NCBI RefSeq assembly: GCF_040537815.1
Contig: NZ_JBEWSZ010000015.1
Coordinates: 1 to 46,944 of the forward strand
Direction: 5' to 3'
Length of the DNA stretch: 46,944 bases
Origin: Mesorhizobium shangrilense
GTDB taxonomy: Bacteria; Pseudomonadota; Alphaproteobacteria; Rhizobiales; Rhizobiaceae
This document shows, piece by piece, positions 1-46,944 of this stretch. A program made the position numbers and the translations under genes. The notes beneath the pieces were generated by a model. That model saw only the letters and a program-made list of their open reading frames with translations, did not search any database and had not been told where the DNA came from. Within the stretch, counting starts at the first letter, position 1. Each line of letters opens with the position of its first letter.

Positions 1-108
1 GCAGGCAAACCCTTCAAGGTCGCAATCACCGCCATCATGAGGAGGCTTATCCTCCTCGCAAACGCTTTACTCAGGGATGGTCGAAACTGGACCCAATCCC
101 TTCCTTGA
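1..108 (+). mobile_element. IS110-family transposase, C-terminal end (partial, cut by window edge)
   Basis: Reading frame 1 is open from the first base to a TGA at 106-108 and gives 35 residues. The pattern AGKPFKVAITAIMRRL followed by ANALLRD is the usual C-terminal tail of IS110-family (DEDD, Piv-like) transposases of rhizobia, where a K(V/I)AxxAxMRKL block precedes an NA(M/L)LRD stretch. Only the tail is inside the window, so it cannot be said whether the element is intact. The element's end after the stop codon was not located. Family assignment rests on recognising a short motif. Confidence 0.7.
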
Positions 109-153
109 CCAACACGGATACTCTAGGGTTTTGCCTGCGTGCGTCGAGTTTGA

Positions 154-2805
154 CTAACCCGAAGTGCGCCATTGTCGGGACCGGACAAAAGCCTTCAGCG
201 TTTTGGAGTCCATGGCGCTGCCAAAAACATAGCCCTGTAGCATGTCGCAGCCGAGCGTCTGCAGGATGCGGACGTGCTCCATGGTTTCAACGCCTTCCGC
301 GACAACCTCGATGCCAAGCGACCTGCCGATGTCGATGATCGACGCGACAAGTTGCCGTTGCCGTTCGGATTCGACAATCGGGCTGATCAGCTGGCGATCG
401 ATCTTGAGGCGACGTGGCTGAAGCTTCAGCAAGCTGACGATAGACGCATGGCCGGTACCGAAATCGTCGATCTCTAAGTCAATGCCGAGCTGCCTGATAT
501 GATCGATGTTCCAGGTGACCAGATCATCGCTCTCATCGAGAAAGATTGACTCGACGAGTTCGAATGAGACAGTTCCTTGCTTGATATTCAAGTCGCGCAA
601 GCCCTTGATCAGATCCTCGTCCTGAAGGCGCCGCGCCGACACGTTGACCGATACGTGGGGGATGTTCAGCTTCTCAGCCGACCATTCGTCGAAATCTCCG
701 AGCGCCTGTTCCAAAACCGTTCTATCGATGATGGAAACGACGTTCAGTTCCTCCGCAATGTTCAGGAAGATGTCGGGAGTGAGAATTCCCTTTGTCGGAT
801 GCCTCCAGCGCGCCAGTGCCTCCACACCGGCGATGCTGAGCGTCTTTGCATCGAACTGAAGCTGGTAATAGGCGACGAATTCGTTGCGCTCCAGACCGCC
901 AAGAATCTCGTCGGCAATACGTTTTGTGCTGACGATTTTCTTCTGTAACGCATCGGAGAAGAATTCGTATCGATTGCGGCCATTGCTCTTGGCCCGGTAC
1001 AAGGCAATGTCGGCATTAACCAGAATATCCCCGCCAACGCCGTTCTTTCCATCGTCGACAGCAATTCCGACGCTGACGCCAAAGCGGCATTGGTGGCCCT
1101 GATAGTAGGCGGGCAGGCGCATCTGAGCAATGATCCGCTCGGCGAGCATGGAGAGCTGGGTGTCGTCGCAATTCCGGCTGACCACCACGAACTCGTCGCC
1201 GCCGACGCGGGCGACGAAATCCTGATCACCGACATTTGCCTTGAGAACGGCAGCAGCGTGCACAAGCATCGCATCGCCGGCTGCATGGCCAAGCGTATCG
1301 TTGATCTGCTTGAAGCGGTCGAGGTCGATATGAAGAAGCCCGATATGCTGAGCGTTGGAACCGCAGGTGGTGGCAAATTTCTCCAGTATCTCATCCAGGA
1401 AACGCCTGTTCGGAAGGCCGGTCAGCGAATCGTGCAGCGCGTCATGCTCGATGCGCGACTTGGCGAATTCGAGTTCCGAATTTCGTGAATCCGAAAGCTG
1501 CCGTGCCCGTTCCAGATCCTTGTTCAGCAGGACATCGGCAGTCACGTCCCATTCGGCGCCTATCATCTTAGGCGTGTCATTGCCGTCCTGAAAATAGGTT
1601 GCCCTGGTGCGTAGATACCGGATCTCGCCGTCAGGGCGGACAATTCGGTAATCCGATGAGTAAGGCCCCTTGGTGGAGACGGCGCCGTCGAAATCCTTTT
1701 TTGCCCGGGCCAGGTCGAGCGGGTGGATCGCGCCAGCCCAGTCCTGGTATCCACGCGAGCCGCCCTTGCTGCTAATGCCGTAGATTTCATCGAGTCTGTC
1801 GTCCCATACCAGTCTGTTGCAGGCGAGATCATGCTCCCAGACACCGATCGAGGATGCCTCAAGCGCCAATTCCAGGCGCCGTGACAGGCGCCGAAGTTCG
1901 GAATACGTGCGCTGCCGCTCTCCGGCCAGCCGGCCAGCGACCAGGATTGGTATCACCATCGCCGCCGCCGCGGCGGCCATGATCGCGCGCAACAACCAGA
2001 CACCGTCATATGTGGACGCCCAGCCGTTCTTGGGGATGGCGGCGATCTGCCATGAGCCGGATGGAACCAGGATATCGGCTGTTACGGGACTGTTCTTGGC
2101 CACATTGTCATCGCCGAAGAACCGCGTTCCGGCAACTCCCGTCGCGTCCTTGCCGGTGATCGCTATGTCGAGGCCAAGACCAGGGTCCAATAGGCCGCTG
2201 GCCTTGTACAGCCGCTCTACATCGATGACCGCGGAAACGATGCCCCAGAAACGGTCGCTATCGTTCGCGCCTTTGACGAAAACGGGAAAGCGACCGATGA
2301 AGCCTTTGCCGCCCTGCTTGAGGTCGATTGGCCCCGCCAGGATCAACCTGCGTTCGTTACGCGCACGCAGAGCGGTTTCACCCATTACTGCATCGGTGCG
2401 GTAATCGATACCCATGGCCTTCTCGTTGCCCTGCATGGGGTACATCAACGAAACGACAAGATCCGGAGCGCCGCCTACATTGCGCACCAACGAATCCCCG
2501 CTCAGAACACTGCTGGCGAGAGCGGCGAATCGCTGCTGCCCCATATAGGGTTCGGTCACAATCGTCGCGACCAAGCCCCTGACAAGGTGAAGGGTTCCGT
2601 TGATGTTGCCTTCCAGCTTGGCTCGGACAAGATTGACCCGCGCCAGCACATCCGCCCGCGCGGCCAGATCTGACACGAGCCTGTTTTGATGGTCGGCAAA
2701 CACGGCGCATACTGTAATGACCGCAACAGCGATGGCCGCCGGAATATTCGCGGGTGAAAACACGGCCTGCCTGATGCGGCGGTAGCTGATGTCGAAAGTG
2801 GTCAA
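154..2805 (-). CDS. Membrane-bound CHASE-PAS-GGDEF-EAL protein (c-di-GMP cyclase/phosphodiesterase)
   Basis: This 883-residue protein should make and/or degrade cyclic di-GMP at the inner membrane in response to an extracytoplasmic signal. A first membrane segment lies at about 20-37. A periplasmic CHASE domain follows (about 60-260, with the typical PMQGNEKAMGIDYR stretch), then a second membrane segment (about 270-292), a PAS domain (about 308-425), GGDEF (motif intact at 535-539) and EAL (EAL at 662-664, with the later ELVES, DDFGTG and AEGVET motifs present). The RxxD inhibitory site that normally precedes GGDEF is missing: GDQD stands there. Both catalytic cores look complete, so the net activity cannot be predicted. 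The start is a TTG preceded by AGGTCAG. No partner gene is adjacent. Confidence 0.92.
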   Translation of the reverse strand: MTTFDISYRRIRQAVFSPANIPAAIAVAVITVCAVFADHQNRLVSDLAARADVLARVNLVRAKLEGNINGTLHLVRGLVATIVTEPYMGQQRFAALASSVLSGDSLVRNVGGAPDLVVSLMYPMQGNEKAMGIDYRTDAVMGETALRARNERRLILAGPIDLKQGGKGFIGRFPVFVKGANDSDRFWGIVSAVIDVERLYKASGLLDPGLGLDIAITGKDATGVAGTRFFGDDNVAKNSPVTADILVPSGSWQIAAIPKNGWASTYDGVWLLRAIMAAAAAAMVIPILVAGRLAGERQRTYSELRRLSRRLELALEASSIGVWEHDLACNRLVWDDRLDEIYGISSKGGSRGYQDWAGAIHPLDLARAKKDFDGAVSTKGPYSSDYRIVRPDGEIRYLRTRATYFQDGNDTPKMIGAEWDVTADVLLNKDLERARQLSDSRNSELEFAKSRIEHDALHDSLTGLPNRRFLDEILEKFATTCGSNAQHIGLLHIDLDRFKQINDTLGHAAGDAMLVHAAAVLKANVGDQDFVARVGGDEFVVVSRNCDDTQLSMLAERIIAQMRLPAYYQGHQCRFGVSVGIAVDDGKNGVGGDILVNADIALYRAKSNGRNRYEFFSDALQKKIVSTKRIADEILGGLERNEFVAYYQLQFDAKTLSIAGVEALARWRHPTKGILTPDIFLNIAEELNVVSIIDRTVLEQALGDFDEWSAEKLNIPHVSVNVSARRLQDEDLIKGLRDLNIKQGTVSFELVESIFLDESDDLVTWNIDHIRQLGIDLEIDDFGTGHASIVSLLKLQPRRLKIDRQLISPIVESERQRQLVASIIDIGRSLGIEVVAEGVETMEHVRILQTLGCDMLQGYVFGSAMDSKTLKAFVRSRQWRTSG

Positions 2806-2941
2806 GGCGCGCTGACCTGTCGTTCTTCAGGACCAAACTGGCTGCAGATACGCTAACGCCCAGTACTTAAAGTTGACTTTCGATCAGGCGTCACAATTTA
2901 GATAGTCTTAGCATTATTGGAGATCTGCTATTGTTTGCCGG

Positions 2942-3880
2942 CTATCTCACCACTGCCCCGGGCTTCGCTCGGGAAAGACCGTGACCGAGCTTTGGCATGT
3001 CGACACGAACGCTGACGTCGATCTTTGACCTGCAGGCCTGATTGACGCCGACATCCCCGATGGCGCTGATGAGCATGAATGCATCGGTCGGCGAGAGGTC
3101 GAGACGCTGGCCAAGAAGGCTCATCATCTCACGAACCGCGATCTCAGACGCGACTTCGAAGGTCGGTGCCGAACCTATCGAGATGAGCCGGTCCTCCGTC
3201 TCGGCATAAGGCCAAGTTCTGCCTGTAGCTTTCTCCAATCCGACTGTGACCTCGACGCGGGCACCGACCTCGATGCCGGTGCCCGACACCTCGCCATCGC
3301 CCATCGCAGCATGGATGTCGCCAAGGTAGACGAGGGCGCCCTCGACCTGAACGGGCAGGTGAAGCCTGACACCAGCGGCGATCAGCCTGCTGTCAATGTT
3401 GCCGCCGTGGCGACCGACATAGGCCGTGGCGATGGGCTCGTCGGCGGGAGCGACGGCGATCACGCCGACCATCGGCCGAACGGGAATTCTCAGATCATTG
3501 AAATGCACGACGCCGTCCTCGATCGCGCACATCTTGGCGATGGCCTTTGGGCTCAGGCCGCGCACCAACCCCATGTCCGGTTTGACCAGAATGAAGCCGA
3601 GCGGGTCTAGGTCGATCGAGTGGATGTCGACCGTGATCGTGTCGCCCGGTTCGGAGCCGTTGACGAAGATCGGGCCGGTGGCTGGGTTGGCCTTCGGAAA
3701 GCGATCGCTGAAGTCGGGCGTGGTTTCGTGGACCTGCTCGGCGCGCGTTAGGCGCCCCCCTCTCGCGTCATGCGTTTCGATCATGAGCCGCGCCGGCGCG
3801 TCGACGGCGACGAGCGGTTTGGCATCCTTGTCGAAACAATAGACGGAGTTTTCCCGCGAAAGGGAGAGAACTGGTTGCAT
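2942..3880 (-). CDS. Acetamidase/formamidase family protein
   Basis: This 312-residue protein belongs to the FmdA/AmdA amidase family, which hydrolyses short amides such as formamide or acetamide to the acid and ammonia. It shows the family pattern: a long all-beta N-terminal half, a GDTITVDIHSID block near the middle of the first half, the glycine-rich GGNIDSR block (residues about 159-165), the GDIHAAMGDGEVSGTGIE metal/active-site region (about 187-205) and a C-terminal DAFMLIS helix. The length is normal for the family. ATG at 3880 is preceded by AGAAGG at good spacing. It is separated by about 210 bp from the DapA-like gene upstream and is probably a single transcription unit. The exact amide is not predictable. 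Confidence 0.9.
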   Translation of the reverse strand: MQPVLSLSRENSVYCFDKDAKPLVAVDAPARLMIETHDARGGRLTRAEQVHETTPDFSDRFPKANPATGPIFVNGSEPGDTITVDIHSIDLDPLGFILVKPDMGLVRGLSPKAIAKMCAIEDGVVHFNDLRIPVRPMVGVIAVAPADEPIATAYVGRHGGNIDSRLIAAGVRLHLPVQVEGALVYLGDIHAAMGDGEVSGTGIEVGARVEVTVGLEKATGRTWPYAETEDRLISIGSAPTFEVASEIAVREMMSLLGQRLDLSPTDAFMLISAIGDVGVNQACRSKIDVSVRVDMPKLGHGLSRAKPGAVVR

Positions 3881-4094
3881 GGAATCGTACCTTCTGCATT
3901 ACACGGCAAAGGCTATTTTGGCGTGGCCGTGGGTTTTTCAGGATATCGGTGTCGCCGATGACCTCCTGCCCCTAAGAACTATACTGCCCGCAGGATAATG
4001 GCGGCTATCGCGATCACGGCGACCGCGAGGCGATGTTGAAGAACGTCCTAGCTTGCCTCTGTTAGAGAACCGACGATGTATTCAGACATATCAG

Positions 4095-5027
4095 TCAACT
4101 CACCGGCTCAGCGAGAATTCCATTTTTCCGCCACGTTTCCAGCACCTTACCCAGACGCTGGCGATTTGCGTCGGACAATCGGGCGCTGCCCGGATCGCGG
4201 ACCCGCCCGACTTCGTGACCGAGGAGGCTGAGCGCTTCCTTGACGACAGTCACATTGGCGCCATTGTCGTCGGTGGAGCGGAGTTCCTCGAAGAGTGCGA
4301 TCAATCCGACCAGACGGCGCGCCTCAGTAAAATCGCCGCGCTCAAGGGCGGCATGAATCACCATTGAATGTTCGGGCGCGACATTGACCAGTCCTGAGGT
4401 GAAGCCGCGGGCGCCAACCGCATAGAAAGGGGCCGCCCACTGCTCGGCCAGGCCGCATACCCAAGCGACGCCGCTCCCTTCGGTCGCTCGAATGCAATTC
4501 GCCAGTTGCGTGAGATCGGTCCGCGCGAACTTGATGCCGACGACCTGATCGATCGCCGCAAGCGACATGAGTTCATTGAAGCCCAGAGCGGGCGACCGCA
4601 CATAGAGGATGACTGGCAGACTGACGGAATCGCAAATGCGGCGGACGTAGGCGGTCACTCCGACTGCTCCGGCAAAGGGATCGGCAGGCTCATGCACCAT
4701 GATTGCGTCGAACCCTATCCGCTCCGCCGACCTTGCCAGTTCGATCGCGTCATCGATGGCCCGGCCGACGCCGGCGATCATCACTGTCCGTTCCAGGCAG
4801 CCTTCCTTCGCCGCTTCCTGCACTGCTACGATTTCGCGCGCCGTTTGCGAGAAGAATTCGCCGGTGTTGCCGCCGCAAACAACGGCGTGGATGCCGGCGG
4901 AAGCGATACGCCGCACGATAGAGGTAACCGCCGCCGCATTGATTGATCCGTCCCGCCCATAGGGTGTGACGTGCACGCCGGAAATGCCGTTCAACGCTGC
5001 CTGCACGTCCGCGCGACTCGTGGTCAT
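4095..5027 (-). CDS. DapA/KDG-aldolase superfamily lyase or dehydratase
   Basis: This 310-residue class I (Schiff-base) lyase has the dihydrodipicolinate synthase fold. The GGNTGEF loop (52-58) replaces the GTTGE of true DapA, as is common in 5-dehydro-4-deoxyglucarate dehydratases and sugar-acid aldolases. Tyr142 (ILYVR) and Lys166 (VGIKFAR) sit where the catalytic Tyr and Schiff-base Lys are expected. It probably acts on a 2-keto-3-deoxy sugar acid or a related keto acid rather than in lysine synthesis. Its ATG overlaps the stop of the upstream GntR gene (ATGA), so the two are translationally coupled. It could supply the last step for the SDR, SMP-30 and dehydratase genes of the next block, but that link is inference. 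Confidence 0.88.
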   Translation of the reverse strand: MTTSRADVQAALNGISGVHVTPYGRDGSINAAAVTSIVRRIASAGIHAVVCGGNTGEFFSQTAREIVAVQEAAKEGCLERTVMIAGVGRAIDDAIELARSAERIGFDAIMVHEPADPFAGAVGVTAYVRRICDSVSLPVILYVRSPALGFNELMSLAAIDQVVGIKFARTDLTQLANCIRATEGSGVAWVCGLAEQWAAPFYAVGARGFTSGLVNVAPEHSMVIHAALERGDFTEARRLVGLIALFEELRSTDDNGANVTVVKEALSLLGHEVGRVRDPGSARLSDANRQRLGKVLETWRKNGILAEPVS

Positions 5028-5704
5028 GTTGGCTCTCCGTGTTGCTCGCTGTGGATTCGAATGAGTTCCACTGATCTCAGGATATGCGCGCGCATCGCCG
5101 CCTCCGCCCCGTCGGGATCAGCCCCTTCAATCGCAGTGAGGATCTGAAGATGCTCGCGAAATGCGCGTTCGAATTCATCACATCGCGACAGGACGCGAAC
5201 GCGGTTCGAGCGATCATAGACACGCAGCACGCCGAGGATCTGAGAGAGATACTGGTTGGCGGCGAGACCCTGGATGATCTCGTGGAAGCCTTCATTGGCG
5301 TTGACGACATCGCCAAAATCTCCGGCGGCGGTCGCCGCGCGCATCACTTCGATTTGGCTCCGAAGCTGGGAGAGATCGGCATCCTTTGCTTTCTGGGCGG
5401 CGATGCGAGCGGCGACACCCTCGATGGCGGCGCGAATTAGAGCCATTTCGTGGACTTTCTCGGTCGAGAAAGCCGCGATATAGGTTCCCCGGCGCGGCAG
5501 CGTGACAACCAACCCCTCGGCCTCCAGGCGACGCAGCGCCTCCTTGATCGGCGTGGTCGAAATTCCGAGCATTTCGGCGATTTTGCGCTCGCTCACGCGC
5601 TCACCCGGTTTAAGGCTGCCGTCCAGAATCTGCCCGCGAAGTGCCGTGAAGGTGCGCGCGCGCAGATTTTGTGTTTCTTCGGTGGAAAACTTTCGAAGTT
5701 CCAT
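5024..5704 (-). CDS. GntR-family transcriptional regulator, FadR/FCD subfamily
   Basis: This 226-residue regulator has an N-terminal winged helix-turn-helix (about 14-80, with LKPGERVSERKIAEMLGIS) and a C-terminal all-helical FCD ligand-binding domain (about 85-215). The FCD histidines usually involved in metal or ligand binding are visible in GFHEI, REHLQ and MRAHI. It is the first gene of a two-gene operon with the DapA-like lyase, so it most likely controls that gene and itself in response to a pathway acid. ATG at 5704 is preceded by AAAGGA. A near-perfect 20-bp palindrome lies 17 bp upstream of the start (separate entry), as expected for autorepression. Confidence 0.92.
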   Translation of the reverse strand: MELRKFSTEETQNLRARTFTALRGQILDGSLKPGERVSERKIAEMLGISTTPIKEALRRLEAEGLVVTLPRRGTYIAAFSTEKVHEMALIRAAIEGVAARIAAQKAKDADLSQLRSQIEVMRAATAAGDFGDVVNANEGFHEIIQGLAANQYLSQILGVLRVYDRSNRVRVLSRCDEFERAFREHLQILTAIEGADPDGAEAAMRAHILRSVELIRIHSEQHGEPT

Positions 5705-5720
5705 CAGCGTCCTTTTGCAG

Positions 5721-5740
5721 AAATCTGATATACCAGATTT
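5721..5740. promoter_or_regulatory. Candidate GntR operator (20-bp imperfect palindrome)
   Basis: AAATCTGATATACCAGATTT reads the same on both strands except at one symmetric pair. Its core, TGGTATATCA on the minus strand, resembles the TGGT-N-ACCA type of site bound by FCD-type GntR regulators. It starts 17 bp before the ATG of the GntR gene at 5704. Autoregulation of the GntR/DapA-like operon is inferred from position and symmetry. Confidence 0.6.
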
Positions 5741-6000
5741 AAAATATCATCAAGCCCGTGCTGCGCGGATAAGACAGGAAATCGTATCCTAGGTGGCTCC
5801 TGTTCGATGCTGATTCCCCAGATTGTCGCCATCGACGGCCACCGGACACAGTTGCGGCGCCTACGTCCAGTGCTGAGCGATCCCAGGCAAAGCAAGCGCC
5901 TCTGCGCCGACCTCGGCCTCCCAACCCTTCCTGCCTTCATGCAAGCTCAGCCAAAAGCCTCTCCTGAAGGATGCCGCTGAGGCATCCCCAAACCAGTCCC

Positions 6001-6290
6001 AGCTCGGTGGAAATAAGAAGATCAAAGGGCCGCAAGCGCCAAATTGTCACCGACAGGCTTGGCCTGATGGTCGGATCGGTTGTCCATGCAGCGGACATTC
6101 AAGATAGCGACGCCCGCTTGAAGTCCCCAAGCCATGCTGAAACGCCGGCCGTGGCTGCGCCACACCGGTCAAGCGCTCCGACACCGCCAAGGGTTTTGAA
6201 CTCTCGCCGCGTCGCTGTGTTGTCGAAGGCATCTTCCTGGCTCGGCTGCTCCTCGCCATATCCGCCTCGTCAGCAGCCTTGAGCTCTTTT
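6001..6290 (+). mobile_element. Decayed IS5-family transposase fragment
   Basis: Two blocks match the C-terminal half of IS5-family (IS427/IS1031-like) DDE transposases. The first (about 6022-6111) reads KGRKRQIVTDRLGLMVG then VVHAADIQDSDA. The second (6168-6236, another frame) reads VKRSDTAKGFELSPRRCVVEG, and a further frame change leads into SWLGC. Upstream, GGNKKIKG is in yet another frame. There are therefore several frameshifts and a loss of the region between the blocks, and no functional protein can be made. The N-terminal half and the inverted repeats were not found. Apart from this relic and the GntR operator, nothing is recognised between 5741 and 6548. Confidence 0.75.
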
Positions 6291-6548
6291 TGAGTCAGAC
6301 TCAGAGGCAAGCGGATGATCGTGGTCGCAAAGGTGAAGAGCGCTCCCGCCGTCATCAGCTCAGTCAATCCGGCGACGAGAAATGGCAGGATCAACCGGTC
6401 TTTGCCTTCCGAGAAATGGAAAAATATTGCGCCTAGTCTAACGCGAAGAAAGCGGAGAGCACATCAAGCGGGTGAAGCCGCGCACGAAACTCGACTTTGT
6501 GTGCCTTCTTCTTGAATGCCTCATTCCGTCTTGCTGTCTGGTGTCACA

Positions 6549-7010
6549 CTAGCGCTCTATGGTGACCACGGCCTCAACTTCGACCGAAATGTCGCCGGGA
6601 AGCGAGGCCACCCCGACTGACGATCGTGCGTGTCGGCCACTTTCCCCGAACACGGATAGGAAGAGATCCGAGCATCCGTCGATTACTGCGGGATGCTCGG
6701 CGAAATCGGGAACAGCGTTCACCATGCCAAAGAGTTTGTTTATCTGCATCACGCGGTCGAGATTCCCGACAGTGTCGCGAAGCACCGCGATAAGAAGCAG
6801 CCCGGCGAGACGGGCGCGTTCCCGGCCCTCTGACAAGCTTATTTCCGACCCGACCTTTCCGCGCGCGAAAAAGCCGTCAGCGAGCAAAGGGCCCTGGCCG
6901 CTAAGGAAGAGGAGATTGCCGGAAGCCGAGCACGAAGCATATTTGCCGGCCGGCGCCGGAACGCGAGGAAGTTCTATACCGAGCTCAAACAGCCGCTGCT
7001 CGACTCTCAT
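6549..7010 (-). CDS. RidA/YjgF/YER057c family protein
   Basis: This protein of about 153 residues has the Rid-family fold, whose best-known members hydrolyse reactive enamines/imines released by PLP enzymes. The C-terminal HARSSVGVASLPGDISVEVEA block contains the conserved Arg (ARS) and Glu (VEVEA) of the substrate pocket. The N-terminal FLSGQGP matches the family SGQ motif. The start is uncertain: ATG at 7010 is chosen, with a GTG four codons upstream at 7022 as the alternative, and neither has a convincing ribosome site. It lies downstream of the SMP-30 genes on the opposite side of an IS5 relic. The partner enzyme is not obvious, and some Rid subfamilies have unknown substrates. Confidence 0.88.
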   Translation of the reverse strand: MRVEQRLFELGIELPRVPAPAGKYASCSASGNLLFLSGQGPLLADGFFARGKVGSEISLSEGRERARLAGLLLIAVLRDTVGNLDRVMQINKLFGMVNAVPDFAEHPAVIDGCSDLFLSVFGESGRHARSSVGVASLPGDISVEVEAVVTIER

Positions 7011-7083
7011 GATCGATGCCACAAATTGGCGATCTGCGGACTGGTGTCAGGACAAAGGCAACTACGTGATTGCATAAGGACCT

Positions 7084-7983
7084 CTAAATTGCAGCCATTG
7101 CGCAGGGCGCCGCCGGGATGCCTACGTCGATCGCAAGCAAGTCTCCAGCGGCAGGCTGGGCGGCGAGTTCAGCGGTGGTGAGGAAGCGGCGCTGTGACGT
7201 CACGAATAGGGTTGAGCCGTTGACCCCGCCCAACATGGGCATCGTCGGCCGGCTCACCTGAAGAGGGACAATCCGGTCCAAGCGTCCGTCGGGCAGCCTC
7301 CGCTCTACACGGTTGCCATGCACGACGGCGATCCAGACCCCACCTTCCCTGTCTATGCACACGCCATCAGGCGTCTCACCTTCATCGTAAACGGCGAAGG
7401 GGCATTTGTGGCTGAGGCTCCCGGTATTCAGATCGTAGTCGTAGGCGTCTATCGTTTTGGTTACGCTGTCCGAGAAATAGAAGACCGATCCATCTGGCGA
7501 CCAGGCAATTGCGTTGGGGATCGTTATGTCGCTAAGAATCTTCCTGACGCTGCCGTCGGTATCGAGGACGAATAGGCCGCCCCAGCGGCCACCTCCACCG
7601 GTCTTGTCCATGCTTCCGAACCAAAGCCGCCCGCGCAGGTCGGCCTTGCCGTCATTGAGGCGAAGGCGACCGTCTTCTTCGGCTGCAGCAACCAGGCGGG
7701 CACTTAGTCCCTTGGCGAGATCGAAGGCATAGAAGCCGTCCTCAAGACCCACGATCAGGCCGCCCGCGCGCCGATTGGTGATAAGACCCGGCATCAGAGG
7801 AAGATTGACAGCCCGGCGCTCGCCGCTGCGCGGCGAAAAGCTGAGCAGCCGCTGGCCCTGAATGTCGATCCACCAGAGAACGTCGGACCTAGGGTCCCAA
7901 CAGGGGCACTCACCGGTCAAGGCATTCGCGTCGTGAACGACAACCGCCTGCGGCTCCAAGTCCTGATCTCTACGCGCGTCCAT
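7084..7983 (-). CDS. SMP-30/gluconolactonase family lactonase
   Basis: This 299-residue six-bladed beta-propeller probably hydrolyses a sugar-acid lactone. The metal and substrate residues known from SMP-30 are all present: Glu25 (TGECPCW), Asn110 (RLNDGKAD), Asn157 (IPNAIAWSPDG) and Asp206 (TPDGVCID). ATG at 7983 is chosen because AGGGG lies about 8 nt upstream; an upstream in-frame start would give an unrelated extension over the preceding gene. It overlaps the 3' end of the IclR::SMP-30 gene by 14 nt, so the two are co-translated. In a non-phosphorylative sugar pathway it would act between the SDR and the enolase-superfamily dehydratase encoded across the divergent promoter. Confidence 0.9.
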   Translation of the reverse strand: MDARRDQDLEPQAVVVHDANALTGECPCWDPRSDVLWWIDIQGQRLLSFSPRSGERRAVNLPLMPGLITNRRAGGLIVGLEDGFYAFDLAKGLSARLVAAAEEDGRLRLNDGKADLRGRLWFGSMDKTGGGGRWGGLFVLDTDGSVRKILSDITIPNAIAWSPDGSVFYFSDSVTKTIDAYDYDLNTGSLSHKCPFAVYDEGETPDGVCIDREGGVWIAVVHGNRVERRLPDGRLDRIVPLQVSRPTMPMLGGVNGSTLFVTSQRRFLTTAELAAQPAAGDLLAIDVGIPAAPCAMAAI

Positions 7984-9682
7984 CAGTAACCCCTGTCTTA
8001 GTGAGAAAGCGTTGCGGCTGCTGGCCACGCGTTTTCGTCTTGATCGCAATGATCCGGCCCGATTCCGGGGCAAGGGAGGAGTAGCCCGGGGGGAGACGGA
8101 TAAACGTCGAGGTCACGAACAAGGTCGAGAGGTCCTCGCCGCCGAAAGCGCAGTTCGTAGGCATTGGAACAGGAAGCGCTATCTCTTCGACGAGCAGACC
8201 GTCCGGAGCATATCGGCGAACGCTCCACCCGCCAAGGCAAGTGACCCAGACATGACCCTCTTCATCGACCGTCAGCCCGTTGGGCTTCCCGGGAAATCCT
8301 TGGGAGGAGATGAAAACCCTTCGATCAGCGAGCGCACCGGAAGCTTCGTTAAACGAGAAGACGTGGACGACGGCATTTTCGCCCTCCGTAAAGTACATGC
8401 GAGTGCCGTCGGGCGAAAAAGCGACGTTCTTCGGCCCGGTGATAGCCGAAAGCTTCACATCGACATTCAGATGCGGATCGATGCAGTATAGGCTGCCGCG
8501 ACCGATCTGCTGGTTGACCGCCATTGTTCCAGCCCACAAACGGCCGCGCGAATCGATCGCTGCATTGTTAAAACGATTGTCGGGCTGATCGGGCTCGGGA
8601 TCGATAAGGCGGGAGGTCTCCCCGGTTTCCAGATCCACGCGGTGAAGGCCACGCTGTCCCGTCAAGATCAGCCGGCCGCGGTCGTCGATGGCGACCCCGC
8701 CGACCAAAAACGGAAGGTCGAGACTATTGGCGCGTCGTGTAGCGGGTTCCCACCAACGCAGCGCTGGCGCTAAGACGTCGACCCAATAAAGTCGGCTGTG
8801 GTCCTCACACCAAATCGGGTTCTCCCCCATGAAGTCGCGCCCCGTCGGGAGCACCTGCAGGTCCGGAGAAATCGCCTTTTCGGGCTTGTCGATCACCTCG
8901 GGCCAGACTAGCGAAGTCCCCTGCTTGCCGGATGCGCGGCGCGCGGCTTCCGCCATGATCCTGCCGGCTTCGTGCAGTTCTTCCGATGGCGTCACATCAG
9001 CATCGAAGGTGCATCCGATCGCACCAATCGGGCGATCGCTGTCATCAACAATGGGGGCAGCGACCGCGGGGCCGCCCGAAGCCGGTTCTCTTGGCACGAC
9101 AATATAGCCAACGGCCTTGGCCACGCTGAGCTCGGCGGCCAATTTCTCCTGTCTGATGCCCGACGCAGAGGCAGCTTCCAAAAACGGTATCTGATCCGAT
9201 TTCGAGAGCGCCGCGATCATGGCTCGCCCAGCAGCCGAGTCGATCGCTGGGCCTCGCGGCCAGATATGAGCCAAACTGGTAAAGACCGGGTCTACCGCCT
9301 CGAAGTCGAGAACGAAAACATTGCTTTCGTCCATTACCGATAAGACGATGGTGCGACCGAGCCGACGAGCAAGCCGCGCCAATTCCGGCTTGGCTACTCG
9401 AATAAGCGGATCCCGATCCAAGGCGGCACGAGCGAGTTCAAGCACTTTGACGCCGAGATGATAAGTTCGGCTCCGGCTATCGAAGCGCACAAGCCTTCGC
9501 CTTGAAAGCGCACTAACGAGCCGGTGTAACGACCCTTTGGGGATGCCGGCGGTCCGTTCCAGGTCCTTCAGCCGCATTGGCGAATGGGCGTTTCCGATTG
9601 CAAGCAGGACATCGAGGCCACGCAACAGGGCCTGCGCGCCTGGGACTTCCGGGTCGTTACCTTCACGCTCATTCGTCAGCAA
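7970..9682 (-). CDS. IclR-type regulator fused to an SMP-30 domain
   Basis: This 570-residue protein joins two families normally found apart. Residues 12-80 are the IclR winged helix-turn-helix (RLKDLERTAGIPKGSLHRLV) and 90-250 the IclR effector domain (PAIDSAAGRA and GYIVVPREP regions). After a linker, residues 275-560 form a complete SMP-30 beta-propeller starting at GENPIW. In the propeller, Glu287 and Asn372 are kept. The positions matching human SMP-30 Asn154 and Asp204 are Lys418 (GPKNVAF) and Asn468 (KPNGLTVD), so the metal site looks lost and the domain may be a sensor rather than an enzyme. The start is a TTG at 9682 with GAGG about 8 nt upstream. The gene is divergent from the dehydratase operon and probably regulates it. 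Confidence 0.9.
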   Translation of the reverse strand: MLTNEREGNDPEVPGAQALLRGLDVLLAIGNAHSPMRLKDLERTAGIPKGSLHRLVSALSRRRLVRFDSRSRTYHLGVKVLELARAALDRDPLIRVAKPELARLARRLGRTIVLSVMDESNVFVLDFEAVDPVFTSLAHIWPRGPAIDSAAGRAMIAALSKSDQIPFLEAASASGIRQEKLAAELSVAKAVGYIVVPREPASGGPAVAAPIVDDSDRPIGAIGCTFDADVTPSEELHEAGRIMAEAARRASGKQGTSLVWPEVIDKPEKAISPDLQVLPTGRDFMGENPIWCEDHSRLYWVDVLAPALRWWEPATRRANSLDLPFLVGGVAIDDRGRLILTGQRGLHRVDLETGETSRLIDPEPDQPDNRFNNAAIDSRGRLWAGTMAVNQQIGRGSLYCIDPHLNVDVKLSAITGPKNVAFSPDGTRMYFTEGENAVVHVFSFNEASGALADRRVFISSQGFPGKPNGLTVDEEGHVWVTCLGGWSVRRYAPDGLLVEEIALPVPMPTNCAFGGEDLSTLFVTSTFIRLPPGYSSLAPESGRIIAIKTKTRGQQPQRFLTKTGVTDGRA

Positions 9683-9750
9683 GTTGCACGCCTCTTCGTT
9701 GGGGTCCTTCGCTTATCACCTGAAACGATCATGTTGACAAGCCATATAAA

Positions 9751-9767
9751 GTTCTACATCGTGGAAC
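9751..9767. promoter_or_regulatory. Candidate IclR-type operator between divergent genes
   Basis: GTTCTAC-ATC-GTGGAAC is an interrupted palindrome with GTTC/GAAC outer arms and AC/GT inner pairs, the shape seen in many IclR-family sites. It lies between the IclR fusion gene (start 9682, leftward) and the dehydratase gene (start 9812, rightward). From there a bound regulator could control both directions. A TTGACA at 9734-9739 lies just beside it, but no matching -10 box is clear. The binding protein is inferred from context. Confidence 0.5.
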
Positions 9768-9811
9768 GACTCCTCATATGTACACCTATGAATTCCATAA
9801 AGAGAGGACAT

Positions 9812-10963
9812 ATGGACGTTATTCAGGCTCTTGAAGGATATGCGATTACGGCGTCCGCGCAGTCGACTTGGCTGCTTCTGGAAATCCGACTGGCGGACGG
9901 CACCGTCGGATTCGGCGAAGCCTCATATTTCGGCCGGGAGGTCGAAATGCAGTCGGTCATTCGGCAAGCCAGGACTCTGCTCATTGGCAGGCCCTGCGAA
10001 TTGCCGCTGGAACCCCTTACGTCGATGCAAAACGGTCGGACGGGTTCGCCCGGAAACCTATTGGCGCACGTCGTGGAACAAGCCGCCATTGATGCGCTAT
10101 CTCGCCGTGCCGGCCTTGCTATGGCAACGTTTCTGGGCGGCGCAGTTAATGCTCGCGTATCTGTCTATGCCAATCTGAATCGGGGCATCGTCGATCGCAA
10201 AGCCGAGGGATTTGCCAAACGCGCCCAAGAAATCGCGAGTTCCGGTCATTACAAAGCTATCAAAATCGCTCCGTTCGATAGCGTACCCGCGGACGGTTCT
10301 GATGTGCTGGAGGGGCCTGCCTTCATCAATAGCGCGCTGCTGCGCGTCGAAGCAGTCCGGGATGCGATCGGCGCTGATGTCCGGCTCCTTGTCGACTGCT
10401 TCGGAAAGCTGACGCCCGCAGCAGCACGGGAGTTTCTACGTCAAGCTGCACGCCTGAATCTGTATTGGGTCGAAGACCCGATCAACTGGGCCGAAGCACC
10501 CCCGGAAGAATCACGCGCCCTACGAAGCCTGGCCAACAACTCCGGAATCCGCCTCGCCGGAGGAGAGGCGCTCGGTTCAGAGCCTGAAGCCGAAGCGCTG
10601 CTCGACCTGGAAGCGCTGGATGTTGTTTTGCCGGACCTGCGCTGGACAGGCCTCGCAACCGGAAAGGCCATCCTGCAATCCGCAATCTGCCGCGGGTTGG
10701 AAACCAGCCTTCATAGCCCCGCAGGACCGATACTAGATCTCGTCAGCCTGCAGGTGGCGGCTACGATACCCTCTTTCAGTATTCTTGAAAGGCAGATCGG
10801 TGAGAGCCCCTTCTACGATCGTCTTCGCGGGGAACCCGCCGTTTTCGAGGACGGTCAAATCGTGGTCGATCTCTCTGGCGGAATCGGCGGCGGGCCAAAC
10901 CGCTCCGTGATCGCGCAACACGCCACCTGTTTCACCACAGAGTATCCCGGAGCATTGGAATGA
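9812..10963 (+). CDS. Enolase-superfamily dehydratase/racemase (mandelate racemase-like)
   Basis: This 383-residue protein has an N-terminal capping domain and a TIM-barrel. Metal ligands are Asp195 (LLVDCFGK), Glu221 (YWVEDP) and Glu252 (AGGEALG). Lys151 is in the catalytic KxK position, but the second Lys is replaced by Ala (KIAPF). His301 in SLHSPAGP is the likely general acid/base, as in the HNPSGP subgroup. It probably dehydrates a sugar acid. ATG at 9812 has AGAGGA directly upstream; a longer reading from 9584 would run into the divergent regulator and has no family similarity. It begins a rightward operon with an SDR and a peptide-type ABC importer. The substrate is unknown. Confidence 0.88.
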   Translation: MDVIQALEGYAITASAQSTWLLLEIRLADGTVGFGEASYFGREVEMQSVIRQARTLLIGRPCELPLEPLTSMQNGRTGSPGNLLAHVVEQAAIDALSRRAGLAMATFLGGAVNARVSVYANLNRGIVDRKAEGFAKRAQEIASSGHYKAIKIAPFDSVPADGSDVLEGPAFINSALLRVEAVRDAIGADVRLLVDCFGKLTPAAAREFLRQAARLNLYWVEDPINWAEAPPEESRALRSLANNSGIRLAGGEALGSEPEAEALLDLEALDVVLPDLRWTGLATGKAILQSAICRGLETSLHSPAGPILDLVSLQVAATIPSFSILERQIGESPFYDRLRGEPAVFEDGQIVVDLSGGIGGGPNRSVIAQHATCFTTEYPGALE

Positions 10964-11011
10964 TCATCCATAGAGACCCACGACATCAGTCTAGCAAAGG
11001 GGCGAATTAAC

Positions 11012-11881
11012 ATGACGGTTTCCGGAAAGCGCGTGCTCATAACCGGGGGTAGCCGCGGGATCGCGGCGCAAATTGCACGCACCTTCGCGACAAAGGGCGC
11101 CGCCGTTGCAATCAATTTTAGCGAGGCCGCCGACAGGTCCGCGGGATGGCCGAATGCCGGCGAAAACCTCGTCTCCGAAATTATGGAGGCAGGGGGCCGA
11201 GCTTACGTAATCGAGGGCGACTTATCTAATCCTGCACAAGCCACGGACATCGTCGATTCGGCGGCGAAGGTGCTCGGTGGCCTTGACGTTCTGGTGTTGA
11301 GTGCATCGGCGCAGATCAACAAGCCATTCCTCGACGTGACGGCAGATGACATCGCCGCGCAGATCCAAGTGAACCTAACCTCAAACATCCTGATCTTGCA
11401 GCGGACAATCCCGATCATGCTGGAGCGCCGGTGGGGCCGTATTATCACGATAGGAAGTGCGCAGGAGGTGGCGCCTTCGGCGGAGATGCCCATCTACGCG
11501 TTGACCAAAGCTGCGATGTGGAATCTGGTTTGCAATCTTGCGGTGCAAACCGCTCCCTTTGGTGTCACCGTCAACAATGTTGCGCCAGGGTTGATCCAAA
11601 CTGACCGCAACGCCCATCGCCGTCGTGACATGGAAGCTTGGAACGCTCTCGCTTGCCAAGCGAACCCGGTGGGGCGAGCAGGCCGCCCTGATGACGTGGC
11701 GGAATGGGTGCTCCACCTTGCTTCGGACAAAGCGGGCTTCACCACCGGTACGAACATCTTGGTGACCGGGGGCGCGCACATCCCAACCAATCGGGCTGAC
11801 GGCCCACCTGGTCGGCTTTCCGACCGCGAGACGGAAGCACTCCGATCCCGTGTGCCTGAGTCCCTGCCCAAGTTATCGTGA
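11012..11881 (+). CDS. SDR family oxidoreductase with altered glycine motif
   Basis: This 289-residue NAD(P)-dependent short-chain dehydrogenase is likely to oxidise a sugar or polyol, or the dehydration product, in the same pathway. The catalytic Ser (ITIGSAQ), Tyr and Lys (YALTK) are present. The cofactor motif is TGGSRGIA (11-18) instead of TGxxxGIG: the last glycine is alanine. The protein is longer than the usual 250 residues. An extra segment lies near 37-50 (ADRSAGWPNAGEN) and the C-terminal tail is extended after the VTGGAHIP strand. It lies 48 bp after the dehydratase gene with AAAGGGG before the ATG, so it is part of the same operon. Confidence 0.9.
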   Translation: MTVSGKRVLITGGSRGIAAQIARTFATKGAAVAINFSEAADRSAGWPNAGENLVSEIMEAGGRAYVIEGDLSNPAQATDIVDSAAKVLGGLDVLVLSASAQINKPFLDVTADDIAAQIQVNLTSNILILQRTIPIMLERRWGRIITIGSAQEVAPSAEMPIYALTKAAMWNLVCNLAVQTAPFGVTVNNVAPGLIQTDRNAHRRRDMEAWNALACQANPVGRAGRPDDVAEWVLHLASDKAGFTTGTNILVTGGAHIPTNRADGPPGRLSDRETEALRSRVPESLPKLS

Positions 11882-11922
11882 ATCTTTGATGCCAACGAAA
11901 AAGAAAAGAAAGGGGAATTCTC

Positions 11923-13674
11923 ATGATAAAGACTCGAAGAATACAATTTGCACTCGCTGGCGTTCTTGCGCTCATAGCGAGCGACGTGACGTATGCCCAG
12001 ACGATCCCGGATGTCCCACGAGACCGCACTTTGGTCGTCGCCTTCAATCCAGAGGCACCGACCTATAGGAATGTAGGACAGGCCAACCCGTATTCGATCA
12101 ATATCGACGATATGCGGGGCTCGATCATCAATATGTTTGAACCTCTATTCTACTATAATACAATTACAGACAAGTTGATCCCTTGGTTGGCGAAGTCTCT
12201 CGAATACAACGACAGCAATACGCAGCTGACCATTCACTTACGGTCCGGGGTCACCTGGAGTGATGGTGAGCCGTTCAGCGCCGACGATGTGGTATTCACC
12301 TTGAGACTCCTGAAGTCGAACGGCGAGACGAAGAAGGACATGGTAAAGGCGACAGCAGTCGCTGAGGATGTCGCGTCCGTCGAGAAGATCGACCAATCTA
12401 CGGTCGTGATCCATCTGACCAAACCCGATCCGCGTTTCGCTTTCCGATATCTGATCAACTGCTTCGAGTCAGGACTTCAATGGCTGCCGGAACACATCTG
12501 GAAAGATGTTGCGGACCCTGCATCCTTTTCCTTCTACGATCCCCAGAAAGGTTGGCCGGTTACGACAAGCCCCTGGAAGGTCGTTCGCTTCACCGACACC
12601 CAGATCTTTATGGACCGACGCGATAAGTGGTGGGCCAGCGACGCCGGTTTAGCCAAGATGCCGGCAATCGAACGGATCATCACCGTGCCGGGCGGAACCA
12701 ACGACCATATGGCGCAATTGATGCTCGCCAATCAGGCCGACATTGCTTTCGATCTGCCCGTTCCGGTCGTAAAGCAGATCCTCAGCCGGAATCCGAAAGT
12801 GACCACCTTCTCCGGCAATAACCCTCCCTTCGGCTCGGCCGATGATTGGCCACCCTCACTCTATTTCAACCACAAGGATCCGATCTGGCAGGACGCCCAT
12901 CTTCGACACGCTGTCAATTATTACCTGGACCGCAAACAACTGGTGGACGTGGGCTTCGAGGGTGCCACTCACCCGATCTTTTCGCCGTTTCCGGGATTCG
13001 GCACGCTCAAGCCATACATCGATGCGATCAAGCCGCTGGCAGATAAATACGGGATTGGCGTCTATGATCCAGCGCGGGGTGACCAAGAAATGGCAGCCGC
13101 CGGCTACGCCAAAAACAGCAACGGAATGTGGCAGAAGGACGGGAAGTTGCTTTCGTCGACCATTGAGACGATCCCGACTCTCGGCTTTCTCGGTCCGCTC
13201 GTGGCCCAGCAGCTGAAGAACCACGGGCTCGACATTGGCTATCAGTCATCGCCGGAGAGCCGCGCAATCATGCGGGATGGAAAATATCAGCTCGCTCTGT
13301 TCGGTCATCGTGGCTCTGACACCGATCCGTTCGCGACCCTCGACGCGTATACATCCAAGAATGCAATTCCAGTAGGCGAGCCGACTTTGTTCCTGGCGCG
13401 CTGGTCGAACGCTGAATACGACAAAATCGTAGCCCAAGTCGGGCACCTCCGCCCTGGCGATCCCGGCATTTTGCCGCTCGTGAAGGCTGCCATGGAAATC
13501 TGGCTCCGCGACGCTGTCGAGGCACCGATTTGCGAATTTTATCTGCGCATTCCGATGAACCAGACGCATTGGACGAACTGGCCTTCCGAACAGAACCCCT
13601 ACATGCAGCCGACTTTTTGGCTGACTTCGGGCCAGTTCGGTTATGTTCTCTGGCAGCTCAAGCCTGTGCAATAG
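11923..13674 (+). CDS. ABC transporter substrate-binding protein, peptide/oligosaccharide type (SBP family 5)
   Basis: This 583-residue periplasmic protein has a Sec signal peptide (cleavage expected after VTYAQ, near residue 25). It shows family 5 features: the long LIPWLAKSLEYNDSNTQLTIHLR start, the SDGEPFSADDVVFTLRLL block (about 107-124) and a two-lobe length near 550 residues. Members bind di/oligopeptides, nickel complexes or, in rhizobia, plant oligosaccharides. Because the operon encodes a dehydratase and SDR, a glycoside or oligosaccharide is as likely as a peptide. A strong ribosome site (AAGGGGA) precedes ATG 11923. A hairpin without a U-tract follows in the gap before the permease genes. 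Confidence 0.92.
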   Translation: MIKTRRIQFALAGVLALIASDVTYAQTIPDVPRDRTLVVAFNPEAPTYRNVGQANPYSINIDDMRGSIINMFEPLFYYNTITDKLIPWLAKSLEYNDSNTQLTIHLRSGVTWSDGEPFSADDVVFTLRLLKSNGETKKDMVKATAVAEDVASVEKIDQSTVVIHLTKPDPRFAFRYLINCFESGLQWLPEHIWKDVADPASFSFYDPQKGWPVTTSPWKVVRFTDTQIFMDRRDKWWASDAGLAKMPAIERIITVPGGTNDHMAQLMLANQADIAFDLPVPVVKQILSRNPKVTTFSGNNPPFGSADDWPPSLYFNHKDPIWQDAHLRHAVNYYLDRKQLVDVGFEGATHPIFSPFPGFGTLKPYIDAIKPLADKYGIGVYDPARGDQEMAAAGYAKNSNGMWQKDGKLLSSTIETIPTLGFLGPLVAQQLKNHGLDIGYQSSPESRAIMRDGKYQLALFGHRGSDTDPFATLDAYTSKNAIPVGEPTLFLARWSNAEYDKIVAQVGHLRPGDPGILPLVKAAMEIWLRDAVEAPICEFYLRIPMNQTHWTNWPSEQNPYMQPTFWLTSGQFGYVLWQLKPVQ

Positions 13675-13727
13675 CGAAGGCCTGCTCCCAATGGGATGCG
13701 ACGATTGAAACTGGGTGTATCAGCGAT

Positions 13728-13751
13728 CCAGCCCCAATCACGAGGGGCTGG
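13728..13751 (+). other. Intergenic mRNA hairpin after the substrate-binding-protein gene
   Basis: CCAGCCCC and GGGGCTGG form a perfect 8-bp stem with an 8-nt loop, between the binding-protein stop (13674) and the first permease start (13772). There is no run of T after it, so it is not a typical terminator. In binding-protein operons such stems often protect the upstream message from 3' decay and so raise binding protein over permease. That role is inferred. Confidence 0.6.
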
Positions 13752-13771
13752 AGGATAAGCGAGAGGATCTG

Positions 13772-14773
13772 ATGTATCGTCATTATCTTGCGAAGAGAGC
13801 GATAATCCTGCTGACAGCCATATGGGCGGCAGCGACCATAAACTTCCTCATTCCGCATATGAGCCCGAAAAATCCGATCGCGGAAAAACTAACCCTCCTG
13901 GCCGCCACATCCGGCATCAGTCCGAGCCGGATCAAGGAGATGTCGGAGGTCTTCTCTGAAAAGTTCGGCCTCAACAAGACCCTATGGGAACAGTACGTGA
14001 CTTATCTCTGGAACGCCGTTCGGTTTGACTTCGGCCCTTCCATCATCAGCTATCCGACGCCGGTCAGCGAGCTGATAGGGCGTGCTCTTCCTTGGACACT
14101 CGGTTTGTTATTCAGCGCAACAGTAATCGCCTTCGCCGCGGGCACGTTACTTGGCGCGGCGGCTGCAAAGTATCGCCGAGCGGGAGCTCTACAAGCGCTA
14201 AATGCGCTCATGATGGTGCTTTCAGCCCTGCCGTTCTATTTAGTTGGACTCGTTCTGATCTATCTCCTCGCCGCCACTACAGGCTGGTTCCCGGTCTCGG
14301 GCGGCTACGACATATTTTCTATTCCGACCTGGTCCTGGTCCTTTGCGCTTGAAGTGCTGGATCATTCCGTTCTTCCCGCTCTGTCCATCGTGATCGCCTC
14401 GGTCGGAGTTTGGGCGATCGGCATGCGGGGCATGATGATCTCAGTCCAAGGCGAGGACTACGTCGAGTTTGCGCGCGCCCGCGGCCTCAAACCGAGTCGG
14501 ATCTTCTTCCGGTATGGAATTCGAACAGCGATCCTGCCGCAGGTAACAGCGCTCGCGCTAAGCATGGGACAGATCGTCGCCGGCGCGATCCTGGTAGAAG
14601 TGGTTTTTGGTTACCCTGGTGTCGGCACCCTATTGTTCCAGTCGATCTCTCTGTTCGACTATCCAACCATCTATGGGATCGTCCTGATCCTCGTCGTCAC
14701 GGTTGCTGCATCGATGTTCATTGTTGACCTGATCGCTCCATGGATCGATCCCAGAATCCGGGTTGAAGCGTGA
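13772..14773 (+). CDS. ABC transporter permease, DppB/OppB type
   Basis: This 333-residue inner-membrane permease has about six membrane segments. The first is at 9-27, then come a long periplasmic loop and a core region with the EAA-type loop (GEDYVEFARARGLKPSRIFFRYGIRTA, in two parts around residue 230) that contacts the ATPase. The C-terminal VEVVFGYPGVGTLL is typical of DppB-type proteins. The start at 13772 is chosen over an in-frame ATG 57 nt upstream because GAGAGGA precedes it and because the extension would overlap the intergenic hairpin. It pairs with the DppC-type gene whose ATG overlaps its stop. Confidence 0.93.
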   Translation: MYRHYLAKRAIILLTAIWAAATINFLIPHMSPKNPIAEKLTLLAATSGISPSRIKEMSEVFSEKFGLNKTLWEQYVTYLWNAVRFDFGPSIISYPTPVSELIGRALPWTLGLLFSATVIAFAAGTLLGAAAAKYRRAGALQALNALMMVLSALPFYLVGLVLIYLLAATTGWFPVSGGYDIFSIPTWSWSFALEVLDHSVLPALSIVIASVGVWAIGMRGMMISVQGEDYVEFARARGLKPSRIFFRYGIRTAILPQVTALALSMGQIVAGAILVEVVFGYPGVGTLLFQSISLFDYPTIYGIVLILVVTVAASMFIVDLIAPWIDPRIRVEA

Positions 14774-15690
14774 TGGCCCCCACGTCGAACCGTATCGAGC
14801 ATACTGGGATGGAACCCGCGTGGGGATCGGCTCACGGTAAAGCGCTTGCCGTGCTCCGTTACCTTTGGCGCAATCCTTCACTTCTCTTTGGAATGGTGAT
14901 GTTGCTTGTGCTTGCTGCGTTTGCAGGGTTGGGCCGGCTGGTGATCGACGTCTCCACCGCCGCGCCTTTATCAGCACCGGCGTCAAGCCCGCCCACCAGC
15001 GAATACCTGTTTGGGGTAGACGCGCAGGGCCGTAACCTCATCGCCGTCATGATCCAGGGAACCTATTTGACCGTCAGAACCGGGCTGATCGCGGGGGCCA
15101 TCGGGACCTTACTCGGCGCCGCGCTCGGCTTCGTTGCCGCCTATTTCGGTGGATGGACAGATCGCATCATTAGCTGGCTAATCGACGTATCGTTGACTGT
15201 CCCAGCGCTCCTCTTCCTCGTGATGATCTCGTCGGTGGTTCAGACGGGCCTGACCTCGATGGGAATGGCGCTGATCATCGCAGCCTTAGCGTGGCGGGTT
15301 CCAGCGCGACAGATCCGAAGTCAAATGCTGGTGATGAGAACATCAATGTTCGTGGATGTCGCTCGAATCTCCGGCGAAGGACCCTTCCGTATCATCTTGG
15401 CCGAAATTACTCCAAACCTGCTCCCATTCCTAATGTCCGCTTTCGTCGCGGCGATGGCCGACGCGATTCTCGCCAGCATCGGCATGGAGGCAATGGGGCT
15501 AGGGCCGCAGAATGAACCCACCTTGGGTATGACCATTTACTGGCTAATGACCTATTCTGCTTTCCTTTCCGGCATGTGGTGGTGGATTCTACCACCAGTC
15601 CTTATCCTGATGACGCTCTTTGTCGGTCTCTATTTCGTCAATGTGGGGCTCGACGAACTTTCCAATCCGCGATTGCGGCGGCTCGGCTGA
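14773..15690 (+). CDS. ABC transporter permease, DppC/OppC type
   Basis: This 305-residue second permease of the importer has a DppC-type cytoplasmic N-terminus and a first membrane segment at about 38-58. The conserved SEYLFGVDAQGRN stretch precedes the permease core, followed by a GPFRIILAEITPNLLP coupling loop and a C-terminal FVGLYFVNVGLDE. The ATG overlaps the TGA of the DppB-type gene (TGATG); a GTG one codon earlier is also possible. Such overlap ties its synthesis to its partner. It ends two bases before the start of the double ATPase gene. Confidence 0.93.
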   Translation: MAPTSNRIEHTGMEPAWGSAHGKALAVLRYLWRNPSLLFGMVMLLVLAAFAGLGRLVIDVSTAAPLSAPASSPPTSEYLFGVDAQGRNLIAVMIQGTYLTVRTGLIAGAIGTLLGAALGFVAAYFGGWTDRIISWLIDVSLTVPALLFLVMISSVVQTGLTSMGMALIIAALAWRVPARQIRSQMLVMRTSMFVDVARISGEGPFRIILAEITPNLLPFLMSAFVAAMADAILASIGMEAMGLGPQNEPTLGMTIYWLMTYSAFLSGMWWWILPPVLILMTLFVGLYFVNVGLDELSNPRLRRLG

Positions 15691-15692
15691 CC

Positions 15693-17441
15693 ATGACATT
15701 GCTCCGCGTTCTAAACCTCAGCGTCGACTTCGCAACTCCGACGAGTCTCATCCATGCGGTACGCGACGTCAGTTTTTCTATAGCTGCCGGCGAAAAAGTC
15801 GGCATCGTAGGTGAGTCAGGATCAGGCAAGACGACCACCGCGCTGGCGTTGGTGCGAATGATCAAGAAGCCCGGCCGAATCGTGAGCGGCTCGGCTCATC
15901 TGGATGGGGTAGATCTCCTGAAGCTGGATGAAGAAGGCATTCGGCGAGCACGATTACAAACAATCGCCTATGTCCCCCAGGGTGGAATGAATTCGCTTAA
16001 TCCGGTCCTACGCATCCGCGAGCAGTTCCTCGATGGGTTGTGGGACCACGGCCAGAAGCGCTCGCGAGACGAAGAGGCGGCAGCGATCCGTACGGGACTG
16101 GAAGGCGTCGGCCTATCCCATGCGGTCGCTGAGATGTTTCCTCACGAACTTTCTGGTGGGATGAAACAGCGCGTCTGTATTGCCATCGCGGTGGCGATGC
16201 AGCCAAGAGTAATCATTGCCGATGAACCGACCAGCGCCCTTGATGTAATTTCGCAGCGGCAAGTGATGAATATGCTCGTCGAGATACAGGACCGCATTGG
16301 CAGCGGTCTGCTCCTTATCGGCCACGACATGGGACTAATGGCGCAAGCGACCGACCGTGTCGTCGTCATGCAGCATGGGTGCATCGTCGATGACGCGCCG
16401 ATCCGGATGATGTTTGCCAAACCTGCCCACCCGTACTCCAAGTTGCTGATCAGCAGCGTTCCGACGGTCAGCAACCGCAAGGAGAGAAATCAGGCGCAGG
16501 CGCAACCGGCCTCAGGTCGCATGCTTCTCAGCCTCGGGAACGTGTCCAAGACCTTTGGCGGTATCTTCGGTGGCAAACAGAAAGTTGCCCTGGAACCCTT
16601 CAGCCTCTCGCTTTCGGAGGATCGGCCTAGCGTGGTCGCGGTAGTCGGCCAATCAGGCTCCGGCAAGACCACGCTGGGACGTCTGATCCTAGGCCTCGAG
16701 TCGCCTTCCGGCGGGGAAGTGCTTTACCGTGGAATGGCAATTAAACGGCTGCATGGCAAAGTTGCGGCCCGGTACCGTCGAGAGGTGCAGGCGATCTTCC
16801 AAGATCCTTACGGGTCTTTCAATCCTTTCTACCGGGTTGACCGGACGCTAGCTTTGCCGCTGCTGCAGTTCGGGGTCGCAAAACATCGCGACGAAATCTA
16901 TGAAATCATGACCAATGCCTGCGCGGCTGTAGGTCTCTCCGCGCCGGAGGTGCTGGACCGCTTTCCGCATCAACTTTCGGGCGGACAAAGGCAGCGCCTG
17001 ATGGTAGCGCGGGCCCTGTCGCTGCGACCTAAGCTGATCGTTGCCGATGAGCCAGTATCGATGATCGACGCTTCTCTCCGGATGTCGATCCTAGAGCATT
17101 TGCGAGCCCTCAAGGATGAGCACAATATTTCGATCATCTATATCACCCACGATCTCGCAACTGCATATCACATCAGCGACTACGTCTTGGTACTACATCA
17201 GGGCCGTGTTGTCGAAGCTGGCGCGCCCCGCGAGGTAATCGAACGACCGCGTCATCCCTATACGCGCGCGCTTGTAGATGCCATTCCTTGGCCGGATCCG
17301 AACCGGGCCTGGTCAAAAGCGACCGACCAAATGACTGACGGATGGAACACGTCTCAGATTGTTCGTGGACAGATCGATGGTATCAGCTTTGGCTCGGCGC
17401 CCAGTCGGCTGCATCACACAATCACTGAATCAGCGAAATAG
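15693..17441 (+). CDS. Fused double ABC ATPase for a peptide-type importer (DppD-DppF fusion)
   Basis: This 582-residue cytoplasmic ATPase carries both nucleotide-binding domains in one chain. The first domain has Walker A GESGSGKTT (about 38-46), signature LSGGMKQR and Walker B VIIADEPTSALD. The second has GQSGSGKTT (about 319-327), LSGGQRQR and LIVADEPVSMID. In the second domain the usual TSALD is VSMID, as in many F-type subunits. The start at 15693 lies 2 bp after the permease stop; longer in-frame readings would extend back into the permease. It completes a four-gene importer with the genes from 11923 onward. Confidence 0.94.
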   Translation: MTLLRVLNLSVDFATPTSLIHAVRDVSFSIAAGEKVGIVGESGSGKTTTALALVRMIKKPGRIVSGSAHLDGVDLLKLDEEGIRRARLQTIAYVPQGGMNSLNPVLRIREQFLDGLWDHGQKRSRDEEAAAIRTGLEGVGLSHAVAEMFPHELSGGMKQRVCIAIAVAMQPRVIIADEPTSALDVISQRQVMNMLVEIQDRIGSGLLLIGHDMGLMAQATDRVVVMQHGCIVDDAPIRMMFAKPAHPYSKLLISSVPTVSNRKERNQAQAQPASGRMLLSLGNVSKTFGGIFGGKQKVALEPFSLSLSEDRPSVVAVVGQSGSGKTTLGRLILGLESPSGGEVLYRGMAIKRLHGKVAARYRREVQAIFQDPYGSFNPFYRVDRTLALPLLQFGVAKHRDEIYEIMTNACAAVGLSAPEVLDRFPHQLSGGQRQRLMVARALSLRPKLIVADEPVSMIDASLRMSILEHLRALKDEHNISIIYITHDLATAYHISDYVLVLHQGRVVEAGAPREVIERPRHPYTRALVDAIPWPDPNRAWSKATDQMTDGWNTSQIVRGQIDGISFGSAPSRLHHTITESAK

Positions 17442-17564
17442 CGTCAGTCGCTTGGCACTTAAATGTGAGAATGCGCGTTTCGGTCCTGTTTGGCGGTTAT
17501 GAGAATTGGGAGGCTGGGATTCCCAAATCAAATACAACTGCACTGGTGTTCGCGACCTGCAGTG

Positions 17565-17750
17565 CTTTCCGACCGCCGCTGGGCGGATGTGCAGATCACG
17601 ACGGCGGACGGCCGTGTCCTAGATTCGGGAGACGTCCATCCCAGCGGCGGTCCGGAAGCGCGGATATCGAAGCAGGGGACCCTGGCGAAATACACGGAGT
17701 TTGGTGGCCCGGTGCTTGGCGAACTGGGTGCCGGCGCAAGCATGAGTACC
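17565..17750 (+). pseudogene. Remnant of an MmgE/PrpD-family gene (C-terminal end only)
   Basis: The translation reads SDRRWADVQITTADGRVL, then HPSGGPEARIS and KYTEFGGPVLGEL. This is the usual C-terminal pattern of MmgE/PrpD proteins (V-x-I-x-x-ADGR-x-L, a H/R-x-x-G-x-PE stretch, then K(F/Y)-x-x-L-x-x-PVLG). These are 2-methylcitrate dehydratase or cis-aconitate decarboxylase relatives of about 450 residues, of which only some 55 are recognisable here. No start or upstream domain is present between it and the ATPase stop at 17441, so it is a truncated relic. The remaining bases between 17442 and 17869 show nothing else. Identification is by pattern only. Confidence 0.5.
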
Positions 17751-17869
17751 GGCCGCTTTGCGCCATACGGACATATACCGAAATTATTGGAGTCGTTGAA
17801 CCGACCCGCAAGCGGTCATCATCGCGCCCCCGTTGTATTGTCGCGACGTTCGACGGCGGCCTGACAAAA

Positions 17870-19051
17870 CTATCGAATGCTTGGAGTTCTATAGAGTGTC
17901 GTTCGGCCTATCCGGATTTCCAAGTCCACGACGTATCGTTGCAGGTCGTCAAGACTTATAGTTATCCCGAGGCCCGGTGCGTTCGGAATCGTAACCTCGC
18001 CATCGCCACCGACCAACAGGTGTTCTCGGCAGATCGACCACGACAGTGATGTCGGATCCATCGGATATTCGCACAGATCCTGCCGTTCAAGTCCAGCATA
18101 GGCCTGCAGGGACGCGCTCAGGGCCAGGTGGGACGTGTAGGTGTGATTGATATAGCGAGCACAGCGCAGATCGGCGTATTGGGCAATCTCTTTGGCCGCT
18201 CCAATCCCACCGACACGCCCGCAATCGATCTGGATGACGCCAATGCCGGCGATGTTGAGCAATTGCTGCGCCTGTTGGATGCTGTGGATGTTTTCGCCTG
18301 CGGCAAGCCGCATGCGACCGTGATGAGCGGCAAAATCCGCATAGGCGTTGAGCGCTGTCGGGTCGAATGGCTCTTCCACCCACTCGATGGAGAACTGATC
18401 GAACAGTGGGCAGTAGCGCTTTGCGGCGACAACGTCACAACCCCAAATGCGTGCCGCATCAATGAACAGGCGAGCATCAGCGCCCAGACCCTCCCGCGCC
18501 GCGGCAAGTTGGGAGAGGTCGCTGGCGATATTGCCGTGACCGAATCCGCTCCAACCGGTCTTGACCGCTCTGTAGCCGGCCTGCCGGATGTGGCGCATTC
18601 GCTCGAATGTCTGTTCAGGCACCGCGGCAAAGGGCACCACAACATAAGGCTGTTTGGCGAAAGCCTTGTCATAGCCGAGCAGCCGATAGACTGGCTCCTC
18701 GTATCTCTTCCCCAGCAGGTCCCACAGCGCCATTTCCACGCCGGAATAGATATGCGGCGCCTGAAGAACATTCATGCTGTCCTGCCAGACGCGGCGCGTA
18801 ATATCGGCGATATCAGCTGGGCTTTCGAGCCTCTGGCCAAGCACCGAGGCACCGACCGGCCGACAGGTGCTGTGCGATTCCGGCGTGAGAAAGGCCGCCA
18901 GCGACACGAAAGGCGCGGCCTCGCATTCACCCCAGCCCTCGTATTGCCCGGCCCGCGCCCGCACCAGCAGCAAGTCCCTGATGGGGTCGCGGGCAGGATC
19001 GAACCGTGGTACCTGCAGCAGGAACAAATCGATGGTCTCAATGCGCGTCAC
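17870..19051 (-). CDS. Enolase-superfamily enzyme (mandelate racemase/sugar-acid dehydratase-like)
   Basis: This 393-residue enolase-superfamily protein is the last gene of the leftward operon. Metal ligands are Asp198 (LFIDAAR), Glu226 (WVEEPFD) and Glu253 (AAGENIHS). Lys164 in AVKTGWSGFG holds the first KxK position, and the second Lys is Gly, as in the subgroup with a K-x-G-W signature. His303 or His308 (NHTYTSHLA) may be the second catalytic residue. The start is a GTG overlapping the stop of the GMC oxidoreductase gene (GTGA). Together with the enzyme at 23636 it gives the operon two different dehydratase/racemase activities, perhaps for epimerising and then dehydrating one substrate. 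Confidence 0.88.
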   Translation of the reverse strand: MTRIETIDLFLLQVPRFDPARDPIRDLLLVRARAGQYEGWGECEAAPFVSLAAFLTPESHSTCRPVGASVLGQRLESPADIADITRRVWQDSMNVLQAPHIYSGVEMALWDLLGKRYEEPVYRLLGYDKAFAKQPYVVVPFAAVPEQTFERMRHIRQAGYRAVKTGWSGFGHGNIASDLSQLAAAREGLGADARLFIDAARIWGCDVVAAKRYCPLFDQFSIEWVEEPFDPTALNAYADFAAHHGRMRLAAGENIHSIQQAQQLLNIAGIGVIQIDCGRVGGIGAAKEIAQYADLRCARYINHTYTSHLALSASLQAYAGLERQDLCEYPMDPTSLSWSICREHLLVGGDGEVTIPNAPGLGITISLDDLQRYVVDLEIRIGRTTLYRTPSIR

Positions 19052-20658
19052 GATGATGACGCCCCCTTGTCCGCCAAGATCAGATCGGCCCCGCGTTCGC
19101 CAATCATCATTGTCGGTGCATTGGTGTTGCCGCTTACAAGGTGCGGCATGATCGAAGCGTCGATAACCCGCAGCCTGGCAACGCCACGCACACGCAGTGA
19201 GCTGTCGACGACCGCCATCGGATCAGTCCCCATCTTACAGGTCCCGACCGGGTGAAAGACCGTAACGCTTTCTCGGCGGAGGAACCGCTCCCAGCCCTCG
19301 TCCGTCATCTCCCCTTGTCCTGGCGCCAATTCCTCGATCACATGCTGTGCGAGCGGCGGCGCTGCGAATATCTCTCGAATGCGTCGGCAGCCGATGGTGA
19401 GTAACCGCACATCGGCTTCCGCATCCAAGAGTCGACTGAATATCCGAGGTGTGTCGCGGAAATCGGCACTACGCAGGGCAAGGTGACTGCGACTTTCTGG
19501 ACGGCTGACATTCGGTATCGCGGTCACCACCGGATCCTTGAGGATGACGAGTTCGTCCGGCGTCAGCTTGTAGCCTATCGGCGTGAAATGAAGCTGCAGA
19601 TCCGGATCCGGCCGCGTCACGTCTGATCGCACAAAAGCCATGGCCTGCGCGCCAGGCGCTGTTCCAGGTCCGCGCCCCCGCAACAACCAGTTGAGTCCAT
19701 GCAGCGCCGACCTGAACAAGCCCGCCTCAGAATTGTAAGTTGGCTGGTCGACGCGATAGGTAAGATAGACGCCGACGTGATCTTGCAGGTTCTTGCCGAC
19801 ACCGGGCAAATGATGGGTCACCGGTCCGTAGGCAGAGAGTTCAGCGGCATCGCCAATACCAGAAAGCATAAGTAACTGCGGTGAGGCGATCGTGCCTGCC
19901 GACAGGATGACCTCGCGACGCGCGCGGACGAAATGGTGAGTGTTGTCGGGCCGAAAATATTCGATCCCGATCGCACACCGGTCCTCAATCAGCACACGTG
20001 ATACCTGCGCCTTGGAGCGGATTTGCAGGTTCTTGCGACCTCGAATTGGCTTCAGATAGGCGTCGGCGGCACTGTGGCGCCGGCCGAATATCTGGTTGGC
20101 CTGGACGAAACCAGCTCCTTCCTGCGACACCCCGTTGAAATCATTGTTGACTGGCAGGCCGGAGGCGATTGCTGCCTGCACGAATGTCTCTGCCAGCGGA
20201 TGGCGGCTTCGAAGATTGGATGTGTGCAACGGACCATCGCCACCATGAAACTGGTTCGCACCGTTCTCGTTCGCCTCGCTGCGGATGAAATAGGGCAAGA
20301 CATCTGCGTAAGACCACCCGGCATTCCCGAGCGCCGCCCAGCTGTCATAGTCACTGGCTTGGCCGCGCATATAAACCAGCCCACATAACGAGCTGCTGCC
20401 GCCGATGACCTTTCCGCGCGGCCACACGTCCCGCCGGCCATTCCTGGTCGGGTCCGGTTCCGTGAGGTAGCGCCAGTCGTATTTCGGGTTACCGATGCCG
20501 TAAAGGTCGGTCGCCGCCGGCATCTTGATAATCGGCGAACTGTCGCTGCCGCCGGCTTCCACGAGCAGGACCGAATTTCGGCTGTCAGCACTGAGCCTGT
20601 TGGCGAGTACGCAGCCCGCCGAGCCCGCACCGATGACGATGAAATCGAACTCCTCCAT
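19048..20658 (-). CDS. GMC family FAD-dependent oxidoreductase (choline dehydrogenase-like)
   Basis: This 536-residue flavoprotein oxidises a primary alcohol or a sugar hydroxyl. The N-terminal FAD-binding motif is VIGAGSAGCVLANRLS (8-23). GMC signature 1 lies around residue 80 (GKVIGGSSSLCGLVYMRG) and signature 2 near 255 (GTIASPQLLMLSGIG). The C-terminal FHPVGTCKMG and SGNTNAPTMMIGE blocks supply the catalytic His and Asn. No signal peptide is visible, so it should work in the cytoplasm or at the membrane face. ATG at 20658 follows AGGCGG. It lies 7 bp after the aldehyde dehydrogenase gene and overlaps the next gene by 4 nt. In this operon it would perform an initial or parallel oxidation of the imported compound. 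Confidence 0.93.
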   Translation of the reverse strand: MEEFDFIVIGAGSAGCVLANRLSADSRNSVLLVEAGGSDSSPIIKMPAATDLYGIGNPKYDWRYLTEPDPTRNGRRDVWPRGKVIGGSSSLCGLVYMRGQASDYDSWAALGNAGWSYADVLPYFIRSEANENGANQFHGGDGPLHTSNLRSRHPLAETFVQAAIASGLPVNNDFNGVSQEGAGFVQANQIFGRRHSAADAYLKPIRGRKNLQIRSKAQVSRVLIEDRCAIGIEYFRPDNTHHFVRARREVILSAGTIASPQLLMLSGIGDAAELSAYGPVTHHLPGVGKNLQDHVGVYLTYRVDQPTYNSEAGLFRSALHGLNWLLRGRGPGTAPGAQAMAFVRSDVTRPDPDLQLHFTPIGYKLTPDELVILKDPVVTAIPNVSRPESRSHLALRSADFRDTPRIFSRLLDAEADVRLLTIGCRRIREIFAAPPLAQHVIEELAPGQGEMTDEGWERFLRRESVTVFHPVGTCKMGTDPMAVVDSSLRVRGVARLRVIDASIMPHLVSGNTNAPTMMIGERGADLILADKGASSS

Positions 20659-20665
20659 GGTCCGC

Positions 20666-22102
20666 CTAGGTGTAACGGTGGTAGACGGCGCGGATCTGAG
20701 TGTATTTCAGCACGCCGTGCTTGCCGTCCTCGCCGCCCATGCCGGACTCCAGATGCCCATTGTGGAACCCTTGCAGTGCCTCTCCCATGCTCCGATTGAT
20801 ATAGATTTCGCCAAAGCGCAGATCGTTCTGCGCGCGCATGATCAGGCGATAGTCGTTGCTGAATAGAAAGGCTGACAGGCCATAACGCGTCGCGTTGGCA
20901 AGGCTGATTGCTTCTTCGTAGCTGGCGATGCGGATGATCGGCGCTATCGGCCCGAAGGTTTCTTCCTTGAAGAGTGACATGTCCTGCGTGACGCCGGTAA
21001 TCACCGTGGGACGCACCCAATATCCGTTGCCCGGCAGTGACGGGATGCCGTGCCCTCCGCAGCGAAGTGCGCCGCCTTCTGTTTGGGCCAGATCAATTGC
21101 GTGGGTCACTTTACGAAAGTGGGTGCGATTGACCAAAGGACCGAGATCGACATCGTCGCAAGGGTTGCCGACCCGCATTCCATTGGCGCGTTCAACCAGA
21201 CGCTCGACAAAGTCGTCGTGCACATCCTGATGAACAAGAATACGCTCCGACGAGGTGCAGACCTGACCGGTATTCTCGAAACTGGCAAATGCGATGGCAT
21301 CAGCTGCGAGGTCTAGATCCGCGTCCTTCCAGATGATGGCCGGGGCGCTGCCGCCAAGCTCCAACGAAACGCGCGAAAGATTTGCCGCTGCCGCGGCCAT
21401 GATCCTCTTGCCGGTGTCGCGATGCCCCGTCATCGTGATCATGTTCACCAAGGAATGCGAGCACAAGGCCGCCCCTACCGCACCGCCCCCGGTGACGAGA
21501 TTCAAGACCCCGGCAGGCAGGCAATCATTAGCGGCAATTAGCTGGATGGCTCTGATGCAAGCGAGCGGCGTAACCTCCGTGGGCTTCACCACCATTGTAT
21601 TGCCGGCGATCAGTGCCGGCGCCGCCTTGCGGATAAAAAGGTCGAGCGGATAGTTCCAGGCGGTGATGGCGGCCACGACGCCGATCGGCACGCGGGTCAG
21701 CAAAATTGTCTCATCACGATTGTCGGCTGGAAGGATCTCGCCTTCTATGCGGCGGTCCCATTGCGCCATATATTCAAGGTAACTGGCGGCGCCTTCCACA
21801 TCTTCGCGCGCCTTGCGAAGTGGTTTCCCAACCTCAAGCGAAATGAGATTCGCAAGTTCCTGTTGATGTTGTAGCAGACAAGCGCCGATCGCGCGCAGCG
21901 CTTCAGCCCGCCGCCACGGTTCGAGACTGGCCCAGGCCGGTTGCGCCGATGCCGCTGCTTCAATCGCGCGTGTTATCTGATCGTGACCAGCGCTGAGAAC
22001 AATAGAGATTTCTTCTTCCGTAACTGGATTGATGACAGGCAAGCCCGGTTCCGAGCCAAGTTCCCAAACGCCGTTGATCCAGATCGTTTTGTCGCCCGTC
22101 AA
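20666..22102 (-). CDS. NAD(P)-dependent aldehyde dehydrogenase
   Basis: This 478-residue ALDH-superfamily enzyme has the catalytic Cys in FENTGQVCTSSE (about residue 276) and the general-base Glu in SLELGGSAP (about 242). The TAWNYP cofactor/substrate region lies near 142 and the FKEETFGPIAPI block near the C-terminus. It converts an aldehyde, most simply the one released by the HpaI-type aldolase encoded just upstream, to the acid. The start is a TTG overlapping the aldolase stop (TTGA) with a very good GGAGGAG site 7 nt upstream. No closer ATG exists. Glycolaldehyde, lactaldehyde or a semialdehyde are all possible substrates. Confidence 0.93.
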   Translation of the reverse strand: MTGDKTIWINGVWELGSEPGLPVINPVTEEEISIVLSAGHDQITRAIEAAASAQPAWASLEPWRRAEALRAIGACLLQHQQELANLISLEVGKPLRKAREDVEGAASYLEYMAQWDRRIEGEILPADNRDETILLTRVPIGVVAAITAWNYPLDLFIRKAAPALIAGNTMVVKPTEVTPLACIRAIQLIAANDCLPAGVLNLVTGGGAVGAALCSHSLVNMITMTGHRDTGKRIMAAAAANLSRVSLELGGSAPAIIWKDADLDLAADAIAFASFENTGQVCTSSERILVHQDVHDDFVERLVERANGMRVGNPCDDVDLGPLVNRTHFRKVTHAIDLAQTEGGALRCGGHGIPSLPGNGYWVRPTVITGVTQDMSLFKEETFGPIAPIIRIASYEEAISLANATRYGLSAFLFSNDYRLIMRAQNDLRFGEIYINRSMGEALQGFHNGHLESGMGGEDGKHGVLKYTQIRAVYHRYT

Positions 22103-22851
22103 TTTGGCTCCTCCACCATCTGCAAGCCGGCGACCAAACCGTCGCGCAGTGCTGTCAGATCGTCGGTGGTTGCCATGAAGGCGATATTGAGACTGCGTGC
22201 CAGGTCGCGGTCTGGGATGCTTGCGATCGGCATTGCCCAGGGCTTTTCCTGGGCTTGCGCCGCCCGGGCAATCCGCCGGATATCGTCGTGGTCGCGGCCG
22301 TCAGCGAGATATTCACCGCGCCCGCGGGCCAGCGACAGGTCGTTGGGACCAATGAAAAGGCCATCAACCGTTTCCAACGCTGCGATCTGCTCGACATCGT
22401 CAAGCGCCTGCACGGTCTCGATTATGACCCAGCATTTCGTGCGTCGGTTCTCGGCCGCAACAAATTGCGGCGGAACCGGCATGTAGTTGACCGTCTTGCC
22501 ACCGCCGAAGCCGCGTACACCCAGGGGTGGGAATTTGGCAAAGGCTGTCGCCACGCGTGCATGAGCCAAGCCGGTGATTTGTGGCAGTATCACACCGTCG
22601 CTGCCAAAATCGAGCGCATGTTGAATAGGCACGCGCTCTGCGCTGTCGACGCGTGTATAGACGGTCATGCCAAGGGCCTTGGCGATCGTAATGCTGCGCG
22701 CGGCGGTCGATGGTTCGAACGTACCATGCTCGATGTCGATAATGACGGTGCCGTAGCCCAGGATCGATGCGATCTCGCAGGCATTCTCGTTCGGCGTCAT
22801 CAACCAGAACGCCAGTTCGGTGTGACGGCTTGCCATACGTATTACGGTCAT
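22099..22851 (-). CDS. HpcH/HpaI-family class II aldolase
   Basis: This 250-residue metal-dependent aldolase has the HpaI/2-dehydro-3-deoxyglucarate aldolase fold. Visible motifs are DIEHGTFEP (39-47, catalytic His), YTRVDSAE (Arg that binds the pyruvate carboxylate), VILPQI, a metal-binding IIETVQAL block (about 145) and IGPNDLSLARG (about 168). It should cleave a 2-oxo-4-hydroxy (or 3-deoxy) acid to pyruvate or a related oxoacid and an aldehyde, which the next gene's ALDH can oxidise. ATG at 22851 overlaps the SDR stop (ATGA) and follows a G-rich ribosome site. A paralogue of similar length lies at 29661 beyond the LysR gene. Confidence 0.92.
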   Translation of the reverse strand: MTVIRMASRHTELAFWLMTPNENACEIASILGYGTVIIDIEHGTFEPSTAARSITIAKALGMTVYTRVDSAERVPIQHALDFGSDGVILPQITGLAHARVATAFAKFPPLGVRGFGGGKTVNYMPVPPQFVAAENRRTKCWVIIETVQALDDVEQIAALETVDGLFIGPNDLSLARGRGEYLADGRDHDDIRRIARAAQAQEKPWAMPIASIPDRDLARSLNIAFMATTDDLTALRDGLVAGLQMVEEPN

Positions 22852-23639
22852 GCTTCCCCCCCAAATGATCCCGCCATGGCACCGCCATCAACGGGATAGA
22901 GGCCACCCGTAAGATAACTTGCAGCCGGTGAACACAAAAACATCGCAAGATTGGCGACGTCCTCGACCTGCGCGAACCTTCCCATTGGAATGCCGGCTCG
23001 CCATGTCGACGCATCGAGTGGTGTTGCCACAGCACGGAACATGTCGGTCTCCACGACATGCGGCAAGATCGCGTTAACGCGGATATTGTCGCGCGCATGA
23101 TCCAGCGCAAGCACCTTGGTCAGGCCGATGACGCCGAATTTTGTCGCGCAGTAGACGGCCCGACGCTGAAACCCGGCGATGCCGGCCGTCGACGATATCT
23201 GGATGATGGAACCACCTTCACCATGTTCCCGACCATGCGCGATAAATCGCTTCGACAGCCACAGGACGCTGTTGAAGTTCAGTTCCATCAATTCATTGGT
23301 CTGGTCCATGGTAATGGCGTCGGTTGTGACACCCCAGGAACGCCCAGCGTTGTTGACCAGGAAATCAACACGGTTGTGGGCCGCAAGCGCCTGGTCGAAC
23401 ACCACGTCGGCCGTCCCGCAAGCCGAAAGATCGCCGCCGATGGCGGTGATCGTCTGGCAGTCCCTGCCAATTTCCTTCGCTCGCTGTTCGAGTTGCCGCG
23501 TGTCGATGTCCTGGATGATGACATGAGCGCCAAGATCGGCGAAGGCGCGCGCGGTCCCCGCGCCAATACCGCTCGCCGCGCCTGTCACCAGTGCCACCTT
23601 GCCGCGAAATAGCGCGCTATCGAATGTCCGGCGCATCAT
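22848..23639 (-). CDS. SDR family oxidoreductase
   Basis: This protein of about 263 residues is a classical short-chain dehydrogenase: cofactor motif TGAASGIG, NNAG, catalytic Ser in QISSTAG and YCATK for Tyr/Lys. The C-terminal LTGGLYPVDGG is the usual SDR ending. In an oxidative sugar-acid route it would oxidise the 2-keto-3-deoxy acid before aldol cleavage. ATG at 23639 is chosen because it gives the same ATGA overlap with the upstream dehydratase stop seen elsewhere in this operon; another in-frame start at 23654 is possible. The gene is followed by the aldolase with a 4-nt overlap. Confidence 0.92.
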   Translation of the reverse strand: MMRRTFDSALFRGKVALVTGAASGIGAGTARAFADLGAHVIIQDIDTRQLEQRAKEIGRDCQTITAIGGDLSACGTADVVFDQALAAHNRVDFLVNNAGRSWGVTTDAITMDQTNELMELNFNSVLWLSKRFIAHGREHGEGGSIIQISSTAGIAGFQRRAVYCATKFGVIGLTKVLALDHARDNIRVNAILPHVVETDMFRAVATPLDASTWRAGIPMGRFAQVEDVANLAMFLCSPAASYLTGGLYPVDGGAMAGSFGGEA

Positions 23640-24808
23640 GGTGTCACCCGCCATGTCGCGAGAACGGCCTCATCGATCTCTAATCCAAGGCCCGGGCGGT
23701 CAAACGGCTGAGCCATGCCGGCGTCCAAATCGAACAGGGGTGCCTTCAGGATTTGCTCCCGCCAAGGTGAAGGATCCATGTCGCATTCGAAGTAGTCGCC
23801 ATTTGGCAGCGCGTAGAGCAGGTTCAGGCAGGCGGCAAGGCTGACCGCAGTGCTGTAGTTTTTGCTCGAAAAACCGAGATGTCGCATTTGCGCATAGGCA
23901 GCGATCTTGCGCGCCTCGGTGATACCGCCCACCTGGATGAGGTCCGGCTGGACCATCTGAATGGCGCCAGCATCGATCAGTGCGGCAAAATTGAACTTGC
24001 TGGTCTCGGTTTCGAAGCCAGCAATCGGCACGCGCGTGCGGCGGGCGAGGTCCGCGCAGCCGGCGATGTTTTCTGGTTGCGTCGGCTCTTCGAACCAGCG
24101 GACCCCGATGCGCTCGAATTCATCCGCATAGGTCATGGCCGTCCTGGCGTCGAGCGACGTCGTTGCATCGCACATCAGGTCCAAGTCGCCGCCTAGCGCT
24201 TCACGCGCGGCTCGCACGCGGGCAAAATCCTCGCCAAGTGAAACCCGCAGCGGCGTTTCGTCGAGAACGCGGGCATGTACCGCCGTGGCTATGTTTCCGA
24301 CTTTCATCTTATAGCCTAGGTACCCGGCAGCCCGCGCCGCGGCGACATCATTGGCGAGGTCGTTGGTGGAATAGCCGCGCCGGTAATAGCCCGAGGAGGC
24401 ATAGGCCCTAAGGGGGCGCGCGAAGCCGCCCAGCAGCCGCCAGACGGGCTGCCCCGCAATCTTGCCTAGAATGTCCCACAGCGCAATGTCGACCCCAGAC
24501 AGGCAAGAGAGCAAAATGCCCTTTCGGCCATGGTAATAGGTCTCCTGGTAGACCTTCTCCCACAAATACTCCAGGCGTCGCGGATCCTGGCCGACAATCA
24601 GCGGCTGGATCTGCTTCTCAAGGACAGTTGCGGTGGTAGCCCAAGGCCCCCCCCACATCGCCGCCTCGCCCCAGCCGAAAATATCGGGATCGTCCGTGTG
24701 GACTTTGACCAGCACGGCCTCGCGGGACCGGTACTCGCCACGAGCATAGGTGAGAGGGTAAGGCATGCGATAGTCGAGACAGAAAGTCTCCAGCCCGGTA
24801 ATTTTCAT
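23636..24808 (-). CDS. Enolase-superfamily dehydratase/racemase with a Lys at the usual His position
   Basis: This 390-residue enolase-superfamily enzyme has a complete KxK motif (Lys167, Lys169 in YKMKVG). Metal ligands are Asp214 (LMCDATTS), Glu240 (WFEEPTQ) and Glu266 (AGFETETS). In the seventh/eighth strand region, where related proteins have PH(N/C)xST, this one reads SSKNYSTAVSLAA, so Lys316 stands where the catalytic His is common. The C-terminal LPNGDYFECD and PGLGLEID are typical of the family. It follows the ATPase gene by 10 bp, so uptake and the first catabolic step are co-expressed. Dehydration of an acid sugar is the most likely role; racemisation or cycloisomerisation is possible. 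Confidence 0.88.
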   Translation of the reverse strand: MKITGLETFCLDYRMPYPLTYARGEYRSREAVLVKVHTDDPDIFGWGEAAMWGGPWATTATVLEKQIQPLIVGQDPRRLEYLWEKVYQETYYHGRKGILLSCLSGVDIALWDILGKIAGQPVWRLLGGFARPLRAYASSGYYRRGYSTNDLANDVAAARAAGYLGYKMKVGNIATAVHARVLDETPLRVSLGEDFARVRAAREALGGDLDLMCDATTSLDARTAMTYADEFERIGVRWFEEPTQPENIAGCADLARRTRVPIAGFETETSKFNFAALIDAGAIQMVQPDLIQVGGITEARKIAAYAQMRHLGFSSKNYSTAVSLAACLNLLYALPNGDYFECDMDPSPWREQILKAPLFDLDAGMAQPFDRPGLGLEIDEAVLATWRVTP

Positions 24809-24818
24809 GCTTGATCAC

Positions 24819-25856
24819 TCAATTGGTACGTAGACAGATGACTCTGTCGCGCCGGATCTCGAGATGGACGCGACGGCCAATCTTGAAGGGCTCGTAGCTT
24901 TCAGTGCGGACCGTCAATGCCAGGGCTGGTGAGACACTCACGACATATTCGGTGATGCCCCCGAGGAAACGGCACTGTTCAACAGTGCCGGCGAGGTCAG
25001 CAGACGCGGACAGGGGCAGCAGGCGGATATCTTCTGGCCGGATGGCGATCGCCTTCACGGTCGACTCGGCGCCGCAGGGCAAGGGAATGGCAATGTCACC
25101 TGCGGCGGTGAAGTTTCCAAGCCGCGACACCGCGCCCTTGATTACGTTTGCACCACCAATGAAATTGGCCACGAATGGCGTTTCCGGATTCCGATACAGG
25201 CGCGTTGGCGTATCCAACTGTTCGACGACGCCGCCATTCATCACCGCGACGTAGTCGGCCAGAACCAGCGCCTCGCTCTGGTCATGGGTGACAAAAACCG
25301 TCGTGATCTTGAGTTCTCGCACGATGCGACTAATTTCGTCGCGCATTTCTTCACGCAACTTCAGATCAAGTGCTGATAGCGGCTCGTCCAGAAGAAGAAT
25401 GTCCGGCCTGATCGCCAGCGCGCGCGCCAGGGCCACGCGCTGTTGCTGGCCGCCAGAGAGCTGCTTCGTCGACCTATCGGCGAACGAGCCCATGCGAACG
25501 ATGTCGAGCGCCGACCTGATGCGCTCTTCACGTTCAGCGCGTCCCATCCCGCGCATCCGGAGTCCGAAAGAGACATTGTCAGCGACGTTCATATGCGGAA
25601 ACAGCGCGTATGACTGGAAGACCATGCCGATATTCCGGTGTCTGGCCGGTGTATGAGTAATGTCCTTTCCGGCGAGCATGATCGTGCCAGCGCTCGGCTG
25701 CTCGAAGCCAGCGATCATGCGCAGGGTCGTTGTCTTGCCGCAGCCAGAGGGTCCGAGCAGGCTTAAAACTTCGCCCTGTGACAGTGAGAAACTAACTCCC
25801 CTCACAGCATGGGCCTCGCCGAAGGATTTTTCGATACTATTGAGCTGGAGCGTCAC
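24819..25856 (-). CDS. ABC transporter ATP-binding protein, PotA/spermidine-putrescine type
   Basis: This 345-residue cytoplasmic ATPase has Walker A GPSGCGKTTTLR (about 33-44), Q-loop MVFQSYALFPHM, signature LSGGQQQR (about 133), Walker B ILLLDEPLSALD (about 153) and the switch His in FVTHDQSEAL. A C-terminal TOBE-type domain (about 240-345) fits the polyamine/iron/sugar CUT1-like group. The start is GTG at 25856 with GGTGA upstream; a stem-loop lies in the gap after the binding-protein gene. Its partners are the three genes immediately upstream in transcription order (27778, 26996 and 25912). Confidence 0.93.
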   Translation of the reverse strand: MTLQLNSIEKSFGEAHAVRGVSFSLSQGEVLSLLGPSGCGKTTTLRMIAGFEQPSAGTIMLAGKDITHTPARHRNIGMVFQSYALFPHMNVADNVSFGLRMRGMGRAEREERIRSALDIVRMGSFADRSTKQLSGGQQQRVALARALAIRPDILLLDEPLSALDLKLREEMRDEISRIVRELKITTVFVTHDQSEALVLADYVAVMNGGVVEQLDTPTRLYRNPETPFVANFIGGANVIKGAVSRLGNFTAAGDIAIPLPCGAESTVKAIAIRPEDIRLLPLSASADLAGTVEQCRFLGGITEYVVSVSPALALTVRTESYEPFKIGRRVHLEIRRDRVICLRTN

Positions 25857-25877
25857 TGTTTTTCACCAAAGTAGTGG

Positions 25878-25903
25878 CGGCTAGGCGGCTTCCCGCCTAG
25901 CCG
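25878..25903 (-). other. Intergenic mRNA hairpin after the Pot-type binding-protein gene
   Basis: CGGCTAGGCGG and CCGCCTAGCCG form a perfect 11-bp stem with a 4-nt loop. It lies between the binding-protein stop (25912) and the ATPase start (25856) on the minus strand. No T-run follows on that strand. Position and strength suggest 3'-end protection of the binding-protein message or partial attenuation before the ATPase gene. Confidence 0.65.
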
Positions 25904-25911
25904 CGCGCGCT

Positions 25912-26976
25912 TCATTGAACCTGAGCCTTGGCTTTCTGCCAGACCTCAGTTGCCTTGTTTTCATATGCGGCACCGAGGTCGCGTTGGAACTGGACGCGCG
26001 CTAGGTTCTCCTCGCTCTTATCGACGCCGAGGGTTTTGCGGAGCGCCGGATCCATCAAGGCGACAGCCTTCGAGTTGGCCGGCGCGTAGCCGAGTTCCTT
26101 GCCGAGCTGGGCCTGCGTCTCCGCCGAGATCATGTGATCAATGAAGGCATAGGCTGCTTCCGGGTGCGGCGCGTTCTTAATGAGGCAGGGACCGTCATAC
26201 CAAGCAATGAAGCCTTCCTCTGGATAAGCAAGTTCGAGGTTCAGGCCCTTGGCTTTCGCCTGACGGAAGCCTCCGTCGTCGGTGTCGGCGATCCAGATTT
26301 CGCCGGCGGCGAGCAGTTGTGTCATCTCATCATAGTGCTGGTACACGGTGCGCACCTGAGGCATGTCGGCCCCCAGCGTCTTCTCGACCGTGCCCCACTG
26401 TTCGTCGTTCATTGGTCCGTATTTGAGGCCGGCCTGGAAGACACTGCGGTAGGCTTGCTCGTTCGCCTTGTCGATCTTGCCGATGCGGCCCTTGAACTTG
26501 CCTGAATAAACATCCTTCCAGGATTTGATTGGCCCGCCCGTCTTGGAGGGATCGTAGGCGATCAGGCCGTTGGCACCCCACGAGTAGGTGACGTGATCAT
26601 ACGTGCCGTCTGCCTTCGGCTTCTGGAATGGCTCATACATGTCCTTGAAGTTGCTGAGCTTCGAGACGTCGATCGGATCGGTCAGCCCTTGCTTCATAGC
26701 CACCTCTTCCTGTCCGACGCCGAGAAAGACGATGTCGTAAGTGCCAAGGCCAGTGGCTCGTATCTTATTCATCGCCTCCTTCTCGTCGGCGTAGTAGTCG
26801 ATGTTGACCTTGACGCCGTATTTCTTTTCAAAGGCAGGTAAGGCGAAGTCGATATAGTTGCCCCAGCTCAATACGTTGATTTCACCGCCGATTTTCTCAT
26901 CCTCTGCCCAGCTGACGCCGGGCAGCGCGATCGTGATGGCTGCCGCGCTTGCCACGAGTATTTGACGCCTATTCAT
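25912..26976 (-). CDS. ABC transporter substrate-binding protein, PotD/PotF type
   Basis: This 354-residue periplasmic protein has a signal peptide (MNRRQILVASAAAIT, cleavage after SWA at about 24); the RR pair could also suit Tat export. The mature start EINVLSWGNYIDF is characteristic of PotD-like proteins. The conserved YSWGANGLIAYD block lies near 131. Polyamine-binding members use specific Asp and Trp residues; IADTDDGG and AWYDGP occur here, but the true ligand is not predictable. The operon encodes sugar-acid type enzymes, so an acid or amino-sugar derivative is more likely than spermidine. GGGAGG precedes the ATG. Confidence 0.92.
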   Translation of the reverse strand: MNRRQILVASAAAITIALPGVSWAEDEKIGGEINVLSWGNYIDFALPAFEKKYGVKVNIDYYADEKEAMNKIRATGLGTYDIVFLGVGQEEVAMKQGLTDPIDVSKLSNFKDMYEPFQKPKADGTYDHVTYSWGANGLIAYDPSKTGGPIKSWKDVYSGKFKGRIGKIDKANEQAYRSVFQAGLKYGPMNDEQWGTVEKTLGADMPQVRTVYQHYDEMTQLLAAGEIWIADTDDGGFRQAKAKGLNLELAYPEEGFIAWYDGPCLIKNAPHPEAAYAFIDHMISAETQAQLGKELGYAPANSKAVALMDPALRKTLGVDKSEENLARVQFQRDLGAAYENKATEVWQKAKAQVQ

Positions 26977-26995
26977 GCATAACCTCCCACTGATA

Positions 26996-27772
26996 TTAGT
27001 TGCGTTTGGACCAAGTTAGACGGAGTGCCACGGCGCTCAAGGCGAGCGTCGCCACGAGGATGAGCGTGGACACGGCATTAATCTCGGGGGTAATTCCCAC
27101 CTTGACGATCGAATAGATCCGGATGGGCAGCGTCGTCGTGCCAGCTGACGTCAGGAAGAAACTGACGACGAACTCGCCGATCGAAATCGTAAAGGCAAAG
27201 AGTGCAGCGCCGATAATTCCCGGCGCGATGCCCGGCAGGGTGACGCACCGCAGCACCGCTAGTTCACCAGCGCCCAGACCCCGCGCAGCCTCTTCCAGCG
27301 ACCGGTCGAAACGGGCCAGGCTGGAGATAAGGATGAAGGTGCAGTAGGGCAACGCCAGCAGAATGTGGCCGAGCAGGACGGCGACGAACCCTGTCTGGAA
27401 GCCCACAGCGCGCGCGAACAGCAGAAGCGAGACACCCATGATGATGCCTGGCGCAAGCATCGGCATGATGGTCAAAAGCAGAAAAACATTCTTGCCGCGA
27501 AAATTGTGACGAACGATCGCCAGGGCGGACATAAGGCCAAGAATGGTGGCGACAAGAGTGGAGATCCCCCCGACCTGAAGGCTCGTCCAGAGCGACTGCA
27601 GCGTCTTCGTGTCGTCGAACAGTGCTTTGTACCAGTGGATGTCGAGATGCTCGATCGGCAATGTGGTGATCGGACTCTGGTTGAAACTGGTGAGGACGAT
27701 GAGTGCGATCGGCAGATAGACGATTGCATAGATGATGAGTGAAAATGTTCCGAGAGCCCAACGTGTCAACAT
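26996..27772 (-). CDS. ABC transporter permease, PotC type
   Basis: This 258-residue inner-membrane permease has about six membrane segments. The first (about 8-29, TFSLIIYAIVYLPIALIVLTSF) is followed by the NQSP motif common in PotC proteins. The EAA coupling loop reads LEEAARGLGAGELAVLRCVTLP (in two parts). ATG at 27772 is chosen because the similarity to PotC begins there and GGTGG lies upstream; longer in-frame readings would overlap the preceding permease gene. It starts 5 bp after the PotB-type stop. Confidence 0.92.
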   Translation of the reverse strand: MLTRWALGTFSLIIYAIVYLPIALIVLTSFNQSPITTLPIEHLDIHWYKALFDDTKTLQSLWTSLQVGGISTLVATILGLMSALAIVRHNFRGKNVFLLLTIMPMLAPGIIMGVSLLLFARAVGFQTGFVAVLLGHILLALPYCTFILISSLARFDRSLEEAARGLGAGELAVLRCVTLPGIAPGIIGAALFAFTISIGEFVVSFFLTSAGTTTLPIRIYSIVKVGITPEINAVSTLILVATLALSAVALRLTWSKRN

Positions 27773-27777
27773 GCCAC

Positions 27778-28677
27778 CTACTCGCGACCCAGAACGCTGC
27801 GGTTGACGTCGAGAAAGCGACCGACAATCAACAGGCAGGCCAAGATGCTCGCCAAGAGAACCATCGAAAGCGCAGCCCCTAAGGGCCAATCGAAATTCGA
27901 GAAGGCCGTCGTGATGAGATTGCCGTACATCATGCCCTTCAGACCGCCGAGCATGTTCGGCACCACATATTCACCCACGGCGGGAATGAACGTGATCACG
28001 CAGCCGGCAACGATGCCAGGCGATATCAAGGGTAGCGTTACGTGAAGGAAACGTCGGAACGGCCCTGCTCCGAGATTTTCTGCGGCTTCGAGCAGGGACT
28101 CGTCGAGGCGCTCGATCGATGCATAGATCGGCACCAGCATGTAGGGCAGGTAAATATAGACGAGACCAATGACGACCGATGTCTTGGTGAATAGTAGCCT
28201 GATTGGTTCGTTGATCACACCTGTCGAGAGCAGAAGCCAGTTCATCAGACCAGCCTCGCCAATCACGAGGTTCCAAGAATAGGTTCGGATCAGCACGCTG
28301 ACCCAGCCGGGCACGATCAGCGCCAGCACCAGCAGGACGCGCCATCGCGGCGAGACGAAACGAACAAGATAGTAAGAGAGCGGCAGTGCGAGCAACAGTG
28401 CACCGACCGTTGTCATCAACGCCATGCCGGCAGATGAAACAAGCGTCCCCAGATACAGCGGATCGTGGACGATCTTTTCATATTGGGTGAGCTGTAGCGA
28501 CTGCTGGATCAGATAGTTCTCGTCGGTTGCCCAGAAGCCGTAGACCGCCATCAGCGAAATGGGCGCGACAAACAGAACGAGTAGCGTCAGCAATGGCGGA
28601 ACCAGCAGGCACGCGAGTTGCCCGCGCTCGCCTCGTCGTCGTGCATTTTCTCCAACGTTCACCAGCGCTCTCCGCAT
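27778..28677 (-). CDS. ABC transporter permease, PotB type
   Basis: This 299-residue permease is the first gene of the ten-gene leftward operon. It has a hydrophobic first segment at about 24-48 (LLVPPLLTLLVLFVAPI) and the coupling loop LLEAAENLGAGPFRRFLHVTLP (in two parts around 200). The C-terminal sequence ends near the next gene without overlap. The ribosome site at ATG 28677 is weak, and a GTG five codons downstream is an alternative. Only about 60 bp separate its start from the divergent LysR gene, so the shared region must hold both promoters and the regulator site. Confidence 0.9.
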   Translation of the reverse strand: MRRALVNVGENARRRGERGQLACLLVPPLLTLLVLFVAPISLMAVYGFWATDENYLIQQSLQLTQYEKIVHDPLYLGTLVSSAGMALMTTVGALLLALPLSYYLVRFVSPRWRVLLVLALIVPGWVSVLIRTYSWNLVIGEAGLMNWLLLSTGVINEPIRLLFTKTSVVIGLVYIYLPYMLVPIYASIERLDESLLEAAENLGAGPFRRFLHVTLPLISPGIVAGCVITFIPAVGEYVVPNMLGGLKGMMYGNLITTAFSNFDWPLGAALSMVLLASILACLLIVGRFLDVNRSVLGRE

Positions 28678-28740
28678 CTTGTGTGCAAGGCTATCTGCCG
28701 TTATGGTATTTTACAAATTTATTGTTTTTATAAACTCCAT

Positions 28741-29613
28741 ATGGAAATGAAATACAAAATGCCGGGCGATCTGGATGTCGACTTGCTCAGGGCTTTTGCC
28801 ACCGTCTATCAATCGGGCGGCTTCTCACAGGCAGCCGAGGTTCTCGGCCGCAGTCAGCCGGCGATCAGTTTGCAGATCAAGCGGTTGGAGGAGCGGGTCG
28901 GCAGCCAGGTGTTCGAGCGAACCTCGACGCGCGGCGTGCCGCTGACACCTGTCGGTCTGACCCTGATGGAATATGCGCGCCAGATCATTGCATTGCACGA
29001 CGAAGCAATGGCCAGACTGACCTTGCCTAGCCTCAAAGCGTTCGTGCGGCTTGGGATATTGGAAGAACTCGGCAATTACAGACTTCCAGCCGTCCTACAC
29101 TCCTTTTCCAAAGTGTTTCCTGATGCCAACCTTCAGGTTCAGGTCAAGCTGAGCAACAATTTGATGCTCGAAATGTTGCAGGGCCGCCTCGATCTCATCG
29201 TCATCGCCGCCGAGGCAAATGGTTCGAATTCGGTCCCCCTCTGGTCGGAGCAACTGGTCTGGGTAGCGTCAAGCGCTGTTCCGAGTCCCATGCGCCAGCC
29301 ACTTCCCCTGGTCATCCTCCCGGATCCTTGTTTCTACCGGAAAGCTGCCGTGCGGGCGCTGTCAAGCGTCGGACAGCAATGGGTTGCGGTCTGCAACAGC
29401 AGCACAATGGCCGGAATCCGAGCCTCGGTCATCGCGGGCATCGGGATCACGGCAATGGGCAAGACCGAGGTGACCGAAGGCCTGCGGGTCTTGGGGGCCG
29501 ATTCTGGCCTGCCTCGGTTGTCGGATGCGGAGGTCGTGATCTATTTCCGCGACAAGGGATTCGAAGGTGTTGCGAAGGCCTTGGCTGCCCATGTTCGCAA
29601 GAGCGTCGCCTGA
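28741..29613 (+). CDS. LysR-family transcriptional regulator
   Basis: This protein of about 290 residues has an N-terminal winged HTH (GFSQAAEVLGRSQPAISLQ, about 26-44) and a co-inducer-binding domain (about 95-285). Its divergent position next to the ten-gene operon is the classic LysR layout, so it most likely activates that operon in response to a pathway intermediate and represses itself. Three in-frame ATGs (28741, 28747, 28759) compete and none has a clear ribosome site. The spacer before it (about 28705-28740) is markedly AT-rich, as expected for a LysR box, but no single palindrome is convincing. A second HpaI-type aldolase follows 47 bp downstream. Confidence 0.92.
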   Translation: MEMKYKMPGDLDVDLLRAFATVYQSGGFSQAAEVLGRSQPAISLQIKRLEERVGSQVFERTSTRGVPLTPVGLTLMEYARQIIALHDEAMARLTLPSLKAFVRLGILEELGNYRLPAVLHSFSKVFPDANLQVQVKLSNNLMLEMLQGRLDLIVIAAEANGSNSVPLWSEQLVWVASSAVPSPMRQPLPLVILPDPCFYRKAAVRALSSVGQQWVAVCNSSTMAGIRASVIAGIGITAMGKTEVTEGLRVLGADSGLPRLSDAEVVIYFRDKGFEGVAKALAAHVRKSVA

Positions 29614-29660
29614 CAACGGATCTAACTTACTTTCGTGCAAATTGAAGGATTGAGACCTCG

Positions 29661-30401
29661 ATGACGAGTGCGCGTGAATCGGTGAAACCTGCGATCGGCT
29701 TCTGGCTTGAAAGCGATAATCAAAAAGCCTGTGAGATTGCCCGCTTGGCCGGGTTCGACCTTGTGCTTTTCGACATGGAACACGGCACATTGGATTTGCG
29801 TGCCTTGGATCAATTGCTACCATTTTGCCAGTCAATCGGTTTGCAGGCTTATGTACGGCTCGCGGAAGCGACACGCCCTAATATCCAGAATGCCTTGGAT
29901 ATAGGAGCCGATGCCATCGTCCTGCCGCAGCTTCGTAACATCGCGCATGCCAGGGAAGTAACTGAATACGCCAAGTTCACTCCGCGCGGAACGCGAGGAG
30001 TGGGCTACAGCAGGACACAGCGCTATCAAGGTGCGGACGACAATTTTTTTCGGATAGAGAACGAACAGCGTCATTGCTATGCGATGATCGAAACGGCGGA
30101 AGCCTTCGCGGATGCCTCGGCAATCGCAGCTCTGCCGTGCGTTGATGGGCTCTTCATGGGGCCGGCGGATCTTTCGATGACCCGAGCACGAGGCGCTTTT
30201 ACAGCATCGGATGAAGATGTGGCGGACCTGAGTCATATCGCAAACGCAGCCCTGCGCGAGGGAAAAAAGTGGGCACTACCCGCGGCAGATCCGAGGTTGC
30301 GCGAAGCAGCACTGGCGCTCTCGCCGACCTTTGTAACGCTTGGAGACGATCTGTCGGCTCTCTCGATCGGCTTTAGTGCCATCAGATCGCGACTTGGATG
30401 A
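29661..30401 (+). CDS. HpcH/HpaI-family class II aldolase (second copy)
   Basis: This 246-residue HpaI-type aldolase has DMEHGTLDL (catalytic His), YVRLAEA (Arg), IVLPQL, MIETAEAF (metal Glu) and MGPADLSMTRA. It resembles the operon copy at 22099 in length and motif order but differs widely in sequence, so it is a diverged paralogue rather than a recent duplicate. It lies downstream of the LysR gene in the same direction, probably co-transcribed. It may cleave a related but different hydroxy-oxoacid, giving the locus two aldol-cleavage specificities. Its TGA overlaps an ATG at 30398 that opens a 75-codon reading frame of no known family. Confidence 0.9.
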   Translation: MTSARESVKPAIGFWLESDNQKACEIARLAGFDLVLFDMEHGTLDLRALDQLLPFCQSIGLQAYVRLAEATRPNIQNALDIGADAIVLPQLRNIAHAREVTEYAKFTPRGTRGVGYSRTQRYQGADDNFFRIENEQRHCYAMIETAEAFADASAIAALPCVDGLFMGPADLSMTRARGAFTASDEDVADLSHIANAALREGKKWALPAADPRLREAALALSPTFVTLGDDLSALSIGFSAIRSRLG

Positions 30402-30759
30402 CACGTGCCATGCGCAAGGAGCAATCTCTACAGGATTACTATGAAAAGTGTTCGTTACAGAGATATGACGGGTTTCCACTCGTAGTCCTCCGCTTAGGAG
30501 ATGACATTGACCGCCCTTGTGCTGGGGCGGCCAACGAAGATGGGGACACCGTTCCGTCCGAGAATGGGAGCATGAAAAGGCGGGGATGTCACGCCGCTAT
30601 TTCTCGCCCGGTTCGGCAGGGATGACCGCTCATTGCGCCAGAGCTTGAAGTCGTGGTCAACCGTGACTCCGGGTTCACCACACGCTTCAAGCGCTGATTG
30701 GCGAGATTGTAGGCAGGGCCTGGCACGAGCCGACTTTTTGACGGCCCGCATAATCATCA
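30402..30759. other. Intergenic stretch with no recognised gene
   Basis: A 75-codon frame (30398-30625, plus strand) starts with ATGA overlap on the aldolase gene. Its first 25 residues (MRKEQSLQDYYEKCSLQR within them) have gene-like composition, but no family is recognised and the rest looks non-coding. An 89-codon frame on the minus strand (30494-30763) is equally unplaceable. A long imperfect inverted repeat lies at 30639-30696. This may be a deletion scar joining two formerly separate loci. Confidence 0.4.
30639..30696. repeat. Imperfect inverted repeat
   Basis: CAGAGCTTGAAG (30639-30650) and CTTCAAGCGCTG (30685-30696) pair at 11 of 12 positions. The sequences just inside them (GTGGT near 30652, ACCAC near 30678) extend the stem further. 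No T-run follows, so it is not a clear terminator. It could be a transposon-related end or a transcript stem. Confidence 0.45.
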
Positions 30760-31807
30760 TCAATCATCAATGGAGCGCGCACTGATGATCACATCAGCCA
30801 GCGTTTCAACATCTTCCGGTTTTGTAGCGCATGACGTAACAAATCTGGCGACCTTACCCTCGATCTCATCTTCTATCAGATAGAATTTGTACCCGAGCTC
30901 TCGAAGATGTTCATATGTGCTCATCCCCGCCTTCAGAAAAACCATGTTGGTCTGCACAGGGTAACAAGGTGACACCAGGCCGCTTTCCGAGAGCGTGTTT
31001 CCCAACAGGCGCGCCATCGCGTTTGCATGCCGAGCCGTCTCTTGCCAAAGATCATCACCGAAATAGGCCTCGAGCTGAACCGCCAGAAACCACAAGCGGG
31101 ATGCCAGGTGGCCCGAGCGCTTCATCAGCCGTTTGAAATCAACAGCCATTTCGCGGTCGAAGAACACCACAACCTCGGCACCGATTGCGCCGCCCTTCGT
31201 GCCTCCGAGACATAGGACATCGACCCCGGCGCGCCAGGTAAGCTCGGCGGGTGTCGAACCGGACGCGACGACGACATTGGCGAAGCGGGTGCCGTCCATA
31301 TGCACCGCGGCGCCATTGTCCTTGGCCCAGCCCGCCAGCCGCAGCACCTCGTCTGCGCAGTAATATGTCCCAACTTCTGTCGCCTGACTGAGCGAGAGCG
31401 CCGTCGTGCGCAGTTGATGCACATCATCGAGAGGTCCGAAGCCACGGATGCATGTGTCCCGCTTCCAGTTTTCCATCCTTGCCCTCAAGGGCCTTCAGTC
31501 GGTTCCCCTGGCTGTGGAATTCCACGGCTCCGCACTCGTCGACATGGATATGCGAGGATCTGTGGCAAAGAATCTGACCGAAACGTCCCGATATCTGCGC
31601 GAGAGCAAGCGCGTTCGCCGCCGTTCCCGTCAGGATCGGAAATGCTGCAACGTCGTGCTCGAACATAGCGGCTAGTCTTTGCTCCAAACGCCCAGTGGCT
31701 TGGTCGTCAGCGTAGGCGTCCATCCACAGGCCGCCGCTACGGATGGCTGCATCAAGAATTTGCGGGAGCGGCGGAGCCACATTGTCGGATCGAAAATCCC
31801 TGTTCAT
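30760..31807 (-). pseudogene. Low-specificity threonine aldolase-like gene, frameshifted
   Basis: The first part (31807 down to about 31460) encodes the N-terminal third of a PLP-dependent threonine aldolase/beta-eliminating lyase: MNRDFRSDNVAPPLPQI, then FPILTGTAANALAL and SSHIHVDECGAVEF. The rest lies in a different frame (from about 31438 to 30760): ALSLSQATEVGTYY, VHMDGTRFAN and the PLP-lysine region LCLGGTKGGAIG. The shift falls between 31438 and 31460, and the first frame stops at 31424. If the shift is real, no full-length enzyme is made; a sequencing error is the alternative. Its ATG overlaps the stop of the truncated deacylase upstream (ATGA), showing a former operon. Confidence 0.85.
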
Positions 31808-32196
31808 TCCGCGGCCAGGATTTCATCACGCGAAACATCGGCAAGCAGATGACCAAGGCAGTCGCCCCTGCGAACCCTTCCGATTGCCCTGCCGCAAATC
31901 CAGGTTCCGGACGCGGGGAACAGGACTTTCGTGCCGGGTTGTGCGGGGGTTTCAGGGTTGAGAACTGTGCCCGCAAGGTCGCCCTTTGCGACCTCATCGC
32001 CCAAGGCCGCGGCCGGCTCAAAGATTCCGTCGCGATCGGCATAGAAATAGTGCTGTTGGCTGGCGCGCATCAGCCGGCTTTCGCTCTCCTCCTTCCATTC
32101 GTTGGCCAGCGGAAGAATTTTCAGGTGTGACATCAGCCGGTATACCGCGCGCTCTGCCACCCGGGTGGCCTGCATGGAAACTCTGCCACCGCCACC
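31804..32196 (-). pseudogene. AstE/AspA-type (succinylglutamate desuccinylase/aspartoacylase) deacylase, 5' part lost
   Basis: About 130 C-terminal residues of a Zn-dependent deacylase remain. GGGGRVSMQATRVAERAV matches the family block GGGGRVxPEAVxIAExGV. It is followed by a DGIFEPAAALGDEVAKGDL stretch, PASGTWICGRA and GRVRRGDCLGHL, the usual beta-rich tail. Family members are about 330-350 residues long, so the N-terminal zinc-binding half is missing. The similarity stops exactly where IS66 sequence begins (about 32197), so the IS66 element probably caused the truncation. The stop overlaps the start of the threonine aldolase pseudogene. Confidence 0.75.
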
Positions 32197-32197
32197 A

Positions 32198-32475
32198 AAC
32201 CGTCTCGCCAGCCTCGTAGCTCTCCGCAACGATCCGCGCCTTCTCCTCTGGAGGCCATTCGCGGCGCCGACCTGAGCCCGCGAACACCTCGAACTGGCGC
32301 ACCGGCTCCAAGTCGTTCGACTTAAGCGTAAGCTCTGAAATCGTCATATGTCGAAGCCCTCAAAGCTCCGAACATCGTCCTTCACGCCGACCTCGAAAGG
32401 CGCCCTCGGAACATCGCTCGCCATCATGACGACCAACGCGCAGACATCTGTGTGTCGACGTAGGGCTCCGCTTTG
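32198..32475 (-). mobile_element. IS66-family end with truncated accessory orf (TnpA-like)
   Basis: From ATG 32347 leftward, the frame reads MTISELTLKSNDLEPV and then GRRREWPPEEKARIVAESYE. This is the N-terminus of the small IS66 accessory protein (OrfA/TnpA), which continues in intact elements with a helix-turn-helix. It breaks off after residue 50 at about 32198, where the deacylase relic starts. The sequence near 32459-32475 (CGTAGGGCTCCGCTT) may be the outer end of the element, read outwards as an imperfect form of the GTAAGCGG-type IS66 terminal repeat. OrfB and the transposase are absent, so the element is dead. Confidence 0.75.
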
Positions 32476-32936
32476 GTCGGTCGGCAAGCGGGAGGAAATC
32501 AAGTGACGAACTTCATCCGAGCAGATATTTTATACGCACGGCTAAGTCGCTCGAGATGACCGCATGGTTGCGCCGTCTGCGCCTTATCCCTAGCTCGGAA
32601 CGAGGCATATTGGAGCAGGCGTCCTGACCAAGCAATTCGACATGCTGGGCGCATAACTATTCTAATCCGGGCGATGACTTCCTTCTGCAGAAAGGGCGCG
32701 ACACTCGCCGCTCTCCGCGTACCCTGTTCGGGCGCAAGTTCAGCAAAGCCGGAAGCGGGACAGAATTAAGGTCAGCCTTAACGCAGAACGCATCGATTAT
32801 GAATCGACGATAGCGGACATCCTATTCTAAATTGGGATGGCAGCAATCACACTGACAGATCGAGGCGAGTTTAGTTTCTTACACAAGCGACTATGGCATC
32901 ATCTCAAAGTAACAATACACAAGGATGGGCGTATTC
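32476..32936. other. Intergenic region upstream of the D-amino-acid cluster
   Basis: No gene is recognised. The last 100 bases before the PLP-enzyme gene are AT-richer than the surroundings and should hold the promoter of the rightward operon, but no confident -35/-10 pair can be picked. Reading frames here are short and show no family pattern. It probably contains the old insertion junction of the IS66 element. Confidence 0.4.
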
Positions 32937-34085
32937 ATGTCCAATAATACGACAATCGATCTTGTGAAGACTCCTTCTCTCATTCTTGATGAAGAAAGGA
33001 TGTCGAATAATATATCAGGTCTACTGAGCAGGATCGAAGCTCAAAGCGTCACGTTTCGTCCACACATGAAGACGGCGAAATGCGTCGAGGTTGCGCGGCG
33101 AGTCATGACGAGCCCCAGAGGCCCGATCACTGTGTCGACGCTCAAGGAGGCCGAACAATTTGCTGACGCCGGCGTGCGTGACATCCTCTATGCTGTCGGA
33201 ATTGCGCCCAACAAGCTCGATGCGGTCTTGGCCCTCCGGGCAAAGGGGGTCGATCTTTCGATCCTCGTCGATAGCATTGCGCAGGCCGAGGCCGTCGCGG
33301 CAAAGGCTCGGCTCGAGGGCGATCCGATTCCGGTCCTGATCGAGATCGACGCGGATGGTTATCGGGGTGGCGTGCCCGCGGATGAGACCGAGACAGTACT
33401 CGCAGTAGGGCGCGCATTGCATGAGGGCGGCGCAGAACTACGCGGTATTCTCACCTATTCCGGCGCCACATATGAGTGTCGTGAGGTGGACGAAATTAGG
33501 GCCGTTGCCGAGCGGGAGCGGCGAGCCGCTACACGGAGCGCAGAGCTCCTGCGCAATGCCGGCCTGCCCTGCCCAATCGTCAGTGTCGGCTCGACGCCAA
33601 CAGCCCTTTTTTCTCGCGACTTCACGGGGGTGACGGAGGTGCGCGCCGGCGTTTTCGCCTTCTTCGACCTGGTTATGGCCGGCCTCGGCGTCTGCTCGGT
33701 CGATGACATCGCGTTGAGCGTGCTTGCAACTGTCATTGGTCATCAGCATGACGGCCGGCGGATTCTGGTAGATGCCGGGTGGATGGCGATGTCGCGCGAT
33801 CTCGGCACTGCAGGTCAGCGCGTCAGCCAGGGCTATGGCGTCGTCTGCGACCTCGACGGTGAGATCATCCCCGATCTCATCATGAGCGGAGCGAGCCAGG
33901 AGCATGGAATCCTTTCGCTGCGACCGGACAGCCGCAGGGCGTTGCCTGACCTTCCTATTGGCACGCTGGTTCGGATCCTGCCAAATCACGCATGCGCCAC
34001 AGCGGCGCAGCATCATCGTTACAATGTCGTATCAAAAGGCTCCCGCGAGGTTACCGCCGTGTGGGATCGCTTCTCGGGATGGTGA
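32937..34085 (+). CDS. D-threonine aldolase/D-serine dehydratase-like PLP enzyme (alanine racemase fold)
   Basis: This 382-residue fold-type III PLP enzyme has the PLP-binding Lys45 in FRPHMKTAKC. A TIM-barrel follows with EIDADGYRGG, and the C-terminal beta-domain contains a metal-binding HxC pair (His351 and Cys353 in PNHACAT). These features define the family of bacterial D-threonine aldolases, D-3-hydroxyaspartate aldolases and eukaryotic-type D-serine dehydratases, which act on D-amino acids with divalent metal. ATG 32937 is preferred because AAGGA lies upstream; an in-frame ATG at 32925 would sit on that ribosome site. It is the first gene of a rightward cluster and is followed at once by a RidA gene, which fits an enamine/imine-releasing dehydratase. 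Confidence 0.88.
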   Translation: MSNNTTIDLVKTPSLILDEERMSNNISGLLSRIEAQSVTFRPHMKTAKCVEVARRVMTSPRGPITVSTLKEAEQFADAGVRDILYAVGIAPNKLDAVLALRAKGVDLSILVDSIAQAEAVAAKARLEGDPIPVLIEIDADGYRGGVPADETETVLAVGRALHEGGAELRGILTYSGATYECREVDEIRAVAERERRAATRSAELLRNAGLPCPIVSVGSTPTALFSRDFTGVTEVRAGVFAFFDLVMAGLGVCSVDDIALSVLATVIGHQHDGRRILVDAGWMAMSRDLGTAGQRVSQGYGVVCDLDGEIIPDLIMSGASQEHGILSLRPDSRRALPDLPIGTLVRILPNHACATAAQHHRYNVVSKGSREVTAVWDRFSGW

Positions 34086-34087
34086 AT

Positions 34088-34528
34088 ATGAGCACTCCAC
34101 TCAGCGTCCAGACGGCGGATGCGCCGACGCCGACCGGTCATTATTGCCAGGCCGCGGCACATGGAGACCTCGTATTCGTCTCTGGCCAGTTGCCGGTGCG
34201 TCCCGACGGCGGCGAAAGCGACAGAAGCTTCGAAGCTCAGGTGCGGCAGGCCCTAAGCAATCTTTTCACAATTCTGCGCGCCGCGGGGAGCAGTCCTGAG
34301 CAGGTGCTCAAAGTGACCGTTTTCTTGGTCGGCATCGAGAGATGGCCGATCTTCAACCAGCTGTTCGGCGAGATATTCGGCGCGGTCCGTCCGGCGCGTT
34401 CGGTCGTGCCGGTGCCTCATCTCCACGACGGCTACCTCATCGAGATCGAAGCCATCGCCATCCGGACTGCCGAACGTGAGAATACCACCCCATCGAAGGC
34501 GAGCATGGGAGGTCAAGACAGCCCCTGA
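34088..34528 (+). CDS. RidA family enamine/imine deaminase
   Basis: This 146-residue Rid protein has LVFVSGQLPV near the N-terminus, the conserved Arg in RPARSVVPVPHL (the residue that binds the substrate carboxylate in RidA) and IEIEAIA with the catalytic-pocket Glu. Known members speed hydrolysis of 2-aminoacrylate and related enamines released by serine/threonine dehydratases. Its start lies 2 bp after the PLP-enzyme stop, and an upstream ATG at 34079 even overlaps that gene, so they are co-expressed. This pairing supports a dehydratase-like or imine-producing role for the neighbour. The family assignment is certain; the substrate is inferred. Confidence 0.92.
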   Translation: MSTPLSVQTADAPTPTGHYCQAAAHGDLVFVSGQLPVRPDGGESDRSFEAQVRQALSNLFTILRAAGSSPEQVLKVTVFLVGIERWPIFNQLFGEIFGAVRPARSVVPVPHLHDGYLIEIEAIAIRTAERENTTPSKASMGGQDSP

Positions 34529-34597
34529 CTTTGCCCGAATGAAGCCGAAGCATATCGGCAGCGACCACAGAAGAAATTAACATCCAGAGAGGTTGAA

Positions 34598-35722
34598 ATG
34601 AGAAAGCACCATCATCTTGTCACCGCCGCTCTTGCATCGATCCTGGCCCTCGGGGCGGGTGTCGCAAGCGCTGCCGACGGCTATAAAGTGGTTTCCGGGC
34701 CGGGCTATTTGCCCGACTGCTTCACGCCCTTCCCCAAATCGGCATTCTTTCAATGGGCCAAGAAGCCGGGACCCTACCGTATCGCGCTTGTAAACGGCTT
34801 TGTCGGCAACACATGGCGCATCCAGATGATCAAGAACGCGAAGGGATACGCGAGCGAACCCGGCGTTAAGGACCAGATCAAGGAATTTGCTGCCATCAGC
34901 ACGGGAACGGACGTCGCCGCCCAAGTCGCCGCAGTCGACAACTACATCAACCAGGGGTTCGATGCGATCCTGACCGACGCTGTGAGCCCCGCCGGCATTG
35001 CGCCCGTTATCCGGCGCGCGAATGCAGCCGGCGTCGTCATGATCAATTTCGACAACAGGGCGGATTCCAACAAGATCCTCCAGGTCAATGTTGACACCTT
35101 CGAAATGGGTCGCATCCAGGGCCGTTGGATGGTCGATAATGTGAAACCGGGCGGCAGGATCCTGGAAGTGCGGGGTTTGCAAGGCACGGGTGCAGATCGC
35201 GATCGCAGCAAGGGCTTCCACGAGATCGTCGATGGTAGCGGGAAGAACTACGAGGTTATTCAAGTCGTCGGAAATTGGGACTCAGGTACCTCGCACAAGG
35301 TGACTGCTGACGCCATCGCGGTCTATGGCCATTTTGACGGCATCGCGAACCAGGGCGGCTCGGACGGGACGTTGCAAGCCCTGCTGGACGCTCATCATGC
35401 GATGATTCCGATCGCTGGCGAGGGTGAGAACGGCTTCAATCAGATGTGCGCGGAGCACGAGGCCGAGGGGTTGAAATGTCTCGCCGTTGCAGCCCCGCCC
35501 GCCATCTCGTCAGTGGCGATCAAGGCCGCGTTGTCGGCGCTGCAAGGCGAGGTGATGCCACAGGATATCGCGTTGCCTCTGCCGGTCACGAAGGCACCGA
35601 ACTTCAAGCAGGGCATAAGCTTCTTCCCCGAACTTGGCAGCGGCTTTTTCCCCGACAACACGTTTCCAGCCTGCAGTGTCGACCAGAGCACCGAGGAGAT
35701 CATGAAGCAGGTCGTCGAATGA
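34598..35722 (+). CDS. ABC transporter substrate-binding protein, Rbs/sugar type (periplasmic binding protein family)
   Basis: This 374-residue periplasmic protein has a clear Sec signal (MRKHHHLVTAALASILALG, cleavage near ASA-AD at 26). The core has the RbsB-like pattern: IALVNGFVGNTWRIQMIK, the DAILTDAVSPAGIAPVI block (about 126-142) and VVMINFDNRAD (about 147). The N-terminal PDCFTPFPKSAFF insertion is a feature of a rhizobial subgroup of unknown ligand. AGAGAGG precedes the ATG. A strong hairpin follows the stop codon. With the ATPase and two permease genes it forms a complete importer, likely for the compound processed by the surrounding amidases. Confidence 0.92.
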   Translation: MRKHHHLVTAALASILALGAGVASAADGYKVVSGPGYLPDCFTPFPKSAFFQWAKKPGPYRIALVNGFVGNTWRIQMIKNAKGYASEPGVKDQIKEFAAISTGTDVAAQVAAVDNYINQGFDAILTDAVSPAGIAPVIRRANAAGVVMINFDNRADSNKILQVNVDTFEMGRIQGRWMVDNVKPGGRILEVRGLQGTGADRDRSKGFHEIVDGSGKNYEVIQVVGNWDSGTSHKVTADAIAVYGHFDGIANQGGSDGTLQALLDAHHAMIPIAGEGENGFNQMCAEHEAEGLKCLAVAAPPAISSVAIKAALSALQGEVMPQDIALPLPVTKAPNFKQGISFFPELGSGFFPDNTFPACSVDQSTEEIMKQVVE

Positions 35723-35737
35723 CCAGTTCGGTCCGTG

Positions 35738-35765
35738 GGCGGGCTTTGCCTCGGCAATGCCCGCC
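35738..35765 (+). other. Intergenic mRNA hairpin after the Rbs-type binding-protein gene
   Basis: GGCGGGCTTTGCC (35738-35750) and GGCAATGCCCGCC (35753-35765) pair at 12 of 13 positions, closing to a small loop. The stem begins 15 bases after the binding-protein stop and has no T-run behind it. It is the third example in the window of a stem directly after a binding-protein gene. Confidence 0.6.
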
Positions 35766-35790
35766 GCAATGGGGAGAAGGCGGATACGAA

Positions 35791-35979
35791 ATGCCATGGC
35801 GCACCTCGCACCGCATGAGCGGGGGCGCCTGCACTTTCGCCTTGTTCACAAGCCTTGCGCAGGGGCATGCCGCGGACACATCATTGTCCGGTCATTCGGG
35901 TCCCTTGGCGCACATCCTTGGTGCAGCCATCGTGTTCGGAGCTAGCCACGCCCATGTCCATGACGCCCATCGATACTAA
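35791..35979 (+). CDS. Possible small exported His-rich peptide (uncertain)
   Basis: A 62-codon frame starts at ATG 35791 with GGAGAAGG about 10 nt upstream. It has a signal-peptide-like start (CTFALFTSLAQGHAADT, cleavage possible after GHA) and ends in the His-rich GASHAHVHDAHRY. It fills the gap between the binding-protein and ATPase genes and overlaps the ATPase start by 26 nt. No family is recognised. It could be chance coding in a high-GC spacer, so confidence is low. Confidence 0.2.
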   Translation: MPWRTSHRMSGGACTFALFTSLAQGHAADTSLSGHSGPLAHILGAAIVFGASHAHVHDAHRY

Positions 35980-37540
35980 TGCGAGACGAACACGCGAGCT
36001 GAGTCAGGCGCCATTCCTGCAACTCTCGGGTATCTCGAAGCGCTATGGCGGCGTAACGGCGCTGAACACCGTGAACTTCGCGTGTCAGCGTGGGGCTGTG
36101 CATGCGGTGCTTGGCGAAAATGGCGCTGGTAAGTCGACCCTTATCAAGATCATCTCCGGTGTCGTTCGCCCCGATGACGGCGCCATACTCCTCGACGGGC
36201 AAGCGGTCAGCTTTGCGACTCCGGCCGATGCCATGAAAAACGGCATCGTGGGCATCTTTCAGGAATTGTCCCTGATCCCCGACCTCTCGGTCGAAGCGAA
36301 CATCTGTTTGACGTCGCCGCCGGGACGCTTGGGTTTCGTCAACTTTGCGGCGCAGCGGCGTTTCGCGAAGAACCTCCTGGATCGCGTGGGTTGCGGTGAC
36401 ATCCACCCCGGCGAACTGGTCCGGAACTTGTCGCTATCGCGCAAACAGATGGTCGAGATCGCCAAGGCGCTCGGCCGCAGGGCGCGCCTAGTCATCCTGG
36501 ATGAGGCAACGTCCGCGCTGACGGGCGAAGATGTTAAGAAGGTCTACAGCCTCATCGAACGCCTTCGCAACGAAGGCGTGGCGATACTTTACATCTCCCA
36601 TCGCATGCATGAGATCGCTCATCTGGCCGATGAGTGCTCCGTCTTTCGCAATGGGCAGAACGTCGCGACTTTCGCCAATGGCGAGCACACCGACGGCGAG
36701 ATCGTGCGCATGATGATCGGCCGCGATTTCAAGCATGTCTTTCCAGAAAAACCTGCACGCACAAAGGCGCCCCGGCCGGCCCTTGAGATAGAACATCTTA
36801 GCTGGGCCGATCGCATCAAAGATGTTTCGCTCTCTGTGGATGCCGGCGAAATCGTTGGCCTTGGCGGTCTGGACGGCCAAGGCCAGCGGGAACTGTTCCT
36901 TGCACTTTTCGGCGTCCTACGCGGCGTCACCGGTACCGTGCGCGTCAATGGCGCCTCCGTCACCATCTCCAGCCCCCGCAAGGCGAAATCCAAGGCGGTG
37001 GGCATCGCACTTGTCCCCGAGGATCGGAAAACAGAGGGCCTCATCCTGCCGATGACGGTACGGGACAACATGTCGCTCGCTTCGATCGGGCGCTATGTGC
37101 GGCGCCTTATGATCGATCGCGCTTCGGAGAACGCCGAAATTGGCCGGCAGGTCGAGCGCATGGCGATCAAGGCTGCAAACCCCGATGTCGTGGTGGGGAC
37201 CCTCTCCGGCGGCAACCAGCAGAAGGTCCTGATCGGCAAATGGCTGATGACCGGCGCGCGGATCCTCCTTCTCAACGATCCGACGCGCGGCATCGATGTC
37301 GGCACCAAGCAGGAAATCTATGCCTTGATGCGAAAGCTCGCGGACGAAGGTACTGCGATCCTGTTCTATTCGACGGACTATGACGAGTTGATCGGCTGCT
37401 GCGACCGGGTTGCGATTTTCTACGATGGTGCGGTGCGACGGGAGCTTGATGGCGACGACATCGTCGAGCACAACATCGTTGCCGCCTCGCTGGCACTCGA
37501 TGCGGCCGCCCATTCGGATGAAGGAAGGGCGGCTCAATGA
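35954..37540 (+). CDS. Sugar-type ABC transporter ATP-binding protein with two domains (RbsA/XylG-like)
   Basis: This 528-residue ATPase has two nucleotide-binding domains. Domain 1 has Walker A GENGAGKSTL, signature LSLSRKQMVEIAKAL and Walker B LVILDEATSALT. Domain 2 lacks a normal Walker A (GGLDGQGQRELF), as in all RbsA-type proteins, but has LSGGNQQK. Its Walker B reads LLLNDPTRGID where LDEPTRGVD is usual, so the Asp-Glu pair is Asn-Asp. ATG 35954 is chosen from the start of family similarity; the ribosome site is weak (GGAG 12 nt upstream) and ATG 35960 is possible. The stop overlaps the next permease gene (ATGA). Confidence 0.92.
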   Translation: MSMTPIDTNARRTRELSQAPFLQLSGISKRYGGVTALNTVNFACQRGAVHAVLGENGAGKSTLIKIISGVVRPDDGAILLDGQAVSFATPADAMKNGIVGIFQELSLIPDLSVEANICLTSPPGRLGFVNFAAQRRFAKNLLDRVGCGDIHPGELVRNLSLSRKQMVEIAKALGRRARLVILDEATSALTGEDVKKVYSLIERLRNEGVAILYISHRMHEIAHLADECSVFRNGQNVATFANGEHTDGEIVRMMIGRDFKHVFPEKPARTKAPRPALEIEHLSWADRIKDVSLSVDAGEIVGLGGLDGQGQRELFLALFGVLRGVTGTVRVNGASVTISSPRKAKSKAVGIALVPEDRKTEGLILPMTVRDNMSLASIGRYVRRLMIDRASENAEIGRQVERMAIKAANPDVVVGTLSGGNQQKVLIGKWLMTGARILLLNDPTRGIDVGTKQEIYALMRKLADEGTAILFYSTDYDELIGCCDRVAIFYDGAVRRELDGDDIVEHNIVAASLALDAAAHSDEGRAAQ

Positions 37541-38517
37541 CCAACGTCCGCATCTGGCTCGCCCAAAATTATGCGCCTATCCTCGCCGGCCTCGTCTTTG
37601 CCGCAATGTTCGCGACCTACATCACCAAAGGTTCCGCAGGCTGGCAGGTGGCCGTACTTGACACCGCTGCCAACAAGGCCGTGGCGCTGGCCCTCATCAG
37701 CATGGCGCAGACGCTGGTGATCATCACGCGCGGCGTCGATCTTTCGGCGGGCATGATCTTCATCATGACGAATTGCATCGCGTCGGCGTTGGTCACCGGC
37801 ACGCCTGGCGAGGTCGCGCTCGGCATCTGCGGCGTGCTCCTGGCGGGCGCTCTGGCCGGTCTGTGCAATGGCCTCCTGGTGGTTTTCGGCAGGCTTCCCT
37901 CGATCATCGTTACGTTGGCGACCGGCTCGATCTATTCCGGCATTGCTTTGGCGATACGGCCGACACCTGGCGGCAGCATCAACGAGGACCTCGCCGACTT
38001 CCTGACTTCGCATCTTTTTGGGGCGATCCCGACCTCCCTCGTGCTGTTGCTTGCCGTTGTCCTGCTGGTCTGGGTGCCGTTCCGCATGTCCGTCGTCGGC
38101 CGCCACTGCTACGCTGCCGGATCGGCCGAATCCGCGGCCTACATGTCCGGCGTTTCCGTCAGCCGAGCGAAGCTCGTTGCCTACACGCTTTCCGGCCTGC
38201 TCTCCGGAATAGCCGGGCTCTTCGTGACCTTCGTAACATATTCGGGTGATGCCGGGGCCACCATCGGCGGTGCATACACGCTGAACTCGATCGCGGCCGT
38301 GGTCATCGGCGGGACCTCTCTTTACGGTGGGGCCGGCGGCGCCTTCGGCTCCATCTTCGGCGCGTTCACGCTCCGCACCATCGACGATCTGCTGCTTGCC
38401 TTCGGGCTGCCTCCGCTGTGGCAGCCCTTGTTTCAGGGGATCGTCCTGCTCGGCGCCGTCAGTCTCGGTGCGGTGCGCATCTTCCGCCTTCGCAACCGTA
38501 TGGAGGTATTCCAATGA
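37537..38517 (+). CDS. Sugar-type ABC transporter permease (RbsC-like), first copy
   Basis: This 326-residue permease has 8-10 membrane segments. It contains LVIITRGVDLSAGMIFIM (about 67-84), the SLAL-type LSAG motif of RbsC proteins, and the later AGSAESAAYMSGVSV block (about 201-215). Near the C-terminus are the GAYTLNSIAAVVIGGTSLYGG-type residues split around 250 and GAFGSIFGAF. Its ATG overlaps the ATPase stop, and its own stop overlaps the next permease ATG, so three subunits are translationally coupled. It likely forms a heterodimer with the following permease. Confidence 0.93.
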   Translation: MTNVRIWLAQNYAPILAGLVFAAMFATYITKGSAGWQVAVLDTAANKAVALALISMAQTLVIITRGVDLSAGMIFIMTNCIASALVTGTPGEVALGICGVLLAGALAGLCNGLLVVFGRLPSIIVTLATGSIYSGIALAIRPTPGGSINEDLADFLTSHLFGAIPTSLVLLLAVVLLVWVPFRMSVVGRHCYAAGSAESAAYMSGVSVSRAKLVAYTLSGLLSGIAGLFVTFVTYSGDAGATIGGAYTLNSIAAVVIGGTSLYGGAGGAFGSIFGAFTLRTIDDLLLAFGLPPLWQPLFQGIVLLGAVSLGAVRIFRLRNRMEVFQ

Positions 38518-39473
38518 TGCCGTTTCGCGCACTCGGCCGATACATCGATCGCCCTTCGTTGATCGCCGTCGGGGTCATTGTGCTGCTGCTGCTGGTGGGC
38601 AGCTTCTATTCCAGCAATTTTATTTCGCCGACCTACCTCCTCCAGCAGCTTCAGATCGGCGCCTTCCTCGGCATCATCGCCATAGGCGTCCTCATGGTCG
38701 TGCTTCTCGGACATGTCGATCTGTCCATTCCCTGGGTGGTGACCATGGGAGGAATGATGGCAACCGCGGCGGGCAATCTCGGGCCGGGAGGCACCGCCCT
38801 GGCCATTCCTTTCGCCCTCCTCTGCGGGCTGATCGTCGGCACGGTCAACGGGCTAGGCGTGGCGGTTCTTCGCATTCCGTCGATGATCTTCACGCTTGGC
38901 GTCAATGCTGTCGTGCAGGGCCTGATGGTGCTCTACACGGGCGGTTATGCGCCACAGGATCGCGCGACCGGCCTCATGCAATGGCTCGCCGGGGGGCGCA
39001 TTCTCGGCGTGCCCAATGCCACCCTGGTCTGGATTCTTCTCGCTATCCTTGCGGGTTTCATCCTTCGCCTGACGCCGCTCGGCCGTTATATCTTCGCCAT
39101 AGGGAACCGCGAGCGCGCAGCCTATCTTTCGGGTGTCGATACCCGCCTGGTCCTGATCTTTTCCTTTGCCGCAGCGGGAATGTGCAGCGCTCTCGCCGGG
39201 GTGATGCTGGCTGGCTATTCCAGGATGGCCTATCAGGCCATGGGCGATCCCTACCTCCTGCCGGCCATCGCTGGCGTCGTGATCGGAGGCGCCAATGTCC
39301 TCGGAGGACGTGGGACCGTGCTCGGGACTGTTATCGGCAGTCTCCTCATCACCATCCTTCTGAGCATGCTTTCGGTCATGCAGGTGCCCGACTCCGCCCG
39401 TCAAATCGCTTATGGCGTCATCATCATCGTCATGATGCTGATTTCCGGGCGTGAAATGCGGACCAGCGCCTGA
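38514..39473 (+). CDS. Sugar-type ABC transporter permease (RbsC-like), second copy
   Basis: This 319-residue second RbsC-like permease shares the family pattern with the previous gene. MVVLLGHVDLSIPWVVTMGG (about 61-80) corresponds to the LSxG region, then come AIGNRERAAYLSGVDTR and PAIAGVVIGGANVLGGRGT. The start at 38514 overlaps the previous stop (ATGATG, with a second ATG at 38517). Reading frames beginning further upstream lie inside the first permease and are not used. Two different permeases in one Rbs-type operon imply a heterodimeric channel. Confidence 0.93.
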   Translation: MMPFRALGRYIDRPSLIAVGVIVLLLLVGSFYSSNFISPTYLLQQLQIGAFLGIIAIGVLMVVLLGHVDLSIPWVVTMGGMMATAAGNLGPGGTALAIPFALLCGLIVGTVNGLGVAVLRIPSMIFTLGVNAVVQGLMVLYTGGYAPQDRATGLMQWLAGGRILGVPNATLVWILLAILAGFILRLTPLGRYIFAIGNRERAAYLSGVDTRLVLIFSFAAAGMCSALAGVMLAGYSRMAYQAMGDPYLLPAIAGVVIGGANVLGGRGTVLGTVIGSLLITILLSMLSVMQVPDSARQIAYGVIIIVMMLISGREMRTSA

Positions 39474-39484
39474 TGGAGCAACCC

Positions 39485-40240
39485 ATGACCACACAGGGCC
39501 TTCTTGGCCGCAACGCCATTGTTACCGGGGGTAGTCGTGGTATCGGCGCGGCGATCGCCCTCGCCTTCGCTCGGGCGGGCGCCAACGTCGCGGTCTGCCA
39601 CGATGACGATGACGACGGCGGTAGCCGGATTGTCGAGGAGATATGCAGCCTGGGCCGCGTCGGCGCGACCCAACGCTGTGACGTCGCGGATGCCGCAGCG
39701 CTGACCGCCTTCATCGCAGCCTCCGAGGCGAGGCTCGGGCCTACAGACATTCTCGTCAACAATGCCGGCGTGAGCGGCGAGACGCCCTTCGAGGCCATTC
39801 GGCCGGACAGCCTCGATCGGATGCTGGACGTGCATGTGAAGGCTTCCTTCCGCGCCGCCCAACAGGTCTACCCTGGAATGCGCGAACGCCGCTGGGGGCG
39901 GATCATCAACATCACATCCCAACTTGCCTACAAGGGCGCGCCGGGTCTTACACATTATTGCGCCGCCAAGGCCGCTCTGATCGGCTTCACGCGGGCGCTC
40001 GCCCATGAGGCCGCGCCACACAACGTACTCGTCAACGCAATCGCGCCCGGTCCCGTCGACACGCGGCTGAACGATACGCTTAGCGACGAGTACAGGGCCT
40101 GGAAACGTGCTCAGCTTCCCCTTGGCCGCTTCGGCAAGCCCGACGAGATCGCGCCGACGGCGGTCCTGTTGGCTTCGAGCGATGGAGACTACTACGTGGG
40201 CCAGACTTTGTCGCCAAATGGCGGGGACGTGATGTTTTGA
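39485..40240 (+). CDS. SDR family oxidoreductase
   Basis: This protein of about 251 residues is a short-chain dehydrogenase with an intact TGGSRGIG cofactor motif, NNAG, catalytic Ser in NITSQLAY and Tyr/Lys in HYCAAKAAL. An acidic run (HDDDDDGG) follows beta-strand 2, where specificity for NAD or NADP is set; acidic residues there favour NAD. ATG 39485 has TGGAG 8 nt upstream and is preferred; an ATG at 39473 overlapping the permease stop would add four residues. It begins the enzymatic half of the transporter operon, so it probably oxidises an alcohol or hydroxy acid derived from the imported compound. Confidence 0.92.
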   Translation: MTTQGLLGRNAIVTGGSRGIGAAIALAFARAGANVAVCHDDDDDGGSRIVEEICSLGRVGATQRCDVADAAALTAFIAASEARLGPTDILVNNAGVSGETPFEAIRPDSLDRMLDVHVKASFRAAQQVYPGMRERRWGRIINITSQLAYKGAPGLTHYCAAKAALIGFTRALAHEAAPHNVLVNAIAPGPVDTRLNDTLSDEYRAWKRAQLPLGRFGKPDEIAPTAVLLASSDGDYYVGQTLSPNGGDVMF

Positions 40241-40260
40241 CCGATACGAGTGGTACTTCG

Positions 40261-41211
40261 ATGAGTGAAAAATCCGATTCCCGTCCGCGCGATTTCCTTG
40301 GCTACGGCAGGGTGAAGCCGAAGGTGGACTGGCCTGGCAATGCTGGACTGGCGATCTCCTTCGTCGTCAATCTCGAAGAGGGCGCGGAGAACGCCCACGA
40401 GGATGGGCAACCGACGAACGACAAGCTCGGCGAGTTCGTCTCTGCGTTGCCCGACGGCATGCGCGACCTCGCCATGGAGCAACTCCATGAATACGGCCTG
40501 AGAGCCGGCGTTTGGCGCATTCTGGATCTTTTCGACCGCTATTCCCGCACCTCCACCTTCTACATGTGTGGTCGCGCGGTCGAGCGCTCCCCGCAAATTG
40601 CCCGCGAGATCGTCGAGCGGGGCCATGAACCAGCATGTCATGGCTATCGTTGGGTCTGCCATGCCCTGTTCAAGGACTACGAGACCGAGAAGGCGGAACT
40701 GCAGAAGGCGAATGAGGTGATAGAGCGCGTGACGGGCGAACGGCCGCTCGGCTTCTACAGTATGTGGGCGCCGAGCCTGAACACGCGTCGTATCCTGCAG
40801 GAACTCGGCTTCGTTTACGATTCGAACGCGTACAACGACGACCTGCCCTACTACGACACCAGTCTGCCCGGTGGCCCGATGCTGATCGTCCCCTACGCGC
40901 TCGACAGCAACGACTTCAAGTTCATCGCGGGCGATCCGTGGGGCTCCCCTCAGGCCTATTTCGACTACCTGCGCTGTGCGGTCGAGTTCCTGCTCGACGA
41001 GGGCAAGCGAGGCGAACCGAAGATGCTCAATATCGGCCTGCACTTACGCATTGTTGGTCGACCGGCCAGGCTCTGGGCGCTCGAGAAGTTCATGCAGTAT
41101 CTTCAGGATCTTGGCGATCGCGTCTGGGTGGCGCGTCGGATCGACATCGCACGCCATTGGTTGGCGACCCAGCCGCCCCGCGCCGGCGTGGCTGACATCC
41201 CGAGGACATAG
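40261..41211 (+). CDS. Polysaccharide deacetylase family protein, PuuE/allantoinase-like
   Basis: This protein of about 316 residues belongs to the PuuE-like branch of the NodB-fold deacetylases, whose best-known member is a cofactor-independent allantoinase. Seen motifs are ISFVVNLEEGAE, RDLAMEQLHEYGLRAGVWR, ERGHEPACHGYRW (metal/active-site His), SLNTRRILQELGFVYDSNAYNDDLPYY (in two parts), LIVPYALDSNDFKF and MLNIGLHLRIVGRPAR. It should hydrolyse a cyclic or linear amide C-N bond rather than a polysaccharide. The start is uncertain: a TTG at 40237 overlaps the SDR stop, and ATG 40261 is the more conventional choice. It lies between the SDR and an asparaginase, consistent with a nitrogen-compound pathway. 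Confidence 0.88.
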   Translation: MSEKSDSRPRDFLGYGRVKPKVDWPGNAGLAISFVVNLEEGAENAHEDGQPTNDKLGEFVSALPDGMRDLAMEQLHEYGLRAGVWRILDLFDRYSRTSTFYMCGRAVERSPQIAREIVERGHEPACHGYRWVCHALFKDYETEKAELQKANEVIERVTGERPLGFYSMWAPSLNTRRILQELGFVYDSNAYNDDLPYYDTSLPGGPMLIVPYALDSNDFKFIAGDPWGSPQAYFDYLRCAVEFLLDEGKRGEPKMLNIGLHLRIVGRPARLWALEKFMQYLQDLGDRVWVARRIDIARHWLATQPPRAGVADIPRT

Positions 41212-41213
41212 AC

Positions 41214-42263
41214 GTGGTCGCACAACAGAGTTCAAGCAAGAGAATCGCCGTGGTCTCTCTCGGCGGCACCATCACCATGACCGCGCAAGCCGAGGGTGGC
41301 GTCGTCCCCTCGCTGACGAGCAAGGACCTCCTCGCCAGTCTCCAGCCAGCTGTTTCGGGCCTCGAGATCGAGCCGATCACGCTCAGAAAGGTGGCGGGCG
41401 CGCAATTGAGGCCCCAAGATCTCGTTGAACTTGCGCATCATATCGACGGGCTCGCCGCGATGGACTATGCAGGCGTCGTCGTTACGCAAGGCACCGACAC
41501 GATCGAAGAGACAGCCTTCGTGCTCGACATCATCGCAACCCGGACAATGCCGATCGTCGTGACGGGAGCGATGCGTCACGCCGATGCGCCTGGCGCCGAT
41601 GGCCCGGCCAACCTGCGCGATGCCATCGCCGTGGCGGCGAGCGGTGACGCCACAAGGGCCGGCGTCACCGTCGCGCTCGATGGGCAGATCCACGCCGCCC
41701 GTTTCGTTCACAAGGCCGGCACATTGAGTGTCGGCGCCTTCCGATCGACTCCGACAGGACCAATCGGCTGGGTGAGTGAAGGCATCGCAACATTCGCTCT
41801 TTGTCCAGTCGCGGGGCTCGCTCGCATTCCTGTCGCACAGCTCGGTCCTTTGCCGAACGTCGCGGCCCTGAAAGCTTCTATGGGCGAAGAGGGCGATCTC
41901 GCGGAGGCGGCGGTCGAGCGTGGGTGCGCTGGCCTCGTCATCGAAGGCATGGGCGCCGGCCACGTGCCGCCGGCTTTCGCCGATCGTCTCGAAAAGATCG
42001 CGACAAAAATCCCGGTCGTGCTCTCGACGCGCGTCACTGGCGGCGAGGTTTTGAGGAGAACCTACGGCTTCGTCGGCTCCGAGATCGACCTGTTGCGCCG
42101 CGGCATCATTCTCGGCGGCTGGCTGCAGACGGCAAAGGCGCGGCTTTTGCTCACGCTGCTACTCGCCGCAGACCATGACCGGACCCGCATCGCGACCTGT
42201 TTTCAGGCCTATGGCGGCCTCGCCAATTTAATTGCGCATCAAGCCCATGAAGGAGACCAATAA
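41214..42263 (+). CDS. L-asparaginase family amidohydrolase
   Basis: This 349-residue protein of the bacterial asparaginase/glutaminase family has both threonine motifs: LGGTITMT (nucleophile Thr about 19) and VTQGTDTIEETAF with the second Thr-Asp pair. VTGAMRHADAPGADGPANL supplies the catalytic Lys/Asp-type region. No signal peptide is visible, so it acts in the cytoplasm. It hydrolyses an amide on an aspartate- or asparagine-like group, perhaps a side product of the imported compound. The start is a GTG two bases after the deacetylase stop, with GAGGA upstream. The stop overlaps the next start by one base (TAATG). Confidence 0.92.
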   Translation: MVAQQSSSKRIAVVSLGGTITMTAQAEGGVVPSLTSKDLLASLQPAVSGLEIEPITLRKVAGAQLRPQDLVELAHHIDGLAAMDYAGVVVTQGTDTIEETAFVLDIIATRTMPIVVTGAMRHADAPGADGPANLRDAIAVAASGDATRAGVTVALDGQIHAARFVHKAGTLSVGAFRSTPTGPIGWVSEGIATFALCPVAGLARIPVAQLGPLPNVAALKASMGEEGDLAEAAVERGCAGLVIEGMGAGHVPPAFADRLEKIATKIPVVLSTRVTGGEVLRRTYGFVGSEIDLLRRGIILGGWLQTAKARLLLTLLLAADHDRTRIATCFQAYGGLANLIAHQAHEGDQ

Positions 42264-43714
42264 TGATTGAGAACAATGGTTCCTTCGATATCTTGTTCCA
42301 CCGCGCGCTCATTATCGACGGCACAGGAACTGCGGGAAGGATCGGCGATGTCGCCTTTGCCGGCGACCGCATAGCCGCGGTGGGCGATCTCGCGGGCGCC
42401 CGTGCGCGGCAGGACATCGACGCCGACGGTCTTGTGCTGGCGCCGGGCTTCATCGATGTCCATACGCATGATGACGCGCTGGCTATAGGCGGCTCGGCCA
42501 TGGAGCCGAAAGTGACCCAAGGCGTCACCACCGTAGTCACCGGCAATTGCGGCATCAGCCTTGCCCCCCTCGTGCTCCACCGCTCGCCACCCGCGCCTCT
42601 TGACCTGCTCGGAGGACAGGAAAGCTATCGCTACGCGCGCTTTGCCGACTATCTGGCCGAACTCGACGCCCGTCCGCCCGCCGTCAATGTCGCGCCGATG
42701 GTCGGCCACACCACCTTGCGCGTCGCCACCATGGACACGCTCGACCGCCCCGCTAGGCCAGCGGAAATCAAGGCGATGAGCAGGCTCCTCGAAGAGTCAC
42801 TGGAGGCCGGTGCCATAGGGTTCAGCACGGGCCTCTACTACCCGCTCGCTCGGGCCGCTCCGACGGAAGAGGTGATCGAACTGCTCGCTGTGGTCTCGCG
42901 ACTGCGTGCCGTCTACACGACGCACATGCGGGACGAAGAGGAGGGGGTTGAGGAATCGCTCCGCGAATCCTTCGACGCCGCTATGCGGGCGAACGTGCCG
43001 CTCATAATTTCGCATCACAAATGCATGGGCATAGAAAATCACGGGCGCAGCGTTTCGACCCTCAAGCTGATCGACCAGGCGCGGGCTACGCAGACGGTCG
43101 GTCTTGACGCCTACCCCTACGTCGCCGGCTCAACCGTGCTGATGGGTGCGATGGTCAAGAAATCGTCGCGCGTCCTGATTACTTGGTCCAAGCCTCATCC
43201 CGAGATCCGGGGAGAGGATCTGTCTGACATTGCGCGAAAGTGGGATTGCAGCATCGAAGACGCGATAGAGCGCCTGGTGCCGGCAGGAGCGATCTATTTC
43301 CACATGAGCGAAGAGGATGTCCGCCGCATTCTTGGCCACCCGGCCACCATGATCGGCTCGGACGGACTGCCGCATGACCAGCATCCTCACCCGCGGCTGT
43401 GGGGTACGTTTCCACGCGTTCTTGGGCACTATGCCCGCGATCTGCAGCTGTTCTCGCTCGAAGAAGCTGTCCGCAAGATGACCGGCCTGCCCGCAACGAC
43501 CTTCAAGCTAAGGGATCGCGGCCTTATCGCCCCGGGAGGCTATGCGGATGTGGTCCTGTTCGACGCGACCACGATCGCCGATACCGCGACGTTCGATGTG
43601 CCGATACAGCAGGCAGCCGGCATCAAAGCCGTATTCGTGAACGGCAGGGCCGCTGTGCTCGACGGCAAGGTGGAGCCCGGGCGATCCGGCCGGGTCTTGC
43701 GGCGCGTGGCATGA
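42263..43714 (+). CDS. N-acyl-D-amino-acid deacylase (D-aminoacylase family amidohydrolase)
   Basis: This 483-residue amidohydrolase-superfamily protein has the D-aminoacylase pattern: metal-binding HTHDD (66-70), TGNCGIS with the metal-bridging Cys (about 95), HMRDEEEG (about 220), IISHHK (about 249) and IGSDGLPHD with the catalytic Asp. Family members remove an N-acyl group from D-amino acids, releasing a D-amino acid and a carboxylic acid. A D-amino acid released here could feed the D-threonine aldolase/D-serine dehydratase-like enzyme encoded at the start of the cluster. AAGGAGA precedes the ATG. It is the last gene of the rightward operon and meets a convergent LysR gene after 18 bp. Confidence 0.92.
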   Translation: MIENNGSFDILFHRALIIDGTGTAGRIGDVAFAGDRIAAVGDLAGARARQDIDADGLVLAPGFIDVHTHDDALAIGGSAMEPKVTQGVTTVVTGNCGISLAPLVLHRSPPAPLDLLGGQESYRYARFADYLAELDARPPAVNVAPMVGHTTLRVATMDTLDRPARPAEIKAMSRLLEESLEAGAIGFSTGLYYPLARAAPTEEVIELLAVVSRLRAVYTTHMRDEEEGVEESLRESFDAAMRANVPLIISHHKCMGIENHGRSVSTLKLIDQARATQTVGLDAYPYVAGSTVLMGAMVKKSSRVLITWSKPHPEIRGEDLSDIARKWDCSIEDAIERLVPAGAIYFHMSEEDVRRILGHPATMIGSDGLPHDQHPHPRLWGTFPRVLGHYARDLQLFSLEEAVRKMTGLPATTFKLRDRGLIAPGGYADVVLFDATTIADTATFDVPIQQAAGIKAVFVNGRAAVLDGKVEPGRSGRVLRRVA

Positions 43715-43732
43715 GGTGCGTACGAAACCTGC

Positions 43733-44662
43733 TTAGCGGTGCTGCACGCCCGCATCGAAGCTTCGCCACGGAGTGGGGCTGAGCGCGTCCGACAAGTAGC
43801 GCAGAAAGAGTGCCGTACGGGCTGTACGGCCCTCGCGCGCTCCCAGCAGAACGACGATGTCGGCCGAAGCAAGATGATAGTCATTCAGCACCTGCACTAG
43901 CCGCCCTTCCCGAAGGTCCTCGGCCACGTCCCATTCGGACCGCATGATGATGCCGAGACCCGCTATCGCCCAGCGGCGGACCACCTCGCCGTCATTGCTG
44001 GAGAGCTGCGGATTGATGCGGATCGCATGCGTATCGCCCGCAGCCTCGGTAAAGCGCCACAGGGTGACGTCCTCGTCGTTCTCGCGCAGGGCGGCACAAT
44101 CATGGCCTTTCAAATCCTCGGGCTGCCTCGGCTCCCCGCGCGCCGCCAGGTAAGACGGCGAGGCGCAAATCACCCTTTCGTTGGGCGCAAGCCGATGGAC
44201 GATCAGCGAGGAATCCTTGAGCTCGCCCACATGCACAAGGAGGTCCCAGCGGTCGTCACCGAGCCGGACCGGGCTTTCCGACAACGTGAGACTGATGGTC
44301 ACTTGCGGGTTCTCGGTTCGAAAAGCCGCGACTGCCGGGGCCACAAAGCGACGACCGAACCCAAAGGGAGCGACGATCCGGAGATGCCCGACGACGTCCC
44401 CCTTTCGCGCCGCCAGGTCCGCGCCGAGTTTCAAGATCTCTTCGACGATCCGGCCTCCCCTTGAAGCGAGGAATTGCCCTTCATCCGTCAACCGAAGGTG
44501 CCGGGTCGAGCGATCCACGAGGCGCAATCCAAGCTTGGCTTCGAGCAGGCGAAGACGCTGCGTTACCGCAGGAGGCGTTACGCCAAGTTCACGCGCAGCG
44601 CCCGCCAGAGATGAGCTTACTGACAAGGTGGCGAAAAAACGCAGGTCATCGATCGACAGCAT
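43733..44662 (-). CDS. LysR-family transcriptional regulator
   Basis: This 309-residue LysR regulator has an N-terminal HTH (SLAGAARELGVTPPAVTQRL, about 17-36) and a substrate-binding domain from about 90, with VVGHLRIVAPFGFGRRFVAP as its first strand. ATG 44662 is chosen, with GGGTGA upstream; a TTG at 44674 would add four residues. It converges on the deacylase operon and diverges from an SDR gene. It therefore most directly controls the SDR gene at 44859, and may also control the large operon from a distance. The divergent region contains paired ATTAAT boxes (separate entry). Confidence 0.92.
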   Translation of the reverse strand: MLSIDDLRFFATLSVSSSLAGAARELGVTPPAVTQRLRLLEAKLGLRLVDRSTRHLRLTDEGQFLASRGGRIVEEILKLGADLAARKGDVVGHLRIVAPFGFGRRFVAPAVAAFRTENPQVTISLTLSESPVRLGDDRWDLLVHVGELKDSSLIVHRLAPNERVICASPSYLAARGEPRQPEDLKGHDCAALRENDEDVTLWRFTEAAGDTHAIRINPQLSSNDGEVVRRWAIAGLGIIMRSEWDVAEDLREGRLVQVLNDYHLASADIVVLLGAREGRTARTALFLRYLSDALSPTPWRSFDAGVQHR

Positions 44663-44693
44663 GCAATCACCCAATTTTCTGGATTAACTCGAA

Positions 44694-44723
44694 CATTAAT
44701 GCAGAACACAAACATCATTAATA
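44694..44723. promoter_or_regulatory. Candidate LysR binding region (paired ATTAAT boxes)
   Basis: CATTAATG (44694-44701) and CATTAATA (44716-44723) are spaced 22 bp apart, two turns of the helix. ATTAATG and CATTAAT also form an inverted repeat around a 14-nt centre. They lie about 35-60 bp upstream of the LysR start and 135 bp before the divergent SDR gene, where a LysR regulator usually binds. The rest of the 196-bp gap shows no clear promoter. Confidence 0.4.
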
Positions 44724-44858
44724 GACCCAGACACCAAACTGCCTCACAAATTCTGCGAGGGTGCTGCTTGGCCGGCCGGTTGATGCTGAACGGCAGATCA
44801 ACGACAAAGCCACACCGTAACCGTAAGCACAGCAATCGACGGGGTCGATAGAAGCAAC

Positions 44859-45641
44859 ATGCAAGGCTTGACCGGAAAAGTAGCTTTTGTGACTGGCGGA
44901 GCCGCCGGTGTTGGATATGCCGTTGTCGATCGTCTGCTCTCCGAAGGAGCACGAGTGGCGATCGTCGACAAGGACGAAGCTGCACTGCTTCGCGCTGCCG
45001 CGGCCTTCAAGAATTGCCTCACATTTGCCGTTGACGTCATGGATGAGGCGCAGGTCCAGGCTGCGGTCGCCGGCACGATCGCAAAGCTGGGCTCCGTTGA
45101 CATCCTGGTCAACAATGTTGGCAGGACCCGATACGAAACATTCAATGATCTCGACGTCGAACGGTGGCGAGCAGAACTTGACCTCAATCTCACCGCCTCC
45201 TACATCGTTGCGCGCACGATCCTGCCCGGTATGGTCGAAAGAGGGTCCGGCGCGATCGTCAATGTCGCCTCTGTCAACGCCCTTTTCAACGTCGGCAATC
45301 CGGCTTACAGCGCGGCCAAGGCAGGATTGCTGCAATTCACACGCCAATTGGCGGTGGACTATGGTCCACACGGCATTCGTTCGAATGCGGTTCTGCCTGC
45401 CACGATCCGGACGGCAGGCACCTGGGATTGGCGCATCAAGGAGCAACCCGAAGTTCTCGACACACTGCGGAAGTGGTATCCGCTCGGCCGGATAGCGGAG
45501 CCGGAGGAAATCGCGTCGGCCATCATCTTCCTGGCAAGTAGCGAGGCATCCTTCGTCAACGGGGCAAGTCTTGTCGTTGACGGTGGCCTGACGGCGGGAA
45601 ATGCCCAGATGTCGCGCGAGATCAGTGGAGGCAAAGCTTGA
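44859..45641 (+). CDS. SDR family oxidoreductase
   Basis: This 260-residue short-chain dehydrogenase has TGGAAGVG as cofactor motif (a Val in place of Ile), an Asp after beta-strand 2 (VDKDE) favouring NAD, NNVG in place of NNAG, the catalytic Ser in NVASVNAL and YSAAK for Tyr/Lys. The C-terminal VNGASLVVDGG ends the fold, and a 16-residue tail follows. It is divergent from the LysR gene and likely its main target. It may add an oxidation step to the neighbouring D-amino-acid or amide cluster, but it could equally be a separate module. No strong ribosome site is seen. Confidence 0.9.
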   Translation: MQGLTGKVAFVTGGAAGVGYAVVDRLLSEGARVAIVDKDEAALLRAAAAFKNCLTFAVDVMDEAQVQAAVAGTIAKLGSVDILVNNVGRTRYETFNDLDVERWRAELDLNLTASYIVARTILPGMVERGSGAIVNVASVNALFNVGNPAYSAAKAGLLQFTRQLAVDYGPHGIRSNAVLPATIRTAGTWDWRIKEQPEVLDTLRKWYPLGRIAEPEEIASAIIFLASSEASFVNGASLVVDGGLTAGNAQMSREISGGKA

Positions 45642-46097
45642 TACGCGCCGCGCACTACGGCGTGATCGCGCTACTTTTTCACTCGCTCAACGAGGCTGCT
45701 TGTAGTTGTGTCTTTTATCGAGAGCGTCGGTGGCCTGAAGAAGGTAGGCGGCGTGAAGTACATGAATCGCATCGCCACGATGATCACCGATGGCAGGGCC
45801 GATCACGCCGTGTACTGGGCCTGAAAGTAAACATCACCGATCATCCGACCACGACTTCCCTGTTCGTCGCGAGCGTAGAAAAATGTCATTGGACGGCGAA
45901 GTCCGACGGCGAATGTGTTCGCCGCTGCTCCCACATCCACCCGCGTCACAACTGGTTTGTCGCGATCGCAAATTCCGACCGGCTGGCTGCGGACATCCTT
46001 GCCACTACTTCGAAGGCCCTTGAGGCTGCTAAAAAGCCGGGGCGTGACGTACGCCGCAGCCATCGAACTCACCTATTCGGAGTCAGGCTGCAGGCGA
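45642..46097. other. Unrecognised sequence ahead of a strong terminator
   Basis: Several frames of 80-170 codons cross this stretch on both strands, but none matches a known family or has a convincing start. One plus-strand stretch near 45705-45822 (SFIESVGGLKKVGGV, then MNRIATMITDGRADHAVYWA and a stop) has protein-like composition and could be the end of a truncated gene. Because an excellent intrinsic terminator follows at 46098, the region may also hold a small RNA or the end of a decayed transcription unit. Confidence 0.4.
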
Positions 46098-46137
46098 GCG
46101 CCCGTTGGATCCTCCCTCCAACGGGCGCAGTTTTGTT
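46098..46137 (+). terminator. Strong intrinsic (Rho-independent) terminator
   Basis: GCGCCCGTTGGA (46098-46109) and TCCAACGGGCGC (46117-46128) form a perfect 12-bp stem with a 7-nt loop. AGTTTTGTT follows as the U-rich tail on the plus strand. It is the best terminator in the window. The nearest recognised plus-strand gene is the SDR ending at 45641, 457 bp upstream, so either that transcript has a long tail or an unrecognised transcript ends here. Confidence 0.85.
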
Positions 46138-46309
46138 GGGGTGAACAACGTTGTCAGTTGCAAAGTTTCGTGTGGTTAGAACCACTGGCGCGACGGTCAA
46201 CGCTGACCGGGGTTGCGCCGCTCGGGGCGAGCGCGCTTCAGCTTGGCGGAAGTGAGTTGGTCAGGCGCGGCTGTTGAAGCACCAGTTTTCCATGACAGGT
46301 GATCGAACA

Positions 46310-46417
46310 ATGCTCAAGATACGCAGTGAACTGCAGGAGTTTGTCGAACGTTCGGATACCCACAAATCGCGTCAACGCCTGGCCAGCAGCTTTGCGGGAG
46401 ACAGCTATGCCGCGTAG
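46310..46417 (+). CDS. Possible 35-residue leader ORF overlapping the next small gene
   Basis: ATG 46310 is preceded by AGGTGA at good spacing and opens a 35-codon frame rich in charged residues (MLKIRSELQEFVERSDTHK). It ends in TAG at 46417, overlapping the start of the 66-residue gene by 11 nt. Such an overlap could couple translation. No family is recognised, and a frame this short may be chance. Confidence 0.25.
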   Translation: MLKIRSELQEFVERSDTHKSRQRLASSFAGDSYAA

Positions 46418-46607
46418 CTCGCTCAGACCGTCCGAACGGAAAAATATCGAATACATCCGATCGACATTGCGCGAACTGCTGCCGATTGCCAGGGGCTCAA
46501 ATCAAAGATTAATCAACTATTTCCTAGAGATGGCTTATCTTGAGGTTAGCGACTCGCTTCGAGACGATCACGCACTTCAGAAGGAAATCGGGGCCAAAGC
46601 AGGCTGA
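46407..46607 (+). CDS. Small conserved-looking hypothetical protein (66 residues)
   Basis: ATG 46407 has GGGAGA 7 nt upstream. The protein reads as a compact helical one: after a basic start (MPRSSLRPSERKNIEYIRS) come TLRELLPIAR and INYFLEMAYLEVSDSL. This resembles small cytoplasmic proteins of unknown function common in rhizobia, which share an ExxNxEYIRxxLxEL plus LIEMAYxEAxD pattern. That resemblance is from memory of the pattern and was not checked. It lies downstream of the terminator and before an IS6 relic. No function is known. Confidence 0.6.
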   Translation: MPRSSLRPSERKNIEYIRSTLRELLPIARGSNQRLINYFLEMAYLEVSDSLRDDHALQKEIGAKAG

Positions 46608-46697
46608 GGGAGTGGCCATGGACAGCAGAGAACACCAGGGCGGCTCTTTCAGCCATGCGGGGAGAGGCATTGTCGAGGACGGCAAGGCTCGTGGGAG

Positions 46698-46850
46698 TGG
46701 ATTTATAGCTACCATGCCATCGGCAGCGTCGGCGATACGGTGCAAGTCCTTCAGCGAACATCGCGATCTGCCAGCGGCCAAGTTCTTTTTCAGGAAGCGC
46801 TGCAACGCGATGACCACCCCATCGATGGCGGGTTGTCGATCCTTGATTAC
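46698..46850 (+). mobile_element. Decayed IS6-family transposase fragment
   Basis: Three short blocks in shifting frames match the middle of IS6-family DDE transposases: IYSYHAIGSVGDTVQ (46701-46745; usual form YLYRAIDSVGDTVE), FSEHRDLPAAKFFFRK (about 46750-46797) and EALQRDDHPIDG (about 46794-46830). At least two frameshifts separate them, and the N-terminal part is missing, so it is inactive. Whether more of the element lies beyond 46944 cannot be seen. The stretch from 46608 to 46697 shows nothing else. Confidence 0.75.
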
Positions 46851-46944
46851 ACTTCTCTGACCCTGCTCAAGACGCGTGGCCCCGCGTTGTTCTCCGGGAC
46901 GTTGGTGGACACGTCCACTAAGTAGGCGGGACAGCTTGCGACGA

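What the first reader, a model, noticed from the sequence alone, without database searches (positions are those of the whole stretch)
7970..9682. IclR regulator fused to an SMP-30 propeller that has lost metal ligands
The sequence shows a full IclR regulator (HTH plus effector domain) followed in one frame by a full SMP-30 propeller. Relative to human SMP-30, Glu18 and Asn103 are conserved (Glu287, Asn372), but Asn154 becomes Lys418 and Asp204 becomes Asn468. The neighbouring stand-alone SMP-30 keeps all four. A catalytically dead lactonase domain attached to a DNA-binding protein suggests a sugar-lactone or sugar-acid sensor evolved from a pathway enzyme. I cannot tell whether this fusion has been reported.
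Basis: partly seen in the sequence, partly recalled or inferred. Interest (0 to 1): 0.78.

Follow-up and report, generated by a model that had tools for sequence, protein, structure and literature searches.

The report
Sugar regulator with retired lactonase domain
This bacterial gene encodes a DNA-binding regulator fused to a propeller of a sugar-lactone-splitting enzyme family that has lost two of its three metal-holding residues, while a separate gene next door keeps them, so the fused propeller likely no longer cuts lactones and is predicted to sense sugar acids or lactones instead, showing how an enzyme may turn into a sensor.

Summary
ORF 7970-9682 (-) encodes HTH_IclR, IclR_C and an SMP-30/SGL propeller in one frame. 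Glu287 and Asn372 are kept; Lys418 and Asn468 replace metal ligands Asn154 and Asp204. The stand-alone SGL next door keeps all four positions.

The fusion is a recurrent family that databases already auto-label (85 of 100 hits carry both domains). No paper on it turned up in the open-access library I searched. There are two states. Ligand-kept fusions (34 of 36 rows fully intact) sit in sugar-acid operons with no other SGL gene in the fetched neighbourhood (0 of 32 loci; 26 with 7 kb or more on both sides). Ligand-lost fusions (window type, 88 of 88 rows, plus one sister) have a separate intact SGL nearby in 6 of 7 loci, adjacent in 4. Trees of both domains fit one fusion, then one loss, with Lys or Arg always at the old Asn154 position.

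Best reading: a bifunctional lactonase-regulator gave up catalysis to a separate gene and kept its pocket, likely as an effector sensor acting at a GTT-11-AAC operator (9751-9767). Catalytic death, effector and DNA binding are inferred, not shown. New variant of a known kind: an enzyme domain co-opted by a one-component regulator, as in MocR.

The parts
7970..9682 (-). IclR-SGL fusion, 570 aa, TTG start
   Evidence: ORF; Pfam; AlphaFold2 mean pLDDT 92.5
9479..9631 (-). HTH_IclR DNA-binding domain (residues 18-68)
8930..9427 (-). IclR_C effector/oligomerisation domain (residues 86-251)
8105..8830 (-). SGL/SMP-30 propeller (residues 285-526)
   Evidence: Foldseek to xylonolactonase 7plc, TM 0.94 by target length
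8822..8824 (-). codon of Glu287 (kept metal ligand, Glu18 of regucalcin)
8567..8569 (-). codon of Asn372 (kept; Asn103 of regucalcin, not a direct ligand in XylC)
   Evidence: PMC9795676 passage
8429..8431 (-). codon of Lys418, in place of metal ligand Asn154
8279..8281 (-). codon of Asn468, in place of metal ligand Asp204
7084..7983 (-). stand-alone SGL with all ligands; ATG at 7981-7983 overlaps the fusion's end by 14 bases (longest ORF reaches 8073)
9751..9767 (.). predicted operator GTTCTACATCGTGGAAC (GTT-11-AAC form, by inspection) in the divergent intergenic region
   Evidence: motif class PMC8222616 passages
9812..10963 (+). divergent enolase-superfamily sugar-acid dehydratase-like gene (MR_MLE), likely start ATG 9812 (an in-frame ATG also at 9788)
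11012..11881 (+). SDR dehydrogenase
11923..13674 (+). family 5 solute-binding protein (SBP_bac_5)
13715..14773 (+). ABC permease (BPD_transp_1)
14770..15690 (+). ABC permease (BPD_transp_1)
15576..17441 (+). double ABC ATPase with an oligo_HPY region (longest ORF; true start likely later)
6549..7022 (-). RidA/YjgF-like protein
5024..5704 (-). GntR/FCD regulator
4095..5027 (-). DHDPS/KdgD-like aldolase or dehydratase

Best explanation
The gene encodes an IclR-type protein whose fused SMP-30 propeller has lost two of three metal ligands and likely no longer hydrolyses lactones, and the protein is predicted to work as a one-component sensor that binds a sugar acid or lactone in the old active site and controls the divergent sugar-acid operon. 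Shown by sequence: one fusion clade; a state with all ligands kept and no other SGL gene in the fetched neighbourhood; a state with Lys or Arg at the Asn154 position and no Asp at 204; and a separate ligand-complete SGL gene, adjacent in four of seven ligand-lost loci. Inferred: the ligand-kept state is ancestral, and those fusions are the operon's working lactonase as well as its regulator. When a stand-alone lactonase joined the operon, the fused propeller was freed from catalysis. The Lys ammonium may stand where the metal ion stood, so a carbonyl or carboxylate can still be held without hydrolysis. Ligand binding would be relayed through the short linker (residues about 252-274) to the IclR part and change binding at the GTT-11-AAC operator 9751-9767. 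The effector is most likely the aldonate or lactone handled by the operon's own SDR and lactonase.
For: Domains and single frame; recurrent architecture, 85 of 100 hits. Ligand states: ligand-lost 88 of 88 rows have K (83) or R (5) at 154 and no Asp at 204; ligand-kept 34 of 36 fully intact, the other 2 with A or G at 204; stand-alones 41 of 42 intact. At 80% redundancy the Lys/Arg is 57 of 57, Arg101 and Asn103 57 of 57, Glu18 55 of 57 (other 2 Asp). Propeller conservation is about equal in both groups (mean entropy 1.57 and 1.49; 40 and 37 of 242 columns at 95% or more), so the domain is not decaying. Trees: fused propellers one clade (94), ligand-lost clade 99, with L073 94; fused IclR domains one clade (95), ligand-lost 99, with L073 91. 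Separate SGL in 6 of 7 ligand-lost loci against 0 of 32 ligand-kept loci; 26 of the 32 have at least 7 kb on both sides, the largest fusion-to-SGL distance seen (flanks listed). The four adjacent SGLs form one clade (99) in which the window's SGL is sister to the other three. Model pLDDT 92.5; best fold match xylonolactonase with D-xylose, TM 0.94 by target. Operator type recurs in L062, L101, L102 and, with no mismatch, in L073 between DHDPS and SBP5; the GTT-11-AAC class is linked to sugar and sugar-acid regulons (PMC8222616, passages).
Against: No activity, ligand or DNA binding is shown. L066 (ligand-lost) has no separate SGL in 19.9 kb, and L001's lies about 7 kb away beside a LacI gene and may serve another pathway. 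Ligand loss happened once on the tree, so 6 of 7 against 0 of 31 (Fisher 2.5e-6, fusions then in hand) is not a set of independent events. Transporter type and KDGal kinase change together with ligand loss, so the whole pathway differs, not only the lactonase. Two members of the ligand-kept group (L074, L078) lost Asp204 without a separate SGL nearby. IclR_C is about as conserved as in the other group (entropy 1.65 and 1.67) and may be the effector site. The operator type is absent at L001 and L066 and not exclusive: ligand-kept L079 (no mismatch) and L078 (one mismatch) have it before an operon gene too. In the window, weaker matches (up to 3 mismatches) are no more than mildly enriched (15 against 9.2 expected, 6 of 100 shuffles as many).
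Confidence: 0.58

Rival explanations
1. Effector sensing stays in the IclR_C domain; the dead propeller is a structural or oligomerisation module, or a docking platform for pathway enzymes.
For: IclR_C is present and about as conserved as in ligand-kept fusions (entropy 1.65 and 1.67). Group-specific changes also lie in or near IclR_C, for example W141 against G, and Leu (Val in the window's row) against Arg at 191.
Against: The propeller keeps Arg101, Asn103 and mostly Glu18, with Lys or Arg always in the old metal site, which a mere scaffold would not need.
Confidence: 0.22
2. The propeller is still an enzyme with a changed, metal-free or lysine-based chemistry.
For: The pocket is conserved and Lys (rarely Arg) is fixed at the old ligand position.
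Against: Two of three metal ligands are gone; a ligand-complete SGL is encoded beside it; no known SMP-30 enzyme works this way (recalled).
Confidence: 0.12
3. Loss of ligands is neutral decay after the separate lactonase arrived; the protein works as an ordinary IclR repressor and the propeller is a passenger.
For: Position 204 varies (N, G, A, T, S, C) in ligand-lost fusions.
Against: Propeller conservation is not relaxed and the Lys/Arg column is 57 of 57 at 80% redundancy; the fusion persists across the ligand-lost clade.
Confidence: 0.08

Closest known systems
IclR-family regulators (PcaR/PcaU/PobR, BhcR, KdgR)
   Same: HTH_IclR plus IclR_C; best NCBIfam scores to the PcaR/PcaU/PobR and BhcR models, all far below cut-off; palindrome of the GTT-11-AAC form described for the family (PMC8222616, passages read).
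   Different: An extra propeller of about 300 residues; usual members are about 250 aa (PMC8222616, passage).
SMP-30/gluconolactonase family (regucalcin; Caulobacter xylonolactonase XylC)
   Same: Same propeller fold, TM 0.94 to 7plc; Glu18 and the conserved Asn kept.
   Different: Two of three metal ligands replaced (Asn154 to Lys, Asp204 to Asn); fused to a regulator.
MocR/GabR regulators (winged HTH fused to an aminotransferase-fold domain)
   Same: A DNA-binding domain joined to an enzyme-fold domain that serves as sensor (abstract beginnings seen in search listing).
   Different: Unrelated DNA-binding and enzyme families; the cofactor PLP is kept there, whereas here two metal ligands are replaced.
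Unnamed IclR-SGL fusions annotated 'sugar lactone lactonase YvrE/DNA-binding IclR family transcriptional regulator'
   Same: Same domain order; the window protein belongs here.
   Different: A large group of them, for example in Sinorhizobium (L064, L145), keeps the catalytic residues.

Membership tests
IclR-family transcription factor | N-terminal HTH_IclR | tested here: met
   PF09339 E 9e-11, 41.8 bits, cut-off 22
IclR-family transcription factor | IclR_C effector domain | tested here: met
   PF01614 E 2.6e-15
IclR-family transcription factor | palindromic operator at target promoters | tested here: inconclusive
   GTT-11-AAC palindrome at 9751-9767, recurring in L062, L101, L102, L073; absent in L001, L066; no binding data
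IclR-family transcription factor | length of about 250 aa, two domains only | tested here: not met
   570 aa with a third domain; usual length from PMC8222616. Not a strict criterion of the family.
SMP-30/gluconolactonase enzyme | SGL propeller fold | tested here: met
   PF08450 E 2e-69; Foldseek to 7plc
SMP-30/gluconolactonase enzyme | metal ligands Glu, Asn, Asp | tested here: not met
   Glu kept, Asn to Lys418, Asp to Asn468
SMP-30/gluconolactonase enzyme | metal-dependent lactonase activity | not testable with these tools
   needs assay
IclR-SGL fusion clade | both domains in one chain and each nested in the fusion clade | tested here: met
   (SH-aLRT 94 and 95, quick method, no bootstrap)

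The most novel reading that the evidence does not exclude
IclR-SGL fusions are an enzyme-to-sensor transition caught in both states. The ligand-kept form is a bifunctional 'trigger enzyme', the lactonase of its sugar-acid operon and at the same time its DNA-binding regulator. The window form handed catalysis to a separate adjacent gene and put a lysine where the catalytic metal sat, turning the active site into a metal-free receptor for the same sugar lactone or acid.
Probability: 0.4. Interest if true: 0.78.

Novelty: new variant of a known kind. Interest (0 to 1): 0.6.

Why it matters
It offers a natural before-and-after series for how a catabolic enzyme becomes a regulator's sensor: the same fusion with intact and with dismantled active sites, and with a separate enzyme gene present or absent nearby. 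It predicts which annotated 'SMP-30/gluconolactonase' proteins are regulators and likely not enzymes, and it could yield new sugar-acid biosensors.

Tried and rejected
Frameshift or chimeric gene: rejected (one frame, many relatives). The propeller as a copy of the neighbouring SGL: rejected, the two lie in different parts of the propeller tree. Independent fusion of the ligand-lost form: not favoured, both domain trees place it with the other fusions. Viral contigs: 63 stretches matched a pattern, none encodes a relative. A regulon beyond the window: of 3 genome sites matching the widened pattern without mismatch (backward control 0), the 2 outside the window fall inside ORFs (a seryl-tRNA-synthetase-like one and an SDR-like one, named by eye). 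Promoter and terminator scan 9600-9900: none found. One genome-contig scan with a single sequence gave only Chelatococcus; an alignment query would have been better. Papers: full-text searches listed no paper on an IclR-SMP-30 fusion (one search listed one genome paper, not opened; one search listed 25 of 140 papers, of which I looked into PMC5507952, PMC8222616 and PMC8529709, by passages only). The library lacks most subscription journals, and supplements could not be searched.

Rows left out of counts: P0086 (propeller stretch unreadable) and P0092-P0100 (one of the two domains only, by precomputed Pfam). L073 is counted apart. The rows include near copies and locus copies of P entries (hence the 80% redundancy figures) and four partial proteins (P0032, P0043, P0081, P0082). 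L145 and L149 were added only to the neighbourhood count. Neighbourhoods of near-copy fusions L050-L052 and L096 were not fetched. Of 135 plasmid records with a match only five neighbourhoods were read, one of them without annotation.

Full report
What is there. ORF 7970-9682 (-) is a 570-aa protein in one frame with HTH_IclR (18-68), IclR_C (86-251) and SGL (285-526). The AlphaFold2 model is confident (mean pLDDT 92.5; block 251-260, the linker, at 70), and Foldseek's best match is Caulobacter xylonolactonase 7plc (TM 0.94 by target length, rmsd 1.7). Aligned to regucalcin, Glu18=Glu287, Asn103=Asn372, Asn154=Lys418, Asp204=Asn468. In xylonolactonase the iron is held by Glu18, Asn146 and Asp196 but not by the conserved Asn101 (PMC9795676, passage), so two of three true ligands are gone. 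The downstream stand-alone SGL (ATG at 7981-7983, overlapping the fusion's end by 14 bases) keeps all of them.

The fusion is a family. A protein search returned 100 relatives (from 7995 scored candidates); 85 carry both HTH_IclR and SGL. In whole genomes it is scattered. Full-length matches: 3 of 398 sampled genomes of the phylum. Matches at E 1e-60 or better: 16 of 397 of the order; 7 of 385 of the class, 2 of them propeller only; 4 of 295, 1 of 10 and 13 of 87 in three families chosen around other genomes, two of these searched with relatives as query; 2 of 146 of the window's genus, the other one being ligand-kept. At E 1e-100 with a Roseibium-type query, 2 of 269. Samples overlap and only the top candidates per genome were scored in most of them. 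Among plasmid records 135 match at E 1e-40, 123 over 80% of the query or more, mostly Sinorhizobium (58) and Agrobacterium (46) by name (only the best 30 rows were seen).

Two states. Ligand states at Glu18/Asn103/Asn154/Asp204: the window's group has K (83) or R (5) at 154 and no Asp at 204 in 88 of 88 rows. The other fusions are ENND in 34 of 36, the exceptions being D204A (L078) and D204G (L074). Stand-alones are ENND in 41 of 42. A lone sister, L073, has G, Q, K, N. At 80% redundancy Lys/Arg is 57 of 57 and Arg101 and Asn103 57 of 57. Other group-specific switches, each in most rows, are Asp104 to Thr/Ser (Asn in the window), Gly155 to Asn and Arg507 to Met. Overall propeller conservation is not relaxed.

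History. With the ligand columns left out, the fused propellers form one clade (support 94), the window group one inside it (99), L073 its sister (94); stand-alones lie outside. The IclR domains give the same picture against 15 other IclR proteins (95, 99, 91). These are quick trees with SH-aLRT only; that the intact state is ancestral rests on taking the unfused rows as outgroup. The simplest history is one fusion with an intact site, then one loss shared by L073 and the window group (N154K, D204N).

Neighbourhoods. I fetched about 8 to 12 kb on each side where contigs allowed; L083, L103, L082 and L113 are cut short, L068 and L081 have one short side, and 26 of 32 ligand-kept loci have at least 7 kb on both sides. 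Genes were labelled with small profiles built from annotated relatives and the window. Ligand-kept loci (32): SDR in 30, enolase-type dehydratase in 29, DHDPS in 27, sugar ABC binding protein in 26, KDGal kinase in 20, a separate SGL in 0. No other lactonase is annotated in the three annotated ligand-kept stretches. Ligand-lost loci (7): dehydratase 6, SDR 6, family 5 binding protein with Dpp permeases 6, KDGal kinase 0, a separate SGL 6. It is immediately downstream in the window, Sulfitobacter (L062), L101 and L102; about 6 and 7 kb away in L073 and L001; absent in L066. All six separate SGLs keep the ligands. They fall in three SGL clades; the four adjacent ones are one clade (99) in which the window's SGL is sister to the other three. 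With the 7 stand-alone SGL matches found in 8.35 Mb, a 20-kb stretch of the window's genome would hold one by chance about 2% of the time (my arithmetic). The Fisher value for 6 of 7 against 0 of 31 fusions is 2.5e-6, but relatedness makes it too optimistic.

Operator. GTTCTACATCGTGGAAC at 9751-9767 lies between the fusion's start (9682) and the divergent dehydratase (ATG 9812). By inspection it has the GTT-11-AAC form that a comparative study ties to sugar and sugar-acid regulons, though that form is less common in Proteobacteria than other IclR motifs (PMC8222616, passages). It recurs between fusion and dehydratase in L062, L101 and L102. The pattern was widened after those were seen, so they are not independent tests; the exact hit in L073, between DHDPS and SBP5, came afterwards. 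None at L001 or L066. Ligand-kept L079 (no mismatch, at the fusion's start) and L078 (one mismatch, at DHDPS) also have it. In the own genome the only exact site outside an ORF of another gene is this one; in the window weak matches are not clearly above chance. Several ligand-kept loci carry the other IclR motif class, TTGGAACTNAGTTCCAA, at the fusion's start (L068, L069, L071, L103, L104; the pattern was drawn from palindromes seen at such loci), so the half-site order may have switched as well.

How it likely works (inference). In ligand-kept operons the dehydrogenase makes a lactone, the fusion's propeller opens it, and dehydratase, kinase and aldolase follow; the enzyme is at the same time the DNA-binding regulator. 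In the window type the separate SGL does the chemistry, and the fused pocket, with Lys in place of the metal, holds lactone or aldonate without cutting it and signals to the IclR part. Rivals: IclR_C senses and the propeller is a scaffold; an altered enzyme; a passenger domain. The first is the strongest rival, because IclR_C is about as conserved as in the ligand-kept fusions.

What is known. Databases name the architecture; no paper on it turned up. The principle, an enzyme domain co-opted as sensor by a one-component regulator, is known from MocR/GabR (abstract beginnings in listing) and, from memory, ROK repressors, BirA and PutA. So: new variant of a known kind, with an unusually clear evolutionary series.

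Noticed in passing
window 2942-46144: Much of the 46.9-kb contig looks like a catabolic island: two further enolase-superfamily genes (17870-19051, 23636-24808), GMC oxidoreductase (19048-20658), two HpcH/HpaI aldolases, a D-serine-dehydratase-like protein, asparaginase, an amidohydrolase and a formamidase-like protein (10 ORFs scanned).
   Followed up: partly
L073 (G578), 8690-10480: Sister of the ligand-lost fusions in which all four positions differ (G, Q, K, N); it may be a further step of the same reuse or decay.
   Followed up: partly
L074 8791-10557 and L078 7771-9642: Fusions of the ligand-kept group that lost Asp204 alone (G and A) without a separate SGL nearby.
   Followed up: no
ligand-kept loci L068, L069, L071, L103, L104: Operator candidates are of the reversed IclR motif class (TTGGAACTNAGTTCCAA), unlike the GTT-11-AAC type of most ligand-lost loci; L079 and L078 are exceptions.
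   Followed up: partly
L062, L101, L102, L073: Ligand-lost loci often hold sulfatase genes (4 of 7) and Dpp-type transporters (6 of 7), hinting at a sulfated or oligomeric sugar substrate; no sulfatase was found in the window's first 20 kb.
   Followed up: partly
G559 (L066, L081, L082): One genome holds three IclR-SGL fusions, one ligand-lost and two ligand-kept.
   Followed up: partly
L068 5341-7074 and 12386-14137: Two ligand-kept fusions point toward each other within 9 kb.
   Followed up: no
window 154-2805: CHASE-PAS-GGDEF-EAL cyclic-di-GMP protein at the contig end.
   Followed up: no
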